Source of the DNA: a virus
Direction: 5' to 3' (one strand)
DNA length: 64,000 nucleotides
IMG/VR virus record: IMGVR_UViG_3300009314_000008
Location: 1 to 64,000 of that record
Both the position numbers and the translations under genes were made by a program. Position 1 is the stretch's first letter; every line of letters begins with the position of its first letter. This document shows positions 1 to 64,000 of the stretch, one piece after another. Under the pieces are notes generated by a model. It was not told where the DNA came from. It worked only from the letters and a program-made list of their open reading frames with translations, and made no database searches.

Positions 1-54
1 TTATAAGAATTTGCTTTTAGTTGGTTTTTTCTTACATTGCGATCAAGTTAAATA

Positions 55-80
55 TGCATTCAAAAGAATGCAAGTTTTTT
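55..80 (+). terminator. Rho-independent terminator
   Basis: A 7-bp inverted repeat TGCATTC / GAATGCA with an AAAA loop is followed by AAG and six T on the plus strand. It would end a plus-strand transcript entering from the left of the window. No plus-strand gene between 1 and 55 is visible. Confidence 0.6.
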
Positions 81-166
81 CTGCTGCGATTAGCAGCTTA
101 GTTCAACAAAAATATCCACTCGTCACGTTGTTTTGCGTGGCATATTCGCCATCAATACAATTCTAA

Positions 167-313
167 TCATCTTTCCTTCTGTTGCATCATATCTTTTTCA
201 TCCTCAGCCAATTCTTGCCGCAGTGATTTGGCGACATTTTGATTACGCTCTTCATGGTCAACCAACGCACATGGGCATCCAACTCGATTGCAGTCATTTC
301 TGTAGACACACAT
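167..313 (-). CDS. Small Cys-rich protein, 48 aa
   Basis: This short ORF starts at an ATG preceded by a very strong Shine-Dalgarno (AAAGGAGGAAAG). The product begins MCVYRNDC and has four cysteines in the first 15 residues (positions 2, 8, 13, 15, the last pair as CPC), then a charged helical tail rich in Glu, Lys and Gln. The Cys arrangement could bind zinc, but no family is recognised. The gene overlaps the 3' end of the upstream minus-strand gene by 20 bases, so the two are probably co-transcribed. Function unknown. Confidence 0.6.
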   Translation of the reverse strand: MCVYRNDCNRVGCPCALVDHEERNQNVAKSLRQELAEDEKDMMQQKER

Positions 314-599
314 CTTTCCTCCTTTTATGCTTTTGATCCATACCTATACTATTAAGAGGTATAACTTTTACCGGATTTTGGAATTGTGCAAATGTTGCCC
401 CAAATCCCTTTCCCGAATTATAGAATACCACATTGCTGTCCACAATTTTGAAATGGGTGGAATCATACTCTTGGTGCAGAATATCTGATGCCTCATTATA
501 TTCACTTACTTCATCTGTTACCCACGATGGGACTAAACAATATATTTTATCCTTTTGAGTATTGGTGGTTACTATTTGCAGAGCTTTTTGGATATCCAT
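294..599 (-). CDS. Hypothetical protein, 101 aa
   Basis: I place the start at the ATG at 599 (MDIQKALQIV) because TAGGAGGAGT lies directly upstream. A longer reading from 647 would run into the tRNA-like element. The product is a small soluble alpha/beta-looking protein without membrane segments, ending in a basic tail (HKRRKD). I recognise no domain. It lies downstream of the minus-strand promoter motif at 717-756 and the tRNA-like element, and is followed by the 48-aa Cys-rich gene, so these form a short leftward unit divergent from the RNAP operon. Function unknown. Confidence 0.6.
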   Translation of the reverse strand: MDIQKALQIVTTNTQKDKIYCLVPSWVTDEVSEYNEASDILHQEYDSTHFKIVDSNVVFYNSGKGFGATFAQFQNPVKVIPLNSIGMDQKHKRRKDVCLQK

Positions 600-622
600 T
601 ACTCCTCCTAATAGGTAAAAAT

Positions 623-694
623 TGGCAGGATGGATTCGAACCACCATCCAAGGCTGTCATCTTCCCTTGTGATCTACCATTGATCTACTGTCCA
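623..694 (-). tRNA. Degenerate tRNA-like element
   Basis: Read on the minus strand, this 72-base stretch has a T-arm (GGTGG TTCGAAT CCATC), a D-arm (GATC AATGGTA GATC, with T8, A14, GG and A21 in place), a purine at position 26 and an acceptor stem that pairs only with a bulged A (TGG-a-CAG with CTGCCA). The anticodon stem CAAGG/CCTTG closes an 11-base loop (GAAGATGACAG) instead of 7, and the variable loop is only three bases. A Val anticodon GAC sits in the loop if ATGACAG is read as the true loop. It may be a decayed tRNA, a tRNA mimic or a recombination target. It lies just downstream of a good promoter motif. tRNAscan-SE or ARAGORN would settle whether it scores as a tRNA. Confidence 0.4.
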
Positions 695-716
695 TCATAT
701 AATTAAACTTATACTG

Positions 717-756
717 TTTATTATATGACAGATTTTATTATTTTCCGTCAAAATAT
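717..756 (-). promoter_or_regulatory. Minus-strand promoter motif, copy 1
   Basis: On the minus strand this reads TTTTGACGG then, 20 bases after TGACG, TATAATAAA preceded by AAATCTGTCA. A second copy at 9995-10034 matches at about 31 of 40 positions with identical spacing. TATAAT is a perfect -10, but TGACG is too far away for a normal 17-base sigma-70 spacer. It sits between the divergent RNAP operon and the tRNA-like element, and would drive the leftward tRNA-like/small-gene unit. Confidence 0.5.
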
Positions 757-757
757 C

Positions 758-763
758 TTGACA
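758..763 (+). promoter_or_regulatory. TTGACA element upstream of RNAP operon
   Basis: TTGACA followed by AAATTTATTTG lies 39 bases before the beta-subunit start. No good -10 is found at 17 bases (CTTCTG). Similar TTGACAAA(T/A) boxes occur in three late-gene intergenic regions (39776, 45591, 56418), again with poor -10 boxes. It may be a -35-like element of a modified or phage-specific promoter class. Confidence 0.3.
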
Positions 764-802
764 AAATTTATTTGTTTTATCTTCTGATATTGAGGTGTGT
801 TT

Positions 803-3800
803 ATGAAGGATATCAGTCTGGATAACGGTTCGGGGAAAACCGAAGACATTAAAAAGTCTTTAGTAGCAGGGCTTAATAAAATTTTTCCCATAGAATCTAA
901 TAAGAGAAAATTATCTATTGAGAACATTTGGTTTGGCAGACCAAACTTTGACGGCAATTCATGGAAGGATATCAATGATGCTCACAAGTCTAAAAGCACA
1001 ATAGGATTACCCTACCACTATGACATGGTTATTACGGACAAAGAATCCGGGAAAACTATTTCCCGTAAGAAAGTTAAGGGCGGAACCCTCCCGACTAAAG
1101 TTCCCTTACTGATGGGATCTTTCATGGTTGATGGCAATGCTTACTCTATTCCCCTTCAGGACAGATTGAAGCCAGGTGCATATGCCAGATTATCTGAAAC
1201 GGGTGAAGCCGAAGTCTACAATAACATAAAGGGTAGCACTCCCCTTCGTACCACGATTAGTCCGGAAAGGGGAATTATTTCTCTTAAAATCAGACAGGGT
1301 AGCGTGCCCCTGTATCCGTTACTAAAATTAATGGGTATCAAAGATGAGAAAATCAAGTCCACCATAGGAAATGAACTCTTTGACAAAAATGCCACTGCTG
1401 ATTATGGAAAAAACATTATGAAGGTTCATAAAATAATGTTCTCCTTCAATGCTGATTCATTAGAAGATGCTGAACAAAACATCAAACATAAGTTCGCATC
1501 CATGTCAACCAGTCCCGAAGTCAATAAAAGGACGCTCGGAGATGACCACAAGAACATTGATGGTCACTATTTGCTAGATACGGCTAAAAAAGTGGTAAAC
1601 ATAACCAGGGGAATTGATTCTCCGGACAACAGGGACTCTCTTATTAATAAATCTACTATGGGTATTGACGACATCCTTAAAGATTCGCTTGAGAGATCCG
1701 GTAAGATGAGCACATTTAGCTACAAAGCTCGCTGGAAAATGAATCACACTGATGACGCATCCAAGATGGTCAATCCGAAAAAGATCGATGAGCACGTTAA
1801 ACAGATATTTACTTCATCCAAATTGTCAAGATACGCTGATCAAACCAATCCTGCATCTATGATATCAGAAAACAACCTTACTACAGTATTAGGAGAAGGT
1901 GGTATTGGCTCTAAAGATGTTGTTACACAGGCTGCCAAAAAACTGCAGAATTCTCATGCTGGATTTATTGACCCGGTCAAAACTCCCGAATCGTACGCTG
2001 CGGGGATCAGCCTCACTTTAGCCAAAGATACAAAAAAGATAGGTAACGAATTGGCTACTAAAGTCATTGATGTTAAAACGGGAGGCGTTTCCTGGCTGCC
2101 AGTATCTAAAACCCTTGACACACCAGTTGCATTCCCGGGAGAGTTTATTAACCGTGGTGGCAAATGGGTTGCTAAAGACAGTGAGGTTGATGTAATCTAT
2201 AATGATGATGAGAAATCTATTGACCCCAGCAAAGTAAGATATATGATTCACAGCCCATCTGGGATGTTTGACATCTCTACTAACATGATCCCCTTTATTC
2301 AATCTAACCAAGCTAACAGGCTCTTAACAGGGACCAAGATGTCCGCCCAGGCGGTTCCTCTCGTTGAACCAGAAAAGCCGCTAGTTGAAACAGTAGTTGA
2401 TGGGATTCCTATGCTGGATGCTATTGGGGACAAGTTCTCTACGAAGGCTAAACAATCCGGAACCGTTTCTAAAGTCACCAAAGATATTATTGAGGTTACT
2501 TCAGGTAATGGCACATCTCAACATTCTATTCCTAGCGATGTCCCTCTTAATGAGAAATCATTTATAGACGCTATTGTAAAGGTTAAAAAGGGTGATAAGG
2601 TTAAAAAAGGGCAACTTCTTGCAGATTCAACTTTTACCCGGGATGGAAAATATGTTAATGGAGTGAATTTAGTCACAGCATATACTCCATGGCAGGGGCT
2701 GAACCACGAGGATAGTGCAGTCATCACCGAAAGTGCGGCCAAAAAACTCAAATCACTCCATGTTCACAAGATAACACTACCCAAAAAACACAACTTATCT
2801 CTTAATTTAGAAAAATATAAAGCATACAATCCCTATGTCCTTGATAAAATCGAGTCCGGCAATTATGATAAAGACGGGGTTATTAAGCCGGGAACTACGG
2901 TTAAGACCCACGATCTATTAATTGCCGCCATGGAAGATAATGTCGTTACCGGAGCAGATAGCCTTATTGCCAAAATGAAAAAATCTTCTATCCAACCATT
3001 TAAGGATGCTTCCGTCTCCTGGAGAAAAAGTCCGGAGGGCAAAGTCATTGATGTAGTAAAAGATAAAGATGCTGTAAAGGTATATATCAAAACAACCGAA
3101 CCCTTTAAAGTGGCTGATAAAATTGTCGGCCGACATGGTAACAAGGTTACTGTATCATCTATTATCCCTGACAAATTAGCTCCCGTTACAGAATCTGGAG
3201 AAAAGGTTGAACTAATAATTGATCCTCTCTCCGTTCCTAGTCGTATCAATATAGGTCAACTCATTGAAACTGCTGCAGGCAAGGTCGCTGACAAGAAAAA
3301 ATCTCCATATTTAGTAAATAATTTTGACGGATCTGATCACCGCAAACAGATTTTAGACATCATGAAAGATATTGGAATCAAAGAAACTGAAGATATTTTT
3401 GATCCAGCCACAGGGGCCACAATCCCAAATATATTGGTGGGAAAACAGTACATAAATAAATTAAAACATCAGGTTGAGCACAAAATGTCCTCCCGTGGAG
3501 TTACCGGACCCTATACTTACAATAATCAGCCTATTGCTGGTAGCGGTCGTGGTGGAATGGCGTTTGATAACTTGACCACAAATGTATTATTATCTCATGG
3601 AGCAAAAGATATCCTTCGGGAAGGGTTCAATGTTAAAAACAACCCTAACACTGATTATTGGAGGGCAATCCAACACGGAGAAGTCCCTCCAGCTCCAACT
3701 ACATCCTATGAGTGGAAAAAATTTGAATCGCTATTGAAGGGAATGGGTATCAATACTAAGAAAAAAGGATCCTCCATTAAATTAGCACCCATGACGGATA

Positions 3801-4036
3801 AAGATGTTTTAGATATAAGTAAAGGTGAAATCGAATCTCCGATAAAAACATTTCGAGGCAAAGGCGCTTCCCTTACTCCAGATAAGCATGGATTATTCGG
3901 CGATAACGCAGGGGGGTTCATGGGACAACATTTTAATCATATCAAACTCAATAAACCTATTCCTAATCCTGCATTCAAGGAGGGCATTAAAGCAATCCTT
4001 CGTCTTACTGACAAGGAATTTGAGGAGTCACTTTAA
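803..4036 (+). CDS. rpoB: Phage RNA polymerase beta subunit fused to N-terminal part of beta'
   Basis: This is a catalytic subunit of a multisubunit DNA-dependent RNAP. Beta landmarks appear in order: NAYSIPLQDRLKPGAY near residue 112, GLNHEDSAV near 633 (bacterial GYNFEDS), VADKIVGRHGNKV near 771 with the two conserved lysines, and VTGPYTYNNQPIAGSGRGGM near 900. The usual beta C-terminus follows (YEWKKFESLLKGMGIN). The ORF then continues into beta' N-terminal sequence from about residue 992: KLAPMTDKDVLDISKGEIES, KHGLFG and MGQHFNHIKLNKPIPNPAF correspond to the start of bacterial beta', except that the zinc ribbon between them is gone. It then stops, and beta' resumes at 4795. I chose ATG 803 because GAGGT lies 8 bases upstream. 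A GTG at 797 has no spacing for an SD. It is the first gene of the plus-strand RNAP operon. Confidence 0.93.
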   Translation: MKDISLDNGSGKTEDIKKSLVAGLNKIFPIESNKRKLSIENIWFGRPNFDGNSWKDINDAHKSKSTIGLPYHYDMVITDKESGKTISRKKVKGGTLPTKVPLLMGSFMVDGNAYSIPLQDRLKPGAYARLSETGEAEVYNNIKGSTPLRTTISPERGIISLKIRQGSVPLYPLLKLMGIKDEKIKSTIGNELFDKNATADYGKNIMKVHKIMFSFNADSLEDAEQNIKHKFASMSTSPEVNKRTLGDDHKNIDGHYLLDTAKKVVNITRGIDSPDNRDSLINKSTMGIDDILKDSLERSGKMSTFSYKARWKMNHTDDASKMVNPKKIDEHVKQIFTSSKLSRYADQTNPASMISENNLTTVLGEGGIGSKDVVTQAAKKLQNSHAGFIDPVKTPESYAAGISLTLAKDTKKIGNELATKVIDVKTGGVSWLPVSKTLDTPVAFPGEFINRGGKWVAKDSEVDVIYNDDEKSIDPSKVRYMIHSPSGMFDISTNMIPFIQSNQANRLLTGTKMSAQAVPLVEPEKPLVETVVDGIPMLDAIGDKFSTKAKQSGTVSKVTKDIIEVTSGNGTSQHSIPSDVPLNEKSFIDAIVKVKKGDKVKKGQLLADSTFTRDGKYVNGVNLVTAYTPWQGLNHEDSAVITESAAKKLKSLHVHKITLPKKHNLSLNLEKYKAYNPYVLDKIESGNYDKDGVIKPGTTVKTHDLLIAAMEDNVVTGADSLIAKMKKSSIQPFKDASVSWRKSPEGKVIDVVKDKDAVKVYIKTTEPFKVADKIVGRHGNKVTVSSIIPDKLAPVTESGEKVELIIDPLSVPSRINIGQLIETAAGKVADKKKSPYLVNNFDGSDHRKQILDIMKDIGIKETEDIFDPATGATIPNILVGKQYINKLKHQVEHKMSSRGVTGPYTYNNQPIAGSGRGGMAFDNLTTNVLLSHGAKDILREGFNVKNNPNTDYWRAIQHGEVPPAPTTSYEWKKFESLLKGMGINTKKKGSSIKLAPMTDKDVLDISKGEIESPIKTFRGKGASLTPDKHGLFGDNAGGFMGQHFNHIKLNKPIPNPAFKEGIKAILRLTDKEFEESL

Positions 4037-4798
4037 ATGGAATGTCCTTCGATCATTAAGGTCGCACTATCCAAAAGACTTAAAAAAGATTTAATTATTC
4101 CCAAGGGGACGATCTTTCGCGACATTAGACCAGGAACAACTGTCAAATACATTAGTCCCGGCCATTATGATTCAATTTTTGGACTAACAAAAGATACCTA
4201 CGGTTCTATAATGTATTCGTTTGATAACAATATTGACACAAAACAGAAACGTTTATTAAATGAATATTTCGAGAATATTAACAGTATGTCTAAAACAGCC
4301 AGACCAAGTAAAATAAAGGCACTATATAACATCATGAGAACCAGACAATATCTTCCATCTCTTGACAAAATAGATTTTGTTAAATTCCCAGACAAAAATA
4401 TTTTTGTCAGAGAAGATATTAAACCGATTACGCAGTTCCCCAAAAGAAATACTAAATCGAAATTGTTGGAGATGCTTGAAGGCTCTGCTCATGAGGGATT
4501 TCATCAATTAGGTGTTCATAAGGATGTTATCTCAATCAAAGAACTTCAAAGACTTGGGTTTAAGAGATCTATTGGACTTCCTGTCCCGGGCGAGTTCGTT
4601 TTATCTCCCTCATGGAGACTGGGTAAACTGCATGTTCGTAAATTAAATGACTTATTTCTTATCCATAAAGATAATATTGCCCCGCAAAACTTGATAGATA
4701 CTATAAAACATAATGCTATTGATGTTCCTGCTGGCATCTATGCTTATTGGCTGAAAGGGATAAAAGAAATAGCCACCAATAGTAAGGAGATCAAATGA
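4037..4798 (+). CDS. Tagged protein inserted between the two beta' segments, 253 aa
   Basis: It starts directly after the beta stop (TAA ATG) and overlaps the next ORF by ATGA, so it is translationally coupled inside the RNAP operon. The N-terminus MECPSIIKVA is the leader shared by many minus-strand virion-cluster proteins. The rest is basic and soluble, with no catalytic motif I recognise. It interrupts what is continuous beta' sequence in bacteria, exactly where the clamp region continues in the next ORF. It could be an RNAP accessory or assembly factor, or unrelated cargo inserted into an ancestral beta-beta' fusion. The tag suggests a virion link (inference). Function unknown. Confidence 0.8.
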   Translation: MECPSIIKVALSKRLKKDLIIPKGTIFRDIRPGTTVKYISPGHYDSIFGLTKDTYGSIMYSFDNNIDTKQKRLLNEYFENINSMSKTARPSKIKALYNIMRTRQYLPSLDKIDFVKFPDKNIFVREDIKPITQFPKRNTKSKLLEMLEGSAHEGFHQLGVHKDVISIKELQRLGFKRSIGLPVPGEFVLSPSWRLGKLHVRKLNDLFLIHKDNIAPQNLIDTIKHNAIDVPAGIYAYWLKGIKEIATNSKEIK

Positions 4799-5787
4799 GT
4801 GAAATACTCAACAGACTATCCGACATCGATATTGACGATAGGTTACCTCGCATTAAAAATAGAATAGAGCATGAGACTAGCCCCAGGATAATTGATAAGT
4901 TAGTTAAGGAGTTTAAGGTTTTAAATAATCTTAAGAAAGAGGGATTAACTCCATATGAGGCATTTACTAGAGAGATTGTGCCAGTTATCCCAGCTCAGTT
5001 CAGATCACCCATCGAACTTCCCAATGGCAACATTTTTAGCCCAGAGACTAATATACTGCTTCGAGATATTGCTCTCACAAATAATCTTGTTGATAAATCA
5101 AAAGAAATGGGGAAAGAACAGGAAGATAAAGCAACCAAAGAACTTTACAAAACCGTTGAGAAACTAATGGGATTCAAATCCCCCGAAGAGGGAAAGAATT
5201 TATTCGACACTATATCCGGTGGTAAGGCCCCCCCCAAGAGAGGATTCTTCCAAAGGCATATGGTTCGCAAACGTCAAAACATGTCAGGAGGGTCAGTGAT
5301 ATCCCCTGGTCCTCATTTAGATATTGATGAAGTCGAAATACCATATGATATTGGGCTAAATATTTTTGAACCATTTATTAAAAAAGAACTCACGGAACGT
5401 GGATATGCCAACGATGACATCGAAAAGGCAATATCAAAACGAACTTCATTAGCAAAAGACGCTCTTTTATCAGCCAGTAGGAACAGGCCTGTATTGATTA
5501 ACAGAGCCCCGTCTATTTGGCAAGGATCAGTAACTGCACATAAGCCAATATTTACAAATAAGAAGAACATTACTATCCCTAGCTTGCTTACGGCTTATCA
5601 GGGTGCGGATTTTGACGGTGATAGTTGCATATCTTTCATTCGTTTACGTTATAAGCAGAATGCTGATTTTTATATTGACATTAAGTCTGTTTTTAAATAC
5701 ATTGTCTCCATAATTAAAATATGGAGGAAGAAAATAAATGCGAATAGCAATAACAGACAACAGGCGAAACATAATAGTAAACGATGA
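4795..5787 (+). CDS. rpoC: RNA polymerase beta' middle segment with N-terminal half of a split intein
   Basis: Residues 1-276 are beta': LTPYEAFTREIVPVIPAQFR (bacterial VLPVLPPDLRP), KRGFFQRHMVRKRQNMSGGS (the LLGKRVDYSGRSV region), RPVLINRAPSIW (HPVLLNRAPT) and the catalytic loop ADFDGD at 271-276, which supplies the three Mg-binding aspartates. Directly after DFDGD the sequence leaves the family: residues 277-330 begin SCISFIRLRY, an intein N-terminal splice block with Ser277 or Cys278 as nucleophile. The ORF then stops after a Lys/Asn/Arg-rich tail. The continuation VSVHVPIS appears only in the ORF at 6811. Splicing of the two products would restore DFDGD-TVSVHVP. The N-terminal beta' part before this ORF is fused to beta. 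Confidence 0.92.
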   Translation: MSEILNRLSDIDIDDRLPRIKNRIEHETSPRIIDKLVKEFKVLNNLKKEGLTPYEAFTREIVPVIPAQFRSPIELPNGNIFSPETNILLRDIALTNNLVDKSKEMGKEQEDKATKELYKTVEKLMGFKSPEEGKNLFDTISGGKAPPKRGFFQRHMVRKRQNMSGGSVISPGPHLDIDEVEIPYDIGLNIFEPFIKKELTERGYANDDIEKAISKRTSLAKDALLSASRNRPVLINRAPSIWQGSVTAHKPIFTNKKNITIPSLLTAYQGADFDGDSCISFIRLRYKQNADFYIDIKSVFKYIVSIIKIWRKKINANSNNRQQAKHNSKR

Positions 5788-7323
5788 ATTTTCGAAACAG
5801 TCAATTATGGTTAAAGGTGGCAAAAAGGACACTTATTTGATGATCAAGCCCGCAAGTGATAATTCCGTTAAAACTATTGATATTGCAGACAATAATATCG
5901 TTTGCAATAGAGAATCAGGTCAATTTTTTGGCATGTTTATTGGAGACGGATGGGCAGATGCTAGCAACGGAAATCGTAAGGGGTATCATATTAGCATTGC
6001 TTCCATTCATGATGAGATTATAATCGCGTTCAGAACATATGCTAACAAATTTTTAAGGCAACACCTCGCATATACACCAGGGATACATCATAAAAATACC
6101 AAACACGATTATTGGGATAACCATACATCTATTCATGGCAAATTTACTATAGGAGTTCCTGCTAACACATGTTCAGCGATGCTTGCTACTTTTGGACATG
6201 GAGCAAAAAATAAAACATTTCCAGATAATTTATTAAATACCCCCAATGATTTCAGATGGGGGCTACTGTCTGGCTTGATGGATACAGATGGCACATTCAC
6301 ATATCGCCAACAAACAAAGAATGGTAAGCTATGCTACAATAAGTTGTCAACATATTCAACCGTCAGTATAAATCTCGCTAATAAAGTACAACTACTTTGC
6401 TTTACCCTCGGTATAAATGCTTCGATAACTACTACGATACACAAACATGATGATCGTCCTAATGTTACAGAATATTTAGTAGTATTAAGCGTTAAACATT
6501 TAACAGAATTGAGAGACAACCTATCTTTGATACTTCCATATAAAAAAGATATCCTCCATAAATTCACGATAGAAAATCAAGCATACCGCAAAGATATTGT
6601 TCCTTATGATAATGAAATTCATAAGTTAATAAAGTCTTTGATCCCCTACAAAGACAGATCAACAGTATTATCCCTTGCTCGCAATCGTGGCTATATCACC
6701 CGACAAACAATGGATAGATACTACTATGGTCCAATCAAAGAGTTGTACGACACCAAATTTAACTACAATCATCAATATGAAATCGTAAAGGAGATAATTG
6801 AGGTACCAATATGAATAATTTTTCCCTTTTTAATCGTTTTCTTCATAAGCTTTCATACAAGCTTTTTGGTAAAGGCAAAGTCTTTATCGGAGACATTGAC
6901 CACTACCCATATCCTATTGAAGTAAAAGGCAATTGCTTTGGCGGACAAAACATTAAATATGTAGCACTCCCTGGCCAAATGTGCACATCCATCACAAAAA
7001 ATGGCAAAATTGTTGAAGACGAGATCACATACTTTTCTATCCACAGAAATATCCCCCTCTATAAAGTTATTTATTCGGATGGTTCAGAGATACTAACATC
7101 TCCAGTCAACACAATACTTATCATGTCTGATGATAAATGGGAAAGGGCTAATCTTATAGATATGAGTATTGTGGGCAAAGTGTCTCCTGGGTTCTCGGAT
7201 GGTAGCATTATATACAAAAAAGTAGTTGAAGTTATAAATACCCACAAAAAAGTAGACATGTATGATGTTTCACTTAAGAATGAAACCACTTTTCTTACCG
7301 ATTCCGACATATTTGTCTTTGAT
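5623..7323 (+). mobile_element. Split intein with free-standing homing endonuclease gene
   Basis: The element runs from the codon after DFDGD (Ser277, or Cys278 at 5626) to the codon before Thr172 of the ORF at 6811. The N-half is about 53 residues and contains only the first splice block. The C-half is 171 residues with the rest: a block-B-like region (YSDGSEILTSPVNTILI) and a C-terminal region MYDVSLKNETTFLTDSDIF ending VFD before Thr. Between the halves lies a LAGLIDADG endonuclease gene, the layout of the atypically split inteins described from phage metagenomes, where IntN is short. The terminal Asp (in place of Asn), Phe before it (in place of His) and Asn in the block-B His position are non-canonical. 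Confidence 0.85.
5738..6814 (+). CDS. LAGLIDADG homing endonuclease, 358 aa
   Basis: This is a double-motif LAGLIDADG DNA endonuclease, expected to cut an intein-free copy of the beta' gene and drive homing. The first motif is FFGMFIGDGWAD (about residues 63-74) and the second is WGLLSGLMDTDG (174-185). Each ends in the acidic catalytic residue. Length is normal for a monomeric enzyme. The start lies 50 bases inside the preceding intein-N ORF in another frame and has a strong SD (GGAGGAAG). The stop overlaps the next start (ATGA). The gene is thus made as a separate protein rather than embedded in the intein. The first 50 residues may carry leftover intein sequence, which I cannot confirm. 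Confidence 0.9.
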   Translation: MRIAITDNRRNIIVNDEFSKQSIMVKGGKKDTYLMIKPASDNSVKTIDIADNNIVCNRESGQFFGMFIGDGWADASNGNRKGYHISIASIHDEIIIAFRTYANKFLRQHLAYTPGIHHKNTKHDYWDNHTSIHGKFTIGVPANTCSAMLATFGHGAKNKTFPDNLLNTPNDFRWGLLSGLMDTDGTFTYRQQTKNGKLCYNKLSTYSTVSINLANKVQLLCFTLGINASITTTIHKHDDRPNVTEYLVVLSVKHLTELRDNLSLILPYKKDILHKFTIENQAYRKDIVPYDNEIHKLIKSLIPYKDRSTVLSLARNRGYITRQTMDRYYYGPIKELYDTKFNYNHQYEIVKEIIEVPI

Positions 7324-9162
7324 ACTGTATCTGTCCATGTCCCAATTTCAGACAAGGCTGTCAAAAATGCTAAAAACATGATGCCTTCCATGTCTCTTAT
7401 AGAAGAAGAAACAGGCAAGATAAAAGCTTTCCCTGATCATTCCGCAGTGGCTGGACTTCATATACTGTCTAAAACAGAAGATGGGTTAAACAGGATTAAT
7501 TCAGTTCTTCCGGATGGACATAAGGCTACGGGTATACTGGACAAAAATAAAATCAAGAATATAATTAGCAATGTCGCCAAAGATAGTGAGCCAGTAGCCG
7601 CCAAAGTTGCTAATAAGCTAAGAGAGTTAGGCGATAATCATGCATATAAATCAGGGTTTTCCCTATCTTTATCAGATATTGAACCACTACAGGATATCAA
7701 ACAAGAGGCCATTGATAAGGCTATCAAAAAATTGAAGTATGTTGACCCTGGTGATTCAGTTAAGATAGAACAAATTTACCAGAGTATTATTGCCGATACA
7801 GACAAGAAGGTATTAGAGAGAATGAAAAACAGCAAGGGCAATATCCCTGTCATGTTGAATTCTCGAGCTCGAGGCAGCATGTCCCAATTCCGTGATATCA
7901 TAGTGTCACCTATCGCCATTGCCAGCAAAGAGATATCTAAAAAACCTATTAAACATGCTTATTCAGAAGGACTTTCTCCTGCAGAATATTGGAAGTCCGC
8001 ACATGGTGCTCGCAGAGGAGTTATTGGTCGCGCCCAGGAGACCGCGCTGCCCGGCGCCCTCGGTAAAGAATTACTATCCACTACAAATACCCTCATTACC
8101 CGGGGAGATAAACCTGATAGCCTCCGATCAATAGAGTTGCCTCTTGATAACACAGACGATGTTTTAGATCGATATACCGCCCGAGACATCAGAGATGATG
8201 ATAATAGGACAGTAGTCAAAAAAGATACTCTAATTAATCCGGATATTATACAAAAGCTGCTAAAAAAAGATATCAAGAATGTTAGAGTTTATACTCCTCT
8301 GGGTAGTAGTAACATTGACGGGACTATACCATCAGTTGCGTATGGGATTAATAAATATAAAGAGATCCCGGAAGATGGTTACCCAGTAGGTGCAATTAGT
8401 GCATTCGGATTAGTTGAGCCCCTGTATACTGGATCTATGCAGAAATTTCATACTGGGTCTGCTATAGAAGACCAAGCTGCAGGATATCCGAGACTCAAAC
8501 AATTACTCGAGCTTACTTCTTCAACAACTGAACGCAAAAAGCTTCCCAGTGAAGCAACACTGTCTACCGTCTCCGGCGAAGTTGAATCAATAGAGAATGA
8601 TGATCTTGGTGGACATAATGTCACCATAGGTGGTAAGAAACACTACGTCCTGCCTGCCAACAAACTGAAAATTAAGGTCGGGGATTCTGTCGGTAGAGGA
8701 GACTCTCTCTCAACGGGTCCTATCCAACCAAAGGACCTCGCTAAACTGAAATCTATAGAAAGTGCACAAAAGTACATGGTTGATGAAATTCGAAAAGTTA
8801 TTCCTGAATTGAGAAGAAGGAACGCTGAGGTCATAGTAGAGGGATTAACCAGATATGGCAAAATCATTGATCCGGGAGACACCGAATATTTACCAGGAGA
8901 CATTGATCTCGTCAATAACATTAATGCCAAAAATACCGAATTTGATGATAATCCAGCATCATTTGAATATCTTTTCCGCGGAGTAAATACACTCCCCCAG
9001 GAAACACAATCATGGCTATCTAAACTTAACTTCCGTAACCTCAAACGCGTATTTCAGAAGGATCTGATTACTGGTGCAGAAGCAGACATACATGGTCCCG
9101 AACCAATACCTGGACTAGCCTATGGGGTTGAATTCGGCAAGGGTAAGAAAGGTCACTATTAG
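6811..9162 (+). CDS. rpoC: C-terminal half of split intein fused to RNA polymerase beta' C-terminal segment
   Basis: Residues 1-171 are the intein C-half. Residues 172-783 are beta' from the second half of the catalytic motif (TVSVHVPIS, bacterial QMAVHVPL). Beta' landmarks follow: LNSRARGSMSQFRDIIVSP, the bridge-helix region YWKSAHGARRGVIGRAQETA (about 391-412), and the trigger-loop region GSMQKFHTGSAIEDQAAGYP (about 540-559; bacterial TMRTFHIGG). The C-terminus (PEPIPGLAYGVEFGKGKKGHY) matches the family's end region. The protein begins with a Met and its own coupled start, so no continuous beta' exists without trans-splicing. Spliced beta' downstream of the clamp would be about 888 residues, short compared with about 1400 in E. 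coli, as in other phage enzymes. A strong terminator follows. Confidence 0.93.
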   Translation: MNNFSLFNRFLHKLSYKLFGKGKVFIGDIDHYPYPIEVKGNCFGGQNIKYVALPGQMCTSITKNGKIVEDEITYFSIHRNIPLYKVIYSDGSEILTSPVNTILIMSDDKWERANLIDMSIVGKVSPGFSDGSIIYKKVVEVINTHKKVDMYDVSLKNETTFLTDSDIFVFDTVSVHVPISDKAVKNAKNMMPSMSLIEEETGKIKAFPDHSAVAGLHILSKTEDGLNRINSVLPDGHKATGILDKNKIKNIISNVAKDSEPVAAKVANKLRELGDNHAYKSGFSLSLSDIEPLQDIKQEAIDKAIKKLKYVDPGDSVKIEQIYQSIIADTDKKVLERMKNSKGNIPVMLNSRARGSMSQFRDIIVSPIAIASKEISKKPIKHAYSEGLSPAEYWKSAHGARRGVIGRAQETALPGALGKELLSTTNTLITRGDKPDSLRSIELPLDNTDDVLDRYTARDIRDDDNRTVVKKDTLINPDIIQKLLKKDIKNVRVYTPLGSSNIDGTIPSVAYGINKYKEIPEDGYPVGAISAFGLVEPLYTGSMQKFHTGSAIEDQAAGYPRLKQLLELTSSTTERKKLPSEATLSTVSGEVESIENDDLGGHNVTIGGKKHYVLPANKLKIKVGDSVGRGDSLSTGPIQPKDLAKLKSIESAQKYMVDEIRKVIPELRRRNAEVIVEGLTRYGKIIDPGDTEYLPGDIDLVNNINAKNTEFDDNPASFEYLFRGVNTLPQETQSWLSKLNFRNLKRVFQKDLITGAEADIHGPEPIPGLAYGVEFGKGKKGHY

Positions 9163-9175
9163 CGAATAGTTAAAA

Positions 9176-9200
9176 AAAAGAGGGGTTGACCCCCTCTTTT
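9176..9200. terminator. Bidirectional rho-independent terminator
   Basis: A 10-bp perfect stem AAAAGAGGGG / CCCCTCTTTT with a 5-base loop lies between the converging RNAP operon (plus) and the small minus-strand genes. T-runs on both sides suit termination in both directions. Confidence 0.85.
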
Positions 9201-9217
9201 ATCATTCTGCCAGACGA

Positions 9218-9346
9218 TTATTTGTCGTCTTTTTTGGCATCTACTTCCGGTTCCTTGTCAGCTTTTGCTTTTCTTGGAAACAATAATGCCCCCAAAAAGC
9301 CACCGACAATCAATCCGCCACCGCCAGCGATTAATATAGTTTTCAT
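9218..9346 (-). CDS. Small single-span membrane protein, 42 aa
   Basis: It starts in the ATGA overlap with the stop of the gene upstream and has an AGGAGG SD. The product is MKTILIAGGGGLIVGGFLGA, then LLF and a charged Lys/Asp/Glu tail: one glycine-rich transmembrane helix with a short soluble tail. It is the last gene before the convergent terminator. Function unknown. It is of the size of accessory lysis or virion membrane peptides. Confidence 0.6.
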   Translation of the reverse strand: MKTILIAGGGGLIVGGFLGALLFPRKAKADKEPEVDAKKDDK

Positions 9347-9582
9347 TTTTCCTCCTTTGTTTGGAATTCCCTTATCATTGAAACATAGTTTGCGATATCA
9401 TAGTAAGACATGTCATTACGATCCTTTCCGGTTTTACCTTCGTAAAGAACGAATGCCTCTTCGAGTTCTGCAGAATCTGGATTCAACACAACAACATCCA
9501 TGAACCCCGTTTCTACAGTTGCGATCAAAGCCATGGCCACCAATATAGCTATGACAATGAAGATATAACCCTTCTTACTCAT
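9343..9582 (-). CDS. Small membrane-anchored protein, 79 aa
   Basis: One N-terminal transmembrane helix (about residues 6-25, IFIVIAILVAMALIATVETG) is followed by an acidic soluble domain of about 50 residues. The SD AGGAGGAAG precedes the ATG. It is cotranscribed with the 42-aa and 104-aa membrane proteins around it. Three consecutive small membrane proteins could form an envelope-associated or lysis-related unit, but no family motif supports this. Confidence 0.65.
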   Translation of the reverse strand: MSKKGYIFIVIAILVAMALIATVETGFMDVVVLNPDSAELEEAFVLYEGKTGKDRNDMSYYDIANYVSMIREFQTKEEK

Positions 9583-9598
9583 TCTTCCTCCTTTTAAA

Positions 9599-9913
9599 TT
9601 ATTGTGTCACAACATTGTCGAGAGATGGTAATTCAATTATTTTATACCGATAACATTTTTTAAGATATTCCTGCCCTTTCTTTGTATGAGTCAAGTAATA
9701 ATACTCACGCAGAACATTCCATACGAACCCTGCTACAAACAGTATCAACGCACTCAACCACCCCATCACTATCCATATGGTTACGACAGGGATGGCAAAC
9801 CAGGGACTTCTAATTAGAATGTCCAAAAAGATGGGTACTTCCAGTTTTTTCATAGCGATCCACATACCTCTTAAACTTTGTACTAAACCAATCCATAAGA
9901 ATGTGACAAACAT
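9599..9913 (-). CDS. Integral membrane protein, 104 aa
   Basis: Two hydrophobic stretches (about residues 1-20 and 38-66) are followed by a basic, Tyr-rich C-terminal tail. The SD AGGAGGAAAA is strong. It is the first gene after the hairpin terminator at 9937-9978. Its expression therefore needs read-through of that hairpin or a start beyond it. Function unknown. A holin-like role is possible from topology alone. Confidence 0.6.
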   Translation of the reverse strand: MFVTFLWIGLVQSLRGMWIAMKKLEVPIFLDILIRSPWFAIPVVTIWIVMGWLSALILFVAGFVWNVLREYYYLTHTKKGQEYLKKCYRYKIIELPSLDNVVTQ

Positions 9914-9936
9914 TTTTCCTCCTGTTTTTAGAGTCT

Positions 9937-9978
9937 AAAAAAACCGCCCACTGCTATCGCTTTTTTTGTGGGCGGTTT
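9937..9978 (-). terminator. Rho-independent terminator
   Basis: An 11-bp stem (AAACCGCCCAC / GTGGGCGGTTT) is followed on the minus strand by a seven-T run. Outside it, TAGAGTC (9929-9935) and GACTCTA (9988-9994) can form a further 7-bp outer stem. It ends transcription from the gene at 10026-10427 and also lies only about 15-55 bases downstream of the promoter motif at 9995-10034. Confidence 0.85.
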
Positions 9979-9994
9979 GCTATACATGACTCTA

Positions 9995-10034
9995 TTTATT
10001 ATATAACAGATTTATGGCATTTTCGTCATAATAT
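9995..10034 (-). promoter_or_regulatory. Minus-strand promoter motif, copy 2
   Basis: This carries the same TGACG-N20-TATAATAAA arrangement as at 717-756, with AAATCTGTTA before the TATAAT. It overlaps the stop codon of the gene at 10026 and points straight at the terminator at 9937-9978, so its transcript would be only about 55 bases unless the hairpin is overridden. Confidence 0.5.
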
Positions 10035-10427
10035 AAGAGTTATAATCATTACCACGAAAGTTAATGCTGATATAATAATCGCTATTTTGGCTATTGTATT
10101 ATATTCTTTCCTGCTTTCTGATTTATCTTTCTGGTCAAATTTATCATTTATCATTGTTTCTATTTTATCCTCGCTTAGAGGTTCTTTGAATTTGCTTATC
10201 ATACTTTCGATTTTGTCCCGTGGCACATATTCTTTTTCTATTGTCCCAATCCGCAAAAGATTACTATCAACGATCTTTCCTGTATCTATCCTCCATTGTG
10301 CAGACTTATCCTGAGACCCCATTATCTTCATTAATAAACCCATAATCTCTTTTTTGTCAGTATCAAGTTCCGTTTTCGTTTTTTTTAAACACTCTAATAA
10401 TATTAACCTTCGTTCATCCTGGTTCAT
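10026..10427 (-). CDS. Coiled-coil protein with C-terminal membrane anchor, 133 aa
   Basis: Residues 1-105 are highly charged and helical (Lys/Glu/Asp rich). The last about 22 residues are a transmembrane helix (IAIIISALTFVVMIITLIL), giving tail-anchored topology. It contains the octapeptide GSQDKSAQ, encoded by a 26-bp sequence repeated exactly in the baseplate gene at 32146-33081. It sits downstream of the PAS gene and upstream of small membrane proteins. Function unknown. Confidence 0.65.
   Translation of the reverse strand: MNQDERRLILLECLKKTKTELDTDKKEIMGLLMKIMGSQDKSAQWRIDTGKIVDSNLLRIGTIEKEYVPRDKIESMISKFKEPLSEDKIETMINDKFDQKDKSESRKEYNTIAKIAIIISALTFVVMIITLIL
10296..10321. repeat. 26-bp dispersed exact repeat, copy 1
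   Basis: Identical to 32776-32801. Both copies lie in minus-strand genes in the same reading phase and encode GSQDKSAQ, yet the host proteins look otherwise unrelated. Confidence 0.8.
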
Positions 10428-10444
10428 ATGTGTTTTCCTTATCT

Positions 10445-11188
10445 CTATTCATTTACTATATAGTTTATAAACTTAAGGTCTCCATTTTCAACGCGTCTAC
10501 TTTCAAGAGTGAGGGTTATTTGTTTACCTTCTTTATCAACATAGTCAGTTGTATATTGAAAGGTGTCATTTTTATGCTGTTCAAGGTAAACCCTCCCTTG
10601 TTCTGGATAAAGATAAAATTGACGCGTATTCATATTTAACATTTTCTCTTTTGTATAGCCAAATTTCTTCGCGAACCTATCGTTGATCATATATATTCCA
10701 CCATCTGGATATGTTACGGCAATTCCATATGGCGAGTAACCTACAATTGCCCTCAACAGTGCTTCTGTATGCTTCTTTTCATGAATATCGATGGCTAAAA
10801 CAAATTTTGCCCTCTCTCCATGCCAATCGATTAAAGTAGCATGATATCTGTACCACCTATTATTCGTTAGATTTTTTTTCTCCAATGCAGGGAGGATATT
10901 TAGCTGTACTGTCTCAGTATTGCGGAATGTGTATTTATAATCAAGCCCTTGTAATGCTTTACAACATTTTTCCCCAAGCACACTTTTTTTCATCAATTTT
11001 TTCAAAGAAGCATTTTCAAATAATATTTTGTCGGACTGTATACTCGCGATATATGATGGATGCGATACACAGTCCATTATTTGCTCGAATTGCCCGCGTT
11101 CTTTGGCTATTCTTTCTTGTAATTCTCTTATAATATCAGCATTTATATCTGCTAATTGTTTTGCTGTTGATTCTCTACTGTTATTCAT
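10445..11188 (-). CDS. Tandem PAS-domain protein, 247 aa
   Basis: A short N-terminal coiled coil (residues about 5-35) is followed by two PAS-like domains, roughly 36-140 and 145-245. The second is clearer: LLRAIVGYSPYGIAVTYPDG, then YMINDRFAKKFGYTKEKML and a PAC-like EGKQITLTLESRRV. The first ends with FVLAIDIHEKKHTEALLRAI, the typical linker between PAS repeats. There is no kinase, cyclase or DNA-binding output domain. PAS domains bind small ligands or partners. Here it may sense or bind something through the coiled coil. The start has GGGGGTGA as SD. It follows the tail fibre genes and may be a late or host-modifying gene. Confidence 0.8.
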   Translation of the reverse strand: MNNSRESTAKQLADINADIIRELQERIAKERGQFEQIMDCVSHPSYIASIQSDKILFENASLKKLMKKSVLGEKCCKALQGLDYKYTFRNTETVQLNILPALEKKNLTNNRWYRYHATLIDWHGERAKFVLAIDIHEKKHTEALLRAIVGYSPYGIAVTYPDGGIYMINDRFAKKFGYTKEKMLNMNTRQFYLYPEQGRVYLEQHKNDTFQYTTDYVDKEGKQITLTLESRRVENGDLKFINYIVNE

Positions 11189-11236
11189 TTATATTCACCC
11201 CCGATAACTTCGCCTTCATTCTTCTTGGCTTTATTA

Positions 11237-12694
11237 TTATATAGTGCTCAATTCTTTACCCGAATATTGTGATTTCAGCACTATCTCCATTGTTATATCG
11301 TCCGTAAATTCAATATTTCTTGTTTCTATCCGATATCCACTTTTAGACACACTTATTTGATGATACCTACTATTATCAATAGAATCCGACCATTGTTCAA
11401 AAATATCTTCCGAGGTCTCTTCTTTTTCGACAAAGACAGGATTATCTCCCCAAACATTCTTTAATTGTCCATTGCTATTTGTCAATCCTGCATGCCATTC
11501 TTTTGATGCTACCGACTGCTGAATAATACTTACAGCCGCATTTTCTATAGGACTTCCATTTATATCATTAACAGTTAAACCTAAAGAGAACACATGAAGA
11601 TGTGTTCCATTATAAGTCCACATCTTGTTAGCAGTATCTATATTCGTAAAAGTCGTCGTTCCCTGCCAAAAAACTAAACCCCCTTGAGAAACTCTTGCTC
11701 CGTAATCCTGATTTTTAATCTCTCCGTCTTTCCAAAGAACCCTGCCACCATAAAAACAATACAATCCATAAACACCATTGCCCGATATTCCAGCATGGTC
11801 TATGTCGTCAATTACACAATTATCAAAAACCGTCATCGGCTGAAAAGTTTTATTATTAACTAACTGAGTCTTAGATGTATTGAACGGTAAACCTATCCCG
11901 TTACCACTCGAATAACAGACAATTGGACCTTTACAATCCTTAAAGGTCGAATTGCTTATTTTTACATTACCTGAAATATTATAAAGTGGATGATCCAAAT
12001 GCTCCACATGCCAGTTGTTAAAAGTCCTGTTATCTAAAGGTACTGTTGCATTATGTCCCAAATATATCCTGCCCCAATAATTAGCGTTTGTATTCTCAAC
12101 AGTTATATTATCAAAAGAGCATGTTGGCAATTTATCGGTATGATAATCATAACCCATATAAACCATATACCCTGTGCTATAGGATACATCTTGTATCTTT
12201 ACATAATCCCAGTCAAAGTCGTCTCTAGGATAAAAATAGTTGCTTCGCATATGCTTCAAGATAATCTCATTGCCACTTGACCCTGATAACGTAGACTTGC
12301 CCCACCAGTAAGCATAACCTCTATGTGTTCCTGCTGTATCAAAATCAAACTCAAATCCTGCTTCAACTTCTATCTCACTCCCTGTTGCCATGTCAAAAAC
12401 TGTATAAATCCCTGATGTTGATCCCCATGTCCACTGAAGTTTTGAATAATTGGACCCCGAATTTTGGAACAAAACTTTACATCCTGAGGATATCTCAAAT
12501 TCACAATAAACTTGCCCAGACTTAGGAGGAATTGTATATATATAAGGTTCTCCCTCGATACCTGACCCTGATCGTGTCATCCTCGTAGCATCGATGGCAA
12601 TAACCGCTTGATATATTAATTCCAGAGGCTCTTGGACTCCACCCGTCGATGTTACATCGATTTTTGTATTGCTCAAACTTACTGTCACAGCCAT
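11237..12694 (-). CDS. Tail fibre/spike protein, beta-helix-like with C-terminal Ig-like domain
   Basis: The 485-residue protein has a central region of repeated short beta-strand/Asn/Gly turns (about 100-370: repeated INDxDHAGI, NCVIDDIDH-type runs) suggesting a right-handed beta-helix as in pectate-lyase-like phage spikes. Residues about 375-480 (LTVNDINGSPIENAAVSI onward) resemble a carboxypeptidase-regulatory/Ig-like domain. It is probably a receptor-binding or polysaccharide-binding part of the distal tail. The stop of the upstream gene is adjacent, so it is coupled to the adhesin at 12695. I see no clear catalytic residues. Confidence 0.7.
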   Translation of the reverse strand: MAVTVSLSNTKIDVTSTGGVQEPLELIYQAVIAIDATRMTRSGSGIEGEPYIYTIPPKSGQVYCEFEISSGCKVLFQNSGSNYSKLQWTWGSTSGIYTVFDMATGSEIEVEAGFEFDFDTAGTHRGYAYWWGKSTLSGSSGNEIILKHMRSNYFYPRDDFDWDYVKIQDVSYSTGYMVYMGYDYHTDKLPTCSFDNITVENTNANYWGRIYLGHNATVPLDNRTFNNWHVEHLDHPLYNISGNVKISNSTFKDCKGPIVCYSSGNGIGLPFNTSKTQLVNNKTFQPMTVFDNCVIDDIDHAGISGNGVYGLYCFYGGRVLWKDGEIKNQDYGARVSQGGLVFWQGTTTFTNIDTANKMWTYNGTHLHVFSLGLTVNDINGSPIENAAVSIIQQSVASKEWHAGLTNSNGQLKNVWGDNPVFVEKEETSEDIFEQWSDSIDNSRYHQISVSKSGYRIETRNIEFTDDITMEIVLKSQYSGKELSTI

Positions 12695-14719
12695 TTAGTA
12701 CCTTTTAACCCCACTGATCATTATTTCTGTTAATTTATTCGACCCGTCATGATCCAGATAATAGAAATGTAACTCATTTGAAACATCCTCATCCCTGTAT
12801 ATTATCCCCATAGCAGTTTCATGTTTATCCCCACTATGATGAGATACTATTAATCGTTTTTTTACATTGGCATCATCGGATGCATAACCATTATCATTTT
12901 GTAGTATCCACAAACTCCAATCAGTAGAAACCGTTTTAAATAACATTTCGTCAATCGCTATTTTTGAACAGCCTATATCTATATGATAATCAACCGATTT
13001 ATCAAATCCTGATCCTCCATTATCATCAGTTACTTGAATAAGTTGTGACATCAGTTCCTTCCTTTTTTCTTCATTATCTATTCCGGCAATTATATCTGCA
13101 TACCTGTTTTTAATGGCACTGGGCATATCACTTAATATCCTTTTTGTCCGCGTTATTCTACAATAAATATAATCAAAAGGGCAAGCATTGGCACATACGG
13201 CGCATATTGCTCCATTTATTCCCTCCGAACATCCTCCTCCAGATATGGGCTTTTTTGCGCCAGGTTGATCATTGCTTTGTATCCAATTACTCTCGCCATC
13301 TATCTCTCCGTCTCCACACAGCCCATTCATATTCGCAGCCCTGACACACATTATTCTGGTATTCTCATCATCGGTTTTATTAATCGCAAGATGAGAGGAA
13401 TTAAAGTCCCTTGGTCTGATGTCAGCATATCGAATGCTTGCTGTCTGTATTGGCGATTCAAATCCATTCGCATTTTTCGTTTTAAAATAAATAGTTTTCG
13501 TTCCGTGATCGTGGGAAAGTTTGAAAGATGGAGCAGTCGAATATGTTTTCCATAAAGCTCCGGTAAAATCTGCTGATTCCGAAGCCATGTAATGAGTTTG
13601 TCCGCTTTTTTTAATGAAATTGTTAAGTGTTACTTCCTGATCAACCGTGAATTCTGCTCCGTCATTAATAGAGAAAGTGTTTTCATCATCGTATAGACGG
13701 AATTTGATTAGCTTTAAAGAATCAGGGATATTCTGATTCCCATAAAAAGATATCCAGATATTATTGCTGTCTTTATATGCAATTCCATTTGCTGCCAGAA
13801 AATCGACACCGAAATTCTCTTTGACCAAAGTTTCCATTTCGGTATTTTTAATAACGAGAAAACCGTTGGGAATATCCCCATACCCAGGTCGTCCAGAAAA
13901 ACAATAAAAAATCAACCCATTGTAGTAAAATGAACCATATACTTCATTATATTTGTCTCCCCATTCTTCTATATAGGTGTAAAAGTTCATTGTATCAGCA
14001 AACATAGTACAATATCTTCTGTGTGTATATAAATCTAACGGTTCAACCATCTCTCCGAGACCTGTTCCAAAAAATAATTTACTACCATAAGAGGCATGTT
14101 CATCGTGAAAAACATAAAAACTATAAAAATTTTTATAGGAGTCGAGAACCAATGTATCTTTATGTATTTTCCAAACTTTATTCATAGCCGAGATAGTTAT
14201 AAAGAAATAATCTCCACTAATACCAACACCATGAATAGCATCTGCAATATCAGGGTATTCCGCAAAAGTATAATCATCGTCAGAGATACTATCTGGATTG
14301 GTAATATTAACTTTACAAATTCCACCTTTACCGGTTGAATACCTGCCGAAAATATACAAATAGTCTCCGACAGTTCTTATGCATTCCGGATTATAAACTG
14401 TTTCTGACTCGGTAGAATGTTCAAAAATCGTTACCGATAAATCAGTAATATCTACCCTGTAAATTCTTACTTTATCGGGATGGCAGCACCAGATATAATC
14501 TTTTGCGAGATCGAAAGACCAACCTTTGATCTTTTCTCCAGCACCAAAGTCAACTTTTTCAAAATCATTTAGATCATTTATGTTAATTTTGAAAACGCTT
14601 TGAGTCGGATATTGCTCTAAAACCCATAAATAACCTTCATTGTAAAAGAAAGCATGAAGGCGATCTATCCTGTGCAATCCAGCGTAGGTGTGTTTTTGTA
14701 AAATCTCTAATTGTAACAA
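12695..14719 (-). CDS. Tail adhesin: beta-propeller-like with Cys-rich region
   Basis: The start is a TTG overlapping the upstream gene's end, with AGGAAAG as SD. Residues about 1-350 consist of repeated WD/YVTN-like blades (YLWVLEQYPTQSVFKI, YIWCCHPDKVRIYRV, YLYIFGRY). Residues about 355-430 look like an Ig-like or chitobiase-type domain. Around 455-520 is a cluster of eight cysteines including CAVCANACPF, resembling a ferredoxin-type CxxCxxxCP. The C-terminus holds a lectin-like beta segment. A metal site in a tail adhesin would be unusual. A disulfide-free, metal-stabilised tip domain is one reading. Lies among tail fibre genes. Confidence 0.7.
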   Translation of the reverse strand: MLQLEILQKHTYAGLHRIDRLHAFFYNEGYLWVLEQYPTQSVFKININDLNDFEKVDFGAGEKIKGWSFDLAKDYIWCCHPDKVRIYRVDITDLSVTIFEHSTESETVYNPECIRTVGDYLYIFGRYSTGKGGICKVNITNPDSISDDDYTFAEYPDIADAIHGVGISGDYFFITISAMNKVWKIHKDTLVLDSYKNFYSFYVFHDEHASYGSKLFFGTGLGEMVEPLDLYTHRRYCTMFADTMNFYTYIEEWGDKYNEVYGSFYYNGLIFYCFSGRPGYGDIPNGFLVIKNTEMETLVKENFGVDFLAANGIAYKDSNNIWISFYGNQNIPDSLKLIKFRLYDDENTFSINDGAEFTVDQEVTLNNFIKKSGQTHYMASESADFTGALWKTYSTAPSFKLSHDHGTKTIYFKTKNANGFESPIQTASIRYADIRPRDFNSSHLAINKTDDENTRIMCVRAANMNGLCGDGEIDGESNWIQSNDQPGAKKPISGGGCSEGINGAICAVCANACPFDYIYCRITRTKRILSDMPSAIKNRYADIIAGIDNEEKRKELMSQLIQVTDDNGGSGFDKSVDYHIDIGCSKIAIDEMLFKTVSTDWSLWILQNDNGYASDDANVKKRLIVSHHSGDKHETAMGIIYRDEDVSNELHFYYLDHDGSNKLTEIMISGVKRY

Positions 14720-15763
14720 TTATCTTTCCTGTCCGAATAATAGTTTATCGATTTTTAATGATTCTGCATTTGCTCCACCGGCTTTAACACCATACATTAT
14801 TCCCATAACAACGATAGCACTTGCGGTATTTAGAGTGTGTGGAGTTCCGGCAACTCCATTTACATAAGGAGTAAACTTATAATTATTTGTCGAAGTAATT
14901 TCAATTTTAATCCCAAGTTTATACCAAGTATTGCTAACAAAAGGGTCAACGACATTACTGATTTCTTGATTTGTCACCGTCAATCCAATACAAGTTCCGA
15001 ATTTAATTTTCATATCACCATCTGTTTTGAAAAATATCATTCTGGAGAATGATCCAGTAGTTAATCCACCTCCATCATTTTGTAGGTTATCAGCAGCAAT
15101 ATTACTTGTTAATCCAACAATCCAATTAGCAGCATCTATATTTGTTTCTTCAAGCCTTTTTCGGAATTCAATGAAAATAGGTTTATTCTCCTTCAATTTA
15201 GCAAATTTCGCTTTTGACACCATGTAATGATAATCATTATCCTCTGCGTCTGTTTTTATAAATGCAACACCATTTTCATCATTTGTAGCTTCCGAAAGTG
15301 TATTAGTGCCGGTTGCACCATCGTCGAGAGAATCCCATTTTTGTGTATCGAGAAATGTAAACTCATCTTCAACAACAACTCCATTGACAAATACTTCTAT
15401 CGGACAATCTTTCCAGACTCCTGCTCCTGCTGCCTGTTTGTAAACATAAGTTCCTGCTATCGCATACCATTGCCCCGAACTTCCATCTACAACATACGGA
15501 GGATCTTCCGTGATGGAAATATTTTTCCAGAGATAAAGAGTATTTCTTTTTGAATCGGAAGAATCTTCGATAATAACAAACGTTGTTCCGCTTGAAACAC
15601 CGGCAATGGCATTTAATTGTGTAGACGGGTCTTCGATATTATCCGAAAGTGTTTGAATATACATTGATTCCAGAATATCTCGCACATCTTGGCAGGTTGC
15701 ATCTTCCCCTGCGTCAGGAAAAAGTAATTTTAACGCAGCAAGCGTTCTTTTTGTATCAGCCAT
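14720..15763 (-). CDS. Tail fibre protein with concanavalin-like lectin domain
   Basis: The N-terminal 130 residues contain a short helical start and beta-rich sequence ending in PIEVFVNGVVVEDEFTF. Residues about 135-345 fit a LamG/concanavalin-type jelly roll: FIKTDAEDNDYHYMVSKAKF, PIFIEFRKRLEET, WYKLGIKIEITSTNNYKF, then YVNGVAGTPHTL. That layout is typical of glycan-binding modules on phage fibres. It lies in the fibre cluster, and its stop touches the TTG start of the next gene. Confidence 0.65.
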   Translation of the reverse strand: MADTKRTLAALKLLFPDAGEDATCQDVRDILESMYIQTLSDNIEDPSTQLNAIAGVSSGTTFVIIEDSSDSKRNTLYLWKNISITEDPPYVVDGSSGQWYAIAGTYVYKQAAGAGVWKDCPIEVFVNGVVVEDEFTFLDTQKWDSLDDGATGTNTLSEATNDENGVAFIKTDAEDNDYHYMVSKAKFAKLKENKPIFIEFRKRLEETNIDAANWIVGLTSNIAADNLQNDGGGLTTGSFSRMIFFKTDGDMKIKFGTCIGLTVTNQEISNVVDPFVSNTWYKLGIKIEITSTNNYKFTPYVNGVAGTPHTLNTASAIVVMGIMYGVKAGGANAESLKIDKLLFGQER

Positions 15764-15768
15764 GATTA

Positions 15769-16356
15769 TTATTCTCCTTTGTAAAATTGATCGCTGAATT
15801 GATCGCTAAAACCACCATACTTAATTAATCTATCAAAATATGATGCTTTACAATACACCTTATTAGCAACACAAACAACAATATTTTTCATTCTAATCCC
15901 AAATGCTGACATTATAGCACTTTTTAGAGCCAATGCCGAAACGTGTAGCATGTCAGATGAAGTGGCAAACTGATCGCTATTAAATTGACTACTGAATCCG
16001 GCACTTTTATATTCAAACTGTCCGCAAACTTCATCATTTTCAGTCGTTCCAAAACTGTAATAGGCCCCTGTAGAAACTAATCCGAGAACAAAGTTTGAAT
16101 TTTCTCGATCATCTGCGATCATACCCGCATTAATTGTGATTACTATCCAATCACATTTATCACCAAAACATTTAGCGCTGGCATAATAAACTCCAATTCC
16201 TTTTGACCTAACATCCTCTACTCTTCTTAGGTTACCCCCGTGTCCAACAATATCAAATTTAGATAATGATCCACCTTCTTCAATATTAACTATCTCTTTA
16301 TTTCGTTTTTTAAGATAATCTTTAAGAAATATATCCAGAAATTCGTCTTTATTCAC
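15769..16356 (-). CDS. Hypothetical tail-cluster protein, about 195 aa
   Basis: I favour the GTG at 16356 (VNKDEFLDIF) because it overlaps the upstream stop in the usual GTGAATAA style. ATG 16368 in the same frame is possible but has no SD. The product is soluble, with a hydrophobic core around CDWIVITINAGMIADD and five or more cysteines. The C-terminus contains repeats of the type SDQF (GFSSQFNSDQFATSS and GGFSDQFSDQFYKGE). No family is recognised. Its position between the 960-residue tail protein and fibres suggests a fibre chaperone or attachment protein. Confidence 0.55.
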   Translation of the reverse strand: MNKDEFLDIFLKDYLKKRNKEIVNIEEGGSLSKFDIVGHGGNLRRVEDVRSKGIGVYYASAKCFGDKCDWIVITINAGMIADDRENSNFVLGLVSTGAYYSFGTTENDEVCGQFEYKSAGFSSQFNSDQFATSSDMLHVSALALKSAIMSAFGIRMKNIVVCVANKVYCKASYFDRLIKYGGFSDQFSDQFYKGE

Positions 16357-19204
16357 TTTCTTCTGCATCCACAAAGGTTTTGCTAACTTTCATTGTCCTT
16401 CCAACAAGGTCAGCAAAATCCTCATCCTCTACAATGGCAGCCTTAAGTTCTGCCAAGGTTGGATTGTCCGGAGCATGTATGGTATAATTCTTTGTATCAG
16501 ACCAATTTGTATTCTTAGTCGTATTGCCAAATCGCCCTCTATAAACAAGTTTTGTTATACCATCGCTATCATATTTACTATCTCCCACAGGTAGATTTAT
16601 GCCCCTAAGGGTATTCTGTGTTGACATGAGAGTTTGAATATCTTCTTGAGGGTTGTCCCAGTCAACGGGATCATCCAATATCGTATCTGGGCGAAACCAC
16701 ATATACTCTATTTGGTAATTACCAACAACAGATATTGCATTGAAAGTTATTGTGAATTCATTATTATTATTAATAAGCGTTGGCCCCGAGATTAAACACT
16801 CGTCAGGAACATCCCCAAATATGTCGGTAACCATATCTTGTGTCTGCTGTATTTCGCTGGCGACAATCCTTTCAACTTCACTTATGCCCGCCTTACCATT
16901 TACGTCATTTCTTATCTGAGTAATATCATCTTCTGTTTGTCTTTTAATCTTCGCATCTTCAATACCTTTTCTCATTCTTCTTAAGGTCGCTCTCTCATCG
17001 ACCCAATCAGAAAAGATTATTTCCGGATCCGGCTGCACAATAACGGCCGGTATGTTTATTACGTACGGATTACACCAGTCTCCGACTACCCCATATTCCG
17101 AGATACTGGCAATATAGATAACAAATCTCATTTCGGCACTTACTTTGTATTGGATATTTCTTTCATTTACAACCGTGTTCCATGTATAGCTTTTACCTAA
17201 AGGGTGGCCCGGATCATCAATAACTGTCTTTCTTTTATAATCAGTGTGTTTTTCATCAAGTTTCTGCAATATTTGGTCTTCCGCTATCTTATCCTCAAAA
17301 TTGTATGGATCTGTTGCCCCTAATGTAATCAGAGATTCTTGTGTTTCGCTGAATGTTTTTACCACGGCGTAGGATTTAACTCTATATCCTATTATCTTTT
17401 CATTATCAATCAAGGCCGGTTCATCCCAGTGTATATCCATTTTCCCCGTGACAAAAGGAGTCCCCTCATTAATTTTTTCGGATTCTTCGTAAATAGAGTC
17501 TTCAAGCCCCTCTATTACTTCACTCTCGGTTGCCACTTGATCATCGAATATATCTTTATAATCATTAGCATCATCTATAAAATCACTTTCTTCCCCCAAT
17601 ATATAAGATAACAAGTTGTCTGCCTCGCTCGAACTAATTGCTCCCGAGGTTTCAGCGTCGTCTATCCTAGATGTTAGATCATTATATTTTTTTACATTAA
17701 CATCATCTATGTTACATCCTAAACTGTCCGTCGCCTTAAATTTCAGGTTACCTGTTCCCACTGTAGTTATATCCTGCTCATAAGTTCCATTAGCCGTTAT
17801 TACAGAACCTTCGGTGCCACCTATTTCTGGAGTCAGCGTTCCCCCAGTATATCCGCTGACGTTAAAGGTTAACCTATATTTAGTTGATGATGCTACCAAT
17901 ATGTCTTGTTCAAGATCTCCATCTCCACCGGAATGTGAGGCATTGCCCCCAGAGATTGTCCACCCTGTGCCTTTTGTCCAATTAACATCAGCAGAAAAAT
18001 CACCATTTGTAACCTTCTCTGACCATAGTTGTAATTTATTTACTTTATTAATAATTTCTTGAATTGTGCTTGATTTTCCCTGGTATCTCGATCTATTAGA
18101 TATAGATATTTCTCTTAATTTGATATCTTCATAAACCTTATCGGCGATATCATAATCGTCCGGAGTTATCTCAACCGTTATAGTATTCGTGTTTATGGCA
18201 TTAGGCATTGATGGTATTTTTTCTGCCAACACCATTTTATCCCCTTCTCCATCATCCAGATTGATCACAAGATTATTCGATAGAGTATAAAGTCTTCTTG
18301 CTTGATTTGCCGTAAGGCGATCTGTATGATAAAATAAATAGTTGACTCCCAGTTCGTCAATATTTACTATCCCCCTATGAAGTTGTATTAATTGAGATAT
18401 TTCTCCTGTATTGATTGTTGCTTTATTGTAATGTCTGATATCAATAATCGGAGACCAAACTACCGTGCTGGCAACATTCTCAAAATGGTGATGATCGGGA
18501 ACGGTGTTATAACCTCCACGGGATACGATAGTATAGACACCTCCGCTTTCGCTGACCTCAATATATTCATTTCCTACTAGCAAATACGGAGTATTAGAAT
18601 CGTAGTTTGCCAATGCCCCAGATAATGATAAATCTCCGCTATCGTCATCTACTGTTGTTTCGCCACTTGTAATAGTACTTGAATTAGATGCTATTTCTCC
18701 ACTACTGTTGACATAAATATATGCGATTGCTACTTTACTAGTATCTCTTGCTGCATCCACTGTTCCAACGGTTAGTTGAGCAGAATCATTTAATAGGGGA
18801 TAAATCGTATCCGGGGTCATTGTCCCGCCGGGGAATGCATTCTCATATCCGGTGAGAGATTTTTCCTCATCATATTCAACGTAAAGATAATAATGTCCCT
18901 CTACATCTGGAATTGAGACATTTGTTAATGCAGACAAATATATTATTTCACCGTCTGATCCCATGGCATAGCCCGGTTGTACTCGAACTGTCGTTGTGTT
19001 TAGTTTGGTAACAGTAAAATAATCATTATCTGTTAATCGCCCGTCGCTTTTTATCCCAGCGATTACACCAAATGACAACACCCCTCCAGATGTAAACATG
19101 GAGTCATATCTTTGCTGAATATTCTTCACCATCTGTAATTGCAGATACTCCAATACGCGTCTTCTCTGCATTATTAGATTAGCAAAATCAGTAAAAATAT
19201 TCAC
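16349..19204 (-). CDS. Large tail/baseplate fibre protein with carbohydrate-binding-like module
   Basis: The start is taken as the GTG that overlaps the previous TGA (GTGA), with AGGGAG upstream. The longer ATG at 19231 would overlap by 31 bases. The N-terminal part (LQMVKNIQQRYDSMFTSGGV, then VRVQPGYAMGSDGEIIYL) is like baseplate-attached fibre proteins that start with a helical base and a beta domain. Around residues 405-510, LWSEKVTNGDFSADVNWTKG begins a CBM4/9-type jelly-roll. The C-terminal 450 residues mix coiled coil (helical, Asp/Glu rich) and Fn3-like strands (MDIHWDEPALIDNEKIIGY). It probably links baseplate to distal adhesins. Confidence 0.7.
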   Translation of the reverse strand: MNIFTDFANLIMQRRRVLEYLQLQMVKNIQQRYDSMFTSGGVLSFGVIAGIKSDGRLTDNDYFTVTKLNTTTVRVQPGYAMGSDGEIIYLSALTNVSIPDVEGHYYLYVEYDEEKSLTGYENAFPGGTMTPDTIYPLLNDSAQLTVGTVDAARDTSKVAIAYIYVNSSGEIASNSSTITSGETTVDDDSGDLSLSGALANYDSNTPYLLVGNEYIEVSESGGVYTIVSRGGYNTVPDHHHFENVASTVVWSPIIDIRHYNKATINTGEISQLIQLHRGIVNIDELGVNYLFYHTDRLTANQARRLYTLSNNLVINLDDGEGDKMVLAEKIPSMPNAINTNTITVEITPDDYDIADKVYEDIKLREISISNRSRYQGKSSTIQEIINKVNKLQLWSEKVTNGDFSADVNWTKGTGWTISGGNASHSGGDGDLEQDILVASSTKYRLTFNVSGYTGGTLTPEIGGTEGSVITANGTYEQDITTVGTGNLKFKATDSLGCNIDDVNVKKYNDLTSRIDDAETSGAISSSEADNLLSYILGEESDFIDDANDYKDIFDDQVATESEVIEGLEDSIYEESEKINEGTPFVTGKMDIHWDEPALIDNEKIIGYRVKSYAVVKTFSETQESLITLGATDPYNFEDKIAEDQILQKLDEKHTDYKRKTVIDDPGHPLGKSYTWNTVVNERNIQYKVSAEMRFVIYIASISEYGVVGDWCNPYVINIPAVIVQPDPEIIFSDWVDERATLRRMRKGIEDAKIKRQTEDDITQIRNDVNGKAGISEVERIVASEIQQTQDMVTDIFGDVPDECLISGPTLINNNNEFTITFNAISVVGNYQIEYMWFRPDTILDDPVDWDNPQEDIQTLMSTQNTLRGINLPVGDSKYDSDGITKLVYRGRFGNTTKNTNWSDTKNYTIHAPDNPTLAELKAAIVEDEDFADLVGRTMKVSKTFVDAEESE

Positions 19205-19647
19205 ACCGCGCTCCCTGCCCCTATTTTCCAATTTGACCCGTCACTATAAATATATAAAGTCTCATTATTGCTGGTGAGATCTTGTGACGCTGATCCCTCA
19301 ATGGTCTCAGATCCTTCGGTGGTTATAGATGCGGTATTGCTGGCTGAAACTTTTTTAAATAAATACCTCTTGCCAGCTATCAGTAAATCTGTATCCAGGA
19401 CAACAGTGATGTCTCCATCAGCGGTATTTAATTCGATAATATAATCAGTATTCAATACAGTGTAAGGGCTATCAGCAACGGCAATTATTTTAAACGGAAC
19501 CTGCAACATCAATCTCTGCAGAATAGCAAGGGTTGCATATTTTAATTTCGATGTAGAATCTTGATAAACAGCTGTCAAATCTGTTAAAGCCGCTGATGTT
19601 ACTGGATCTAACTCAGACACCTGCTTAGTCGGAATGGGTAATGTCAT
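19201..19647 (-). CDS. Small tail fibre-like protein, 148 aa
   Basis: It starts with SD GGAGGATAA. The N-terminal VSELDPVTSAALTDLTAVYQ is the short helical segment often seen at the base of fibre proteins. The rest is a beta-helix-like fold (FKIIAVADSPYTVLNTDY, ITVVLDTDLLIAGKRYLFKK, TETIEGSASQ-type strand, LYIYSDGSNWKIG) common in phage tail fibres. It overlaps the next gene by GTGA. Confidence 0.65.
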   Translation of the reverse strand: MTLPIPTKQVSELDPVTSAALTDLTAVYQDSTSKLKYATLAILQRLMLQVPFKIIAVADSPYTVLNTDYIIELNTADGDITVVLDTDLLIAGKRYLFKKVSASNTASITTEGSETIEGSASQDLTSNNETLYIYSDGSNWKIGAGSAV

Positions 19648-19658
19648 TTATCCTCCAT

Positions 19659-22600
19659 TTATATGTTCCAAAGATGTCCACCTCCTTTTGGTAACAGGAC
19701 ATTTAGAACCTTTGTAATATTTTCTTGGTAATTTGGAAAATTTGTCAAGATATTTTCATACCCATGTAGTATTTTAATGGGCGTGATCATATATTCTCCG
19801 GCATCGGTCACAATATAATATCCGTCTTCAGTTACAACATTCGTCTTTACTAATCCATCGATTGTTATTTTATTGTGAACCGACAAACTCTTTAACAACA
19901 GGATTTTTGCATTGTCTGCAATTTTATAATTATGTTCTAGATTTTCAGCAAGGGTAAGCGTTTGCCCTTCTATTCCTATTATTTTATGCAATTCCGCTTC
20001 TGTTGTATCTCCATAAATCAATATATAACGATATGTGTTGATTATATTTATTTCACTCGCCAAAACAATTTCATTCTGGTGAGCATTAGCATTTGATTGA
20101 AGTACTTTCACTACATTGTCGCCATAACCAAGATATGCAGCCTTTTTAACTATCGGCAGAGTATTAATATTGACAGATATTTCGGCGTCCATTTCACATT
20201 CTAGACCAATCAGCCCATCTAACTTTCTTGTATATAATTTGTTATCGAGAGGATATACATATGCGTCTATTAATGATATAATCAAGTCACCATTTTCTGT
20301 GACAAGATAATTCCCTTCCCCATCAATTATATAATTAACCATATTGGATAAATCAATATCAACCTTAAGAGCGTATCTGTCCAGAATCCTGTCGTAGTTT
20401 CCCTCCAGTATTATAGCATATCCTCCATAATGACAATTTTCTGTATCTTCATCCCAGACTATTAATATCTGTTCAAGACCTCTAAAATTATAGTCCATGT
20501 CTTCTACTTCTACCCACCAATAGCCATTTTCATCCTGATAAGCCTTTACAATTCTATGGGAGTTAGTAGATAATCTTGGTTTTATGGTAATACTCTCACC
20601 GTCCGCGAGGTTGTCAACACTGTCCAAATTTACCTTGGTATTATCTCCAGTATTGCTCTCTGTGGGACTATATATTTTATCAACTTCTTCGCTGTAAATT
20701 GCTTTAACATAACTAGGTCTTAATGCCTCCCCGTATCCCGCAACATCATTATCTATGTAATTGTCTAACCATCCTGATATTTCGAATGCTTTTTGCAAAT
20801 TTTTAAACCTTGGTATTCTGTCTCCATCCTTGACATTGTCCGGAAATTCTATATATTTCTCCAGCGTTTCTGATTCGGTTGCAATATATGGATATCCATT
20901 ATCATCATAATTTACATTGCGCTGATGAACCATTAAGACTTCACCTTCTGGAATCTCATTATCTAAAGATAGTTCTATTATTTTTTTATTCACTCTATCG
21001 AATAAAACACAATTCTTATAGATTGAACGATCTAATAAAGTATAGACCACTATGTCATATGTTCCATCTGTTATTGTAGCATCAAGAACAGCATTATCAC
21101 CATCTTTCTCTATTACTTGGTAGACATTACCATCTATGATTACAATATCATTAACAGAGGCGTTTTCGCCAATCCCGATAATAACATTAGAAGTTACCGC
21201 CTGGCCGTTATATTTAACTTTTTTATCCGCTATATATATTCTTTCATTATCTTTTACCGCATAAACGGGTACTGAATAATATAACCTATATCTGGGAAGG
21301 ATGTCGCTAGGATAGTCTGTTTCAATTATTTTTACCATTCCGGGATATTTCGCGAAAGGTATCCCAGCCATGGCATGAATAAAGAAATTTAGATTATCTT
21401 CTGTTGGACCGGTTCGAACTATTGTCCAAATCATCCTCAATAAACTTATTTTTATATCATAATGATAATCTCCGAGAGAAACATCCAATAGCCCGGTCAC
21501 AAAATTTTCTGCAATATCGTTCTTGATATAAATTTCCTGTGCCCAATAATCATCTAAATCCCCATCTGCTGATAATTGAGATGCTGTTTGGATTAAGACT
21601 TTCCTATTATCTCCTAAATGGTCGTTTCTTACAACTCCGGATATAAACGGTAAATATTGATCAATTATTTCATAATTTGTTCCCTCTTCAATTAACGCCG
21701 TCGCGGTATTTATCTTATTTTGCATATTCTCAATGCCAAAAACATCTTCATTCAGCAGATATGATGTGCAATCTCCATAAAGTAAAGACATTGTGGAATA
21801 TCGTTCCAACACAGCCTCTGATCCACTTGACAACTGTCGATACAGATAAATATATTCAGGAGCATCTGGGTCTATCATAATATTCCAACATTTGTACCCA
21901 GTGCCGACAGCAACTGTTATTATCCGGGGAATCATCTCAAATGTTTTCAGGTTAACCAGTTTGATTGTATATTGGTCTTCTCCATCTGCTACAACTCTAG
22001 GCAAGATAATCAGATTATTGTTTATAATTAGATCGCTCCCATAGGTACCTTCTCCAAGATTATGGATGTGTTCCACAGATAAATCCTGTTTTTTCCATCG
22101 GTTTATGCCCACGGGAGTGCCTGATTCATCTATAGTATAGACATAGTATTCATCCTGGACTATATTATCTCCATTTATTGAGGTGGAAGGATCTGCCGTT
22201 CTTTGATCAAGAGACAAATCGGACTTCAATATTTTATACATTTCTTTTAATGTGTTACTATAAGCGTATAAATAATCTCCATCTTCTATTATACAGCGAA
22301 TATTTGTGTTGCTATCATCGAAATAGTTCGCTCCATCTATATTCTCGCTGAATATTGTGCCGTCAGATATCTTAAATTTTATTATATCCCCTGTTTCATA
22401 TCCCCCAAGATATATATATTCATCATCAGCGCATCCAGAACTTGTTCCGTGGTTTGATCCAATAGCATCACTTGATGCGAATACCTCCCATGTTTCAACA
22501 ACTTCCAGGGTGTCTAAATCTATCTTATATAAATGCGGTTGGAATGGGTCAGGATTCGTCTGCGCCGGATCACAATAATCTGCTATCCACAAATAACCAT

Positions 22601-23054
22601 CTTTAATTACAATACAATTTAAAAAACCTCCCACATGGAAATCAACATCATCGTCTATACTTTTGGTAGTTACAGCCATTGTTGAAAGATCCACTCTGAC
22701 TATAATTGCATTCCCTGTTTGTACACAATCAACACTATACCAATAGCCATTATTAATAATCGATGCATCTCCCCAATAGGCCGGGATAACCTCTGTAACT
22801 GCCAGAGGCTCTGTTGTATGCTCAGTTTTTATCCCATAAAGATTTGAAAACTTTTCCCAATAACGCTTTCTAAATTCCAGAGCAGAATCTGGAAACATAA
22901 GAGCCACAGCATCTTCTTTATTCTTCAATTCTCTAACTAATTCAATCATTCCCTGCCAAATCTTTGTGATAGGTCTTTTGTTTTTTAAAAGAATATAATA
23001 ATCACTAACCACCTGCCACAGGGATCTTGCTTCGTTAAGACTGTTTAATACCAT
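19659..23054 (-). CDS. Very large baseplate/tail protein with beta-propeller domain, 1131 aa
   Basis: Residues about 1-55 are helical and may anchor to the baseplate. Residues about 85-440 carry repeated propeller-like blades with phrases such as GYLWIADYCDPAQ, YIYLGGYETGDIIKF, DYLYAYSNTLKEMYKI, YYVYTIDESG. Residues 450-1131 are mostly beta with short hydrophobic loops, including two near-identical cradle repeats (NYLVTENGDLIISLIDAYV and YYIVTDAGEYMITPIKIL). Cotranscribed with the holin-like gene upstream, with a 20-base overlap. No enzymatic motif is apparent. A receptor-binding or baseplate periphery role is likely from position. Confidence 0.65.
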   Translation of the reverse strand: MVLNSLNEARSLWQVVSDYYILLKNKRPITKIWQGMIELVRELKNKEDAVALMFPDSALEFRKRYWEKFSNLYGIKTEHTTEPLAVTEVIPAYWGDASIINNGYWYSVDCVQTGNAIIVRVDLSTMAVTTKSIDDDVDFHVGGFLNCIVIKDGYLWIADYCDPAQTNPDPFQPHLYKIDLDTLEVVETWEVFASSDAIGSNHGTSSGCADDEYIYLGGYETGDIIKFKISDGTIFSENIDGANYFDDSNTNIRCIIEDGDYLYAYSNTLKEMYKILKSDLSLDQRTADPSTSINGDNIVQDEYYVYTIDESGTPVGINRWKKQDLSVEHIHNLGEGTYGSDLIINNNLIILPRVVADGEDQYTIKLVNLKTFEMIPRIITVAVGTGYKCWNIMIDPDAPEYIYLYRQLSSGSEAVLERYSTMSLLYGDCTSYLLNEDVFGIENMQNKINTATALIEEGTNYEIIDQYLPFISGVVRNDHLGDNRKVLIQTASQLSADGDLDDYWAQEIYIKNDIAENFVTGLLDVSLGDYHYDIKISLLRMIWTIVRTGPTEDNLNFFIHAMAGIPFAKYPGMVKIIETDYPSDILPRYRLYYSVPVYAVKDNERIYIADKKVKYNGQAVTSNVIIGIGENASVNDIVIIDGNVYQVIEKDGDNAVLDATITDGTYDIVVYTLLDRSIYKNCVLFDRVNKKIIELSLDNEIPEGEVLMVHQRNVNYDDNGYPYIATESETLEKYIEFPDNVKDGDRIPRFKNLQKAFEISGWLDNYIDNDVAGYGEALRPSYVKAIYSEEVDKIYSPTESNTGDNTKVNLDSVDNLADGESITIKPRLSTNSHRIVKAYQDENGYWWVEVEDMDYNFRGLEQILIVWDEDTENCHYGGYAIILEGNYDRILDRYALKVDIDLSNMVNYIIDGEGNYLVTENGDLIISLIDAYVYPLDNKLYTRKLDGLIGLECEMDAEISVNINTLPIVKKAAYLGYGDNVVKVLQSNANAHQNEIVLASEINIINTYRYILIYGDTTEAELHKIIGIEGQTLTLAENLEHNYKIADNAKILLLKSLSVHNKITIDGLVKTNVVTEDGYYIVTDAGEYMITPIKILHGYENILTNFPNYQENITKVLNVLLPKGGGHLWNI

Positions 23055-23430
23055 TTGAGGCCTTTGCTTTTCCTTCCATAATTTCTTTTCTGCTTGTTAT
23101 CCAGCGATAAATATTCTGGGCACCCATGAATACTAGGGCGGCCACAATCAAATAATTAACATGTTCGGAAATAGTTGCTCCGTTGCCGTTATAGGCGGCA
23201 AATATCTTTGAGACTACGGTAAATTTTAGCGTCCAGGAGAACAAATAAGCAAAACCAGCGTTCAACCATCGCTGGATTTCTTTGGGAAATCCATCTTTAA
23301 AGATTTTTCCCCATTCGTCCGGAAATGCTTTGATCATACTGGATAATATATTTACCACAGCATATACACAGAGAGATAGAAAGAAAAACATTACTATCTC
23401 CATACTAAATTGTTTAATTATTTGCTCCAT
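23035..23430 (-). CDS. Holin-like membrane protein, 131 aa
   Basis: Three hydrophobic segments (about residues 10-33, 55-75, 88-108) are separated by short polar loops and followed by a charged C-terminal tail, the usual look of a phage holin. The SD is GGAGCG. No endolysin gene is adjacent, and its place inside the tail cluster is unusual for a lysis gene. It could instead be a virion or envelope protein. Confidence 0.45.
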   Translation of the reverse strand: MEQIIKQFSMEIVMFFFLSLCVYAVVNILSSMIKAFPDEWGKIFKDGFPKEIQRWLNAGFAYLFSWTLKFTVVSKIFAAYNGNGATISEHVNYLIVAALVFMGAQNIYRWITSRKEIMEGKAKASNGIKQS

Positions 23431-23539
23431 TTTCGCTCCTTTTCATTACTATAGACGGTTTATGATGAATAGGGGCAGAACTTGGTACCCCTTTTTGCTT
23501 TTTCTTTACTGGCTCTTTCTTCTTTTCTTTTTTTGCCAT
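23414..23539 (-). CDS. Small very basic protein, 41 aa
   Basis: Starts MAKKEKKKEPVKKKQKG. It is almost half lysine in the first 17 residues, then a neutral tail with two histidines. It overlaps the start of the holin-like gene in another frame. A weak SD (AGGTAG) lies 13 bases upstream. Such peptides may bind nucleic acid or act as lysis regulators. Function unknown. Confidence 0.45.
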   Translation of the reverse strand: MAKKEKKKEPVKKKQKGVPSSAPIHHKPSIVMKRSENGANN

Positions 23540-23545
23540 TCGTGA

Positions 23546-25492
23546 TTATATTCTACCTTCTAATCTAAATATAGCCGTTTTATTAATAGTTATTACATCT
23601 CCGGGAACATTGATAATTTCTTTTGTCTTCACGCCGTTTTCCCTATAATTATCGGTAACGACCAAATAGGATAGTTCTCTTACCCCCTGTAGATATAAAT
23701 ATTCTTTAATTCCTTCATATGTTAGGGATACCTCCCCATCCTTTGATGTTAAGGTATTAACATAATCCTCAATATGGCCTTTTATGGTGGACAAAATAGT
23801 GTTATCGCCAGTTGTAGCAACAATGGACAATAGATGAATATTTTTATGCCTGACCAAAATATCCTGCCCCTTATAATGAATATGTGGCTCATTGACCCAA
23901 TTTTGCACATTTTTAACCAGGGAACTATAATAATAAGTTATTCTCACCTCACTTGAGATTGCGGGATTAAATTTTATAATACTCTGTCCCCGTACAGATC
24001 TTTCATAATTATTGTCATTGTGTTCCCATATATAGTCAATCCCCTCCGTCAATTCAATCTCTGGACTACTATCTTTGATAATTATTTTATCAATCCATAC
24101 TGGCACTCTATTGCTAAAATCTATCACGTTAATGTAGTCAGATAAATCCGGTTCCACATCCACCGTATCGCTTTTGAGATATTCATCATCAATATAAACG
24201 TCCACACATCCACCTATATTGACCCCACTATTGTATGAACTCCGAACATCTATATAATCCAGAGAAATTGCCGCCTCTGTTGTTAATCCCGAGGGATAGG
24301 ATGTTTGTACTTTTATTTTAATAGTATTATCTGTCGCATAATACTCTGTATCAATATCGTTCGAAATAGTTAATCCCGAGACAGAAAATGTATTTTCTGC
24401 TATTTGTTCCCATACTTCTTGAGATGGATCCCATACATACATTTTTAATCCATCTCCCCCATATCCGGAACCATATCCTTTGATGTAGAGTTGGATCATG
24501 TCCGCCAAGGTGCTGATATCGAATTCAAAATAGTTGACAGCATATTCTCCCGCCAATCTTCTTATCTGAATGTTATCATAATACCATTTATACCCAGCCG
24601 TATCAACCGTTGATATTCCGAAGGCATCCATATTAGAGGTGGCAAGATATTCTGATAAGGGAGTTCTCGCCCCACAACTTATTTTTGCCGTTGCTTCCTC
24701 AAGGGCTTCTTCTGTTTCTTCCAAATAGAAATCGATCGCATTATCTTCGCTTATTTGCATTTTGAAATAATAATCAGTATTTTTTTCAATCTTGGTTATT
24801 CCAGACACTATGTATGCTAATGTATTACCGGGGAATTCCATCACTTTATTGACATACATATCAGCATTCACCAGATCATTATCAACAATGAAGATATTGG
24901 GTTCACAAACGAGTATGGTTACTTCTCCTGATGGTGTGATATTTTCCGGAAACACACAATCTGTCAAAATATCTGTGTCTCGGGTAAACTCAAACGGAAC
25001 ATAATAGATTTTATTCCCAATAACATTAGATATAAATGCTACTGTGTTGGTACCCAGGTGTACTCCGTCCCCAGGATTTAGTGTTATTGTTGTTCCAGAG
25101 ACTGTTCCCGTTAATTCAAGACTTTCTGCATCGTAGGATGAAGGTCTCCATACTATTCCGTATCCGCTAATGGCATCTGCCTTCCCGGAAGATGGTTTTC
25201 TCACAGTAATATAACTATATCCGCCATGGCTCCCGCTTTCAACAGGATCATAATCGGTTCTAAACTTCCCCGTTATCTCAATATTTTTCTGCAATTCTGA
25301 ACTCAACTTTTTCTGACATATTGGGTTATAAGTTTCAACAGGAATATCATCTCCGCTGCTATATTCTTCCAAGAACTTTGAAACATCAAAACGGAGAGCG
25401 ATATTGGTAGTTGGATTAACAGCAGACGGAGTATCCCCCGTTGGGGATACTGGTAAACTCTGATTTACCACATCTTCTACGAATTGTGCCAT
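23546..25492 (-). CDS. Baseplate/tail-associated protein, 648 aa
   Basis: It follows the baseplate J-like gene with a 3-base gap. The N-terminus (MAQFVEDVVNQSLPVSP) is helical. Then come beta-rich domains: FRTDYDPVESGSHGGYSYIT, a jelly-roll-like region (about 230-400) and a C-terminal wedge-like region (about 470-648) with IWEHNDNNYERSVRG and VRITYYYSSLVKNVQNWVNE. The peptide SVSGLTISND is encoded by a 30-bp sequence repeated exactly in the gene at 41551. It is probably a fibre-connecting baseplate protein. Confidence 0.65.
   Translation of the reverse strand: MAQFVEDVVNQSLPVSPTGDTPSAVNPTTNIALRFDVSKFLEEYSSGDDIPVETYNPICQKKLSSELQKNIEITGKFRTDYDPVESGSHGGYSYITVRKPSSGKADAISGYGIVWRPSSYDAESLELTGTVSGTTITLNPGDGVHLGTNTVAFISNVIGNKIYYVPFEFTRDTDILTDCVFPENITPSGEVTILVCEPNIFIVDNDLVNADMYVNKVMEFPGNTLAYIVSGITKIEKNTDYYFKMQISEDNAIDFYLEETEEALEEATAKISCGARTPLSEYLATSNMDAFGISTVDTAGYKWYYDNIQIRRLAGEYAVNYFEFDISTLADMIQLYIKGYGSGYGGDGLKMYVWDPSQEVWEQIAENTFSVSGLTISNDIDTEYYATDNTIKIKVQTSYPSGLTTEAAISLDYIDVRSSYNSGVNIGGCVDVYIDDEYLKSDTVDVEPDLSDYINVIDFSNRVPVWIDKIIIKDSSPEIELTEGIDYIWEHNDNNYERSVRGQSIIKFNPAISSEVRITYYYSSLVKNVQNWVNEPHIHYKGQDILVRHKNIHLLSIVATTGDNTILSTIKGHIEDYVNTLTSKDGEVSLTYEGIKEYLYLQGVRELSYLVVTDNYRENGVKTKEIINVPGDVITINKTAIFRLEGRI
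24356..24385. repeat. 30-bp dispersed exact repeat, copy 1
   Basis: Identical to 41897-41926. Both are read in the same phase on the minus strand as SVSGLTISND inside otherwise unlike proteins. Confidence 0.85.
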
Positions 25493-25495
25493 AAA

Positions 25496-27211
25496 TTATT
25501 CTCCTTGTATATAGACACTATCACCATCATTGACGACAACTTCATTATTATTTCCTCGCGGTCTCGTGAAAACTATTTGGCTGGAATCCCTAACTGCCTG
25601 AATAAATTTCTGCACACCAGCCCGTATGATCATTTCCGCTACGATATTGCCACTATAGGCGGAACTTATCGTCCCTAACACTAATTCCCCGTCCACGACC
25701 ATCACTTCTTTTTTGTCCAGATAACTTCCCACGGATAACCCGTGCTCGCTTTTTATCCATCCATTACCTATATTAAAACCCTCACCTATAACATTCTCAA
25801 TATAACATCCATTTGCGGCCAAATATGTTCCGTTGATGTTATTATAAACTTCAATGTATGTATATGTTACGGAACATCCAGTATTGTCCTCTGTAATCGA
25901 TGCAACGGTGATAGTTGTCTCGTCTTCACCCTCGTCATAACCAACGGATATAACAGTATGTTCTCCATCGTCTGCACCCGCATCGGATAAAGTCAATTTC
26001 ATTCCCGCTTTCATTTTAGCAGTTTGGTCACCCGGGATAATAATATATTCATTATCTTTATCTGTTTCTACTCCTGTATGAGAAGCCGAGGTGATTGATT
26101 TAATAATGTTTACCCGGGTAGATTCTGCTTCTGTAGGGTCAATAATGTTTATTGTATTACCTTCTTCGAATCCTGAATAACTATTCATGTGTATAATCGT
26201 GTCAGTTAAGCCAATATCATTGAGGACATTCTCAATTTCCCCGATAACTTCAGATGATTGGGTAAAAGTCTCGTTCAATATATTGTCGGTGCTGATTTCT
26301 ATAAGATCAGTATCCTCGAAAGATATTTTATTATATTGATACTGATTAAATTCTTCTCCATCTGCAGATTCTATTGCATTGGACAATTCACCAGACTGTC
26401 TAAAGAGATAAAATGCTTTATTGGGCACGGCTGCTATGTTACCTTTGAGTTTACCCACAAAATTACTGGTTCTATTATATTCGCCATTGGCTATTATGGT
26501 ATTATAGAGAAGATCCCTTACCATCTCGTTGTCCCCAGCACCAACAATATCTATATTTCTAAGTCCTCGGAAATTCTCTCTAATGGATAGTTCAATCCCT
26601 GATTTTGACATCATATTTCGCGAATTTATAGAATTTCTTATTAAATTATAATATTCAGATACAGTATAATCGGATGTTCCGCTGGTCATTGCTTCGTGGA
26701 CGATTTTAACCAATTCTGCCGGAGCATCATCTACTTGTCCCAGTGTATTTTCTGCAATGCTCTCCCCTCTAGTATTTTTTACTCGAATATTCCCAATAGT
26801 GAAATAACCGTCAATCACGGTATAGACATTGGCATTCGTGGACAAAATAACATTATCAGTAAATTCAAATTCCTTATTTCCAGAATATAGTTTATTCCCC
26901 GCGGCTATTTCCCAAGAAATTGGTTCCGTAAAATATAATGTGATCATGCCCGTTGTTTCATTAGATTTTCCCTCTGTGACTAGAAAATTAGAGGCTAATC
27001 GCTTTATCTGATCAACCGTCATGTTTGAATAATTGGATAAATTTAGAGCATCTTTTTCTGTGTCAATCACATCGAGCGACATCTTGGTAGTTAAAATATA
27101 TACGAGAGGTACTATCAACAGCTCATAAATATTGCTGCCTTCTCGGATATCATAATTTTTTAAAGTTTCATCCTCTGCAAATGTCTCTCTTATAAATTCA
27201 ACAATATCCAT
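25496..27211 (-). CDS. Baseplate J-like wedge protein, 571 aa
   Basis: The order of features matches baseplate J/gp47 (Mu) and T4 gp6-type wedge proteins: an N-terminal segment MDIVEFIRETFAEDETLKNY, a helical LIVPLVYILTTKMS, then LASNFLVTEGKSNETTGMIT and a beta domain ending NTLGQVDDAPAELVKI. The helical middle includes YNLIRNSINSRNMMSKSGIE, LSIRENFRGLRNIDIVGAGD, followed by a long C-terminal beta region. It forms part of the hexameric baseplate. It is cotranscribed with the small baseplate gene upstream. Confidence 0.8.
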   Translation of the reverse strand: MDIVEFIRETFAEDETLKNYDIREGSNIYELLIVPLVYILTTKMSLDVIDTEKDALNLSNYSNMTVDQIKRLASNFLVTEGKSNETTGMITLYFTEPISWEIAAGNKLYSGNKEFEFTDNVILSTNANVYTVIDGYFTIGNIRVKNTRGESIAENTLGQVDDAPAELVKIVHEAMTSGTSDYTVSEYYNLIRNSINSRNMMSKSGIELSIRENFRGLRNIDIVGAGDNEMVRDLLYNTIIANGEYNRTSNFVGKLKGNIAAVPNKAFYLFRQSGELSNAIESADGEEFNQYQYNKISFEDTDLIEISTDNILNETFTQSSEVIGEIENVLNDIGLTDTIIHMNSYSGFEEGNTINIIDPTEAESTRVNIIKSITSASHTGVETDKDNEYIIIPGDQTAKMKAGMKLTLSDAGADDGEHTVISVGYDEGEDETTITVASITEDNTGCSVTYTYIEVYNNINGTYLAANGCYIENVIGEGFNIGNGWIKSEHGLSVGSYLDKKEVMVVDGELVLGTISSAYSGNIVAEMIIRAGVQKFIQAVRDSSQIVFTRPRGNNNEVVVNDGDSVYIQGE

Positions 27212-27219
27212 TATGTCTC

Positions 27220-27615
27220 CTATAATTCTAATTGTTGGACACCATCGAGGGTGACCAACTCAATACTCATATTCACCTGACCATTGGTGATAATTATGTC
27301 AAGATTTTTTAACTTTGCCCTTACAAATGTCTCAGTTGCCAGGAGTTCTTCATTTTCTTGTAACTTAAGCATTTTCTCTGAGGTTTTACTCAACGCTGAT
27401 ATAATGGTATTATGCATTAACCCAACATTTTTATTTGATAACTTTATGGTTTTATAGGCATCTAATAAGCCCCCACAATCACTTCCATATAATAATCTAC
27501 AAAACCTCTGTGACACAGAGACTTTACCGGTTGCCCGGGGACCATTGTTTATTATATCAAAACATGTTTCGGAATCCTGAGAACCTATATTGTCTAATAT
27601 TTTTAAGTCAATCAT
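27220..27615 (-). CDS. Small baseplate wedge-type protein, 131 aa
   Basis: Starts in an ATGA overlap with the upstream stop. Its size and position directly before baseplate J-like suit a gp46/W-like wedge component. The sequence RFCRLLYGSDCGGLLDAYKT is the kind of conserved core found in such proteins. The C-terminal strand VNMSIELVTLDGVQQLEL is beta-rich. Not recognised with certainty. Confidence 0.6.
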   Translation of the reverse strand: MIDLKILDNIGSQDSETCFDIINNGPRATGKVSVSQRFCRLLYGSDCGGLLDAYKTIKLSNKNVGLMHNTIISALSKTSEKMLKLQENEELLATETFVRAKLKNLDIIITNGQVNMSIELVTLDGVQQLEL

Positions 27616-29561
27616 GTAACCTCCGACATCATTCGAGACACTCCGGTAATTCTATTCAACTGTCTTTCGCCCTCATCCATTTTGATTTTAATGTCCGCTA
27701 CTTCTCTTACTAAGTCTGATCCTAATCCAACAATGTTCATCGCCGAGTCTATCGCTTGATTTACTGTCTTATCAAATGTTTCTTCTAACCTCTTGATAAT
27801 TTTACTGGCTGTTTTTTGTATAGACCTTAATAGATCCTTTGATATTTTTGGGTTGCCAAACGGGGGAATAATGCATTTTGCTATAATCATCCCTATTCCA
27901 CCACCAAATATTATAGCATTCCCCACACTTATTTTATTCAAAAAAATTTCAGCCTGCATAATCTTATTAAGCAGGGGCATTAAGCCCAGTTCCCGCAAAG
28001 AGCCAATAAGCCCATCGATATGAGGATCGGAATATCCCGTCAAATCCTTTATGCCCGTTTTTATCGATGTTAAATATGCTATTCTATCATCAATAAGTTG
28101 ATAGTAATAATCATAGGATGGTTGCCCCAACAGCATGTCCTTAACAATATGAAGCCCCAATCCAAGAATAAAATTGATAGTAAAGTTAGGTTCGTCACCA
28201 CCCCATTCAATATTATTCAGGATACTAACAGCCCTTGATAATTTTTCGGCATAATCTCTTTGTCCTTCTATTTTCTCCAAATCGTCAGCCACAATATTAT
28301 CAACATATCGCAATTTTCTGTAAATGTCATAATATTTTTTCCATGCTTGGATACGATCCCGCATATTCCGGATAGTACATTTATCCGGGATAAGGTTTTT
28401 TATGGCATTAGATTTATTCTTTATATTAGAAATAATATCTGCCCTCTCTTTTTCATGCTTTCCTATCGTTTCTTGATCAGTATAGTCGGGCATCAATTTG
28501 TTTAACTGCTGAAGAATTTCAACTCCAGACAATACTTGCGATTGGGCACCAAACACCGTTAAGTCTCTACAACTACCATTCAGTCCATCTACCCACTCAA
28601 GAATATTCGGGTCATTATCAAAGGTAAAGAATGGTGCTACTGCAGATTCACCCATATCCTTAAGCATTTTTTTTATATCTACCATTGATGATATAGATGG
28701 TGCTGTGACCGGTTCCTGATCATTAATCATTAATCGTACTTGTTCTGCAATCTTATCGGCATATATCACCATATCCCTTCCCGAATAATATCTCAATATC
28801 TCAAAATATGCTCTCAGGATACCAATAAACTCTCTTATAAGATAATTACCAGACGCATCTAACAGCGAGGAAAGATTATCGGACATAAATTTTTTTATAT
28901 CAATATCGGTTAATGCGGTTTTTATTGGCTTTTTTCTCTGTTTTTGGTATTCTTCGAGGTTTAATCCCTCTCCCAAAACTTCCTGTTCAAGTCTTTGTAC
29001 TATCACTTCTTTAATAATCTCTAAAACTTTGGAGCTTATCCCCGTAGATTCTAATGAGAGAATATCCTTGAGAGCTTGGGCTTTTTTTTTGGCTGATTTT
29101 AAATTCCCCAGGATTATACTGCTGTTTGAGGATAATATCATATTGTTGATAGCGGCTTTTATCTGTGGTCTGATATGATTACATATTTCTTCAAGTTTCT
29201 TATATGGTCCCTCCGACATTTTGGATTTATTTTCAATTAATCTCACGCGCGACTTAATCAAATTCAGTAGAGTTATCTCCCATGTGCATGATTCACGCAC
29301 TAAATTTGCTTGATATTGTGCAATATATAATGCCCACGACAATGGACTTATTGATCCGACAATATCATTAATTGCCTTTACAAATGCATCCCCAATATCG
29401 CCGAGATTCTCTATCGTATTCATTATCTCGCCAATGATTGGGCCTAGCCATAGCCCAAGAATCCCCAATCCAAGACTTACTATCCCAGATTTTTCTATCT
29501 GCTTTGATAGGTCTATAGCGTGTTTAAGATTAATAGCCTCTGATAGTGGGCAGTTCTGCAT
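27612..29561 (-). CDS. Large helical membrane-associated tail/virion protein, 649 aa
   Basis: Mostly alpha-helical with an N-terminal hydrophobic helix (IVSLGLGILGLWLGPIIGEI, about 30-49), another near residues 550-575 (AIIFGGGIGMIIAKCIIPPF), and long charged helical segments. The start MQNCPLSEA bears only a loose likeness to the shared leader and I do not count it. It sits between the sigma-like factor and the baseplate. Tail proteins with hydrophobic helices can be ejected with the tape measure to form a channel. That role is an inference. Confidence 0.55.
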   Translation of the reverse strand: MQNCPLSEAINLKHAIDLSKQIEKSGIVSLGLGILGLWLGPIIGEIMNTIENLGDIGDAFVKAINDIVGSISPLSWALYIAQYQANLVRESCTWEITLLNLIKSRVRLIENKSKMSEGPYKKLEEICNHIRPQIKAAINNMILSSNSSIILGNLKSAKKKAQALKDILSLESTGISSKVLEIIKEVIVQRLEQEVLGEGLNLEEYQKQRKKPIKTALTDIDIKKFMSDNLSSLLDASGNYLIREFIGILRAYFEILRYYSGRDMVIYADKIAEQVRLMINDQEPVTAPSISSMVDIKKMLKDMGESAVAPFFTFDNDPNILEWVDGLNGSCRDLTVFGAQSQVLSGVEILQQLNKLMPDYTDQETIGKHEKERADIISNIKNKSNAIKNLIPDKCTIRNMRDRIQAWKKYYDIYRKLRYVDNIVADDLEKIEGQRDYAEKLSRAVSILNNIEWGGDEPNFTINFILGLGLHIVKDMLLGQPSYDYYYQLIDDRIAYLTSIKTGIKDLTGYSDPHIDGLIGSLRELGLMPLLNKIMQAEIFLNKISVGNAIIFGGGIGMIIAKCIIPPFGNPKISKDLLRSIQKTASKIIKRLEETFDKTVNQAIDSAMNIVGLGSDLVREVADIKIKMDEGERQLNRITGVSRMMSEVT

Positions 29562-29562
29562 T

Positions 29563-30204
29563 TTATTTCAATTTCCTCATTACTGTAATAATGTTATCTT
29601 TTTTCCGCCTTATTGTAGATTCTGACACCCCTACCCGTTGAGCAATCTGCTCATTAGTTGACAATCTTGGATATCCGTGTATCCCATAAGTTAGTGCCAA
29701 TATTTTCTTTTCGTCAGAATTCTCAAGTTTATTATAAACCATATCCAAGAAGTTTTTTTCATTGAATGTGGGATCAAAAGCCATTGTGATATTGTCTGCA
29801 AAAGAGATATCTGATGTTAATTTTCTGCCAGTTTCCTCTGATAATCTTTTTATGTCGCCAATACCCATCTTTAATCTGTCAGCCATTTCCTCGTAGGTTG
29901 GCTTTCGTCCGACCTTCTCCTCAAAGGTAGCCACCTCGGATGTGAATTTGCCAAATTTCTGCGATCTTTCTTCAGGAATATATATAGGACTCGCTTCATT
30001 CACAAACCTATTCATCGATTTCATATAATTGCTCACATGGTTAGCCAATGGACCTTTTTGGGGATCAAAAGTATTGAGAGCTTCTCCGACTAATATTTCC
30101 GCCTGCAATCTTAACAGGTTTTTAGGTATTGTGCTCCCAGAAAATCTATTGACAGTTGAATTAATTAAAGGTTGATATTTCTTTAGGACATCATTATATT
30201 CCAT
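29563..30204 (-). CDS. Sigma-70-family RNA polymerase sigma factor, 213 aa
   Basis: Start at ATG 30204 (MEYNDVLKKYQ) with AAGGAGAT upstream. The sigma architecture is intact. Region 2 is YQPLINSTVNRF, ILVGEALNTFDPQKG and LANHVSNYMKSMNRF. Region 3 has the typical SEVATFEEKVGRKPTYEEMA followed by DRLKMGIGDIKRLSEET. Region 4 is LALTYGIHGYPRLSTNEQIA followed by QRVGVSESTIRRKKDNII, a helix-turn-helix. Sigma factors direct RNAP to promoters. The gene is buried in the baseplate operon. With the phage's own beta and beta' it would give the enzyme promoter specificity, or redirect host RNAP to late genes. Confidence 0.88.
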   Translation of the reverse strand: MEYNDVLKKYQPLINSTVNRFSGSTIPKNLLRLQAEILVGEALNTFDPQKGPLANHVSNYMKSMNRFVNEASPIYIPEERSQKFGKFTSEVATFEEKVGRKPTYEEMADRLKMGIGDIKRLSEETGRKLTSDISFADNITMAFDPTFNEKNFLDMVYNKLENSDEKKILALTYGIHGYPRLSTNEQIAQRVGVSESTIRRKKDNIITVMRKLK

Positions 30205-30205
30205 A

Positions 30206-32146
30206 TTATCTCCTTGGCAATATATCGTCTCCATATTCTTCTAGTAATTCCAGGATTTTATCTCGCCTCTCCGTTATAAATACCGTCCCATCTGGCACGA
30301 CAGTTGTTCCATGCTCTTCTAACGTTTTCACTTGATCTGTAACTTCTGATGCCATATCGGGTATAATTTTCTTATATTTCAATTCATATATACTCTTAGG
30401 GGTATTATCTCGTGTTATCAGTCCTCTTGAATACAAATATTCTCCAAATGTAATGATTTCTCGTTTACAATACCCATCTTTTTTAAATAAATCTTGATGA
30501 TTTGTTTTTATAGCATTAACGCTGTTTACTACCTCGGAGCCAGTTCTTTTTTCGCGTTTTCTCCTTTTTAGTAGTTTTAGATCATTCGAATGTTCTGTTA
30601 TGGGAATATAACCTATCATTCCCAAAATACCGGGAGAATATTCGCTTTCAACTACTTTGGCTGCAACCCCTTTAGAACCAGTAAGAATAGGATTGTAGCA
30701 ATAATCGTATATCTTATTAATATTTGTAAATACTTCCCTCTCCAGAAATGGATTGATCAAACCGATATCTGTCAGACTGGTTATTTTTCTGACATTAGTC
30801 ATCTCAATTTGTGTCCCGGTTTTTCCCGCAGACTGATCTATCATTATATTTACGCTGGATAATATTCCATAATAAACAGCATCCTGTGGTACATCATAGA
30901 CAATGCTCGGAAATCCCACTACTCCATAGGGGTGTAATTCTGGAAATGAACATTGCAGGATGTTCTGTGAATATCGTTTTTTCATAAATTCATAATCACA
31001 GAGGTTTTGCCAAACAATATTGCTTTGTTGTTCAGCAATTTCTTCAGGTTTTAGAATGTCTTCTCCAATTATTCTATTAAACAGATAACTCTTTATCTCA
31101 ATTGCTCCCCGTATCCCAAATTCATATTCTTCATCTGTCAGATTATACTTATTTTCCTTTAAATCCCCGGGCGATTCTCGACTGAAAAGATTATTATCGA
31201 ATATTTTATAGACATGGCGTAGTCGCGTTATGGGGGTGCTCCGGATATTGTCATTTAACAATTCTACATCATCACCGGCAATAAAGACATTACATTTGGG
31301 AGGAGCGACATTTAATATATCGGGCAGCAATACATATTTAGCCATCGATTTATCATTTGTTTGGATTTTTAGCCCAGACAGTATTTTCTCCACTCCCTTA
31401 TCATTATAGGCGGGACAACCAATGTTGATATAGCGGTATCCCACATGCATTAGTTTTCTCAAAATACCATCCAATGGTGTTTCATTGTTCAATATGACAT
31501 CCATATTGGTAGATTCCAGAAAGTTGGTCAACCCCTCCGCCCTATAAAATTCTTTAAACAAATCTTCATCAACATAAACATGATCGCGACTAATTTTCAG
31601 TCTCTTGTTGATATTTTTATAATAATATTCCCACGAATCCTTTAATAGGGATAAAACTTTATCAAAATAATCAACAACATTAAGTTTAACAGGATCTCCG
31701 AGATTAAATATCTGAAAAGCATTTTTTATAGCGTTGTTTATCACGGTTGTCCCCATATTTGCATCATCCATACCATAAAATTCATATGAACCAACTAATT
31801 GAAAAAAATTCTCGAACTCAAGAGCGGATAAATATTGAGATGGCAGATCGTTCAGATATTTATTCTGTCCAACGGCTAATATAGATCTCGTCCTAAGGTC
31901 TCTTTGCCTATTATAGGTAACACCCGTGGTTACACCGTCAAATAATAATCGGTAGACCTCTGAATCACAATCGTAATAGAATACCGTTATGATTGTACCG
32001 TCCTTGATCTCCGACAGTTTCCCCACTTGGGGCAAGGTAATTGTGGCTACACACAGATTATTCTCATGCATGGATATACTTATTTTCATCATTGGGACCT
32101 TTATTCCCTCCAAGTAGCAAACGGTATTCAGATCAACACCTCTCAT
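30206..32146 (-). CDS. Baseplate hub-type protein, 646 aa
   Basis: Start overlaps the previous stop by one base (TAATG). The N-terminal part is beta (VPMMKISISMHENNLCVATI), matching hub proteins of the gpD/gp27 kind that lie next to the tail tube initiator. The middle has alpha-helices (WEYYYKNINKRLKISRDHVY) and the C-terminal part has coiled or basic stretches (LLKRRKREKRTGSE) and a terminal helix. It is flanked by another baseplate gene and the sigma-like gene. It would form the central hub at the tail tip. The family is inferred from place and fold, not from a sure motif. Confidence 0.55.
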   Translation of the reverse strand: MRGVDLNTVCYLEGIKVPMMKISISMHENNLCVATITLPQVGKLSEIKDGTIITVFYYDCDSEVYRLLFDGVTTGVTYNRQRDLRTRSILAVGQNKYLNDLPSQYLSALEFENFFQLVGSYEFYGMDDANMGTTVINNAIKNAFQIFNLGDPVKLNVVDYFDKVLSLLKDSWEYYYKNINKRLKISRDHVYVDEDLFKEFYRAEGLTNFLESTNMDVILNNETPLDGILRKLMHVGYRYINIGCPAYNDKGVEKILSGLKIQTNDKSMAKYVLLPDILNVAPPKCNVFIAGDDVELLNDNIRSTPITRLRHVYKIFDNNLFSRESPGDLKENKYNLTDEEYEFGIRGAIEIKSYLFNRIIGEDILKPEEIAEQQSNIVWQNLCDYEFMKKRYSQNILQCSFPELHPYGVVGFPSIVYDVPQDAVYYGILSSVNIMIDQSAGKTGTQIEMTNVRKITSLTDIGLINPFLEREVFTNINKIYDYCYNPILTGSKGVAAKVVESEYSPGILGMIGYIPITEHSNDLKLLKRRKREKRTGSEVVNSVNAIKTNHQDLFKKDGYCKREIITFGEYLYSRGLITRDNTPKSIYELKYKKIIPDMASEVTDQVKTLEEHGTTVVPDGTVFITERRDKILELLEEYGDDILPRR

Positions 32147-33081
32147 TAATGCCCCCCCATGTCAGCATAATCACTTTTTACCAACATTCGTAGTTCTACT
32201 CTTGAGAATGTTTCCCCGGCCTTCACATTATCCGTTAAACTCATAATATAACCCGTGGCCACCCTGTTTTTATATACAATATGCACTTTCTGATCCCTAT
32301 ATAAATTCTTTACACTCCATTTTTCGCGATAATATTTATTAAATAGGTGCTTCCATGAATATTCAACACCTTCTACTATTACGCTCTCTTTTGTATCCGG
32401 TAATATTAAACCAAAAATATAGGTATCGGGATAACTCCCAAAACTAGTAATCCCCCCATATACACCTGTGAATTGATATTTTTCCAAGAAGTATTTATTG
32501 ATCGATTGTAGAGAGAACTCTCTCATTGGTTGTTCTTCTATGGGCTTATTACTCATAAATATAGATGCCTTATTATCCTCTCTTTGAACATTAGATATAT
32601 CAGCCTTATCAATATAATCTATTTCGCCAGCCAAGTTCTCCACCGGATTCCCCAAGGGAATCAGAGTAAACGAAAAATAAGATAAACCTGTATTGTTTGA
32701 CATGATAGACATATCAACCATATAACCATTTATCTGAATGCCTTTATATACGACTGATACATATGTATCCTTCCTTTGTGCAGACTTATCCTGAGACCCC
32801 AAACATACGCTGGCTCTCCAGAGGTTTTTATAATTCTCAATAAATTGCGTCTCCCATGTAGTATTTTTTGTGTCAATCACAATCCCACTAAATTTATATG
32901 GCTCTATGATCTTATTTTTAATGCCTATTTTATAATCATCATAATGATGATTGACCGCAATTTGTTCAGATCTTTTCTGGGTTACCGATGTTAATATAAA
33001 ATCAGATGAATTTGATCTACCCACCGATATTACTGCCCGCGGATAATTTCTTGTCTCTCCATCAGTGAATAATATTTCCAT
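32146..33081 (-). CDS. Baseplate/tail-tip protein, 311 aa
   Basis: Beta-rich protein directly after the tape measure gene, in the position of distal tail or hub-adaptor proteins. Visible landmarks are WETQFIENYKNLWRASVCLG, YMVDMSIMSNNTGLSYFSF (a gp53/DUF-like strand pattern) and YIFGLILPDTKESVIVEGVE. The octapeptide GSQDKSAQ comes from the 26-bp repeat. No enzymatic motif. Confidence 0.55.
   Translation of the reverse strand: MEILFTDGETRNYPRAVISVGRSNSSDFILTSVTQKRSEQIAVNHHYDDYKIGIKNKIIEPYKFSGIVIDTKNTTWETQFIENYKNLWRASVCLGSQDKSAQRKDTYVSVVYKGIQINGYMVDMSIMSNNTGLSYFSFTLIPLGNPVENLAGEIDYIDKADISNVQREDNKASIFMSNKPIEEQPMREFSLQSINKYFLEKYQFTGVYGGITSFGSYPDTYIFGLILPDTKESVIVEGVEYSWKHLFNKYYREKWSVKNLYRDQKVHIVYKNRVATGYIMSLTDNVKAGETFSRVELRMLVKSDYADMGGH
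32776..32801. repeat. 26-bp dispersed exact repeat, copy 2
   Basis: Partner of 10296-10321. Same phase, encoding GSQDKSAQ. Confidence 0.8.
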
Positions 33082-33084
33082 TAT

Positions 33085-35682
33085 TTATCCCTTCCATGCT
33101 CTGACTTCGGCTAATATTTCTCTGGTCGCCGTTTTATGTTGTTCGGCCGCTATCAATAAATTATTGAACAATGTTATAACATCCCCCCATTGCCCTTTGT
33201 AAATTCCAGAAACCTCTGTCATTCTATCTTTTTGATCAAGGTCTTTTTTGTCCAAAAATGCTTGAGCGCCTGTAATAGACCCATGGTGTGAGACCAACAA
33301 ACTATTAACATCATCAAATAGAGGATCTAGTGCCCCGGGAGAAACACTCTTATCAGTTAGTTTTATAAATTCTTTATGAACATCCGCTCTTATCTCATCC
33401 CATGGAAAGCTTTTTGTTTTTAGGTCAACAGCTATTTCGGTAAATAACCTTTGTCCTTCTGATGTTGACAACAGTTCTCTGGTTCGACTACTACCTCTCC
33501 TTGATAAATATTCTAAGTCTCCTGCCCATTTTCCATAGAGTCCACCAGGAGACTGTCCCATCAAACCTATGAAAGATGTATCAACATGGACGCCCTTTAT
33601 GTCAGCATACATGTGGACGGATCTCAAGAATGTCGCCATATCCTCATCGGTTATATCTTCTTGTTCCAAATACCCTAATTTTCCAAACAACATTGCTACA
33701 TCTACGTCTTCACCCTTGCGTCTTGCCTCCCCTATCGCACCCAATAAAGCTTCTGCATCCTTACTTTTTAGGATTCCTCCCATGTCATCATATTTCCCTG
33801 ATATCATCCCCTCTGAAAATCTTTCCAGAATTTTTGCTTGCCTGGTTACTTCTTTTTTTGTTCTCCATGGAGAAAACCAGTTTCCCTTATCTCGAACATA
33901 CCCCTGTTTATACAATTGCATAATAGTTTTTTTATTTGCTCGCCAGAAATCTTTATCGCCAAAACCAACCCTATCCATAACCTCATCAGCTAATCCTTCA
34001 TACTCTCCAGATTGAATCGCTGCAAACAGCATGCTCGCATAAGGCATATGACCCCCCACGCCTCCATATGTTAGATATTTTGGTGGCTTTTCTATCCCGT
34101 ATTTTTCCCTTAATTCAATATACATTTGTTCTGCTCTGCTTGGGTCACTTGCTAATATTGAGAACAATTCATTTTGGGGTCTTGTCACGTCCTCAATAAG
34201 ATTACTTATGGGGGTGAATATTACATCGTCTAACTCTTCCCATACAGTCTTTTCCCCTTTTCTATACTTTTTTAGTTCTAATGCAAGATTTTTATCGTAT
34301 TCTCCTTTATATAATTTCATTGAAGCATTGATCTGCCCCTGATTTAATCCCATATTCTCAAGAGTAAAGCGCATTGCATTAGTTCTTTCTTTACTATCAT
34401 CTGGATACATTTGGTCAACTATCATCCGCGCTTTGGTCAACGCCAGCGATGACATAATTTCCCCAGACCGGTTGGGTCCAATTTGTTCTAACAATCCGGG
34501 CATTCCTGTCTGTAGAGCAATATATTTATCCATAATATTGCCTCCCCGGAAATATTCTGCCGCTCTTTCAGATAGTCCTCCTACTCCTATCTGACCAGTT
34601 AAAAACTTATTTAAGACCTCCTCGTTTAAAGTTAATTCCCCGTCCTTATAGTCTGATAATGCAGCAAAATATATAGGATTTGACATAATTTCATTCAATC
34701 CCCAACTTTTTAATCCAGAAGTGTCCTTGTCTTGAACAATATTTAATGCCAATTCACCTCCGGTAGACATGGGTATACCGTAAGTGGAATATATTCTCCT
34801 CGCGGTGTCCTTGCTCCATGAGGTTAATTGTTGTGCAGATAATCCTGAGTATGCTGATGCTACATTAAGTCCCTTGATGTACCCTGCGGGATTGGATATT
34901 TGCATTGAACTAATATCGGACATTACCTGAGTTGCTTCTGTATAAGAAGTATGCATTGTCTGCATAATTTCTTTAACGCCCTCCAATAATTCTCTGTAAG
35001 ATCGCTTAAATGTTTCGACATCTCCTGTCTTTTTAAAATATCCTTGCTGGTCAGCCATTTTAAAGATATTATCGGCTTCATCTCGTTTAAACCCATACCC
35101 GCGGTGTGATGTGGTCATAAATCTGGACAATTCCGTTAATTGAGAGTCATCCCACCCAGTATAAGTAATCCGGTTTGAACTCTGTCCAGCTAGAATATTA
35201 TTCTTGCCGGATCTATCAAGAAAATTCCACCAATCATGCTTTCTGCCTATATATTTATCTATCAAAGGGCGCACCCCAAATGAATAAATTGCCCCGGGGA
35301 CAATTCCCATTGACCATGCGGCTATTTCGGCCCCCGTTGCTGCCAGATACTGACCTCTTTGTCCCCAATGCTTTGCTGCGTAGTATTCGGCTTCTCGCCG
35401 TGTCATATCCATATATTCTGGCTGAACTCCAGAGAGAGCCACAATATCTCGTGACCATAATGCTGGTCGATTAAACTGTTTGCTAAAGGTTTCCTGCATA
35501 AATGATCTTGGTGATTCGGAAGCTATATTCATCGCTTCTCTCATGGTGCCATGAATTTTAGTAGCTGATGTTGCCCCCATTCTCATGGCTTCTCCGCCGG
35601 AACGAATTAACAACTGTATATCTTTAGACAGTAATCCGAAGCCAGTTCTTAACTCTTTTACAACATCGTCCATATTTGCCAC
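33085..35682 (-). CDS. Tail tape measure protein, 865 aa
   Basis: This is the longest helical protein between the frameshifting chaperone genes and the baseplate, the invariant place of the tape measure in phages. It is mainly alpha-helical, with hydrophobic residues near 115-135 (YLAATGAEIAAWSMGIVPGA). At roughly 1.5 angstrom per residue the tail would be about 130 nm. The start is GTG, in TAGTG overlap with the upstream gene, with TTGGAGAT as SD. It sets tail length and is threaded through the tube and ejected with the DNA. Confidence 0.75.
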   Translation of the reverse strand: MANMDDVVKELRTGFGLLSKDIQLLIRSGGEAMRMGATSATKIHGTMREAMNIASESPRSFMQETFSKQFNRPALWSRDIVALSGVQPEYMDMTRREAEYYAAKHWGQRGQYLAATGAEIAAWSMGIVPGAIYSFGVRPLIDKYIGRKHDWWNFLDRSGKNNILAGQSSNRITYTGWDDSQLTELSRFMTTSHRGYGFKRDEADNIFKMADQQGYFKKTGDVETFKRSYRELLEGVKEIMQTMHTSYTEATQVMSDISSMQISNPAGYIKGLNVASAYSGLSAQQLTSWSKDTARRIYSTYGIPMSTGGELALNIVQDKDTSGLKSWGLNEIMSNPIYFAALSDYKDGELTLNEEVLNKFLTGQIGVGGLSERAAEYFRGGNIMDKYIALQTGMPGLLEQIGPNRSGEIMSSLALTKARMIVDQMYPDDSKERTNAMRFTLENMGLNQGQINASMKLYKGEYDKNLALELKKYRKGEKTVWEELDDVIFTPISNLIEDVTRPQNELFSILASDPSRAEQMYIELREKYGIEKPPKYLTYGGVGGHMPYASMLFAAIQSGEYEGLADEVMDRVGFGDKDFWRANKKTIMQLYKQGYVRDKGNWFSPWRTKKEVTRQAKILERFSEGMISGKYDDMGGILKSKDAEALLGAIGEARRKGEDVDVAMLFGKLGYLEQEDITDEDMATFLRSVHMYADIKGVHVDTSFIGLMGQSPGGLYGKWAGDLEYLSRRGSSRTRELLSTSEGQRLFTEIAVDLKTKSFPWDEIRADVHKEFIKLTDKSVSPGALDPLFDDVNSLLVSHHGSITGAQAFLDKKDLDQKDRMTEVSGIYKGQWGDVITLFNNLLIAAEQHKTATREILAEVRAWKG

Positions 35683-35924
35683 TATTCATCTCCAAGAAAA
35701 TAATTCATTTTGTGCATTAAATTATTGATTTCATTTTTCTTTATTGTTTCCAATGGTGGGTAAATAAGCGAGGATAATAATTCTATAGCCTTTTGCCTAT
35801 CTTCCAGATATGGTAATCTGGCACGAACTATATCTGCTAAGGCCTCTTTCTCATAAAAGTGTTTTAGCAGATAAAACGCTGGACTATTTCGATTTATTTG
35901 CACTCCCGGAGAAATTGATAACAT
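35682..35924 (-). CDS. Tail assembly chaperone, frameshift extension (GT-like part), 80 aa
   Basis: Helical protein lying between the tape measure and the 161-aa chaperone. Its reading frame is open upstream of ATG 35924 through KKFISTPAGWARVKM to the -1 slippery site at 35960-35966, so it is most likely made as the C-terminal extension of the upstream gene. The ATG at 35924 has only a poor SD (CGCGGG). Tail assembly chaperones with such extensions bind the tape measure during tail building. Confidence 0.7.
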   Translation of the reverse strand: MLSISPGVQINRNSPAFYLLKHFYEKEALADIVRARLPYLEDRQKAIELLSSLIYPPLETIKKNEINNLMHKMNYFLGDE

Positions 35925-35966
35925 TTTTACCCGCGCCCAGCCTGCGGGAGTGCTTATAAATTTTTT
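35900..35966 (-). promoter_or_regulatory. -1 programmed ribosomal frameshift signal
   Basis: The heptamer A AAA AAT (35960-35966) sits three codons from the end of the 161-aa ORF and is in the correct phase. Six bases downstream (TTATAA, which contains the zero-frame stop) begins a 9-bp stem GCACTCCCG / CGGGAGTGC (35945-35953 with 35900-35908). An inner stem CCCGC/GCGGG is an alternative. The layout of heptamer, spacer and stem is that of a standard -1 signal. Confidence 0.75.
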
Positions 35967-36439
35967 AAGTTATCAGATGAAAATGCTTTTTTTAGTAATT
36001 CTTGAAACTCTCCTTTCTTCTCAAGAATTATATTGCGAATATTAAACTTCATTTTGGAAACGAATTCTATGCGTTCTTTTAATCCTTCTTCCTGTTCAAA
36101 TTTATTTCCCTGGCTCGCAACAAAATCTTTATCGTTATATTTGGCCAGATAAGCTGCCACTGAAATCTGGTTAGTTATTGATGGTATCGTTCCAATAACT
36201 GGCTCCCTGAATATCAGCCCTTCGCATCGCAGTGCCATCTTCGAAGTTATCTCCCTCAATGTAAAGAATATTTTGCCGTTGCATATCGTATGGTCTACTT
36301 CAATCGGCTTTCCACTTATCTCACAGTCAATAATTCTATTAATTTCTCCCTGTTCTTTCTCTTTTGCCGTGGTATTATCTATACTTTTTATTTTCTTCTG
36401 ATCTCGCTCTTTGTCTTTCTTTATTTTGTCAATATCCAT
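35954..36439 (-). CDS. Tail assembly chaperone (G-like part), 161 aa
   Basis: Charged N-terminus (about 1-35), then a central beta/alpha domain with FFTLREITSKMALRCEGLIF and IGTIPSITNQISVAAYLAKY, and a helical C-terminal stretch before the frameshift. It lies between the tube gene and tape measure, as gpG of lambda and its T4/P2 counterparts do. Its size is normal. Most product should end at the zero-frame stop, and a minority is extended by frameshifting into the 80-residue extension. Confidence 0.75.
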   Translation of the reverse strand: MDIDKIKKDKERDQKKIKSIDNTTAKEKEQGEINRIIDCEISGKPIEVDHTICNGKIFFTLREITSKMALRCEGLIFREPVIGTIPSITNQISVAAYLAKYNDKDFVASQGNKFEQEEGLKERIEFVSKMKFNIRNIILEKKGEFQELLKKAFSSDNLKNL

Positions 36440-36456
36440 ATATTATTCTCCTGTTA

Positions 36457-37047
36457 TTATGGTGTCCCCACCGGCAATGGCTCGGTTTTTTCCCAGACAA
36501 ATGTAGCCGACTGCATAACCCCTCGCTGACCAGCCTTGAAGCCCATACTCGCTCTTTCGGGAATAGCATTTTTAAGTCGCAATAACTGCGCTATTGATCT
36601 TCCCGTTAAATAGTTATTGTCAGCATTATTTTCGAAGAAAATCAACATTAAATTAACTGGTCTATCAAATAGATCGCTGTCTAAATCAAGAAATATCTGC
36701 GTATTAGTTAGTTCTCCATCATATTCCAATACATCGTAAATTGATTTTAATAGGTCCTTGAATAATATTAATCGATTAACAGCCAATCTCTCGTCTCCAT
36801 CGGTTAACAAAGTATACAAAGCCTTTGAACCAATCTCCCCAACGGTTGTTACTCCACGACCTGCAGTCCACTGTTGAGTTGATATCATTCCAATGATATG
36901 ATAATCCGAAAGAAGTGGATCACCGTCGTTTTCCTGGGGATCAGCGACGGCCAACATAACTTCATCACCACTTAATAAATTTGGACTGATCAAGCCTTCT
37001 ATAATAGGATATGTAGGATTATCTATTACTTCCTGCACTGTTTTCAT
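36457..37047 (-). CDS. Tail tube-like protein 2, 196 aa
   Basis: Together with the preceding gene this looks like a tandem pair of tail tube proteins. Both share the same size (196 and 204), an early V-P/G-rich beta segment, a middle with helix ILFKDLLKSIYDVLEYDGEL (here) versus QSNLLKAMYNFLLDVEH (neighbour), and a C-terminal region AGQRGVMQSATFVWEKTEPL versus AEGQRGLAENVVIKWAKTRY. Long contractile tails often encode one tube protein. Two paralogues may form distinct parts of the tube or its tip. Confidence 0.7.
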   Translation of the reverse strand: MKTVQEVIDNPTYPIIEGLISPNLLSGDEVMLAVADPQENDGDPLLSDYHIIGMISTQQWTAGRGVTTVGEIGSKALYTLLTDGDERLAVNRLILFKDLLKSIYDVLEYDGELTNTQIFLDLDSDLFDRPVNLMLIFFENNADNNYLTGRSIAQLLRLKNAIPERASMGFKAGQRGVMQSATFVWEKTEPLPVGTP

Positions 37048-37057
37048 ATTGTTTCTC

Positions 37058-37672
37058 CTATGTTATTGGCAAATATCTTGTTTTTGCCCACTTGATCACA
37101 ACATTTTCGGCTAGGCCTCTTTGTCCTTCTGCCACAACATCGCTCATTTGCTGGATTAATACGTTTTCCAAATAGGCTAGCATCAACAATTCTCTTTTGC
37201 CGTTCATCATCTCAATAAGTAAACCTGTGGGTTTTTTGAATAATGGATGGTCAATGTTTTTCCAGATATTTCCATACGGATAATCTCCCGTCTCTACTGT
37301 CCATGGCTCGTCAGAATTTTCACCATGTTCAACATCTAACAAAAAGTTATACATCGCTTTCAAGAGATTGCTCTGTTTGGTTATTATCCGCGGTATGGCA
37401 ATAACCTTGTCGCCCCTACTTGTTGTGTTGTATCGAGCATGTGTGCCAAGCTCACTTGTTTTATTGACTCTTTTAAATGTGTTGACATCCAACCCTTGCA
37501 ATAACCCAATAGGTTTTAAGTCTATTACTCCATAACCATAGGTTGACATATTTGCAAGCAAAGCAGGACCGGGAGCGACGATAATACCATCGCCCCCGAT
37601 GAATTCTATGGAGTTCGCTTGCCCACCAATGGGTTCGTTGGGGTTTAAACTTTCATCTAATGTAGGTACCAT
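37058..37672 (-). CDS. Tail tube-like protein 1, 204 aa
   Basis: Directly downstream of the sheath gene, the usual tube position. The beta-barrel-type sequence with IVAPGPALLANMSTYGYGVI, the helix LLKAMYNFLLDVEH and the C-terminal WAKTRYLPIT resemble gp19-like tube proteins. SD GAGGGAGC. See the paralogue at 36457. Confidence 0.7.
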   Translation of the reverse strand: MVPTLDESLNPNEPIGGQANSIEFIGGDGIIVAPGPALLANMSTYGYGVIDLKPIGLLQGLDVNTFKRVNKTSELGTHARYNTTSRGDKVIAIPRIITKQSNLLKAMYNFLLDVEHGENSDEPWTVETGDYPYGNIWKNIDHPLFKKPTGLLIEMMNGKRELLMLAYLENVLIQQMSDVVAEGQRGLAENVVIKWAKTRYLPIT

Positions 37673-37682
37673 ATTTGCTCCC

Positions 37683-39725
37683 TCACACTATATAAATATA
37701 ATTGTTTATTCTGTTGACTGGATAATAATGCTTTATTTCAACCTTGTTATCGACTTGATCTCTATTTACCACATTTGCAGCAACTCCAATTACTTTAAAG
37801 TCAGCCAAACATTCTATTTCATTAACAAACTTATATCTGATAGTAGCTAGATCGTTATTCAATTTTTTGATATATCTCCTATTTTTAGCCGAATTAGTTG
37901 CTTCGTGGGAGATGCTATTATCTACCCCTTTTGCCACATGTGGTCTAAGGGTTGATCTAATAGCCTGAGCAACGCTGACAGTCACGATTACTATTGATAA
38001 CTCTTTTTTTTCAAGAATAGCCTGAGCGGTTGTTTTCTGATGATAAATACCAATAGGTGCCCCTTCCATTTCCTGGTGTAACATAAACCACCCAGAGTCT
38101 TTAATTGCCTCAAGTTGATTTATTGTGAAATAATTAATGGTAGGTAGCCAAGTAATCAAAGGAAGTGCATCATTAGTGAATACATAACCCAATATTTTTG
38201 AAGAGACATAACCGGCCACTATCACAGCAATATGATAACCAAATAGTTTTGTGTCTCCCATCATTGCATAATATGGACCACATAATACTACTCGCTGACT
38301 ATCATAGCCATTTGGAACAGTAACCGCTGTATCTGCATCAGTTTGAGGAGTATATCCACTATCACAGAATAGACTATCCTGTGGCCAGGATAATACTTCC
38401 GCAGAAAGGTCTCCAAAGGTACTACCATAATCTTTATTGACAGTAAATGTGTCATTCGAAGTATCAACAGCAATAACATCAGACTCAACGGTTATTCCGC
38501 CATAAGTTGCAGAAAATACCATTCCGGCTTTAATGTCTGCGGCCTCGCCAGCCCCTATTGTAACCACTGTTTTTGATCCATCTGATGCCGCCGCAATTTC
38601 AGAGATAGTAAATTCATCTCCATCTTCTCCATAGGTAAGTCCGTTGCCCCCGTTTACTACTTTTTCCGAAATAAATACCTGTTTCTCACGTTTATAGTCT
38701 GTTCCGGACTGTGTCTCTGCCCAGGTTTTAAATCCGCTCAAAACCGTTTCATTGTCTGTTAGGGGAACTATAAAGAATGCGGTTGATACCCCATTAATTG
38801 ACTCTTGGGCAGCAACCCAACTTGTATTAGCAGCCAATATCGTTGATAATGCGTCGGTCCCATCAACAGGAATAGCATAAATCCTAAATTGATTGACTCC
38901 ACCATTAGCGGCCAAATGTAAAAACGCACCAAAAGCCAGATTGCTGTCTGGGTCTTCTAGACTCTCCGATCCAAACTTATCCACGAGATCACCAACCGAT
39001 GTAATGGTATAAAGTCCGCTAATGTCTGTTTTCTGAACTATAATATCATAAAGGAGAACAGGACGTCTGACTTTCGGGGTATTCATGTTAGACCCAAGAT
39101 AATCATACCATATGCTATCATCCACACTGGCAGCCAATGCCCCTGTTACAACCTCAACAAGAGTAAACTGGCTATTGCCCACATCAATAGACAATATCTC
39201 GTAATACTTATCATCGTCTCCATGATAAAAACATTGCCCAACCTCTAATAGCGACATAAATTTTGTTGCGTTTGAGCCTCCAACCGTAACTATTTCACCC
39301 CCAGCATCCATAGTATAGGTTAAATTAGCGCCACCATAGTTTTTGCCAATCTGTCGCAAGAAATCAGTTGAGAGGAACGTTATGGTCGCAATGCCATCAT
39401 TATTATAATTTGTTTTACTGATAGTGGGGTTTGTGTTGAAATAATATGCTGTTGACATTTGAATAGCAGCAGGATCCTCTTCGCCAGCTTTTCTGATGAA
39501 CAATTTCATGTCACCGTTTGCCTGCATTTTCTCAGCATCATTTAATTTCATTTTATTGTCTTCTGTAGCGTCAATAGTCAGATCGCCTACCAATATCGGT
39601 CCATGATAAGTTTTTTTCGATACCCTCAATGGGACACCAACAACAACGGCCCCTCTCGTGGGCGCGACCAGGCTACTCCCTTGTATTTGATATAGTATGT
39701 TTGTAAATACACCATTTCTACTCAT
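37683..39725 (-). CDS. Contractile tail sheath protein, 680 aa
   Basis: Long sheath protein. The N-terminal VFTNILYQIQGSSLVAPTRG and VVVGVPLRVSKKTYHGPILV match sheath starts. The C-terminal third contains the conserved sheath fold: LITWLPTINYFTINQLEAIK, GWFMLHQEMEGAPIGIYHQK, VTVSVAQAIRSTLRPHVAKG and RYIKKLNNDLATIRYKFVNE with the terminal strands VEIKHYYPVNRINNYIYIV. An insertion domain (about 370-450) may decorate the surface. It identifies the phage as a myovirus. SD GGAGACG. A TTGACA box and AT-rich intergenic region lie upstream. Confidence 0.85.
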   Translation of the reverse strand: MSRNGVFTNILYQIQGSSLVAPTRGAVVVGVPLRVSKKTYHGPILVGDLTIDATEDNKMKLNDAEKMQANGDMKLFIRKAGEEDPAAIQMSTAYYFNTNPTISKTNYNNDGIATITFLSTDFLRQIGKNYGGANLTYTMDAGGEIVTVGGSNATKFMSLLEVGQCFYHGDDDKYYEILSIDVGNSQFTLVEVVTGALAASVDDSIWYDYLGSNMNTPKVRRPVLLYDIIVQKTDISGLYTITSVGDLVDKFGSESLEDPDSNLAFGAFLHLAANGGVNQFRIYAIPVDGTDALSTILAANTSWVAAQESINGVSTAFFIVPLTDNETVLSGFKTWAETQSGTDYKREKQVFISEKVVNGGNGLTYGEDGDEFTISEIAAASDGSKTVVTIGAGEAADIKAGMVFSATYGGITVESDVIAVDTSNDTFTVNKDYGSTFGDLSAEVLSWPQDSLFCDSGYTPQTDADTAVTVPNGYDSQRVVLCGPYYAMMGDTKLFGYHIAVIVAGYVSSKILGYVFTNDALPLITWLPTINYFTINQLEAIKDSGWFMLHQEMEGAPIGIYHQKTTAQAILEKKELSIVIVTVSVAQAIRSTLRPHVAKGVDNSISHEATNSAKNRRYIKKLNNDLATIRYKFVNEIECLADFKVIGVAANVVNRDQVDNKVEIKHYYPVNRINNYIYIV

Positions 39726-39775
39726 TTTCGTCTCCTTATCAAATTTGATTAATTACATATATTTTATCATTTATT

Positions 39776-39781
39776 TGTCAA
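39776..39781 (-). promoter_or_regulatory. TTGACA box upstream of sheath gene
   Basis: TTGACAAATAAATGATAAAA on the minus strand in the only clear intergenic gap of this region. No exact TATAAT lies at 16-18 bases (TATGTAAT is the closest). It resembles the boxes at 758, 45591 and 56418. Confidence 0.4.
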
Positions 39782-39793
39782 CTAATTTCTACA

Positions 39794-40321
39794 TTAGTCT
39801 CCACTTACTTCTCTCACCGTTGGGAACCAATCATGAAATTCCCCTTCTATTGTTTTTGTCATATTGACTCTTATATCATAATAAACTGTCGACACCCATC
39901 CTTTCATAAAGTTATTTTCCCTGGGTGTTGCTTTATCTTTAACAATATCATCAAATGTTCTTGAAATACTTATGTCCGTAGATTTTGGGAGAGTATAGGT
40001 CTCCCTCATTTGAGACATGAGATAGCTTGCGATAGATTCAACCTCTTCATCGTTTGTGCTGTATATTTCAACAACGATAGTAAAATCTGATATATATAAA
40101 TATATACGGTCTTCGCTCATAGGATCATATGATAATAATCCATTGCTGCCATTGATTACTACATTTTCCCTTGCTATTGATACAACCATGCCCGGATATT
40201 CCATTTTTTCCGCCCAATCTCCAGATGTATAAAAATTGTCCGCAGAATAATCTTCATGATTAAAGAGTAATCCCCTTAACCATATCAAATTTGCTTCTTT
40301 TAACGCCGTTTTATTAAACAT
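39794..40321 (-). CDS. Tail completion/neck protein, about 175 aa
   Basis: Start at ATG 40321 (MFNKTALKEA) with GGAAG SD, overlapping the previous stop. Its sequence (VVSIARENVVINGSNGLLSY, IYLYISDFTIVVEIYSTNDE, then SYLMSQMRETYTLP) is consistent with neck or tail-completion proteins of the gp15/gpU class that cap the tail and meet the connector. Family inferred mainly from order: neck gene, then sheath. Confidence 0.55.
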   Translation of the reverse strand: MFNKTALKEANLIWLRGLLFNHEDYSADNFYTSGDWAEKMEYPGMVVSIARENVVINGSNGLLSYDPMSEDRIYLYISDFTIVVEIYSTNDEEVESIASYLMSQMRETYTLPKSTDISISRTFDDIVKDKATPRENNFMKGWVSTVYYDIRVNMTKTIEGEFHDWFPTVREVSGD

Positions 40322-41060
40322 TCGGCACTTCCAGAGTAAATGCAATATCCTGATAATGGAGTTTTTTTAGGAGGATATTCTGCCTCACGATAAATTTGCC
40401 CATAGATCCCATTAAATATGTGTAATCCGGTTGTCTGTTCACGACATATCGCTCCCGATTGCTCCTGATAACTATGTCTCCCTGTTTAACGATGGGTAAA
40501 TTTGACATATAAGCCTGTACAACTTCTTCTTCTTTTTCGATTTGACCAATTTGAATATCATCCGTTATTGTCCTACTATAATTGATATATGTTGTAACCG
40601 GTCCTTTATATCCGTTTATTCTTCCACTGCCACCACAACTTGAGCAGGAAGATTTGATTCTTTTTTTTAGAGTCTCATTGTAGCAATTAGTACAATTCAT
40701 ATTCGTTTCTGATTTGCAATAAATATAAGATATCTCCCCGAGGGGAACTTTTTCCAATTGCCATAAAATATCTGAAGCAACTCCCAACAAATAAGGATCA
40801 CCAATATTATTAGGAGTCACGATGTTAGATTCTTCTTTCCCACACACTATTTTATATTTAATATACTTATTATTAATCGCTTTCTGTTCTATATCAAGAT
40901 ATGATGTGGCTTTTCCCCGAGATATTATTTGGAACTCATCCCCATCATTTAATGCCCTTAATACATCAAATTCTAACTCCATTATTGGGGGCATTGTCGT
41001 CCACATTAATAAGACAGTATGAGTATTTGTTCTTTCTGCTGTAAATTCACTTATTCTCAT
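40314..41060 (-). CDS. Neck/head-closure protein with zinc-finger loop, about 248 aa
   Basis: Start at ATG 41060, in ATGA overlap with the upstream stop. A beta-domain N-terminus is followed by two Cys pairs at about 123/126 and 139/142 (NCTNCYNETL and SCSSCGGSGRING), i.e. a CxxC-x12-CxxC zinc knuckle with the GGSGR turn of DnaJ-type zinc ribbons, then GYKGPVTTYI. Several phages have a neck protein with the same Cys pattern and GxGxx-Y-P continuation. It probably joins the portal-adaptor complex to the tail. The zinc knuckle is a visible structural feature. Confidence 0.65.
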   Translation of the reverse strand: MRISEFTAERTNTHTVLLMWTTMPPIMELEFDVLRALNDGDEFQIISRGKATSYLDIEQKAINNKYIKYKIVCGKEESNIVTPNNIGDPYLLGVASDILWQLEKVPLGEISYIYCKSETNMNCTNCYNETLKKRIKSSCSSCGGSGRINGYKGPVTTYINYSRTITDDIQIGQIEKEEEVVQAYMSNLPIVKQGDIVIRSNRERYVVNRQPDYTYLMGSMGKFIVRQNILLKKLHYQDIAFTLEVPNV

Positions 41061-41458
41061 GGCATTGCTCGCTGGATATCTGCCCAACCTTTAATCTTGT
41101 TTATTGATTCTTCGAACTCTTGCTTCATTGATGCCATTAAAGATATATAGAGAGGCGTATTCCCCTCTCTATCTGCTATTACTCCTCCATCGTTTATAGT
41201 AACTTTATTTCTTATTTTTTGAGCAACCCTCGCTTGCATAGCATAATAAGCTGTGCCCAATACCAACATATGCTCTGGGCAATCCTCAACTGTATACCCG
41301 GTTTGATAAATATGATCAGTATTTATTTTTGATAGTGCGATTACTGATGCACTGATAATATCATCCTCACTATACTCATAAGAATCCATTAGTTTATTTT
41401 CTATAACTATATCGCGGAACATTGCCCTAACGCGAGATATCAATTGGTTATTATTCAT
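41057..41458 (-). CDS. Head-tail adaptor-like protein, 133 aa
   Basis: Start at ATG 41458 (MNNNQLISRVRAM) because AGAAGG precedes it. An upstream in-frame ATG (41482) lies in the terminator-like hairpin. The helical protein contains ALSKINTDHIYQTGYTVEDC and LVLGTAYYAMQARVAQKIRN, the pattern of gp6/gp15-like adaptor proteins that ring the portal. Located at the start of the neck operon. Confidence 0.65.
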   Translation of the reverse strand: MNNNQLISRVRAMFRDIVIENKLMDSYEYSEDDIISASVIALSKINTDHIYQTGYTVEDCPEHMLVLGTAYYAMQARVAQKIRNKVTINDGGVIADREGNTPLYISLMASMKQEFEESINKIKGWADIQRAMP

Positions 41459-41473
41459 TTTTCCTTCTAAATT

Positions 41474-41518
41474 AAAAGGCATAGAGATTAAACTGTGTTC
41501 ATATTCTCCATGCCTTTA
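41474..41518 (-). terminator. Hairpin terminator/processing site
   Basis: AAAGGCATGGAGA and TCTCTATGCCTTT pair over 13 positions with one G-T wobble and a 17-base loop, followed on the minus strand by TTAATTTAG. It separates the capsid gene group from the neck genes and may partly end capsid transcripts. Confidence 0.6.
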
Positions 41519-41550
41519 ATATCTTATCACTATGGGCAGATAAGAATCAA

Positions 41551-42144
41551 TTATTCTTTATTCAGGCCACCCCAAAGTTTTTGCAGAGTGTCAAGGGTGT
41601 CCTTTTTGCGATAAGTAACTTTTTCATCAGTATCACGAGTTTCATTATAAGCATCCAAATTTTCCATGATCTTGGCACGGTTCAACGGTTTTGGCCCTTC
41701 CTTTTTATTGGTGATTTCATCGCCCTTTATTTCTTTTTTGGCTACCTCTTCCTGTTTCAATATTAATTCTTTTTTCTCGGAAATATCACCATCTTCAGCC
41801 TTATTAGTAATCCCTTCACCTTCTTCGCTCCCTTTGAGTTCAGGTTCATCCGGTTTCTTTGAGCCTTCTTCAACCTTATCTTCTATTGTCTCTTCCTCAT
41901 CGTTCGAAATAGTTAATCCCGAGACAGATATGATTTTGACAGCATAGAATTTGGTGTCGACGGTCCATTCACTTTTATCCGTGGTATCGGTCATCATTCC
42001 CTTGTAATGTTCATGAACCTCATCACTAATAACAGTAACCTTTTTAGGACGGACAACAAGTTTATGTTCCCCGTCCATTATTGTTACATTCTCATAGGAC
42101 TTAATATGCGGATTTTTACGCGTTATATTGAGTATGCGAAACAT
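41551..42144 (-). CDS. Acidic head-associated protein, 197 aa
   Basis: The N-terminal 80 residues are a small beta domain (RKNPHIKSYENVTIMDGEHK). The rest is a very acidic linker (repeated Glu/Asp/Lys, EGSEEGEGITNKAEDG-like) ending in a Lys-rich helical C-terminus and LQKLWGGLNKE. The 30-bp repeat encoding SVSGLTISND lies at the boundary (about residues 72-81). Position directly after the major capsid gene suggests a head completion or decoration-type role. Not recognised. Confidence 0.55.
   Translation of the reverse strand: MFRILNITRKNPHIKSYENVTIMDGEHKLVVRPKKVTVISDEVHEHYKGMMTDTTDKSEWTVDTKFYAVKIISVSGLTISNDEEETIEDKVEEGSKKPDEPELKGSEEGEGITNKAEDGDISEKKELILKQEEVAKKEIKGDEITNKKEGPKPLNRAKIMENLDAYNETRDTDEKVTYRKKDTLDTLQKLWGGLNKE
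41897..41926. repeat. 30-bp dispersed exact repeat, copy 2
   Basis: Partner of 24356-24385, encoding SVSGLTISND at a domain boundary. Confidence 0.85.
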
Positions 42145-42157
42145 TCTCTATTCCCAA

Positions 42158-43165
42158 TTATTTAATTCGGATTCTCATCCTACAGATACCACGAGTGTCG
42201 CCAAATCCGTGACCGGTATATCTCCATGCACCCCAGATGAAATCATCCCATTCCCATTTGGAATCAGATTTATCGCTTCCAATTTTGATGTTTTTACCCA
42301 AATAAGATGGATCTACAAACAAATAGATATCTGTATAGAGCTCGCCGCTATCACCTTCTTTATCAAAATAGTAAATAGTTTCATCATCATTTTTAAGGTC
42401 TGCCTTTATGGTTGTAATGACAGGAATATCCAGCAGGACTTTCTGCGCTATACCGTTTTTAAAAGTCTCTCCAGCAAGATTACCAACTTCACCAGCATCA
42501 AATGCAAGCATATCATTCCATGCAGTCTGAGACATCAACCATTTAGCAGGCACAAGTCCTTGTCGTGTGATATAGGACATTAGGTTCGTAAGATCTTTTT
42601 TTCTACCACTATTTGTCCAATCGATAGTATCAGTATATACTGTGGTGTCTCCACCAACATGATTACCCGTAATTGTCAATATGGAAGCAACATTCTTGAT
42701 AAAGCCTAAATCTTGAGTTCGCCTTATTGCTTCGGCACCATTTTTCGTTACCATATCAACAAGATCGGAAGCAGAAGATGTTTCAAGTTCCAGCCATGGT
42801 TTTTTGTGCCGTTCTGTTTCAATTTTGCCGATCCATATCTTATATTTTTTTGTGTCTACGAAAATGGGTTGGGTATCACCTCTTATAGAGACCTCGGCAG
42901 CGGTTGCTCCGATTTCCTTCTTGTCAAGTACGTAAAATACATCAGCATCTTCGGTCTCTTGAATACCCGGATCCTTCGGTGACATGGTTTTATTGACCAA
43001 GAGTTTCTCAGAGAAAGCCTCTTCCCTTACATATCTCTTGACGTAATTTTCCAGAGAAGTTCCGAATTTCGTTATAAAATTATCTTTTGCCTCACGACCA
43101 TTCATCGCAAGGTCTTGCAGAATATCGTTCGCCTCTTTTATTAATTGTGTATTATCTATATTCAT
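42158..43165 (-). CDS. Major capsid protein (HK97 fold), 335 aa
   Basis: Length and order (after scaffold and protease genes, before neck genes) fit the HK97-type major capsid protein. Visible landmarks: an N-terminal helical arm, FVDTKKYKIWIGKIETERHK (E-loop-like), the spine helix SSASDLVDMVTKNGAEAIRR, the A-domain segment WLMSQTAWNDMLAFDAGEVG, a hinge VLLDIPVITTIKADLKNDDE and the P-domain strand YTDIYLFVDPSYLG. SD GGAGATGAG. It builds the icosahedral shell. Confidence 0.8.
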   Translation of the reverse strand: MNIDNTQLIKEANDILQDLAMNGREAKDNFITKFGTSLENYVKRYVREEAFSEKLLVNKTMSPKDPGIQETEDADVFYVLDKKEIGATAAEVSIRGDTQPIFVDTKKYKIWIGKIETERHKKPWLELETSSASDLVDMVTKNGAEAIRRTQDLGFIKNVASILTITGNHVGGDTTVYTDTIDWTNSGRKKDLTNLMSYITRQGLVPAKWLMSQTAWNDMLAFDAGEVGNLAGETFKNGIAQKVLLDIPVITTIKADLKNDDETIYYFDKEGDSGELYTDIYLFVDPSYLGKNIKIGSDKSDSKWEWDDFIWGAWRYTGHGFGDTRGICRMRIRIK

Positions 43166-43177
43166 CTCTCATCTCCT

Positions 43178-43648
43178 TTATGCTTGGGTAACCTGTGGGA
43201 ATCCGAAGGATTTAACCTTCCAAATATCTGTTGCAACGACTCCAGCCTGTGCTTCCATAACTTGAGCTACCGCAACTTCACCATCGGAAGTGCATTTTGT
43301 AAACACCCCATTTGTGATAGTAAGATAATCACCCAATGCGACGGCTTGTGCAGCATGATTATTATATAATTCCCCTTCCCAATCTGCTCCAACGGGAGTG
43401 GCTGCAATATATCCATGATCTTTTGCAGTTAAATAACTTCCCATTGCAATATAGAACATGCCTATAGATTTAGCCTTCCCAGCAATTGTAAGAACAAGGG
43501 AGTCTCCTGTGCTAGCTTTCACAACACCATTCGCAGTCCACTTCAAGATAGTTCCCTCAACAATATTTTCGAAATTATCATCATCTTGGTCTACCAAAAG
43601 GTGAACAGAATATGCGCCTTTAACTTTATTACGACTCTCTACTAACAT
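43178..43648 (-). CDS. Head decoration-type protein, 156 aa
   Basis: A small beta-rich protein immediately upstream of the capsid gene, with many Gly/Ala/Val turns (ILKWTANGVVKASTGDSLVL, IAMGSYLTAKDHGYIAATP, HAAQAVALGDYLTITNGVFT). Such proteins bind to the capsid exterior or three-fold sites and stabilise it. Family not established. Confidence 0.6.
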   Translation of the reverse strand: MLVESRNKVKGAYSVHLLVDQDDDNFENIVEGTILKWTANGVVKASTGDSLVLTIAGKAKSIGMFYIAMGSYLTAKDHGYIAATPVGADWEGELYNNHAAQAVALGDYLTITNGVFTKCTSDGEVAVAQVMEAQAGVVATDIWKVKSFGFPQVTQA

Positions 43649-43667
43649 TTTTATCTCCTTTTTTTAA

Positions 43668-44075
43668 TTAATGAATTCCCACAAAATTTTGTAAGAATTC
43701 TTCTTTAGCAGATTTAGATTTCTCATATCTACCTGCCGATTTTTCTATGTCACCATCTTTATCATTTCTGGTTGCGCGATAAATTGCTTCCAAATCTTCA
43801 GGATTTGGGCTATTATACAATTTATCAAAAGCAATCTTTTCGTGTACCTTCCCAATCACTTCATCGTCAACCAGACCTGATACGATAGCCTTACATTTAT
43901 TTTCTTTTTCAAGCGAAGCAATCTTGTCATTAGCCTGTTGCAACTTTTCATTCGCTTTATCAATATCTTTTTTTTTATCTATTGCATCTTTTTCCATTTC
44001 TTTGATCTTCTGATCAAGTTCACGGATCTTCCCAGCTGATTTCTTCATTAATTCATTATTATTATTACCCATCAT
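43668..44075 (-). CDS. Coiled-coil scaffold-like protein, 135 aa
   Basis: A long parallel coiled coil fills the N-terminal half (LDQKIKEMEKDAIDKKKDID and LQQANDKIASLEKEN). A compact helical C-terminal domain follows. It lies among the scaffold and protease genes and may act in head assembly. ATGATG start; the gene overlaps the next by a few bases. Confidence 0.55.
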   Translation of the reverse strand: MMGNNNNELMKKSAGKIRELDQKIKEMEKDAIDKKKDIDKANEKLQQANDKIASLEKENKCKAIVSGLVDDEVIGKVHEKIAFDKLYNSPNPEDLEAIYRATRNDKDGDIEKSAGRYEKSKSAKEEFLQNFVGIH

Positions 44076-44551
44076 TTGCTCCTTTGCCCTAGACGATAGA
44101 AAAACCTGGCAATTCGACGATCTTCTGTTTCGTCTTTCCCAGCTTCATATTTTTTACCACCAAAGAATGCGCCTATTCCTGTTGCTGCAGCAATCGCTGG
44201 CCATACAAACTTTTTAACCTTAATTTTACCCTCTTTTATGATATCCACATCTGATATTCTCTGCTCAATACGGTCAAAAATTTCATGTGCTTCTTTGCTG
44301 AAGAATTCTATTTCAGCAGTTTTTTCTGGCTCTTTCTTCTTGTCATCTTCTTTATCTGGATATTTTTTCTTCGGTTCTTTGCCTGACGGTTTTTTCGCCG
44401 CTTCTTCCAGTTGCTGGGCAAGGGATAATGGGTCGTCGTCTATATGGGATGATTCTGTCTTGTTGTTACCTTCAGAGGTAATTATAGATGCTGATTTATC
44501 TATGATGGATTGCAATAAATTCGAACTTCCCAAGATTCCTTTATTCTCCAT
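44072..44551 (-). CDS. Charged protein with C-terminal hydrophobic glycine helix, 159 aa
   Basis: The N-terminal 100 residues are disordered and charged (EPKKKYPDKEDDKKKEPEK). Then comes a helix and a short hydrophobic helix WPAIAAATGIGAFFGG (about 123-138) followed by basic residues. It lies in the scaffold/protease group and shares the glycine-rich hydrophobic hairpin seen in other small proteins here. Function unknown. Confidence 0.5.
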   Translation of the reverse strand: MENKGILGSSNLLQSIIDKSASIITSEGNNKTESSHIDDDPLSLAQQLEEAAKKPSGKEPKKKYPDKEDDKKKEPEKTAEIEFFSKEAHEIFDRIEQRISDVDIIKEGKIKVKKFVWPAIAAATGIGAFFGGKKYEAGKDETEDRRIARFFYRLGQRSK

Positions 44552-44572
44552 TATATCTCCTTGTTTAAAGGG

Positions 44573-45139
44573 TTATTCGCCAGTTTTTTCTGTCACTTCT
44601 TGAGCTACCTCTGCACCTATAGCTTGAGATGTTTCCAGAATTTCAGCAGCAATTTCAGGATTTTTTTCCACCACTTCTTCTCCACCAGCTTCTTCGACCA
44701 GATTTTCAGCAGCAGCCTCACTAGCCACTTCTGCAATTATTTCAGCCTCGGTAAGAGCAGGACTCTCCTCGTTTAAAACCTTGTCAACCTCTTCTGCCAA
44801 CTTTTCGTGTCCCTTATCATTCAATACCTGAATCATTGTGGCATAAATTTCGTCAGCCATCGGTCCTGCCATAGCCTCTTTGGTTAATGCTTCACCATAT
44901 GCACACCCAGCACCAAAAGCATAAAGATTATGGGCCTTTACTTTATCTTCTTCTGACATCTTTTCCAACTCGTCGTTGGCAATCTTGATAACTTCTGGAA
45001 ATGCATTTTCAAACTCTTTGGATTCCTTAAGGTATTCAATGGTTTTATCTTGCGCTTTTTTTACAATAAGATATTGAGCACTTTTTGTAAGCCCAGTTTC
45101 TTCTTCATTTGCGGCTAATTTGTTTAAAAATTCAAACAT
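44573..45139 (-). CDS. Acidic scaffold-like protein, 188 aa
   Basis: SD AAAGGAGA. Highly acidic, predicted helical, with a C-terminal Glu/Ala-rich stretch of about 80 residues (AEIIAEVASEAAAENLVEEA). Located between the prohead protease and capsid genes as internal scaffold proteins are. It would be degraded or expelled on maturation, if so. Family not recognised. Confidence 0.6.
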   Translation of the reverse strand: MFEFLNKLAANEEETGLTKSAQYLIVKKAQDKTIEYLKESKEFENAFPEVIKIANDELEKMSEEDKVKAHNLYAFGAGCAYGEALTKEAMAGPMADEIYATMIQVLNDKGHEKLAEEVDKVLNEESPALTEAEIIAEVASEAAAENLVEEAGGEEVVEKNPEIAAEILETSQAIGAEVAQEVTEKTGE

Positions 45140-45157
45140 TTTTTATCTCCTTTTATA

Positions 45158-45514
45158 TTACTTCTTTTTGAGGATATTATATCCACCATAACCAGCACCA
45201 GCCAACCCAAGCCCACCTGTTCCTATTGCAATTGCTTGAGCTTTGCGCCCTCGTCTGCCAGTAACTATATCGCGCAATTTATTAGTCGTACTGGTGGTAT
45301 AAGTTGTCGCTTTATTGTAATGCTTGGCAGGGAATTTTTTAGCTTTGCCGTAAAAGGTTTTCATCCTGCCCATCAACCCTTTACCTTTACCAAGTATTGG
45401 CTTAAAATTGATTTTAAAAGCCTCTTTCTCCAATGATTCCGCTTGTTCAATATAGCCAAGGCTAATGAAATCATTTGCCAACATTTCTTCTGCTACTTTC
45501 TTAATTTCACCCAT
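45158..45514 (-). CDS. Small basic glycine-zipper protein, 118 aa
   Basis: Start at the internal ATG 45514 (MGEIKKVAEEML) which has AAAGGAGTAAAG, rather than 45553, which has none. The N-terminal helix, then a very basic middle (KAKKFPAKHYNKA), end in a hydrophobic glycine-rich segment (AIAIGTGGLGLAGAGYGGYN). Such a segment could insert in a membrane. Similar segments recur in the tagged proteins further along. Function unknown. Confidence 0.6.
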   Translation of the reverse strand: MGEIKKVAEEMLANDFISLGYIEQAESLEKEAFKINFKPILGKGKGLMGRMKTFYGKAKKFPAKHYNKATTYTTSTTNKLRDIVTGRRGRKAQAIAIGTGGLGLAGAGYGGYNILKKK

Positions 45515-45590
45515 TGTCTTTACTCCTTTTTTTACAATGTTTTTATTATTCATACTATATGATGTTATGCTTGATAATTTTCTGATTATT

Positions 45591-45596
45591 TGTCAA
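45591..45596 (-). promoter_or_regulatory. TTGACA box upstream of scaffold/capsid group
   Basis: TTGACAAATAATCAGAAAAT on the minus strand in the gap between the protease gene and the 118-aa gene. No consensus -10 at 17 bases. It shares TTGACAAATAA with the box near 39776. Confidence 0.4.
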
Positions 45597-45601
45597 GCAA
45601 T

Positions 45602-47590
45602 TTATTTATCATATAGATTTTTCCACATCGATGCAATAATGCTATCTCTATCTTCTATAGGATATTGCGTTATATCCATCCCATTAAAATCCATTCCATT
45701 TTTTATTAACATATCAAGTTCGGCATGCTTCCCTACCACTCCCTTAAGTATTACTTTTATTGCTTTTCGAGTATGGGGATTAGCGGTAAGCCCAGCAGCA
45801 ATTCCAACCCCTCCAGGATTTTTGGCCACGAATTTTTCAACACCGCTGATATGTCTTCCCGATTTGGCTTTATTATAAACATGCCCAGCATATAAATAAG
45901 ATGCCACGGGCAGCCCAACCAAGGTAGCTATATTCGTATATTTAGCAGATGTCTTAACCATATTATTACCCATTTCTTCCCGCGAATAGTTAAATAAACG
46001 CGAAGCCACCTCGCTGCCGACAATGGCGGCTATCCAGAGTTTTGGGTTACCTTTTATATTTTTAACAAGCGGGACAAGGTGTTTTCCTGCTTTTGTTTTC
46101 GACAACATATAGGTAGCAGCGATGGTTCCTAATATTCCAGGTAAGGGCGATTTATGATTTTTGGGCGGATCTAAATATGCATTAATTTCATTTGCCCTCT
46201 TTACCATCACGATTCTCTTGATCATGCATGGTCTATAATATGACCTTTGCATTAAAAACGGTTTTATGATATCAAAAATATTGTTATTAATTTTATCTGG
46301 AGAGAAGGTTATTCCTGGTAAGCATTCCCCAGATGTTGGAATTCCCTCTATTGTATCCGGAATAACTATTTTCTGTCTATCATATTCATCTGCATCATCT
46401 TTTTTCCCCATTTGAATTAAGATAATCCTCTGAAATTCCCGTGGACGAGGGTATGCCCCCGCACTCAAGAATGTTGTCAGAATATCATCAATGGGATATT
46501 TTGCAATCTCACTTATTGTTCCCACCGGAAGATCCATTTCAGATGCTTTCAATTCCGGGACTATTTTTTCACCGATATAATTGTTAATCGCCATATGATC
46601 ATCACTTAATACTTGGCCTTCTACCTCTTTTTCAATATCTGCCTTCTTATCTTCTGCCCTCTTGTTCTCGGAGGCTTTTTCTATTTCAATTAATTCTTCT
46701 TCTGTTATTCTGCCAGAGTCATCTTTGCTAGCAACCTTCTGCAGGACATAACTGGATTTTTCAGCATTCGTTCCCACCTTACTTATATCGAAAAACTTAG
46801 GTCTCATATTGACCACAGAGACAACTATACCGGTTGAGGGCACCATTCTACCCCTCATGTACTTCATATGGTCGCAATATTTGTTCAATGTTGAGTGAAT
46901 CCCAACAGGACCTCTTCCGAGACTCTTCTTTTGTCCATCATCAGTTTCCTTGAATTCTTCGTCATTCAATTCAGTAATATATGACAAATCAACGCCATAC
47001 TTTTTGCCAATCGCCTTTATCTCATCAATATCGCCGGAAATAGATATTTTGATCATTTCATTTTCCGGAATCTTGTAGAATTCTTTCCATTTAGGATGGC
47101 ATACCCGACAAACATCATAAGGAACCCTCATGCCCATCGATGTCGGAATATGCTGGTGACTATCCAGCATCTGCTTCGTGTCCAAATCCTTCAGGGTATC
47201 CACCTCTGCAACTACCAGCACTCTGCCCATCATCTCATCCCATGTGGAGAAAATCACTCTACCGAACCCTTTGGCTGGGTCTTTATTCTCATGGCGATGA
47301 AAATAATGTGCCTTAAGGTAAGTTTTATACCCCCAATCATCCGTAGGATTACTTAGACTCATAGTTGGGAAGAAATCTGAATTACTATTTGCTCCCCAAC
47401 ACTCATCGGCAACCGCACTGATCAGCAAGAAGACCCTATTTTTTACCGGCGTTATGTTCGCCACAAACTCCTGAGCATCTTTGGGCATGTAATTGTAATT
47501 AGCCACTTTCTCCATGCCATAAAAATTAATCGGCTGGACAGTGGGGTTCCCATTCTTATCGTAAGATGGGAGGTCAATATATTTGATCAT
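45602..47590 (-). CDS. Prohead protease/scaffold fusion protein, 662 aa
   Basis: The N-terminal part matches phage prohead (capsid maturation) proteases: KAHYFHRHENKDPAKGFGRV (His near 95-100), then SMGMRVPYDVCRVC (Ser151, Cys161/164), a later KYCDHMKYMRG and the stretch VVNMRPKFFDISKVG. The middle is a helical scaffold-like region. The C-terminal 180 residues have hydrophobic helices (GILGTIAATYMLSKTKAG, ATLVGLPVASYLYAG). The usual protease is about 200-250 aa, so this is a large multidomain form, perhaps protease plus scaffold core. It would cut internal head proteins before DNA packaging. Confidence 0.75.
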   Translation of the reverse strand: MIKYIDLPSYDKNGNPTVQPINFYGMEKVANYNYMPKDAQEFVANITPVKNRVFLLISAVADECWGANSNSDFFPTMSLSNPTDDWGYKTYLKAHYFHRHENKDPAKGFGRVIFSTWDEMMGRVLVVAEVDTLKDLDTKQMLDSHQHIPTSMGMRVPYDVCRVCHPKWKEFYKIPENEMIKISISGDIDEIKAIGKKYGVDLSYITELNDEEFKETDDGQKKSLGRGPVGIHSTLNKYCDHMKYMRGRMVPSTGIVVSVVNMRPKFFDISKVGTNAEKSSYVLQKVASKDDSGRITEEELIEIEKASENKRAEDKKADIEKEVEGQVLSDDHMAINNYIGEKIVPELKASEMDLPVGTISEIAKYPIDDILTTFLSAGAYPRPREFQRIILIQMGKKDDADEYDRQKIVIPDTIEGIPTSGECLPGITFSPDKINNNIFDIIKPFLMQRSYYRPCMIKRIVMVKRANEINAYLDPPKNHKSPLPGILGTIAATYMLSKTKAGKHLVPLVKNIKGNPKLWIAAIVGSEVASRLFNYSREEMGNNMVKTSAKYTNIATLVGLPVASYLYAGHVYNKAKSGRHISGVEKFVAKNPGGVGIAAGLTANPHTRKAIKVILKGVVGKHAELDMLIKNGMDFNGMDITQYPIEDRDSIIASMWKNLYDK

Positions 47591-47602
47591 TTGTTCTCCC
47601 AG

Positions 47603-47983
47603 TTATATTCGGGGCGCCCTATAATATTTTATTAATGAATTAACATACTTTTCAGCATCTCTCTGTAATACACTGGGGAATGCTTTTGCTTTTAAATCAT
47701 CAATTTCAGATAAAACTTTTGCTGCCCCCCCAGATAGTCCTCCTGCACCTACATGACGCATAGTCTTCATTAAAGATTTTGGTCCTATCAGCGAAGATAG
47801 TGCCCCTATCCCAGCCCCTAATAGAACAGCAGGCAATCGTCCCTGCTCAATATTATCAAAAGCATGAGTCTTGTAGTCTTTTATTGCCTGACTTTTGGTA
47901 TATTGTGGATTAGTTGATATTTCGTCTTCGATGTCTGCAATATCTTTGACTATTGCTTCTTTAATTATTAATGGACGTTTCAT
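47603..47983 (-). CDS. Tagged glycine-rich membrane-type protein, 126 aa
   Basis: Start at ATG 47983 (MKRPLIIKEAIVKD) with AAAGGAGAAA. The upstream reading from 48031 has no SD. The N-terminus is a variant of the shared leader (Cys replaced by Arg). Residues about 50-90 hold two short glycine-rich hydrophobic stretches (VLLGAGIGALSSLIG, GAGGLSGGAAKVL). First of a run of small tagged genes. Confidence 0.65.
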   Translation of the reverse strand: MKRPLIIKEAIVKDIADIEDEISTNPQYTKSQAIKDYKTHAFDNIEQGRLPAVLLGAGIGALSSLIGPKSLMKTMRHVGAGGLSGGAAKVLSEIDDLKAKAFPSVLQRDAEKYVNSLIKYYRAPRI

Positions 47984-48027
47984 TATTTCTCCTTTAATTT
48001 GCTCTTTCCATAACTTCGTATAATTGG

Positions 48028-48123
48028 TCAATGATATCTTTCTTCTCTTTTGATCTTTGCAACAAATAGAGGTTGTAATATAGTGCTGATCACCGCCTCT
48101 TTAACTACAATGGGACATCTCAC
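48028..48123 (-). CDS. Tagged micro-protein, 31 aa
   Basis: The GTG start is preceded by AGGAAATAGAA. The product is V/MRCPIVVKEAVISTILQPLF then VAKIKREERYH. The first ten residues are the shared leader and little else follows. It may be a real leader-only peptide or the stump of a lost cargo gene. The gene overlaps upstream sequence of the 126-aa gene only by a few bases. Confidence 0.45.
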   Translation of the reverse strand: MRCPIVVKEAVISTILQPLFVAKIKREERYH

Positions 48124-48135
48124 TATTTCTATTTC

Positions 48136-48615
48136 CTATGTATCTCTCATATAGTATTTATAGTTTTTAGGATTTTTCTTTATCCCCGGTCTTTGATAAT
48201 GTCTCCTGAAATTTTCTATATCAGTTTTTTTATCAGCATATGCTCGCATTCTCTCCATTCTCCTTTTATTTGGAGTAAATGCTGCACCTAATCCTATTCC
48301 ACTTAATAGCGACGATCCCAATATAATAGGTAATTTGTATTTTCCTTTTATTTTTGACCCGGACATAAGACTACTAGATATTGTGCCACCCAGTCCTCCT
48401 CCTAATATCCCTCCAGCGACCTGCCTATTTTTTTTGTATACTTTAGGCAGATTCCTATATCTATTTATCCTTTTGTTCCTCAATTCATCAGATAATTCCA
48501 GATATTTATCGCTTGTTATTTCTTTTGCTTTTGTTGGGGTATACCCTCTATACTCACCTTTGTTGGATACTCTCATCAATGTAATGGCTTCTTTTACTAT
48601 TCTTGGACATTTCAT
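48136..48615 (-). CDS. Tagged glycine-zipper protein, 159 aa
   Basis: MKCPRIVKEA leader, SD AAAGGAGAAT. Two glycine-rich hydrophobic segments (VAGGILGGGLGGTISSSLM at about 67-85, and IILGSSLLSGIGLGAAFTP at about 96-114) separated by a basic loop suggest a hairpin membrane insertion. The C-terminus is basic. A 15-codon ORF with GGAGAAT SD (48635-48682) lies just upstream. I do not call it as a gene. The glycine-zipper hairpin and leader recur in the protein at 58059. Confidence 0.7.
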   Translation of the reverse strand: MKCPRIVKEAITLMRVSNKGEYRGYTPTKAKEITSDKYLELSDELRNKRINRYRNLPKVYKKNRQVAGGILGGGLGGTISSSLMSGSKIKGKYKLPIILGSSLLSGIGLGAAFTPNKRRMERMRAYADKKTDIENFRRHYQRPGIKKNPKNYKYYMRDT

Positions 48616-48695
48616 TTTATTCTCCTTTATTTTTTCAATCCAGTATATCGTCTTGGATCGTATATTCCTTATATTTAATCATATATTCTCCAAAA

Positions 48696-48827
48696 TTATT
48701 TTTTGACTGATCCTAAACCGTGTTGGATAAGAACATTGTTATTCATTGATTTTCTAACAGTCCTTTCCTGATGTGGCTGTAAGACGGTTTTAGTTGCTGC
48801 CATTTTTACAGATGCAGGACATTTCGT
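48696..48827 (-). pseudogene. Tagged small protein with ACG in place of ATG start, 43 codons
   Basis: The context before and after the expected start is identical in form to the neighbours: AAGACGAAATGTCC here and AAGATGAAATGTCC in the next gene. The reading frame gives TKCPASVKMA, then 33 residues to a TAA. It keeps the SD-like AGGAAAAA but has no ATG. Either an ACG start is used or it is a decayed copy. Ribosome profiling could distinguish the two. Confidence 0.45.
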
Positions 48828-48869
48828 CTTATTTTTCCTCTCGTTTTATATGCCTAATCATCTTAAAAC

Positions 48870-49139
48870 TTAACTAGATTTATCTTTTTTTAATGTTTGT
48901 GCTCGTCTCCAACCTGACATATATCCAAGATGATAACCTATTGAACCAGGTATCGTTAGTAGCCCAGCGTAATTTTTAAATTTCAGTCGTTCCGGATTTT
49001 CTTTTCTGCTGATAGCTCCTTCCCTAAATCCCTTTTTCTTACCTTCTCCATGACCTATCAAAGAAGGTGTTCCAAATAACGACAGATCGATGGCAGGACC
49101 TACGAGAACGGCCATTTTAACTATTTGTGGACATTTCAT
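48870..49139 (-). CDS. Tagged protein, 89 aa
   Basis: MKCPQIVKMA leader with SD AAAGGAGAAATAAG. The body has Gly-rich and hydrophobic segments (VGPAIDLSLFGTPSLIG and LLTIPGSIGYHLGYMSG) and a basic C-terminus. In the run of tagged genes. Function unknown. Confidence 0.65.
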   Translation of the reverse strand: MKCPQIVKMAVLVGPAIDLSLFGTPSLIGHGEGKKKGFREGAISRKENPERLKFKNYAGLLTIPGSIGYHLGYMSGWRRAQTLKKDKSS

Positions 49140-49153
49140 CTTATTTCTCCTTT

Positions 49154-49645
49154 CTAAACTCCAGACACAACGTAGGGCTTACCAACTAAGGGTTGTTTAC
49201 CTAACACTATGTGTGCAGGATATTTTTTATTCTTAATTATATTATGTTTTATCTTTATACCTTTTGGTTTTATTGCTTTTAACTTCTTGTAGCCAAACCT
49301 TCCTCCAACTCCGATTGCAGCACCACCTATAGTTCCTTTGACAACATTTCCACCGCTTATGCCCGATGATATTCCACCGACAGATCCACCAACAATACCT
49401 GCTTTTGTATATGGATTTTTCCATATATGTTTAGCGATGGGTTTAAATGCTTTTAATGCGGCAACTATTCCCGCTTCCTTCAGTACTATTGGGCATGCCA
49501 ACTTAATCCCATTATCGGTTTTTCTCTTAGTTATTGCTGGTGCATATCTTGCCCGGGAATTAGTTATTGTTGGCGTTTTCATCACAACAGATTGTCCGGC
49601 CTTTAATGCTTTACTATACAATAGACCCTTATCATAATTTATCAT
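49154..49645 (-). CDS. Protein with internal tag and glycine-zipper segment, about 163 aa
   Basis: The leader-like sequence IKLACPIVLKEAG is internal, at about residues 47-59, after a 45-residue basic region. It is followed by a large Gly/Ser/Val hydrophobic stretch (AGIVGGSVGGISSGISGGN and IGGAAIGVGG) and a basic tail. Two close ATGs exist (49654 and 49645). I prefer 49645 for its better spacing from AGGATGG. The internal tag shows that the motif can mark a junction as well as a start. Confidence 0.6.
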   Translation of the reverse strand: MINYDKGLLYSKALKAGQSVVMKTPTITNSRARYAPAITKRKTDNGIKLACPIVLKEAGIVAALKAFKPIAKHIWKNPYTKAGIVGGSVGGISSGISGGNVVKGTIGGAAIGVGGRFGYKKLKAIKPKGIKIKHNIIKNKKYPAHIVLGKQPLVGKPYVVSGV

Positions 49646-49647
49646 AT

Positions 49648-50346
49648 TTACCATCCTATTAGTTTATATTTAAACATCAGTCCAACCGTTGTTGTATTCC
49701 CCTTTAATCCAATTCCATATCTTTCATCAAAGATGATATCTATGCCTACAAAACCATCTAATCTCTGTTTATTATTATTAACTTCTGGATTATAATCATA
49801 TTGGGTCTCCCCTACGAAGAATATCTGTCCTTTATCAACGGTTTTAATATATTTTCTTTCCCAATTGAGCCTCACATTTTTTATCTGATATCTCAATTTA
49901 TCAAAGATATACATTACTCCATCTTTATCTAGATTTACATCAATATCTATCCACTCATGAATATCAAATTGCAGAGTATCCCCTTCGGCTGTAAAGAGTT
50001 TTCGCACTTTTATTGCATTATCGCCACTATAATCTAATGTGTGGGAAGCAGCATTAGCCACCATGAGAGTATCATAAATAGTTTCTCCATCTTCTGTGAC
50101 AATAATTGATATTGTATCCTTGATAATCTTGGGATTAGTAAATAGCGAATCTGCTATCGATTTCCAATTATTCGCCTGATGAGTAACCGCACTTATACTC
50201 TCCGTCAAGGAATCCACCTTGCTATCCATAAACACAAGGTCTTCCTCTTGCCTAACGATTGTATCGTTTACACCATTTCGATAGGCAAAGTGATAAATGC
50301 TGCCAGTTAGCACTACTATAATAAGCACGATTATCTTAACATCCAT
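49648..50346 (-). CDS. N-terminally anchored protein with coiled coil, 232 aa
   Basis: Residues about 3-21 are a transmembrane helix (VKIIVLIIVVLTGSIYHFAY). Residues 30-70 form a coiled coil (VDSLTESISAVTHQANNW). The rest is beta-rich, ending GIGLKGNTTTVGLMFKYKLI as in an outer-membrane-style strand pattern. An N-terminal anchor plus periplasmic coiled coil suits a spanin-like or envelope-spanning protein, but no proof is visible. It sits alone between tagged proteins, with a good sigma-70-type promoter just upstream. Confidence 0.5.
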   Translation of the reverse strand: MDVKIIVLIIVVLTGSIYHFAYRNGVNDTIVRQEEDLVFMDSKVDSLTESISAVTHQANNWKSIADSLFTNPKIIKDTISIIVTEDGETIYDTLMVANAASHTLDYSGDNAIKVRKLFTAEGDTLQFDIHEWIDIDVNLDKDGVMYIFDKLRYQIKNVRLNWERKYIKTVDKGQIFFVGETQYDYNPEVNNNKQRLDGFVGIDIIFDERYGIGLKGNTTTVGLMFKYKLIGW

Positions 50347-50393
50347 TACTTCTCCTTTCTTTTTTGAGCCATCCTCCGGAAGACTTTCGCCAA

Positions 50394-50421
50394 ATTATAG
50401 CGCCTTGTCTTTGGTGGTCAA
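50394..50421 (-). promoter_or_regulatory. Sigma-70-type promoter
   Basis: TTGACC (50416-50421) and TATAAT (50394-50399) on the minus strand with 16 bases between. It overlaps the stop codon of the J-domain gene and would drive the 232-aa gene and the tagged genes beyond it. It is one of the few good host-type promoters in the window. Confidence 0.55.
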
Positions 50422-51299
50422 GTAGGTCCACCAAAGTTTGCTCCAGAACACACACCTTCCGTACCTCGACTTTTAATGGATTTATTTGCTGATTGTATCC
50501 ACCTTTTGGTTGCTTCCTTTAATACCCATGGACATAAAGCCTTCTTTTCTATAAGTAAATGCATAGATTTGCCCCGCGCCATCTTCAATATATTGGGATA
50601 CGCTAATTTCTTAAACCAATCCGTTTTTGACACATCATCAAATGCTCTATTGATTGTTTTAGCAATTTCCTCATTGCCTCCTTTGTCGGGATGCACTTTC
50701 CTCATCGTTGCCCAATAAGCTTGTTTTACCTGACTTTTTGAGTTAACTCCTTTCATCTTTAATCCGAAAGTACTTAAATTCTTTTTTATGGTAGCCTTTG
50801 GAATGTTCGGCGACCCTGAGTATTGTTGATATGCACGCCTGAAACCATCATATGATGCGCCCCGCAATTTTGCGTGATTGTACGGGATAAAAGATCCTGC
50901 CAACATCCCTAATCGTATACCCACACCCACAGATTTTTTCAGTTCATTTTTATTTCGTCGTGTTCTATTAGAATAAAATTGTTTAAATGTCGCTGATGGA
51001 TTCTTTTTTTTATACCTTCCCCATTGGTTTTTAAGAGTACCAGCATATGATAGCCCACCCCCTACTGCGCTACCTCCTCCTATTCTAATGGCCATTTGCC
51101 TCATAACCTCACTTTGTAGTGAAGCCTTTTTTGGAAGCCCCTTTCTCTTAGTTTTAGCAAATTCCCTGATTTTTTCTTTGGGCATTTTCTCGTATATCTG
51201 CCTAGCCGGACCATGTAATGCAGAGACTGGTATTTCGCCCTTTTTGGCTGCATAGACAAGTCCCATTAATTTTTGTTGGTTCTGACTGACACTGGGCAC
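50418..51299 (-). CDS. J-domain protein with two C-terminal tags, about 293 aa
   Basis: The GTG at 51299 with AGGAGAATAAC is preferred. The upstream ATG at 51314 is also in frame. Near residues 190-225 is a J-domain: KSQVKQAYWATMRKVHPDKG (HPD motif, Gly) followed by KTINRAFDDVSKTDWFKKLA. Directly after it come two leader-like blocks: YPNILKMA and CPWVLKEA. A glycine-rich helical region lies near residues 75-90 (GGGSAVGGGLSYAG). J-domains stimulate Hsp70/DnaK. A phage virion-cluster protein with one is unusual. A similar J-domain gene lies at 60457. Confidence 0.75.
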   Translation of the reverse strand: MPSVSQNQQKLMGLVYAAKKGEIPVSALHGPARQIYEKMPKEKIREFAKTKRKGLPKKASLQSEVMRQMAIRIGGGSAVGGGLSYAGTLKNQWGRYKKKNPSATFKQFYSNRTRRNKNELKKSVGVGIRLGMLAGSFIPYNHAKLRGASYDGFRRAYQQYSGSPNIPKATIKKNLSTFGLKMKGVNSKSQVKQAYWATMRKVHPDKGGNEEIAKTINRAFDDVSKTDWFKKLAYPNILKMARGKSMHLLIEKKALCPWVLKEATKRWIQSANKSIKSRGTEGVCSGANFGGPT

Positions 51300-51300
51300 G

Positions 51301-52017
51301 TTATTCTCCTGCATAGAATAATGGATTTATTCCAGCTTCAACTAATACTGTTATTTTACCCGGATTAGACGCACCGCTGACTACTTGTATTTCAATGTCT
51401 GATTTACTCTCAACTATTATTGGTTCTTCTAAATCTATTTCTGCCACTCCATTCAGGAGGGACACAGATAATTCCCGTTTAAATACTTTCCCAAAAGGTC
51501 TTACATTCAAAGACATAAGCGAACTCCCATCATCTGCACCCGCTTCTGACAGAATAATCTTTTTAATGAAGATCCTTTTCTTATTGGGCACTGTATAGAG
51601 AGCCATCTCACTCTTATTTTTTCCGGTTTCTATCATACCTCTAATGTTGTTATCATTAGGTATTCCGCCTGTCGGAGCAGATTCGGTACCGATATATATG
51701 TCGCCAGCATTATTGGTGTCTCCTATATTCTCTATACTAAACACCCTTCTCCAAGAATTATCTTCTCCAATTTTTACCCCGGTTTGCCCCGAAGATGTAA
51801 CCTCTACCTCTTGATAAACATAATTAGCATCTACCCCTGTCACTTTATAATCCTGATCATCTCCGTTATCAGAGCTGGACAAATATAATGTTTCTGATAC
51901 AGAACCATAAATATATTCCATATTATGTGGCCAAACAAGTTGATTTACATCTGTTGTCAGATTCCCAGCATATCCTTTTATTTTTATAGGTTTCATACCC
52001 GCGAATACTTTGCTCAT
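51301..52017 (-). CDS. Virion structural protein, 238 aa
   Basis: It lies directly after the portal gene. Beta-rich with segments common in phage virion proteins: SWRRVFSIENIGDTNNAGDI, YIGTESAPTGGIPNDNNIRG, NKSEMALYTVPNKKRIFIKK and LMSLNVRPFGKVFKRELSVS. I have seen this pattern in head or surface proteins but cannot name the family with certainty. Likely decorates the virion. Confidence 0.55.
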   Translation of the reverse strand: MSKVFAGMKPIKIKGYAGNLTTDVNQLVWPHNMEYIYGSVSETLYLSSSDNGDDQDYKVTGVDANYVYQEVEVTSSGQTGVKIGEDNSWRRVFSIENIGDTNNAGDIYIGTESAPTGGIPNDNNIRGMIETGKNKSEMALYTVPNKKRIFIKKIILSEAGADDGSSLMSLNVRPFGKVFKRELSVSLLNGVAEIDLEEPIIVESKSDIEIQVVSGASNPGKITVLVEAGINPLFYAGE

Positions 52018-52026
52018 TTTTTCTCC

Positions 52027-54795
52027 TTACTTATCTAAATCCATATTTGCTATTATTTTTTTATATAATGTGGGATTTATGTATCGAAGTTGCTTTAGCA
52101 TTTCTACCCTGTCGGTTTCATTATAACTTTCCTGAATCTGTAGAGCCATCTCCTTGGCAACATCGTCTTCCCCCGTTTTAATCAAGGTGTTGTCCTTTTC
52201 AATTTTCATGAATTGATCTAGATTGTCGGATATCATCTGCTTAAACTCATCGGGGAACTTTTGAACTTCCTTTACAAACTTGCCGAATTCTGGTGTTCCT
52301 TCGAGTTTAATCATCCTGGATGCATAGGCCGCGGCTTGTTGCTTAATGAACATTCGGCTTTCCAGTTCGGTTTCTACATCTTTGGCGATATCTGGACGGT
52401 GAGCCTCAATCTCCTCAACTATATCAGATATTTCATTGTCGTCTGCATTGGCTAATCTATCTGCATAGCCCATTGTGGCCATAGCATCCGCAGTTTCTTT
52501 AACTTTAGCGAACCTCTCCGAAGATTCCTGCATTAATTGCTGTTTAAAATATTCTCTCTCGTCCTGATTTAATCTATTATAGGTTGTAGCAGACAAATTT
52601 ATACTCTGATCTTCTGCTCTTTCTTCGTCCATTCTTTTAATACGTTCTTTCTGCAAGTTTGGATCCATTGTGACCGTTTTCTCTATTTGTTCTTCATCCT
52701 TTTTCTTCTTATATATATTTTCCAGTTGCTTATTGCGTTCTTCTTCGCTTAATTGGGACAATTCCTGTTTAGTCTGGGGATCAAGATTGTCGTTAATGGC
52801 CGACATTTCCTGTTCTATAGCAATTTCTTGAAGACATTTCTTTCTGTCATCGTACTTCATGCCGATCAATTCCAGTTGTTTAGTTTTTGGCAATTTTTTA
52901 TAAATCTCCATCAATTGACGGTATTCTTCGGCCATCTGTCTCTTATAATTAACCTCATCTCCCTTGAGTCCCATGGCTTCCATCTGATTCAATTCCAATT
53001 TCATTGATCGTTTTGCATCTCTATACTGCTGATCAGATTGTATTTTGAGACTTTCCTTCATATGTTCTAAAGAACCATCCATCTCATTAATCCGCCGTTT
53101 ATTCTGAACATCCAATTGATAATCCAACAACTTTTTCTTGGATGCAATATCCATTTTCATCAATTTCTTATGTTTATCAATAGCGGCCTCCATTTTATCG
53201 GATTCAATGGCGGCTATAGATAACTGATCTTTCAGGGCTTCTCGACGTTCAGTTTCTTTTATTTTCTTCTGTCCAGATAACAATACTTCTTGGAATTCAA
53301 CTTCACCCTGGGCTTCGAGGCGTTTCTGCATTTTTTTGAAATAGATTCTATCCTGTTTAGTGGCTTCTATTTTTGATCTTTGTGCTCGGAGATCAACACC
53401 AAACCGACTATAATATAATTCCGGAGATATATCTCCGTTCACCATACCCTTTTCGAGAAAAGTTGACTCCGCAAGGGCCTCGACCAACCTGGGCATTTCC
53501 AAAGTCAATTCGACCTTATCTTTTACATTCTGCGATGAGTTTATTTTCTCGGCTATAAAATCTAATAATTCCTGGACTAACATTCCGAATTGTTTAAATG
53601 TATTTTCGAGAATAATCGCTGATACATTTTGTCGTGACCATGTTACTCCACCGAATATAAACTCAATAGGTACACCTATTGTGGCCAATATGTCCGACAT
53701 GTTCTCGCGCAATTCTCTTCCGAGCACGAGAAGTTTGCCGGCTCCCCAAAAGTCTTTACTGCCCATTTCAATAGGCATCACCATTACATGTTTATTATCT
53801 TTTTTCCATTTTTTATATTGTGAGAGAACGCTCTGTCGCCAAGTCAACGAATTAATAGTTTGAGTCCTTGGTAGATGACCTCCAGATTCACCTCTCCAAA
53901 TAGGATAAAGCATCCGGAACGGAACCATCAATTCTTCGGCAACATTAGCGTTTGCTTGGACATACTTCATTCTTGTATAGAGATCTTGGAATGCCATTAC
54001 CATGGGTGGAATTGGCATCCCTTGAATATTCATTGTCGGAGCCTCAAAGATAAATAGTTTGCTGGGATTGATGACTATCCTGCGATTTTTCAATGCCGCT
54101 CTTATATATATCTGAGGCGTTGTACAAAGAATATAATGATCACCCCTGCGTATCAGATTACGCATTTCTTTATCAATATATAATTTATATTGTTTTGTGT
54201 CAGTTATTTTATTATAAACTGCTTCAATATTGTTAGGTGACCATACTGCTATAGACATTCTTTTTAAATTTGAACTATCTTTTCTATCTCTCATCTTAAA
54301 GGATGCATTTTTCCCATAGGCAGAACACTTTTTGTTGCGGCATTTATATTGAATCGATCCTTCTCCCGAACTATCCCATTTATATTCTGGGTCTCCTGTA
54401 TGTGTGAGATCTTTTAACAAATACGTATCTCCACAACTTTCACACACAATAACCTTATCAATAGCATACATCGGAAAAACAGCACTTATCCCATATATAT
54501 CATAATCACGACATGTCTTCACTATTTTTTCTCTTAATTTAATCACCCTGATCATCTTTTTGGCTCTATCCTCAAGTTCTGGATTATTACTTCTGATTTT
54601 AATATCCTGGATGGCAAATCTTGCCTTCTTGAGTATAGCCGTCCCAATCGCTGTATGGGTAAAGAAAAACTCCGCATAGCGATAATAGGTCTTCGCTCTA
54701 ACGGGGACAACTATTCTGTCCATGTTCAGGTTGAACACCAAATTCTTGATTCTGCTTGTATTATAGCTGCCTTCAGTAACACTATCTAATGACAT
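52027..54795 (-). CDS. Portal protein with zinc-binding loop and long C-terminal coiled coil, 922 aa
   Basis: The portal of the head vertex. Landmarks: the N-terminal clip and wing region AEFFFTHTAIGTAILKKARF, LRRGDHYIL-type strand (RRGDHYILCTTPQIYIRAAL), and the crown-to-stem region VNSLTWRQSVLS..., FIFGGVTWSRQNVSAIILEN with the helix FKQFGMLVQELLDFIAEKI. Four cysteines at 118, 121, 152 and 157 (CESC and CRNKKC) form a probable zinc knuckle in the N-terminal domain, uncommon in portals. The last about 400 residues are a long charged coiled coil, so the protein is much longer than the usual 450-550. The extension may hold packaged DNA or internal proteins. Confidence 0.75.
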   Translation of the reverse strand: MSLDSVTEGSYNTSRIKNLVFNLNMDRIVVPVRAKTYYRYAEFFFTHTAIGTAILKKARFAIQDIKIRSNNPELEDRAKKMIRVIKLREKIVKTCRDYDIYGISAVFPMYAIDKVIVCESCGDTYLLKDLTHTGDPEYKWDSSGEGSIQYKCRNKKCSAYGKNASFKMRDRKDSSNLKRMSIAVWSPNNIEAVYNKITDTKQYKLYIDKEMRNLIRRGDHYILCTTPQIYIRAALKNRRIVINPSKLFIFEAPTMNIQGMPIPPMVMAFQDLYTRMKYVQANANVAEELMVPFRMLYPIWRGESGGHLPRTQTINSLTWRQSVLSQYKKWKKDNKHVMVMPIEMGSKDFWGAGKLLVLGRELRENMSDILATIGVPIEFIFGGVTWSRQNVSAIILENTFKQFGMLVQELLDFIAEKINSSQNVKDKVELTLEMPRLVEALAESTFLEKGMVNGDISPELYYSRFGVDLRAQRSKIEATKQDRIYFKKMQKRLEAQGEVEFQEVLLSGQKKIKETERREALKDQLSIAAIESDKMEAAIDKHKKLMKMDIASKKKLLDYQLDVQNKRRINEMDGSLEHMKESLKIQSDQQYRDAKRSMKLELNQMEAMGLKGDEVNYKRQMAEEYRQLMEIYKKLPKTKQLELIGMKYDDRKKCLQEIAIEQEMSAINDNLDPQTKQELSQLSEEERNKQLENIYKKKKDEEQIEKTVTMDPNLQKERIKRMDEERAEDQSINLSATTYNRLNQDEREYFKQQLMQESSERFAKVKETADAMATMGYADRLANADDNEISDIVEEIEAHRPDIAKDVETELESRMFIKQQAAAYASRMIKLEGTPEFGKFVKEVQKFPDEFKQMISDNLDQFMKIEKDNTLIKTGEDDVAKEMALQIQESYNETDRVEMLKQLRYINPTLYKKIIANMDLDK

Positions 54796-54852
54796 TACCT
54801 ATCTCACCTTGCTTTTGCCGCCGAAAATATCATCCGCTTTCTTTAATATCCT

Positions 54853-56199
54853 TTACTTTTTACGCTTTTCATTAATATAGATTGCCAGATCAGATTTGAA
54901 GTCATGTTCTTTGTCCATCTTATCTTGATCTTCTACCACTTTTGCTCCAGCTAACATTCCAGTTTGAACCGCTTTGCTAATAGACTCTGAATTCAATGGA
55001 GGGGTATAATTTTTACCCGCAGATATCATCTGGTTAATATTTCCAGAATCCATTGTGCCGGTTATGTGGTGCTTTTTCAGTGTCTGCGCGAGGGCGTATG
55101 GGGCTGTAACCAATACTGGATTCAAATTAGTTACAGTCTCATAGATGTCATGATACTCAGATGGAGGTATTTCCTGCAGTCCGGGGAATCGATTAGGAAG
55201 CGATTTCTCCAATTTCCTAGTTCGGATTTTCTTTGTCACATCATTGATGATATCAACGCCTTTGGTTGCAGCTATTTGGGCACCAACTATTGCGGCCAAG
55301 TATGCTAATGGCTTTTCCTGGAAAAATATTTTCGCGGCAGTGTTGACTCCTGCATATTTTTCTAACCCTTCTTGCAATACGCTGGCTATAATAAATTCAT
55401 GCTGGAGATACTTATCAATCATGGCTGCCCTTTTCTCGCCACCCTCTTTCTGCAACATATTCATCATATTTAGATGGGCGATCTCTCGCTTGATAATCTC
55501 ATCGCTATATCTTAAAACTTCATGAGCAGACTTCGCCAGTTCATTATCCGTTAATTCAACGGGGTCAGTATTGGTATAATCTGGAACATTGAAATCCACT
55601 TGATCAATATAGCCTTCGGTCTTTAAATCGTCTAATAATCCAGTAAAATACTTTTTCAGTTCCTCTTCATTATTCTTGCCCCAAGACTCATATAGCGTTC
55701 TGTAAATATCATTAGCAGATTCTCCTGCCTGCAACAGGGCAATAATGGTGTTCTTTATATGGGCAAATATATTATCTCTTTTATTTACAAGAGACAATAA
55801 GTCGTCAGCATTCTCCTCGGCAGCATCAGCTATTTTCACAATATTATGGATTGGATTTATTTTAGGGCTTGGCTCATTGGCTACACTACCCAGCAGTTCG
55901 GATGCCGTTTTCATCCTTTTACCCTCAATCACTTTTGCCTTTTTCTCTACTAATGGTCCAAGTTGAGTATAGTCTGCCTTTTCAAACTTAAATGTCAGTG
56001 TCCCATTTCTATCTTTTTCTCTGGCGAATTTAATATGGTTCATCCGGGCCCCTACATTTTCTGCCTGGACGGGATTTAACCCATAATCAATCGCTACTTT
56101 TCGGAGAGCATCAGTTAGGGAAATCTGATTATCCTCAGCAACATCTACCCCTGCTTTAGCCACTCGCTCAACAAAATGTATATTGTTTCCCGGGTTCAC
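54853..56199 (-). CDS. Head-associated protein between terminase and portal genes, 448 aa
   Basis: The GTG start is preceded by AGGGGGAGAC. Mostly helical with a hydrophobic helix LAAIVGAQIAATKGVDIIND (about residues 301-320). Position between terminase and portal is often held by head-completion or portal-associated proteins. A C-terminal block (LVTAPYALAQTLKKHHITGT) looks domain-like but I cannot name it. There is no leader tag. Confidence 0.5.
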   Translation of the reverse strand: MNPGNNIHFVERVAKAGVDVAEDNQISLTDALRKVAIDYGLNPVQAENVGARMNHIKFAREKDRNGTLTFKFEKADYTQLGPLVEKKAKVIEGKRMKTASELLGSVANEPSPKINPIHNIVKIADAAEENADDLLSLVNKRDNIFAHIKNTIIALLQAGESANDIYRTLYESWGKNNEEELKKYFTGLLDDLKTEGYIDQVDFNVPDYTNTDPVELTDNELAKSAHEVLRYSDEIIKREIAHLNMMNMLQKEGGEKRAAMIDKYLQHEFIIASVLQEGLEKYAGVNTAAKIFFQEKPLAYLAAIVGAQIAATKGVDIINDVTKKIRTRKLEKSLPNRFPGLQEIPPSEYHDIYETVTNLNPVLVTAPYALAQTLKKHHITGTMDSGNINQMISAGKNYTPPLNSESISKAVQTGMLAGAKVVEDQDKMDKEHDFKSDLAIYINEKRKK

Positions 56200-56210
56200 G
56201 TCTCCCCCTC

Positions 56211-56369
56211 TTATTTTTTGTTTTCTTCGGCTTCAGTGGTTTCTTGTTCTTTTTTTGCTTCTTCTTTCAAGATGGGGATAATTTGATTAATCTCACCCTT
56301 AGCTATCTTTTCTATCGCATCATCATATCCTTTTTTTACAATTACTTCCATGAAAATATCTTCTTTCAT
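56211..56369 (-). CDS. Small acidic protein, 52 aa
   Basis: MKEDIFMEVIVKKG, SD GGAGGAAAG. The product is helical with a C-terminal Lys/Glu/Ala-rich tail. It lies between the terminase and the 448-aa gene. A small terminase partner would need DNA-binding features that I do not see. Function unknown. Confidence 0.55.
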   Translation of the reverse strand: MKEDIFMEVIVKKGYDDAIEKIAKGEINQIIPILKEEAKKEQETTEAEENKK

Positions 56370-56417
56370 TCTTTCCTCCATTATTTAATCTTTACTTTTA
56401 ATTGACCATTGTTTTTT

Positions 56418-56423
56418 TGTCAA
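56418..56423 (-). promoter_or_regulatory. TTGACA box after terminase
   Basis: TTGACAAAAAAACAATGGTC on the minus strand in the gap downstream of the terminase gene, upstream of the small acidic gene. TAAAAG at 17 bases is a weak -10. Confidence 0.35.
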
Positions 56424-56424
56424 T

Positions 56425-58044
56425 TTATTTTTTTACTCTATATTCTAATTCGTCAAAATGGTATTTCTTCACTAATCTCAATATAACCAAATTCTGGAAA
56501 AAGTCATCTGTGCCTGACTTCCCATATCTGATTTTTCTTTTTCCAGTATCGTGATATCGATAGACGTTTGTCAAGTCTTTTGCATATTCTGAGGTCTCCC
56601 CAGGATATTTTGCAAATTTGTATTCACCTTTTCTCACAATATCGTCTATTAATCCAGTCATTACCGTTGATCTCGCCATTACCCATTTCTCGAATTCTGG
56701 ATAATATGCCACCTTCTCAGCCAACTCTCCTACATATTCAAATTCCATCGTCCTCTTAAAACCAAGTATTTCTATTATCCGGATATTTTCTTTGTGCCCA
56801 GCACCATAATCCATTCCGAGAATCAATACATTAAAGTGGTTTACCCAATAGACAACATCGTTAATTATATCATCTGGAGATCCATCTTCTCCCTTTCCAT
56901 AATATCTTCTGACGAAATTTATATTAATCTTGCGCGACCCAGGATCGTATGATCCTATCGTGAGCATGGTATAGGACTTTATTTTCGACAATTTTTTCCG
57001 CGGGTCATCTTCTACAGCCCAATCCAATGCCGCAAAAGAATACTCCTTCATTTTTTTAGTAATTTCAGAAGGATCTTTTACGTATTCCCTATCGCTATCG
57101 CATAAATATACTACCCTCTGCAATGTTATAGGATGTATATTGTCTGAAAATGATAACCCTAGAACTTCATTATGGAAATCAACCTCATCTTTTTTATTAT
57201 AATCGTATAAAATTGTATCCCAATCTGAAGCAAAGGGTGCTTCGGGGGGGATCATCAACTCGTTAATTGAAAATCCCTCGAAAGGTCTTCCGGGATGCGC
57301 CTCTACCCATTCTCCCCACCATGTGCTAATTCTCTTATGACATTTTTCGCAGATAATACCCTTAAGACCCATATTCTTTATGCCAAGCCCGACATTCCAA
57401 TGGCCGCATGCCCTACATTTAATCGCCCATTCACATCCTGTTGAATCATCGAATGTCGTTTGGATTCTATTCTCCGGTTGCATCGGCGTTCCCGTCTTAA
57501 GCATATATTTATATTTAGACCTTTTCAGCGCAAACTCAACAATACTAGCGTGCTGTTCAGGAGTATCTTGCATCTCGTCCTCAATATAGCAATCACCGAT
57601 AATTCCCCGAGCAGATAGTGGCGACACATAAATATTAGCTAAGAGTATTCTTGAGCCGGTCAAGTAGGATTTGTTTTTTACTTGTCTTTCGTTTAAACGA
57701 GGGTCGTAATAAATAACATCCGTGACCACAGAATCCCGGTTAATCCCCTTCAGAATGTCTGTTGAAAACCGACTCACCTGGGCATCGGTAGGTAAGGTTA
57801 TAATAGTATTAAAATATTTATGTTCAATCGCGAATCCGGTAGCAAGAATTGCGGCATTTGTTGATTTGGCTACTTTACGCGAACATTTTAGAATCACCCG
57901 GCGTTGAACTTGAGGAGATTCAAGGGTAAATCGAGAAGTATTAATTATAGGTATCCAAAAGGGTAAATATTTGAAAGAGAGGGCATCTCCATCAAGTTTA
58001 AACCATGCTTGGTATAAATCGCTCCGAGTTATTGCTTTATTCAT
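56425..58044 (-). CDS. terL: Terminase large subunit, 539 aa
   Basis: ATPase/nuclease that packages DNA. The N-terminal ATPase has a Walker A-type loop CSRKVAKST (54-62) and Walker B YIEDEMQ (153-159). The nuclease domain has acidic residues at FAALDWAVEDD (Asp341) and LGMDYGAGHKEN (Asp412). Between them is a CxxC-x18-CxxC zinc knuckle (210, 213, 232, 235; CRACGHWN and CEKCHKR). The length is usual for TerL. The zinc knuckle is seen in gpA-type terminases. Located in the head-gene region. No small subunit gene is recognised nearby. Confidence 0.85.
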   Translation of the reverse strand: MNKAITRSDLYQAWFKLDGDALSFKYLPFWIPIINTSRFTLESPQVQRRVILKCSRKVAKSTNAAILATGFAIEHKYFNTIITLPTDAQVSRFSTDILKGINRDSVVTDVIYYDPRLNERQVKNKSYLTGSRILLANIYVSPLSARGIIGDCYIEDEMQDTPEQHASIVEFALKRSKYKYMLKTGTPMQPENRIQTTFDDSTGCEWAIKCRACGHWNVGLGIKNMGLKGIICEKCHKRISTWWGEWVEAHPGRPFEGFSINELMIPPEAPFASDWDTILYDYNKKDEVDFHNEVLGLSFSDNIHPITLQRVVYLCDSDREYVKDPSEITKKMKEYSFAALDWAVEDDPRKKLSKIKSYTMLTIGSYDPGSRKININFVRRYYGKGEDGSPDDIINDVVYWVNHFNVLILGMDYGAGHKENIRIIEILGFKRTMEFEYVGELAEKVAYYPEFEKWVMARSTVMTGLIDDIVRKGEYKFAKYPGETSEYAKDLTNVYRYHDTGKRKIRYGKSGTDDFFQNLVILRLVKKYHFDELEYRVKK

Positions 58045-58058
58045 TAAATATTTCTTAC

Positions 58059-58310
58059 TTACGGTTGTTTAATCCATTTCCCCATTCTCTTATAATCTGC
58101 ATAACCGCCAGCTCCTGCACCTAACAAACTTCCTCCCATAAATGCACCTATTGTAGACAAAGGATTGTATTTTTTTTGTTTACCTTTTTTAATCCTTTTA
58201 TTTTGGGATGAGCTATTTAGCATAGATGCTCCTATACCACCACCCAACATACCAATACCCGTCCTTAATCCCGGTACATAGGCTTCCTTAATTATCTCTG
58301 GACATTTCAT
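58059..58310 (-). CDS. Tagged glycine-zipper membrane protein, 83 aa
   Basis: MKCPEIIKEA leader, which also fits the I-x-E cut site. Two Gly-rich hydrophobic helices (LRTGIGMLGGGIGASMLN and LSTIGAFMGGSLLGAGAGGY) flank a basic loop (KRIKKGKQKKY), matching the hairpin of the 159-aa gene at 48136. Starts in ATGA overlap with the next gene upstream. Confidence 0.7.
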   Translation of the reverse strand: MKCPEIIKEAYVPGLRTGIGMLGGGIGASMLNSSSQNKRIKKGKQKKYNPLSTIGAFMGGSLLGAGAGGYADYKRMGKWIKQP

Positions 58311-58600
58311 TTCATTCTCCTCTTTATTATAGATATCAAATCGCTTGCATCTCTTTTTAATTTCTTAACCATCTTTATCTGCCTAGCCTTTTCAAATTTC
58401 TTTGCCTGTCTCATGTAGTTAACCTGATAAGGGATTGCCTTGACTTGTAGTTTTATTGATCTGACAGGGTAGTATCTTCTATATTTAGAAAGGTCGTTAA
58501 TAAAATTATGAGAGAATATTGCTTTAGTCATTGCTTTGGTAGACGCTCTCCCTAACAATGTTGAAGTTAAGGCTTCTTTAATTATCCCTGGACATCTCAC
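58307..58600 (-). CDS. Tagged basic protein, 97 aa
   Basis: MRCPGIIKEA leader. It is followed by a very basic helical body (KKFEKARQIKMVKKLKRDAS) with no hydrophobic segment. It could bind nucleic acid or act as a charged packaged protein. It overlaps the kinase-like gene start and the next gene by ATGA. Confidence 0.65.
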   Translation of the reverse strand: MRCPGIIKEALTSTLLGRASTKAMTKAIFSHNFINDLSKYRRYYPVRSIKLQVKAIPYQVNYMRQAKKFEKARQIKMVKKLKRDASDLISIIKRRMK

Positions 58601-60444
58601 AACAAATCCTCCCCATAAATTTTTAACTTTTTATATAGTATTTTCTTTATCTTTGGCATATTTAATGGAATCTTATCTTTCATTTTATTTAATGTCTTCA
58701 ATCCAAAAGCACTTGCTTCCGCTTCTGATAAATACTCGTTCATAGCAGTAGGCTTCTTCCAATATTTCTGGTTATATGTTTGTTTCTTAAGAATATCCAA
58801 TAATCCTTTTTTGCTCTTCACAGCATGCCCCAGTTCGTGAGACAACACTGCTGCCGGCTCATTTTTTCTTGGAAGCATAGAGACGATCTTCCTGACAGCA
58901 ACATTTTTCACTTTAGGAATAGATATAGATAAATCATTTCCTCTACCTTTGAGAAATTGCCCGCCACGCAGCAATCTAATATAATCTCTTACCCCAATAT
59001 CTGAGTTGACTCCCCCATATTCTATATTGAGCATTCTCTTAAGAGTGGGATTGATCTTTTTAAGTGGGATGAAATGCCTCTCTATAGGAATCTTGTGCGC
59101 CTTTATTTCTCGAAGTAAAGGTCTTAATTTAAGTATAGACCTTAGGGAAGACTTTTTTTGTAAAATGCTGGGGCAATTCATTGTTTTTCCCACTTTAAAA
59201 AGTTTTTGTTTATTTAGAGGACTTCCGGTTCTACCCTTCATAGTCCATTCCTTGAATTGCTCTACGGTCATCGCCGTGATCGGTCCACATTTCCATCCCT
59301 TCTCATAATTAGCGAGATATGTTTTTCTAGCCTCATCTTCAGTGAGTGCCCCGAGGATACACTTGTGTTCATCGAATTTACCGTTCTTGTCTACTTGATC
59401 AATTACATACACTATCTGACTTTCTGGATGACTTCCTATGAACACATCAATTTTGTCCCCATCTTTCCCATCCTGTGCATTAGAGATGTATCCATAATCA
59501 TATTTCATCTTTATTGACCACGATTTACCATCTGGGTCAGTTCCGGATCTCGTTGATCCCTTTGGGTTCTCCAATTTAATAGTCAGTCCATTCCACTTGA
59601 ATGACCCTTTTTTGTAGTTCTCGGCTTTTATTTGGGCATCTGATGGGTTAATGTTGGTATCTTTTCGAGCCCTATTTATATCTCCGGTCATTGTTGCTAT
59701 TTTAATATTATTGGGCATTCTGTCATTTAACGCCTCCCTCATTGCTCTGTATGAATCTTTTTTAATGTTACGTTTCATGTCCAAGTTTGTAGGGAATGCC
59801 TTATAGTTAGTAATATCAAAGTCTATTAAAGTGTTTCCTATTGTGTTTTGAGCGGTAGTATCTCTAAGATGAGGAAACCTTTTTTTAATATTCTTATAGT
59901 CCGACTTGTTTATTATATTTGCATTAATTATTTTATGAACTTTTTCTCTTGCCTTGTTTATAGAAATTATTCTTTTTTGCCATCTAATTTTTTCTGCTAC
60001 TGTCCCCTCTCTTGGATACTCATTAGGGACCATATTTTTTTTTATTATTGCCGCTTTATCAGAAATTTTTCTCCCCTTAATGTATTCATAATATCCAATC
60101 CCTTTATTTCTCTTTACCATTTTCGCTACAGGAATACCCTTTTTGTGCATTAACTTCCTCGCTTTATTCCATACCTTATGCTCCATTGCCTGAGCTTTAT
60201 ATATTCCTATAATATCGCTTGCAGATTTTCTGTCTATTAAAGGTATTTTTCTAACAGCTTTTCCAATACCTTCTGTGAATACGAGGTCGGCGATCCTGAA
60301 AGCTCCTCTACCTAATGGCTTTATCGTCCTGTCTTTATACCCAGCTTCCGCCAGTCTTTTAAGCGACTCTCTTCCTAATTTCCCAGACCTCACCATCTTA
60401 ACCCATCTTGGAGAAGCTCTCTTCAGTATTACAGGACAATTCAT
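58597..60444 (-). CDS. Multidomain tagged protein: kinase-like, pyrophosphatase-like and zinc metallopeptidase, 615 aa
   Basis: Leader MNCPVILKRA, then a protein-kinase-like fold (about 36-250): glycine-rich loop LGRGAFRIADLVF, GKAVRKIP (Lys), EHKVWNKA (alphaC Glu), hinge YYEYIKGR and NTLIDFDI (DFD in place of DFG). I see no HRD-type catalytic loop. Next, residues about 258-410 match the phage inorganic pyrophosphatase-like domain: NINPSDAQIKAENYKKG, LENPKGSTRSGTD, GYISNAQDGKDGDKIDVFIG, DEHKCILGALTEDEA. A second tag MNCPSILQKK (422-431) begins a third module with HELGH (536-540) and a downstream YLSEAEASAFG Glu, a zinc metallopeptidase. The internal tag marks the junction of cargo modules. 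Confidence 0.75.
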   Translation of the reverse strand: MNCPVILKRASPRWVKMVRSGKLGRESLKRLAEAGYKDRTIKPLGRGAFRIADLVFTEGIGKAVRKIPLIDRKSASDIIGIYKAQAMEHKVWNKARKLMHKKGIPVAKMVKRNKGIGYYEYIKGRKISDKAAIIKKNMVPNEYPREGTVAEKIRWQKRIISINKAREKVHKIINANIINKSDYKNIKKRFPHLRDTTAQNTIGNTLIDFDITNYKAFPTNLDMKRNIKKDSYRAMREALNDRMPNNIKIATMTGDINRARKDTNINPSDAQIKAENYKKGSFKWNGLTIKLENPKGSTRSGTDPDGKSWSIKMKYDYGYISNAQDGKDGDKIDVFIGSHPESQIVYVIDQVDKNGKFDEHKCILGALTEDEARKTYLANYEKGWKCGPITAMTVEQFKEWTMKGRTGSPLNKQKLFKVGKTMNCPSILQKKSSLRSILKLRPLLREIKAHKIPIERHFIPLKKINPTLKRMLNIEYGGVNSDIGVRDYIRLLRGGQFLKGRGNDLSISIPKVKNVAVRKIVSMLPRKNEPAAVLSHELGHAVKSKKGLLDILKKQTYNQKYWKKPTAMNEYLSEAEASAFGLKTLNKMKDKIPLNMPKIKKILYKKLKIYGEDLL

Positions 60445-60456
60445 TTAATACCTCTT

Positions 60457-61341
60457 TTAGTGGCGTTTTTTAAAATATTCAGATGCTTCGGGGTTACTTT
60501 TATAGAGTTGGAACCTGTATTTCCTTCTTAGGTATTTCATACGTAACTCATCTAATTTTCTTGGAGACTTAAATACATACTTCCTTGTCTTCGGGCTCCT
60601 CATCATGCGAAATCTTCTCGTGAGCGGACCCCTAATAAGTGCATTAAATGCTTTTCCTGAAACATCCGCCGCATTCGTGACGAGTCGTCCCGACACCGCT
60701 GTTTTCGGTATATAAGGTGCTCTCTCATATGCAAGTTTACTGAACCACCCTGAGTTTTTAATGGATGTCCATGCTCCCACCACTTCTTTCATAATATCCT
60801 CCGAACCACCTTTATCAGGGTGGCTTTTCATTGCTGCTGCTCTAAAAATCTTTTTTACCTGAGCCTTAGTCTTTACTGACGATTTATTAATGTTTAGCGT
60901 TTTAATTGCTTTATCTAAATTTCCGCTCTTTACCGCGAACCCACCTAAGTTTTTAAAGTATTCATAATATTTTTTATTTAAATCTTCCCACATTGCCCGG
61001 TTCATCCTTCCTCTTATGTTTTCTGCTGCTCCATTAAGCCCTCTTCTTATGTTTTCTGCTGCTTCATTAAGCCCTCTCATTCTTCTTTTATGCCGATACA
61101 CCGATGGTCCTATTGCCATCCCCACAAGAGCTCCCCCAATAGCTGTCCCTATTGCGGCATCTTTAAGATCCTTACCGGATTTCGTCTTTATGTATTGCCC
61201 AAAAGATAATCTGTTTTTTCTCCCACCCCGCACATACTTATTGTAGTTTCGGTGTCCTTGCCATAAACTTGCCCCACCGAGCATTCCACCCAATGTGCCG
61301 CAGGTGGCAGTAGTTCCAGCTATTGTCTTAAATGCTCCCAT
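60457..61341 (-). CDS. J-domain protein with glycine-rich membrane segment, 294 aa
   Basis: The N-terminal 85 residues hold two Gly/Ala-rich hydrophobic stretches (TCGTLGGMLGGASLW and AAIGTAIGGALVGMAIGPS). A J-domain covers about 150-205: INKSSVKTKAQVKKIFRAAA, MKSHPDKGG (HPD 174-176), then EVVGAWTSIKNSGWFSKLA. The same end WF(S/K)KLA follows the J-domain in the protein at 50418. A tandem 11-residue repeat (RGLNEAAENIR) lies at about 89-110. The leader tag is absent. SD AAAGGAGAAA. Confidence 0.75.
   Translation of the reverse strand: MGAFKTIAGTTATCGTLGGMLGGASLWQGHRNYNKYVRGGRKNRLSFGQYIKTKSGKDLKDAAIGTAIGGALVGMAIGPSVYRHKRRMRGLNEAAENIRRGLNGAAENIRGRMNRAMWEDLNKKYYEYFKNLGGFAVKSGNLDKAIKTLNINKSSVKTKAQVKKIFRAAAMKSHPDKGGSEDIMKEVVGAWTSIKNSGWFSKLAYERAPYIPKTAVSGRLVTNAADVSGKAFNALIRGPLTRRFRMMRSPKTRKYVFKSPRKLDELRMKYLRRKYRFQLYKSNPEASEYFKKRH
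61013..61078. repeat. 33-bp tandem repeat, two copies
   Basis: Two adjacent 33-bp copies differ at one or two positions. They encode the repeated peptide RGLNxAAENIR in the J-domain gene. Confidence 0.8.
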
Positions 61342-61429
61342 TATTTCTCCTTTTTCAATCTCTTTAAATCAACAGGCGGTAGATTGATACCACCGCCCAC
61401 CTACTGAAGGGGAAGGGTTCCTCAGTATT

Positions 61430-61552
61430 CTATTTAACAAACACCCATTCGATTACAACAGTGCCTGAACAGTTTAGATCACCATCTGGATGCCAATGCC
61501 ATAACCCTCTATCTTCAACATCGGCAATTTTCAATATTTTAGGACATTTCAT
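61430..61552 (-). CDS. Tagged micro-gene/remnant in frame with the gene upstream, 40 aa
   Basis: MKCPKILKIA leader, then DVEDRGLWHWHPDGDLNCSG and TVVIEWVFVK. The last block resembles the C-terminus (TVVIEWVLLKE) of the protein at 62915. The frame is open back to the stop of the gene at 61592: CAT ATT AAT GAA CAA AAA..., reading INEQKLFKVGEQ before the Met. The same segment LNKQKLFKVGKT precedes the internal tag of the 615-aa protein. It is therefore the leftover of a deleted fusion, possibly still translated (a weak GGCG SD). Confidence 0.55.
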   Translation of the reverse strand: MKCPKILKIADVEDRGLWHWHPDGDLNCSGTVVIEWVFVK

Positions 61553-61591
61553 TTGTTCGCCTACTTTAAATAATTTTTGTTCATTAATATG

Positions 61592-62659
61592 TTATCTTAT
61601 CTTCCTGATAATTCCTGAAATAAATTTTCTCGCCTTTATGGGCACTTTTTTATAGTTTTCTGCCTTAATCTGTGCTTCTGACGGATTAGCATTAGTTGCT
61701 TTGCGAGCACTGGCAATATCTGATAACATCCCGGAGAATTTTATCATAGCATTTTTTTTGATTTGATTCACTCCATTTTTATCTTTATTTTTTGCTTCTC
61801 TAATTCCAGCGGCAACCAAAGCCCCTCCTAATATAACGGAGGGTATTATTTTATTTTTGTTTCTGCTGAAATATCCAGGAAACGTTTTCTTATAGTTTTC
61901 AGTCGTACGCATTCCATTAGCAAACGCTTTATAAGTATCACGATAATGCTTGGATGGTCCTCTATCCATTGTATAAGTTTGGGGTCCTAGAATATCAAAG
62001 TCTACTAGCGTTCTATCAACAAGATTTCTATTCGTCATATCATATATTCTCGGATATTTTCTTTTTATTTTTCGCATGGTTTTAGCATCTATAGGTGATT
62101 TATTAAGAATCCTTAACATCCTTAATTTAGCATTCTTTACCCGAATTCTCCTAACTCTATCACCCTGCTTTCCATATTCGTCTAGTTTATTAAATAATTT
62201 TTTTGCTTTATTAGCAACGCTCCTACCTTTAACATGCTCATAATATCCTATTGGGCCATCTTGTTTTATCAATCGAGGAACCTTTATCTTCTTTTTTGAC
62301 AAATATTTTTGCACTTTATTCCATACAAAATGTTCCTTTGCTTGGCTATTATATGGCTCATGAATATAATATTTCGACACCCCCTCTATATTAGGTATTT
62401 TTCTAACAGCTTTACCCACCCTACTAGTAAATACCAAGTCAGAGACTCTTGTTCCTCCCACTCCAAGATGTTTTATTGTCCTATCTTTATATCCAGCATT
62501 TGCAAGAATTTTTAATGCCTTCTCACTTAATTTGCCTGACCTTATCATCTTGATCCATTTGGGAGACGAATACTTCTCTATTGCAGATATCTTAATTATT
62601 GTTGGAAGCATACTTATTCTCCTAATTCCCGATGTTTTTATGATACAAGGGCATTTCAT
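61592..62659 (-). CDS. Tagged kinase-like protein with truncated pyrophosphatase-like domain, 355 aa
   Basis: Two leader-like starts: MKCPCIIKTS (62659, SD GGGGGATC) and MLPTIIKISA (62611, with a better SD, TTAGGAGAATAAGT). The body matches the kinase-like half of the 615-aa protein: HLGVGGTRVSDLVFTSRVGK, RKIPNIEG, KEHFVWNKVQK, GYYEHVKGRS, NLVDRTLVDFDI. After residue 309 only ARKATNANPSEAQIKAENYKK remains of the pyrophosphatase-like domain. A glycine-rich helix sits near 275-290 (IPSVILGGALVAAGIRE). The stop is directly followed by in-frame coding of the tagged micro-gene. Confidence 0.75.
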   Translation of the reverse strand: MKCPCIIKTSGIRRISMLPTIIKISAIEKYSSPKWIKMIRSGKLSEKALKILANAGYKDRTIKHLGVGGTRVSDLVFTSRVGKAVRKIPNIEGVSKYYIHEPYNSQAKEHFVWNKVQKYLSKKKIKVPRLIKQDGPIGYYEHVKGRSVANKAKKLFNKLDEYGKQGDRVRRIRVKNAKLRMLRILNKSPIDAKTMRKIKRKYPRIYDMTNRNLVDRTLVDFDILGPQTYTMDRGPSKHYRDTYKAFANGMRTTENYKKTFPGYFSRNKNKIIPSVILGGALVAAGIREAKNKDKNGVNQIKKNAMIKFSGMLSDIASARKATNANPSEAQIKAENYKKVPIKARKFISGIIRKIR

Positions 62660-62684
62660 CCTATTGATCCCCCTATTTATTATT

Positions 62685-62870
62685 CTACTTTTTAGGGACT
62701 TTATTTTTTATAGTCTTAATGAAATCTATACCCTTTGGCATAAACCTATATTTCAAAGTTTTTTTGTCAGATCTCAAAATACTTTCGATTGTTCCCTTTA
62801 ATCCATATGGAAGTTTTACAGGAGAAGATGACAACCTTCTATGTATAGTCCTAAAAACCTTTCCCTTTAT
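62685..62870 (-). pseudogene. Possible decayed basic ORF, about 61 codons
   Basis: The frame is open from ATA 62870 to TAG, giving a basic sequence with RRLSSSPVKLPYGLKGTIES and FIKTIKNKVPKK. It has no ATG, GTG or TTG near the SD-like AAAGGGAAAGG. The best start is a TTG at the twelfth codon. A GGAGGG/CCCTCC hairpin (62881-62905) lies just before it. It may be a remnant or a poorly expressed gene. Confidence 0.3.
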
Positions 62871-62914
62871 TTATTGAATGGAGGGCAACACTATGTCACC
62901 CTCCTGTTTCTTTG

Positions 62915-63550
62915 CTATTCTTTAAGTAATACCCATTCTATCACAACTGTTCCAACATATTCCAATGCATCTTCACCACTAGCTGCCCATCCATCAGCGA
63001 CATTCAAGTATACTGTTTTATCACCACCTGTCTCAATCTCCAGGGGGTCTGCTAATGCCAATGTTTTCGTAGTATAAGTGCTATCACAATCTGTAGCGGT
63101 CTGGCCGGTTAAAATATTTTCAAACGCGGCTGTTCCGCCCAACACATTTACAACACCCGATGCTACCGTAGTTCCAATACCTACATCTGGGGTGTCTGCA
63201 GTAATATTCCCATCACTTTCATTCAAAGCAATATTCATATATGCGCCCTTGACAACTATTGCCCCCGTGGGGAAAGTATACAGTAACTGTCCCAAAGCCA
63301 AATCGGCTCCGCCAGGTATATCGGCAAAGTGGGCAGATGATATTGCAATTTCAGTTACATGGAATTTTGCGTCGCCATATTCTACTACGGAGGCTACACT
63401 ATCAGATTTTGTACCCACATTTTTAGTAGTGATCATGGTACTGTCCGTCTGCACCTTCCCGTAGAATCGATTAGTTGCAGACTTAAAGTCCTTCGCAAAT
63501 AGCGATGTCACCAACAACATCGCAAGCAAAATAATTACTAATTTCTTCAT
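62915..63550 (-). CDS. Exported or surface virion-type protein with signal peptide, 211 aa
   Basis: The first 19 residues (MKKLVIILLAMLLVTSLFA) are a classical signal peptide with Ala-Lys at the cleavage site. The mature part is beta-rich with Gly/Thr/Val repeats (GGADLALGQLLYTFPTGAIV, ILTGQTATDC-type strand) and ends TVVIEWVLLKE. The mature domain resembles virion surface domains in other phages. A signal peptide would send it to the periplasm or outer membrane of the host, uncommon for a capsid or tail protein. A GGAGGG hairpin follows the stop. Confidence 0.6.
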   Translation of the reverse strand: MKKLVIILLAMLLVTSLFAKDFKSATNRFYGKVQTDSTMITTKNVGTKSDSVASVVEYGDAKFHVTEIAISSAHFADIPGGADLALGQLLYTFPTGAIVVKGAYMNIALNESDGNITADTPDVGIGTTVASGVVNVLGGTAAFENILTGQTATDCDSTYTTKTLALADPLEIETGGDKTVYLNVADGWAASGEDALEYVGTVVIEWVLLKE

Positions 63551-63564
63551 GTTCTTTTCTCCTT

Positions 63565-63801
63565 TTATTTGTAGAATATTTTGCCGGTAGTTTCTTCAAC
63601 AAAGGTTACGGTAAAAGCATTGACCGATGTATGCTGAACTTCCCCATCAATGACATAACCGTCTCCGTCAATTAATGTTACGTCTGGATAATATCCCCAA
63701 TTATGAGTGACATCTATACTTGTTTGATCAGTGAAGTCAACCAAGTTACCTACAGCCAATTCATTCCTGTGGACAGTATCTCTAATTCTCGAGTACTGCA
63801 T
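63565..63801 (-). CDS. Small virion-type beta protein, 78 aa
   Basis: IDVTHNWGYYPDVTLIDGDG followed by VQHTSVNAFTVTFVEETTG is the small beta domain often found in tail or fibre-associated proteins (HNxGYYPxVT and a T-V-F-turn). SD AAAGGAGAAA. It probably decorates tail fibres or caps a surface complex. Confidence 0.6.
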   Translation of the reverse strand: MQYSRIRDTVHRNELAVGNLVDFTDQTSIDVTHNWGYYPDVTLIDGDGYVIDGEVQHTSVNAFTVTFVEETTGKIFYK

Positions 63802-63819
63802 GGTCTCTTTCTCCTTTTA

Positions 63820-64000
63820 TTATTTATTTTTGACGGGGCTATCTTGTTCTATATTGCCTGTATCAACCACCTCGTCTTTTAATTGATACAGGGTTTTCCT
63901 CTCTTGAGGCATTATTTTAAGTCTTTCTATCATTCTCCTTATTTCGGCTCTTAAACTTTCTGCGCTATCTCCCTTAGATGCATCTTCTTGCAACTGGCTA
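63820..64000 (-). CDS. Partial CDS, charged protein (start outside window)
   Basis: The frame is open to the right edge and ends at TAA 63820. The visible 59 codons read QLQEDASKGDSAESL, RAEIRRMIERLKIMPQERKT and a C-terminal EQDSPVKNK. Helical and charged. No family seen. Confidence 0.6.
   Translation of the reverse strand, partial: SQLQEDASKGDSAESLRAEIRRMIERLKIMPQERKTLYQLKDEVVDTGNIEQDSPVKNK

Follow-up and report, generated by a model that had tools for sequence, protein, structure and literature searches.

A sigma-70-type gene conserved in the baseplate operon of tailed phages that encode their own RNA polymerase, and its probable role as a virion-carried specificity subunit

Small sigma proteins that set promoter choice, such as T4 gp55 and the SPO1-type sigmas, act on the host core polymerase, and the phages that encode them have no beta and beta' subunits of their own. 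The phiKZ-type virion and non-virion RNA polymerases (Chimalliviridae) and the nvRNAP of phage AR9 are made of phage-encoded beta and beta' without alpha, and the role of sigma is filled in them by proteins that are not recognisable as sigma in sequence (gp68 and AR9 gp226). Virion-packaged phage polymerases are already known from phiKZ relatives, N4, and P23-45. According to published reviews, the phiKZ-type polymerases are without sigma homologues, and phages with a sigma are generally without a polymerase of their own (PMC7598289, PMC13282480). Full-size beta and beta' are also encoded by the metagenomic tailed phages described as mReC Caudovirales, a deep-branching multisubunit RNAP lineage, in a paper that does not mention sigma in its main text (Weinheimer and Aylward 2020, PMC7481178).

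Among cultured phages, the beta subunits closest to that of the phage analysed here are encoded by Salmonella phage Arash (31% identity) and Vibrio phages D69, D148, and D181 (30%). Mass spectrometry of Arash virions detected Gp10, called a sigma factor and given one sentence in the paper, with 24 unique peptides, 100% coverage, and 467 spectra, as well as Gp206 (beta; 3516 spectra, the most of all proteins) and Gp216 (beta'; 1210 spectra); the second sigma of this phage, Gp196, is missing from the virion protein list (PMC10585845). The same table also includes many non-structural proteins and certain odd counts (e.g., a DNA primase with 2 unique peptides and 932 spectra), and its authors propose early use or carry-over for virion enzymes (PMC10585845).

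The gene studied by us lies on the minus strand of a 64,000-nucleotide stretch of IMG/VR record IMGVR_UViG_3300009314_000008 (the window), which comes from a 78-kb phage genome fragment without close relatives. Its open frame runs from 30234 to 29563, and the ATG at 30204, giving a product of 213 aa, is the better start call because it is preceded by a Shine-Dalgarno sequence, AAGGAG (30215-30210), and lies 2 nt past the stop codon of the hub gene. The initial annotation ascribed regions 2, 3, and 4 of a sigma factor to this product, and the three could be confirmed by different means (Table 1). Region 4 with its helix-turn-helix was recognised by Pfam and sigma3 by fold, with a Pfam match slightly under the cut-off. 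Region 2, which did not match any Pfam region-2 model, was recognised by structure: in the AlphaFold2 model of the protein (mean pLDDT 82), which has sigma factors as its best PDB matches, the relevant part aligns with residues 376-446 of E. coli sigma70 (1sig) with a Z-score of 9.9 and 1.7 A over 69 residues, confirming at the level of a predicted structure the sigma2 fold of the sigma-70 family. Additionally, the protein matches PHROG 351 ('RNA polymerase sigma factor') with 2.2e-13, and the family profile, from which the protein itself was left out, gives it a score of 124.8 bits, as against 49.2 bits for E. coli RpoD. As compared to RpoD, it has the same order and fold of sigma2, sigma3, and sigma4, but is devoid of region 1.

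The placement of the gene between two baseplate genes, also claimed initially, was right, because a protein of hub fold is encoded upstream, a member of a gp6-type wedge family three genes downstream, and the tail sheath in the same operon. A fold search with the hub gene product gave Z-scores of up to 14.5 to T4 gp27, Mu gp44, and VgrG, from a model that is weak overall (pLDDT 50); the relative of this protein in Arash, gp8, bears a lysozyme domain (Phage_lysozyme, 8.7e-26). Other members of the wedge family match PHROG 6 ('baseplate wedge subunit') at 9e-13 and 5e-17. The slot of the 649-aa protein directly downstream of sigma is likewise occupied by a gene, of variable size, in the relatives. 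The 131-aa protein was considered as a gp25-like one and rejected, its profile match of 6.6 bits being not significant. At the downstream end of the structural operon, a PAS-domain protein is encoded (10445-11188, minus strand; PF13426, 1.3e-7). Positions 58597-60444 (minus strand) encode an inorganic pyrophosphatase-like protein (PF18823, 1e-50) with a weak, sub-cut-off match to M91 peptidases, and the contig part past the window encodes a short-chain dehydrogenase/enoyl-ACP-reductase-like protein (L002:8625-9509, minus strand; 4e-20).

Table 1. Coordinates of the sigma gene, its predicted domains, neighbouring genes, and polymerase genes in the window
Feature	Position	Strand	Evidence
Sigma-70-type protein, 213 aa, virion-sigma clade	29563..30204	-	Pfam r4 and r3, PHROG 351, fold, family profile, Shine-Dalgarno
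Sigma2 (regions 2.1-2.4), predicted	29989..30198	-	structure match to 1sig; RpoD alignment
Sigma3, predicted	29827..29973	-	Sigma70_r3 23.7 bits (below cut-off of 25.3); phmmer to SigA; fold
Sigma4 with helix-turn-helix	29569..29760	-	Sigma70_r4 (PF04545) 30.9 bits (cut-off 24.1); fold
Baseplate hub protein (gp27/gp44/VgrG fold), directly upstream of sigma	30206..32146	-	fold search; cluster C3 6.9e-131
Tail/baseplate protein, same conserved block	32146..33081	-	family C7 8.2e-9
649-aa protein, directly downstream of sigma	27612..29561	-	gene order
131-aa protein at the slot of gp25-like family C2	27220..27615	-	position and size only
Baseplate wedge, gp6-type, third gene downstream of sigma	25496..27211	-	family C0 6e-64
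Tail sheath, farther up the same operon	37683..39725	-	PHROG 279 1.8e-5
RNA polymerase beta with flap-tip segment	797..4036	+	Pfam Rpb2_6 6.7e-52; alignment
Beta' N-terminal part, clamp-helix region (sigma2 dock)	4795..5787	+	Pfam Rpb1_2 9.6e-13; RpoC alignment
Beta' C-terminal part, preceded by intein-like stretch	6811..9162	+	Pfam Rpb1_5 6.1e-13; translations

Look-ups of IMG/VR by exact short peptides of the window sigma, beta, and sheath proteins found no relatives; these were obtained by alignment-based searches with sigma and then with beta. The query with three aligned sigmas gave 32 loci, and since a sample fetched by sigma could be biased, a second one was fetched by beta alone. Orthologues of the window sigma are encoded at the same locus by Arash (gp10; OQ632216) and D69 (gene 0011; OZ195729), which share with the window the neighbourhood of this gene and the same kind of beta and beta', and which have a second sigma gene outside this locus (gp196 in Arash, 0246 in D69). 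The sigma4 domains of the Arash and D69 proteins are shorter and more diverged than that of the window sigma, which is about 24% identical to Arash Gp10. In a 49-row tree, from which the sigma of locus L048 was excluded, a branch with a support of 100/100 separates 39 window-type sigmas from nine second sigmas and RpoD. The window sigma groups there with Arash Gp10, apart from the Gp196-type sigmas and RpoD, on a long branch of its own, the tree supporting its membership of the clade and not its internal position.

In the beta-first neighbourhoods with sigma, this gene always precedes the gp25-like gene by two positions and the wedge gene by three (14/14); three sigma-first loci (L041, L047, and L048) do not show this standard order. 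The conservation of the locus across the lineage, with the window gene placed likewise between hub and wedge, rules out a stray insertion of sigma into the operon. All 15 sigma-first contigs longer than 150 kb, Arash and D69 counted, encode both beta and beta', and all nine new beta-first contigs longer than 140 kb encode a window-type sigma, while shorter beta-first contigs often have none, as expected of fragments. The window sigma is thus a member of a clade that occupies a fixed locus in a lineage of myoviruses encoding beta and beta'. By encoding both a multisubunit polymerase and a sigma, this lineage departs from the split described in the reviews. It is possibly the same as, or neighbouring to, that of the mReC phages.

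Both beta and beta' genes, which the initial annotation had mentioned, were found in the window, and the lack of alpha noted there holds more widely: the alpha-subunit domain PF01193 is absent from 22/22 related records searched, this contig included. The polymerase thus resembles those of phiKZ-type phages and AR9 in its subunits, but differs from them in being accompanied by a true sigma-70-type gene. Alignment to the E. coli subunits indicates that the phage core retains both bacterial sigma docks, namely, the clamp-helix region of beta' and the flap-tip segment of beta. While in Arash and D69 beta is fused to the N-terminal part of beta', the window encodes a separate beta and has an intein-like break in beta'. 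This intein-like insertion splits the beta' gene (4795-9162, plus strand) inside the catalytic motif, between GADFDGD, shortly past which the N-terminal part ends, and TVSVHVP. The two parts of beta' are in one frame, and a separate LAGLIDADG endonuclease ORF (5738-6814) lies between them in another frame, which resembles split-intein 'fractured gene' arrangements. In two other IMG/VR records (G013 and G016), beta and beta' are seemingly fused, because single long open frames, of 2511 and 1985 aa, hold both sets of domains.

In our opinion, with a probability of roughly three in four, the window sigma provides a phage-encoded multisubunit holoenzyme with its specificity subunit and is carried by the virion, late synthesis being followed by use as the next infection begins. 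As a member of the baseplate operon, it would be synthesised late, packaged together with beta and beta', and delivered to the cell with the genome, where the phage core and sigma would start transcription without the host sigma; in phiKZ-type phages, too, transcription is started by a packaged version of the polymerase. Its docking on the phage core could involve the clamp helices of beta' and the flap tip of beta, both of which are retained. Since the Arash orthologue is present in virions with the polymerase, what these phages bring to the next cell seems to be a transcription starter prepared in advance. Spectra per aa, which we computed from the published Arash counts, are 2.00 for Gp10, 2.31 for Gp206, and 2.00 for Gp216, and 0.67, 0.98, and 0.66 for the baseplate-region proteins gp8 (hub), gp13, and gp14, respectively, all of them being rough measures, as the source table lists many non-structural proteins and gives very high counts for some proteins of few peptides. 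The central idea of the initial annotation, that of a late-made and packaged sigma of a phage holoenzyme, is strongly supported by these relatives, through the Arash virions and the linkage to the polymerase in every long contig; in the window phage itself packaging would follow by analogy with the orthologue, and we infer likewise the use of sigma at infection start and the promoter recognised by it. Possible carry-over in the Arash preparation, the odd spectral counts in the Arash table, the low identity to Gp10, the origin of the window in a 78-kb fragment that has no close relatives, and the replacement of -10 and -35 contact residues count against this reading.

These residues had been proposed initially as a check on the sigma function. 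In the alignment to RpoD, the window sigma has His at the position of Tyr430, Asn at that of Trp433, and Tyr at that of Trp434, and so does not preserve the -10 aromatics of the housekeeping-type (group 1/2) sigmas, whereas Arg441 is kept. The -35 contacts Arg584, Glu585, Arg588, and Gln589 are mostly lost across the family, the window protein having Arg at 588. By contrast, the second sigmas of Gp196 type retain the Tyr and mostly retain the Trp residues. The outcome of the check is therefore mixed: the canonical residues are replaced family-wide, but the replacement is uniform (His for Tyr430 in 37/39 members of the clade). Trp433 is replaced by Asn in 29/39, and Arg441 is retained in 38/39. 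The uniform replacement in the aligned sequences suggests altered specificity, i.e., recognition of a different promoter, rather than decay, and host-type promoters are not likely to be the targets of the window sigma, given the loss of canonical contacts.

It is improbable that the sigma, either injected or made late, redirects the host core in the manner of T4 gp55, the phage core using another factor. Such a role would be in line with that of most known phage sigma factors (PMC7598289) and with the family profile, which still matches RpoD over regions 2-4. However, the canonical contact residues are unlike those of a host sigma, phage beta and beta' accompany sigma in every long contig, and the Arash virions hold the three proteins at similar scaled counts. 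We assign a somewhat lower likelihood still to a late sigma of the ordinary kind, whose synthesis and use both fall late in infection and which would be present in virions as a carry-over of an abundant protein. Although the gene sits in a late operon and carry-over of virion enzymes was raised by the Arash authors (PMC10585845), the other phage sigma, Gp196, was not carried into the virion list, and the gene is kept inside the structural block in 14/14 beta-first neighbourhoods. Least probable is a former sigma turned into a baseplate part located in the tail near the hub and without a role in transcription, since, despite the fixed position of its gene between those of hub and wedge, its finding in virions, and the loss of canonical DNA-contact residues, it is strictly linked with the polymerase subunits, retains sigma2, sigma3, and sigma4 and, nearly always, Arg441 (38/39), and follows beta and beta' in scaled spectra, unlike most of its baseplate neighbours.

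Three intergenic regions (39726-39793, 45554-45601, and 56376-56424) had been suggested as test promoters for the window sigma. These long gaps before structural genes do carry TTGACAAA (at 39774, 45589, and 56416, minus strand), but no tie of this sequence to the window sigma was found: promoter-like sites in that region of the window number 66 overall, as compared to 61.5 +/- 7.8 in shuffles, which is no excess. A near-perfect canonical sigma70 promoter-like site, TTGACC-16-TATAAT, is present at 50421-50394 (minus strand).

A promoter-like, extended -10 motif, TG(G/T)TATAAG(TAA), exemplified by Arash 46629-46640 (minus strand), is common to two phages of different hosts, Arash (W01) and D69 (W02). 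The sites of its TG(G/T)TATAAG form are on a single strand in both (18/18 and 16/16, respectively), namely, the minus strand, which is that of non-structural genes, and are followed within 90 nt by a ribosome-binding site and ATG in 17/18 and 12/16 cases. A -35-like TCAATAA box, spotted by eye, is held at some of these sites only. The 12-base form, TGKTATAAGTAA, occurs in 15/29 related records, on one strand per record, with a reversed control of nearly zero; in the window contig, the Arash/D69 motif is not present in exact form. Among records longer than 140 kb searched for both, the motif and a second, non-virion sigma occurred together in 14/14, and neither occurred in 10/10. An assignment of the motif to the virion sigma, although tempting, was not kept, because its distribution matches exactly that of the second sigma; as a single clade could produce both patterns, either sigma may read it.

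The regions upstream of Arash genes comprise ones with TGGTATAAG and ones with CTAAAATA. Motifs of the CTAAAATA type, although in small counts, are often upstream of structural genes in Arash (at 128120, 137660, 139441, 142729, and 173537) and D69 (several sites), which is suggestive of a candidate class of late promoters. Like other structural genes, the Arash operons gp204-206 and gp216 have such a motif upstream, and its presence before these polymerase operons fits a late synthesis of the packaged polymerase.

The literature searched by us holds no account of a conserved hub-sigma-wedge locus, of a strict linkage of such a sigma to beta and beta', or of a division into virion and non-virion sigmas. 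As a tentative extension, which we regard as rather unlikely in its entirety, the whole lineage of tailed phages might package a complete sigma-70-type holoenzyme of beta, beta', and sigma without alpha; the sigma gene might be kept between those of hub and wedge because loading and ejection of sigma, or of the holoenzyme, go together with the tail machinery, and the second, non-packaged sigma might then take over in a two-sigma cascade on the phage's own polymerase. The lineage is directly testable, as it has a cultured member, Arash. An alpha-less, compact, sigma-dependent polymerase of this kind would offer a test of the minimal bacterial-type initiation machine and of the origin of sigma use.

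Follow-up and report, generated by a model that had tools for sequence, protein, structure and literature searches.

In T4, three internal proteins were found through a common leader, and to our knowledge most phages lack such a handle for their internal proteins. Within the T4 capsid-targeting leader (CTS), residues 4 and 7 serve targeting and residues 8 and 10 processing (PMC9026906). For phage P1 DarB, head entry of injected anti-restriction proteins is directed by an N-terminal segment (PMC9024508), and in phages of the SPN3US/phiKZ type the prohead protease cuts ejection proteins at A-x-E (P3-x-P1), with Ser preferred at P1' (PMC10052503). Iyer et al. 2017 (PMC5512222) describe polyvalent proteins, which are multidomain, combine InPase with a zincin-like peptidase and are predicted to be packaged and injected.

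The window analyzed here is a 64,000-nucleotide stretch of a bacterial virus genome from IMG/VR (parent record, 78,445 bp). Many of its proteins share a short leader, which is probably a T4-like capsid-targeting and maturation leader with its own sequence and its own cleavage code.

The shared leader and its carriers

Re-reading of the DNA placed M-x-[CR]-P-x-[IV]-[IVL]-K-x-[AS] at the N-terminus of ten window genes and located five internal copies, one of them degenerate (Table 1). The leader reported in the initial annotation is thus real; eight leaders were counted at called-gene starts, against 0.002 per genome expected from composition-preserving shuffles. The copy that the annotation had placed in the polymerase operon, outside the region it delimited, was recovered as MECPSIIKVA at 4037, and one extra copy (IKCPSILKKS) lies at 67069 of the parent record, just past the window. 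A motif search of related phages, also proposed there, yielded 19 additional copies in two IMG/VR relatives, and the three phages together hold 25 N-terminal and about a dozen internal copies. In this catalogue P4 and K8 are fully kept (25/25 each), as is the set C/T/R3 (25/25), followed by A10 (24/25), K/R2 (23/25) and E9 (only 19/25). The K-x-A ending is missing from the leader MKCPCIIKTS, which ends in S, and from the internal copy MNCPSILQKK. A Shine-Dalgarno-like sequence precedes most leader starts and is weak at 48123, 61552 and 62659.

Table 1 Leader copies, their carriers and head genes in the window
Feature	Position	Strand	Remarks
Leader MECPSIIKVA	4037-4066	+	253-aa protein 4037-4798, in operon of RNA polymerase beta/beta' pieces
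Major capsid protein, HK97 fold	42158-43165	-	Foldseek E 1.9e-9 on AF2 model
Four small head-module genes (43668, 44072, 44573, 45158)	43668-45514	-	rich in h-x-K-x-A sites
Prohead protease, predicted T4 gp21/herpes assemblin fold	45602-47590	-	AF2 model comparison
Leader MKRPLIIKEA	47954-47983	-	126-aa protein 47603-47983
Leader MRCPIVVKEA	48094-48123	-	GTG start, 31-aa mini-ORF, weak ribosome-binding site
Leader MKCPRIVKEA	48586-48615	-	Gly-rich hairpin protein 48136-48615
Leader MKCPQIVKMA	49110-49139	-	89-aa protein 48870-49139; MKTPEMIKEA in G001 ortholog
Internal copy LACPIVLKEA	49472-49501	-	within 49154-49645
Internal copy ALCPWVLKEA	50511-50540	-	within DUF3008/J-domain protein 50418-51299
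Internal copy LAYPNILKMA	50577-50606	-	immediately past J-domain of 50418-51299
Leader MKCPEIIKEA	58281-58310	-	Gly-rich hairpin protein 58059-58310
Leader MRCPGIIKEA	58571-58600	-	GTG start, 97-aa protein 58307-58600
Polyvalent-type protein, 615 aa	58597-60444	-	leader, domain shared with 61592, InPase, degenerate copy, metallopeptidase
Degenerate internal copy MNCPSILQKK	59181-59152	-	within 58597-60444
Leader MNCPVILKRA	60444-60415	-	615-aa protein 58597-60444
Leader MKCPKILKIA	61523-61552	-	40-aa ORF; C-terminus like that of 62915-63550 (by eye)
Second, tandem copy SMLPTIIKIS	62585-62614	-	protein 61592-62659
Leader MKCPCIIKTS	62630-62659	-	protein 61592-62659

A single-sequence terminase scan found no relatives, and a terminase alignment search returned just the two already known. 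The leader scan of 257 Gb of genomes gave only two isolated single matches, so no host can be named.

With a median pI of 10.2 versus 6.7, the carriers are strongly basic, significantly so in all three phages (p 3e-5, 2e-4 and 3e-4), which fits the expectation for DNA-associated internal proteins. Their description as unrelated needs slight amendment: 58597-60444 and 61592-62659 have a common N-terminal domain (39% identical) and several Gly-rich hairpin carriers are weakly alike. Likewise, the J-domain protein 50418-51299 does contain two internal copies, but a further J-domain protein (60457-61341) has no leader. The metallopeptidase carrier corresponds to 58597-60444, which matches PF14891 (E 9e-5, below the cut-off of that family), has a HELGH motif at 58839-58825 and contains an InPase domain (Pfam PF18823, E 1e-50). 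This multidomain combination of InPase and zincin peptidase is the polyvalent-protein architecture, and proteins of this type are predicted to be packaged in the virion and injected.

The prohead protease and the h-x-K-x-A motif

The protein at 45602, previously proposed as a prohead protease, is of the T4 gp21 type by its predicted fold. Its AF2 model (pLDDT 75.5) was closest to T4 gp21 (5jbl, Z 9.6, rmsd 2.8 over 128 residues), followed by VZV (7.7) and other herpes proteases, while Foldseek by itself gave a weak match (E 0.18). The putative catalytic residues H100 and S151 are invariant among 37 protease sequences. K-x-A occurs on either side of the catalytic domain, at residues 28-30 (47509-47501) and 285-287 (46738-46730), and among the homologs almost every one of 38 aligned sequences has it ahead of the domain and 32/41 have it behind, an arrangement as for self-processing. 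The protease gene adjoins scaffold-like and major capsid genes; the products of the genes at 43668-45514, between the two, may have a scaffold role judging from gene order. Residues 8-12 of the window major capsid protein are LIKEA (43144-43130), and nearly all capsid proteins of the family have K-x-A close to the N-terminus.

The extended motif h-x-K-x-A, with h a hydrophobic residue, is concentrated in head proteins. The window head module has 17-18 sites against 3.6-4.0 expected, with background counts elsewhere (tail, 8 versus 8.3; early, 4 versus 3.6). The head orthologs of Vibrio phage D181 have 37 against 4.6 expected (tail, 9 versus 7.8; nonstructural, 5 versus 9.1). Across 39 non-redundant loci with this protease, no gapped triplet is as over-represented as h-x-K-x-A (1179 versus 347), whose z of 44.7 compares with 23.5 for the runner-up. 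As the motif marks the head proteins of protease-sharing loci, the leader can be read as "MKCPx" plus one h-x-K-x-A site. The link between leader and protease drawn in the initial annotation is upheld by this concentration, but its choice of (L/I)-x-E as the cut site is not: that motif is at its expected level in the window head module (22 versus 20.9), and E9 is kept less often than K8 and A10. Enrichment and placement point instead to K-x-A as the candidate cut motif. No K-x-A prohead-protease site (Lys at P3, Ala at P1) was found in the literature searched, largely without subscription journals, and K-x-A specificity is here predicted for a protease family without a described site in that literature.

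Other lineages have other repeated leaders with the same h-x-K-x-A ending (e.g., MNKYLEKIA and AFxDELxKIA). The carriers in the 39 other loci are basic too (p 1e-7) and GxxxG is commoner in them (p 4e-11); Pfam and PHROGs searches of the carriers of these other leaders gave almost nothing apart from a single InPase match and a single, weak match to a metallopeptidase.

In the positive control, T4, the unbiased triplet test recovered h.E at rank 18 of 1611 (z 3.6), and the test is therefore sensitive but not sharp. The h.K.A triplet was at background level in T4 and in Bacillus phage Jayan. Plain K.A was not enriched across all structural proteins of Salmonella phage Arash (rank 347); the signal emerges once the hydrophobic residue is added and head genes are considered, and N-terminal h-x-K-x-A in this phage is weakly tied to the "structural" annotation (9/59 versus 11/202, p 0.018). 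The Arash head set was picked after the sites had been seen, so D181 and the 39 loci are the tests that carry weight. Mycobacteriophage Bread, a distant protease relative, reached a z of just 1.9 for h.K.A. In phage G, h.K.A is the top triplet (12 versus 3.7) and the capsid protein has no K-x-A, indicating that capsid cleavage is not universal across the wider family.

Alternative explanations and proposed function

The leader might be a protease site only, i.e., a pro-segment removed to mature or activate its carrier, with head entry depending on other contacts and the leader having no packaging role. Many head proteins do have h-x-K-x-A without the left half of the leader, and internal copies are located between domains. 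We consider this unlikely, as the left half is kept too (P4, K/R2 and C/T/R3), beyond what a protease motif needs, and left halves differ from lineage to lineage, as expected of a targeting handle. The very high density of the motif in proteins adjoining the protease gene, and flanking positions that favor Glu and Ala as in helices, would also suit an uncut docking or scaffold-binding helix that leader, scaffold and capsid protein have in common through co-assembly. This is distinctly improbable given the two fixed places of the motif around the protease's own catalytic domain and the P1'-like preference for Ser, which directly follows the motif Ala 116 times versus 34. T4 core proteins are rich in protease sites, and this also counts against a docking helix.

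Copying does occur, because some copies share upstream DNA as well (NKWSKRRSVMKTPE.. is found three times in G001), and the copying or gene conversion of gene starts could have spread a leader without common function whose conservation reflects recent shared ancestry. However, the residues I6, K8 and A10 stay constant despite free synonymous codon variation, the leader persists in orthologs at ~40% identity, and C3 to T3 swaps leave the remainder intact; copying is thus a very improbable explanation. We give next to no credence to a leader that targets a membrane or host compartment or that marks the start of translation. Such roles could be suggested by the resemblance of many carriers to membrane hairpins and by the shared DNA ATGAAATG, but the leader is not hydrophobic, is also found internally, occurs with GTG starts and varied second codons (including AGA, AAT and GAA), and overlaps the head-protease motif.

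Under the favored reading as a capsid-targeting and maturation leader, the tag ends in the apparent site of the phage's own head protease and so probably serves to bring helper proteins into the head before being trimmed. The right half (h6-x-K8-x-A10) would be the recognition site of the T4 gp21-type prohead protease, and the left half (M-[KR]-[CT]-P-x) a handle particular to the lineage, through which cargo probably joins the prohead scaffold core. The cargo would consist of small basic proteins, many of them with Gly zippers or several domains (J-domain, DUF3008, InPase and metallopeptidase). During head maturation the protease may cut at K-x-A, most likely past the Ala, thereby removing the leader, and cuts at internal copies would separate the cargo domains. 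The cargo would then exit with the DNA upon infection.

A wider proposal, for and against which we see the balance as about even, is that tailed phages of a large clade, most of it uncultivated, rely on a single h-x-K-x-A code, with swappable lineage leaders that load many anti-host proteins into the head, perhaps together with a factor for an RNA polymerase carried in the virion, and internal copies that split multidomain cargo after packaging. The proteins that a phage carries into the cell are hard to tell from sequence. A leader and protease code recognizable in hundreds of uncultivated phages would allow sequence-only lists of injected proteins, offer a function-independent route to anti-defense cargo, and extend the natural tags with which proteins can be loaded into phage heads.

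Comparison with described packaging systems

Like T4 IPI, IPII and IPIII (MKTYQEFIAE, cut before the following A), the window carriers have about ten N-terminal residues in common on otherwise unrelated basic proteins; this short sequence ends in a putative protease motif as the T4 CTS ends in a prohead-protease site, and the proteases have the same predicted fold. The conserved positions are 4 and 6, then 8 and 10, against 4, 7, 8 and 10 in T4. The sequence and cut site differ, with M-K-C/T-P-x-I-I-K-E-A and K-x-A in place of the T4 consensus MKTYQEFI-x-E with (L/I)-x-E, which the window leader does not match. The leader thus appears to work like a CTS yet falls outside the T4 CTS family by sequence. 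Compared with T4, a small genome holds many more copies, internal ones stand between domains, and J-domain, DUF3008 and InPase/peptidase multidomain proteins are among the carriers. Packaging has been proven in T4 and is inferred for the window leader. The P1 Dar proteins have no shared consensus that has been found, whereas the window leader is shared and repeated. The Ser enrichment after the motif Ala resembles the P1' Ser of SPN3US, but the motif here is K-x-A and the leaders are short and shared, in contrast to the long private propeptides of SPN3US. For polyvalent proteins, the passages of PMC5512222 considered here describe no common N-terminal leader, while the window carriers have one.

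A repeated leader in the window and two relatives

The window spans bases 1-64000 of a virus record of 78,445 bp and comes from a tailed phage. A six-frame scan for P-x-h-h-K-x-[AS] (h, hydrophobic), with translation of all ORFs, recovered the N-terminal leaders and internal copies reported in the initial annotation. The leader, M-[KR]-[CT]-P-x followed by one h-x-K-x-A site, starts 10 ORFs, including two minimal ones of 31 and 40 aa, and among called genes it was seen at 8 starts against 0.002 expected per genome when each called protein was shuffled. Only two of 2.9 million viral contigs, G001 (64 kb) and G002 (21 kb), matched the back-translated pattern, several times each, and a less stringent pattern matched GTDB genomes just twice, as single hits. 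The copies in these two relatives (8 and 11 in all; MKCPEIIKEA, MKTPEIIKEA, MRTPEIIKEA and similar) sit in the head and packaging cluster.

Pro4 and Lys8 were unchanged in 25/25 N-terminal copies and Ala10 was replaced once, by Ser, while wobble positions varied, with three codons in use at Ile6, four at Ala10, and Lys8 encoded by AAA in 13 copies and AAG in 12. Six copies have Thr and one has Arg in place of Cys3, so the leader does not depend on cysteine chemistry. It is retained in orthologs of about 40% identity. The shared leader is real and more general than first stated.

Features of the window and of L124, a locus sharing its prohead protease
Feature	Position	Strand	Remark
Multi-subunit RNA polymerase beta/beta' pieces	803-9162	plus	split over several genes; PHROGs matches
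Leader gene in polymerase operon	4037-4798		between beta/beta' pieces
Tail module	about 11-41 kb		
Major capsid protein	42158-43165		HK97 fold
Prohead protease	45602-47590		
Portal-like protein	52027-54795		
Terminase	56425-58044		
Paralogous carriers	58597-60444; 61592-62659		
40-aa leader ORF	61430-61552		
Signal-peptide protein	62915-63550		near virion genes
InPase protein and neighbours	L124:1915-6337		starts xxhL[EQ]KIA instead of CP leader

The prohead protease and its probable cut motif

The window protease itself had no match in Pfam or PHROGs; two homologs of it, gp222 of the cultured Salmonella phage Arash and a protein of Vibrio phage D181, do match a head maturation protease family. 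The alignment scan found 166 loci, of which 80 were kept. In a model from 37 sequences (pLDDT 75.5), the best structural match of the predicted fold was gp21, the prohead protease of T4 (Z 9.6, rmsd 2.8 over 128 residues), followed by herpesvirus proteases (Z 7.7 and lower), which supports its earlier assignment as a T4-type prohead protease. His100 and Ser151 are invariant in the family alignment. A distant homolog is gp19 of Bacillus phage G (L152, 5000-40000).

The initial annotation had noted that several leaders end close to the T4 cut site (L/I)-x-E and suggested possible cleavage; that motif is without enrichment in the window head module (22 vs 20.9 expected) and is replaced here by K-x-A. 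The h-x-K-x-A motif occurs there 17 times vs 3.6 expected and in the tag region 22 vs 9.8, and elsewhere at 8 vs 8.3 (tail) and 4 vs 3.6 (early). Arash genes around the protease, a set picked after the sites were seen, hold 34 vs 4.4 expected, and their D181 orthologs 37 vs 4.6; tail and nonstructural proteins are at background in Arash (tail 16 vs 15.0, nonstructural 12 vs 15.1), with 9 vs 7.8 and 5 vs 9.1 in D181. An N-terminal motif in Arash showed only a weak association with the annotation 'structural' (p 0.018). When all triplets were ranked across 39 pooled non-redundant protease loci, h.K.A came first (1179 vs 347, z 44.7), ahead of K.A.A (z 23.5), and its enrichment was absent in controls without this protease (T4 and Bacillus phage Jayan). 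It is also the top triplet in phage G head genes. K-x-A use varies in the wider family: the motif is missing from the phage G capsid protein, and enrichment is slight in mycobacteriophage Bread.

In nearly all of 38 family sequences K-x-A directly precedes the protease domain, and in 32/41 a copy directly follows it. Nearly all family capsid proteins have the motif at about residue 22-31; the window capsid protein has LIKEA at residues 8-12. After the motif Ala, Ser is enriched (116 vs 34) and Pro, Lys, Asp, Val and Leu are depleted. Herpes assemblins cleave x-Ala↓Ser. As K-x-A↓S shares the P3-x-P1 form of known prohead sites (L/I-x-E in T4; A-x-E followed by a P1' Ser in SPN3US, PMC10052503), we infer that the scissile bond follows the Ala.

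Carrier proteins

The carriers had been described as unrelated, which holds for most mature parts but not for two paralogs (39% identity over about 320 aa of the N-terminal domain) or the weakly similar Gly-rich hairpins. The paralogs' common domain had no match in Pfam and looks kinase-like by eye. Window carriers are strongly basic (median pI 10.2 vs 6.7, p 3e-5), as are those of G001 (p 2e-4) and G002 (p 3e-4). One combines InPase and metallopeptidase domains, which Iyer et al. attribute to polyvalent proteins, predicted to be packaged and to enter the cell along with the DNA (PMC5512222); J-domain and DUF3008 occur on other leader-motif proteins.

The leader gene amid the polymerase pieces raises the question of whether the polymerase is borne in the virion. 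The 40-aa ORF ends in a piece resembling the C-terminus (GTVVIEWVxxK) of the signal-peptide protein (Sec-type), which suggests a chimeric minigene. The portal-like protein has a zinc-ribbon-like insert (CxxC...CxxxxC), and its C-terminal part is charged and very long.

Leaders of other lineages and comparison with T4

Proteins of the 39 other loci whose first 24 residues include h-x-K-x-A were more basic than the rest (p 1e-7), and GxxxG was commoner in them (p 4e-11). M(S)NKYLEKIA is a second repeated leader that ends in the K-x-A site; it starts nine basic, Gly-rich proteins, several per locus (L088, L098, L100, L111), and a third, AFxDELxKIA or GFxDELxKIA, is found on unrelated proteins (L047, L048, L065, L069, L108, L110, L115). 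The InPase homolog of L124, which by portal (29%) is the closest of the other relatives, begins MAIEFLQKIA, and its neighbours begin MTTVTILEKIA and MNTIECLQKIA; the putative processing half of the window leader is retained and the left half differs, as a targeting handle joined to a fixed protease site would look.

In the ten-residue T4 leader, residues 4 and 7 target and residues 8 and 10 serve processing (PMC9026906); IPII and IPIII start MKTYQEFIAEA. The window leader would be split likewise, and from its conservation and this parallel the MKCP half is probably the targeting handle. In its outline the earlier interpretation, a packaging leader possibly cut by the protease, appears correct once the site is changed from I-x-E to K-x-A. 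The window leader would function like the T4 capsid-targeting sequence, yet it is not a member by sequence.

What the first reader, a model, noticed from the sequence alone, without database searches (positions are those of the whole stretch)
58597..60444. Kinase-like, pyrophosphatase-like and metallopeptidase modules in one tagged polypeptide
The 615-aa protein joins three enzyme-like modules, with the second leader copy (residues 422-431) exactly between the second and third. The kinase-like part has DFD and lacks a clear HRD loop, so it may be a pseudokinase. The last module has HELGH and a distal Glu. The peptidase may cut the polyprotein or host proteins after delivery.
Basis: partly seen in the sequence, partly recalled or inferred. 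Interest (0 to 1): 0.7.

Follow-up and report, generated by a model that had tools for sequence, protein, structure and literature searches.

The report
Leader-tagged multi-enzyme phage protein
A bacterial virus encodes one protein that strings together several enzyme-like parts, and a short address-label peptide at its front, repeated in its middle, recurs on many of the virus's other proteins and probably marks them for loading into the virus head.

Summary
The 615-aa ORF is real, but on the minus strand (58597-60444). It is a phage polyvalent-type protein: leader, kinase-like module, inorganic-pyrophosphatase domain (Pfam InPase, E=1e-50), second leader at residues 422-431, HELGH metallopeptidase-like module (M91-like, at or below cut-off). 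The kinase call rests on motifs only; no kinase family matches. D195/N200/DFD are conserved in a paralogue, so "lacks the HRD loop, pseudokinase" is weak. AlphaFold models were useless.

The more interesting part is the leader, M-x-[CT]-P-x-I-I-K-E-A. I count 14 copies in this 78-kb record and 18 in two related contigs, against about one expected by chance. Its end, h-x-K-E-A, is also concentrated in scaffold and capsid genes of distant relatives (11 in 3,181 residues against 6 in 50,717), as expected for a head-protease cut site. It resembles the T4 IPII/IPIII capsid-targeting leader. Modules are exchanged at leader copies.

Best reading: a virion-packaged, injected effector with a T4-like head-targeting leader; the mid-protein copy is a fusion scar from joining two tagged genes. 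Both copies here lack the E, so cleavage at Met422 is not predicted. All function is inferred. Class known; leader system apparently undescribed.

The parts
58597..60444 (-). 615-aa polyvalent-type protein: leader, kinase-like, InPase, leader, HELGH peptidase-like
60415..60444 (-). N-terminal leader copy MNCPVILKRA (residues 1-10)
   Evidence: Shine-Dalgarno-like duplex -7.1 kcal/mol upstream
59725..60411 (-). kinase-like module (residues 12-240): G-loop-like GRGAF 45, K62, E88, D195..N200, DFD 208-210
   Evidence: motifs and conservation in the paralogue; no family hit
59242..59640 (-). InPase domain PF18823 (residues 269-401), DGDKID at 328-333
   Evidence: E=1e-50; PDB 9b41 portal C-terminus E=6.7e-26
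59152..59181 (-). internal leader copy MNCPSILQKK (residues 422-431), Met422
   Evidence: weak Shine-Dalgarno-like site -4.7 kcal/mol
58690..58941 (-). metallopeptidase-like module (residues 502-585), HELGH 536-540, NEYLSEAEA 569-577
   Evidence: Peptidase_M91 E=2.8e-5, 25.0 bits against cut-off 25; 23.3 bits for the whole protein
61592..62659 (-). 355-aa paralogue: leader, second leader-like peptide, kinase-like module, truncated InPase start
61433..61591 (-). remnant downstream of the paralogue: InPase end (QKLFKVG), leader MKCPKILKIA, then an unrelated stub
4037..4066 (+). leader MECPSIIKVA on a 253-aa HEGFH protein (4037-4798)
47954..47983 (-). leader MKRPLIIKEA
48094..48123 (-). leader VRCPIVVKEA (GTG start)
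48586..48615 (-). leader MKCPRIVKEA
49110..49139 (-). leader MKCPQIVKMA
49472..49501 (-). internal leader copy LACPIVLKEA (codon TTG)
50511..50540 (-). internal leader copy ALCPWVLKEA, no start codon, in the DUF3008/DnaJ-like 298-aa protein
58281..58310 (-). leader MKCPEIIKEA
58571..58600 (-). leader VRCPGIIKEA (GTG start)
62630..62659 (-). leader MKCPCIIKTS of the paralogue
45602..47590 (-). probable head-maturation protease (662 aa)
   Evidence: homologous to Arash gp222 and a D69 protein; 2 of 3 alignment members hit phrog_18299 head maturation protease, best E=6.6e-7; the window's own protein has no hit
42158..43165 (-). major capsid protein with LIKEA at residues 8-12
   Evidence: homologous to Arash gp226 (E=1.2e-12); motif

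Best explanation
The ORF is a virion-carried polyvalent effector of a tailed phage. Its N-terminal leader works like the T4 capsid-targeting sequence: it brings the protein into the prohead core, so that it is packaged and injected with the DNA. After entry the InPase removes pyrophosphate (or a nucleotide signal), the kinase-like module phosphorylates a host target, and the zincin cuts a host protein or separates the modules. The leader at 422-431 is the start of a formerly separate tagged peptidase gene, fused to the kinase-InPase gene at a leader copy. Shown here: gene, domains, leader family, module exchange at leaders, enrichment of the KEA motif in head genes of relatives. Inferred: packaging, injection, cleavage on other tagged proteins, all enzyme activities.
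For: InPase E=1e-50; InPase polyvalent proteins are mainly phage proteins predicted to be packaged, some fused to portals (PMC5512222, passages); solved portal 9b41 carries this domain. Leader: 14, 8 and 10 accepted copies in the record and its two kin contigs against shuffle means of 0.6, 0.5 and 0.2 (logo); the strict DNA pattern clusters in kin (5 matches in one locus) while the genome collection gives 22 singletons. T4 IPII/IPIII start MKTYQEFIAEA, and that ~10-aa leader targets foreign proteins to the T4 core (PMC9958956 section 9). [ILVM]xKEA: 11 in 3,181 residues of the Arash/D69 head block against 6 in 50,717 elsewhere, p=2.6e-10, including both capsid-protein N-termini and repeats in the scaffold-position gene. 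Arash virions contain its RNA polymerase and other enzymes (PMC10585845, passages). Module exchange: the downstream module of the G001 DUF3008 fusion is a standalone tagged gene in G002 (45 of 57 identical), and the paralogue keeps InPase end plus leader with a different module after it.
Against: Both leader copies of this protein lack the E of KE|A, as do 4 of 4 at its two loci against 4 of 28 elsewhere, so a head protease should not cut it, and the leader may be decaying. No proteomics was found for this phage. The two kin contigs lack the 615-aa protein (both may be fragments). Kinase and peptidase modules have no relatives in the phage collection, and structure prediction failed (pLDDT 39 and 36). 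The head-block borders were set, and the looser [ILVM]xE[AS] motif is not enriched (p=0.19). In G000 itself the strict motif is not enriched in the head block (p=0.30) and the looser KEA motif only weakly (p=0.02).
Confidence: 0.5

Rival explanations
1. Met422 is a live internal start: the gene makes both the 615-aa fusion and a separate 194-aa tagged peptidase, as an overlapping in-frame gene.
For: Internal copies often keep ATG (6 of the 12 copies I class as internal), some with strong Shine-Dalgarno-like sites (-7.9, -7.4, -8.7 kcal/mol) against a background mean of -1.8 for 725 internal ATGs. The paralogue region has the same InPase end followed by ATG and leader.
Against: The site at Met422 is weak (-4.7; 12-16% of background internal ATGs do as well). 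Four internal copies have no start codon at all.
Confidence: 0.25
2. The zincin module cleaves the polypeptide near the second leader, freeing the modules.
For: Zincins are the commonest polyvalent domain and were proposed to process such proteins (PMC5512222). The leader sits at the module boundary.
Against: The same leader occurs internally in proteins with no recognised peptidase (for example the 298-aa DUF3008/DnaJ-like protein and G002_5007_6347), so it is not tied to this peptidase.
Confidence: 0.12
3. The leader is not a packaging signal but something else, for example a translation-start cassette, a membrane or host-factor docking helix, or a DNA repeat that spreads by recombination.
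For: N-terminal copies mostly carry strong Shine-Dalgarno-like sites; modules are exchanged at leaders; several tagged proteins are Gly-rich and membrane-like by eye; no virion data.
Against: Internal copies without a start codon keep the peptide; KEA is enriched in capsid and scaffold genes of relatives.
Confidence: 0.3
4. The kinase-InPase locus is decaying: both leaders have degenerated and the duplicate next door is broken, so the protein may have little function.
For: The paralogue lacks most of InPase and is followed by a stub; the E is missing in 4 of 4 leaders there.
Against: The 615-aa frame is open over its whole length, with InPase DGDxxD, HELGH and the D..N/DFD motifs intact.
Confidence: 0.15

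Closest known systems
Phage polyvalent proteins with InPase (Iyer et al. 2017, PMC5512222)
   Same: Several unrelated enzyme-like domains in one polypeptide; same InPase family PF18823; phage structural context
   Different: Kinase-PolyVal and MPTase-PolyVal models do not match; a shared leader at front and middle is not mentioned in the passages read
T4 internal proteins IPII/IPIII capsid-targeting sequence
   Same: About 10-aa N-terminal leader shared by different proteins, similar sequence ending I-x-E-A; T4 gp21 removes small N-terminal peptides from these proteins
   Different: Here Cys-Pro or Thr-Pro after M-K; more copies; used inside proteins at module junctions; targeting and cleavage untested
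Salmonella phage Arash / Vibrio phage D69 group
   Same: Homologous terminase (Arash), portal, capsid protein, protease and RNA polymerase; enzymes found in Arash virions; KEA motifs in head genes
   Different: Genomes of about 180 kb; no leader-like N-terminus showed in the stretches examined (L005-L007)
gp19 portal, PDB 9b41
   Same: InPase domain in a virion protein
   Different: Fused to a portal, not to kinase-like and peptidase-like modules

Membership tests
InPase (PF18823) | Profile match above the gathering score | tested here: met
   171.5 bits against cut-off 26.8, residues 269-401
Phage polyvalent protein | Two or more disparate domains in one polypeptide | tested here: met
   InPase plus an M91-like zincin at threshold; kinase-like by motif only
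Phage polyvalent protein | Packaged and injected | not testable with these tools
   Needs virion proteomics
Kinase-PolyVal (PF18762) | Profile match | tested here: not met
   No match at E<=10 in the record; profile-profile score 12.4 lies within 20 shuffled controls
MPTase-PolyVal (PF18818) | Profile match | tested here: not met
   No match at E<=10
Protein kinase / APH fold | Profile match to PF00069 or PF01636 | tested here: not met
   No match at E<=10
Protein kinase / APH fold | Ordered catalytic motifs (G-loop, K, E, D..N, DFx) | tested here: inconclusive
   Present in order and kept in the paralogue; Asn to DFx spacing of 8 is shorter than usual (recalled); no usable model
Peptidase M91 | Profile match above the gathering score | tested here: inconclusive
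   25.0 bits (module) and 23.3 bits (whole protein) against cut-off 25
T4-type capsid-targeting leader | About 10-aa N-terminal peptide shared by several unrelated proteins | tested here: met
   32 accepted copies in three records, 20 of which I class as N-terminal
T4-type capsid-targeting leader | Ends in a prohead-protease site | tested here: inconclusive
   KEA enriched in head genes of relatives; 24 of 32 leaders have E, but neither of the two in this protein
T4-type capsid-targeting leader | Directs proteins into the prohead | not testable with these tools
   Needs a reporter assay

The most novel reading that the evidence does not exclude
This phage lineage uses one 30-base leader as a plug-in cassette: it gives any captured domain a head-import signal and a head-protease site, and, being repeated, acts as the joint at which modules recombine, fuse and separate. 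Enzymes such as this kinase-InPase-peptidase are loaded into the virion by acquiring the leader, and copies that lose the E stay uncut.
Probability: 0.3. Interest if true: 0.75.

Novelty: new variant of a known kind. Interest (0 to 1): 0.5.

Why it matters
How tailed phages choose which enzymes go into the head is poorly known; the T4 review read here calls the localisation mechanism mysterious (PMC9958956). A recurring, recognisable leader with an apparent cut site would let packaged effectors be listed from sequence, and would show how polyvalent proteins are built by joining tagged genes.

Tried and rejected
Looking for relatives of the 615-aa protein, the paralogue, the kinase pair and the peptidase module in viral contigs found none; the terminase alone also found none. 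The kinase-like and peptidase-like modules had no tblastn match in the phage collection; plasmids gave only a chance-level match (E=0.1) for the kinase-like part. NCBIfam gave nothing. The uridylate-kinase PDB hit (E=0.3-0.44) was rejected as chance. Kinase-PolyVal members were drawn from 296 genomes (9 with a match); 4 sequences were aligned and compared with the module: no similarity beyond 20 shuffled controls. Both AlphaFold jobs gave pLDDT below 40, so I ran no fold search. The first protease alignment (A3) used the wrong Arash and D69 genes and was discarded for A4. PDB search with A4 gave only chance hits. Rfam and tRNA scans were empty. Literature: the leader strings gave 0 papers. Portal plus pyrophosphatase gave 0.

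Rows dropped before counting leaders: 23829 (G000) and 5310 (G002), judged chance; 59175 was added from the looser search. Matches in L008 and L013 were not leaders in the frames examined.

Full report
Observation. The 615-aa frame exists at the given coordinates but on the minus strand. It lies in a 78,445-base virus record that runs beyond the window, among terminase, portal, capsid and tail genes.

Domains. The middle domain is a phage InPase (PF18823, E=1e-50), with 457 of 50,697 phage records matching the protein at E<=0.01, over this domain in the rows I read (30 of 457). The closest solved chain is the C-terminus of a portal protein (9b41). The last module matches Peptidase_M91 at the cut-off (25.0 against 25 bits). 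The first module has no convincing family match. Its kinase-like motifs occur in order and are kept in a 355-aa paralogue next door, including D195, N200 and D208-F209-D210, so I keep 'kinase-like' as plausible and drop 'pseudokinase' as unsupported.

The leader. A scan of all frames of at least 25 codons found 14 matches of [CTRS]Px[IVLM][ILVM][KQ]x[AS] in the record, 8 in G001 and 11 in G002, against shuffle means of 0.6, 0.5 and 0.2 over 20 shuffles each. I dropped one chance match each from G000 and G002 and added the internal copy of the finding, giving 32. In these P is 32 of 32, K 31 of 32, A 29 of 32, E 24 of 32. G001 and G002 are IMG/VR contigs found by scanning for the leader itself, so their copy counts are not independent of that search; their terminase is about 50% identical to the window's. 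The same strict DNA pattern in 257 billion bases of genomes gave 22 stretches with one match each, while one kin locus alone gave 5.

Leader and head assembly. T4 IPII and IPIII begin MKTYQEFIAEA; [quoted passage not shown] In the distant relatives Arash and D69, [ILVM]xKEA occurs 11 times in 3,181 residues between protease and capsid genes and 6 times in 50,717 residues of other ORFs of at least 100 aa in the stretches held (p=2.6e-10); three swapped-letter controls and a reversed one show 0 or 1 hits in the block. The hits include both capsid-protein N-termini and repeats in the scaffold-position gene; the window's capsid protein has LIKEA at residues 8-12. Against this: the block was chosen, the looser [ILVM]xE[AS] is not enriched (p=0.19), and in G000 the strict form is not enriched in the head block (p=0.30). 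The window's 662-aa protein is homologous to Arash gp222, and 2 of 3 alignment members match a head-maturation-protease family; the window's own does not. Arash virions contain its RNA polymerase and other enzymes (PMC10585845, passages).

The internal copy. Of the 32 leaders I class 12 as internal: 6 with ATG, 2 with TTG and 4 without a start codon. Some internal ATGs have strong ribosome-site-like sequences; Met422 has a weak one (-4.7 kcal/mol). Modules change partners at leaders: a G001 fusion has a standalone tagged equivalent in G002 (45 of 57 identical), a G002 double-leader protein keeps only the end of the DUF3008 module (12 of 16 identical), and the paralogue of this finding keeps the end of InPase and the leader but then carries a different stub. 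G002_5007_6347 is a parallel case: leader, GNAT-like domain (E=0.0018, below cut-off), leader, Gly-rich module. So the copy at 422-431 is best read as the junction where a tagged peptidase gene joined a tagged kinase-InPase gene. The E needed for KE|A is missing in all four leaders of these two loci, against 4 of 28 elsewhere (p=0.002, chosen after the fact; 0.056 if only the two of this protein are counted), so cutting at Met422 by a head protease is not predicted.

Mechanism. Most likely the protein is carried in the head and injected; InPase would clear pyrophosphate or a nucleotide signal, as proposed for the class (PMC5512222, passages). None of this is shown for this phage.

Comparison. 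It belongs with phage polyvalent proteins by its InPase and multi-domain make-up, but not with the Kinase-PolyVal or MPTase-PolyVal families as modelled in Pfam. It works like a T4 capsid-targeting leader system by inference; membership is not claimed, since targeting and cleavage were not tested. No paper in the library holds the leader strings searched, and the passages I read of the polyvalent paper do not mention such a leader; I did not read that paper in full.

Noticed in passing
window 4795-9162 (+): The RNA polymerase beta' gene is broken at its DFDGD motif into three overlapping frames (4795-5787, 5738-6814, 6811-9162), the middle one endonuclease-like by eye: looks like a split intein with its own homing endonuclease. 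Motif reading; not tested with a family search.
   Followed up: no
window 4037-4798 (+): A leader-tagged 253-aa protein with HEGFH sits between the RNA polymerase beta and beta' genes; no Pfam match.
   Followed up: partly
window 50418-51314 and 60457-61341 (-): Two DnaJ-like proteins related over about 100 residues (33% identity), one carrying an internal leader without a start codon.
   Followed up: partly
L020:5007-6347 (G002): A kin protein with leader, GNAT-like domain, leader and Gly-rich module, parallel to the finding.
   Followed up: yes
L004, record positions 71862-72164 and 74508-74813: Two paralogous ~100-aa proteins, 61% identical.
   Followed up: no
window 29563-30234 (-): Sigma-factor-like protein homologous to the Arash RpoS-like gene product gp10, which was found in Arash virions; it lies among tail genes.
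   Followed up: no
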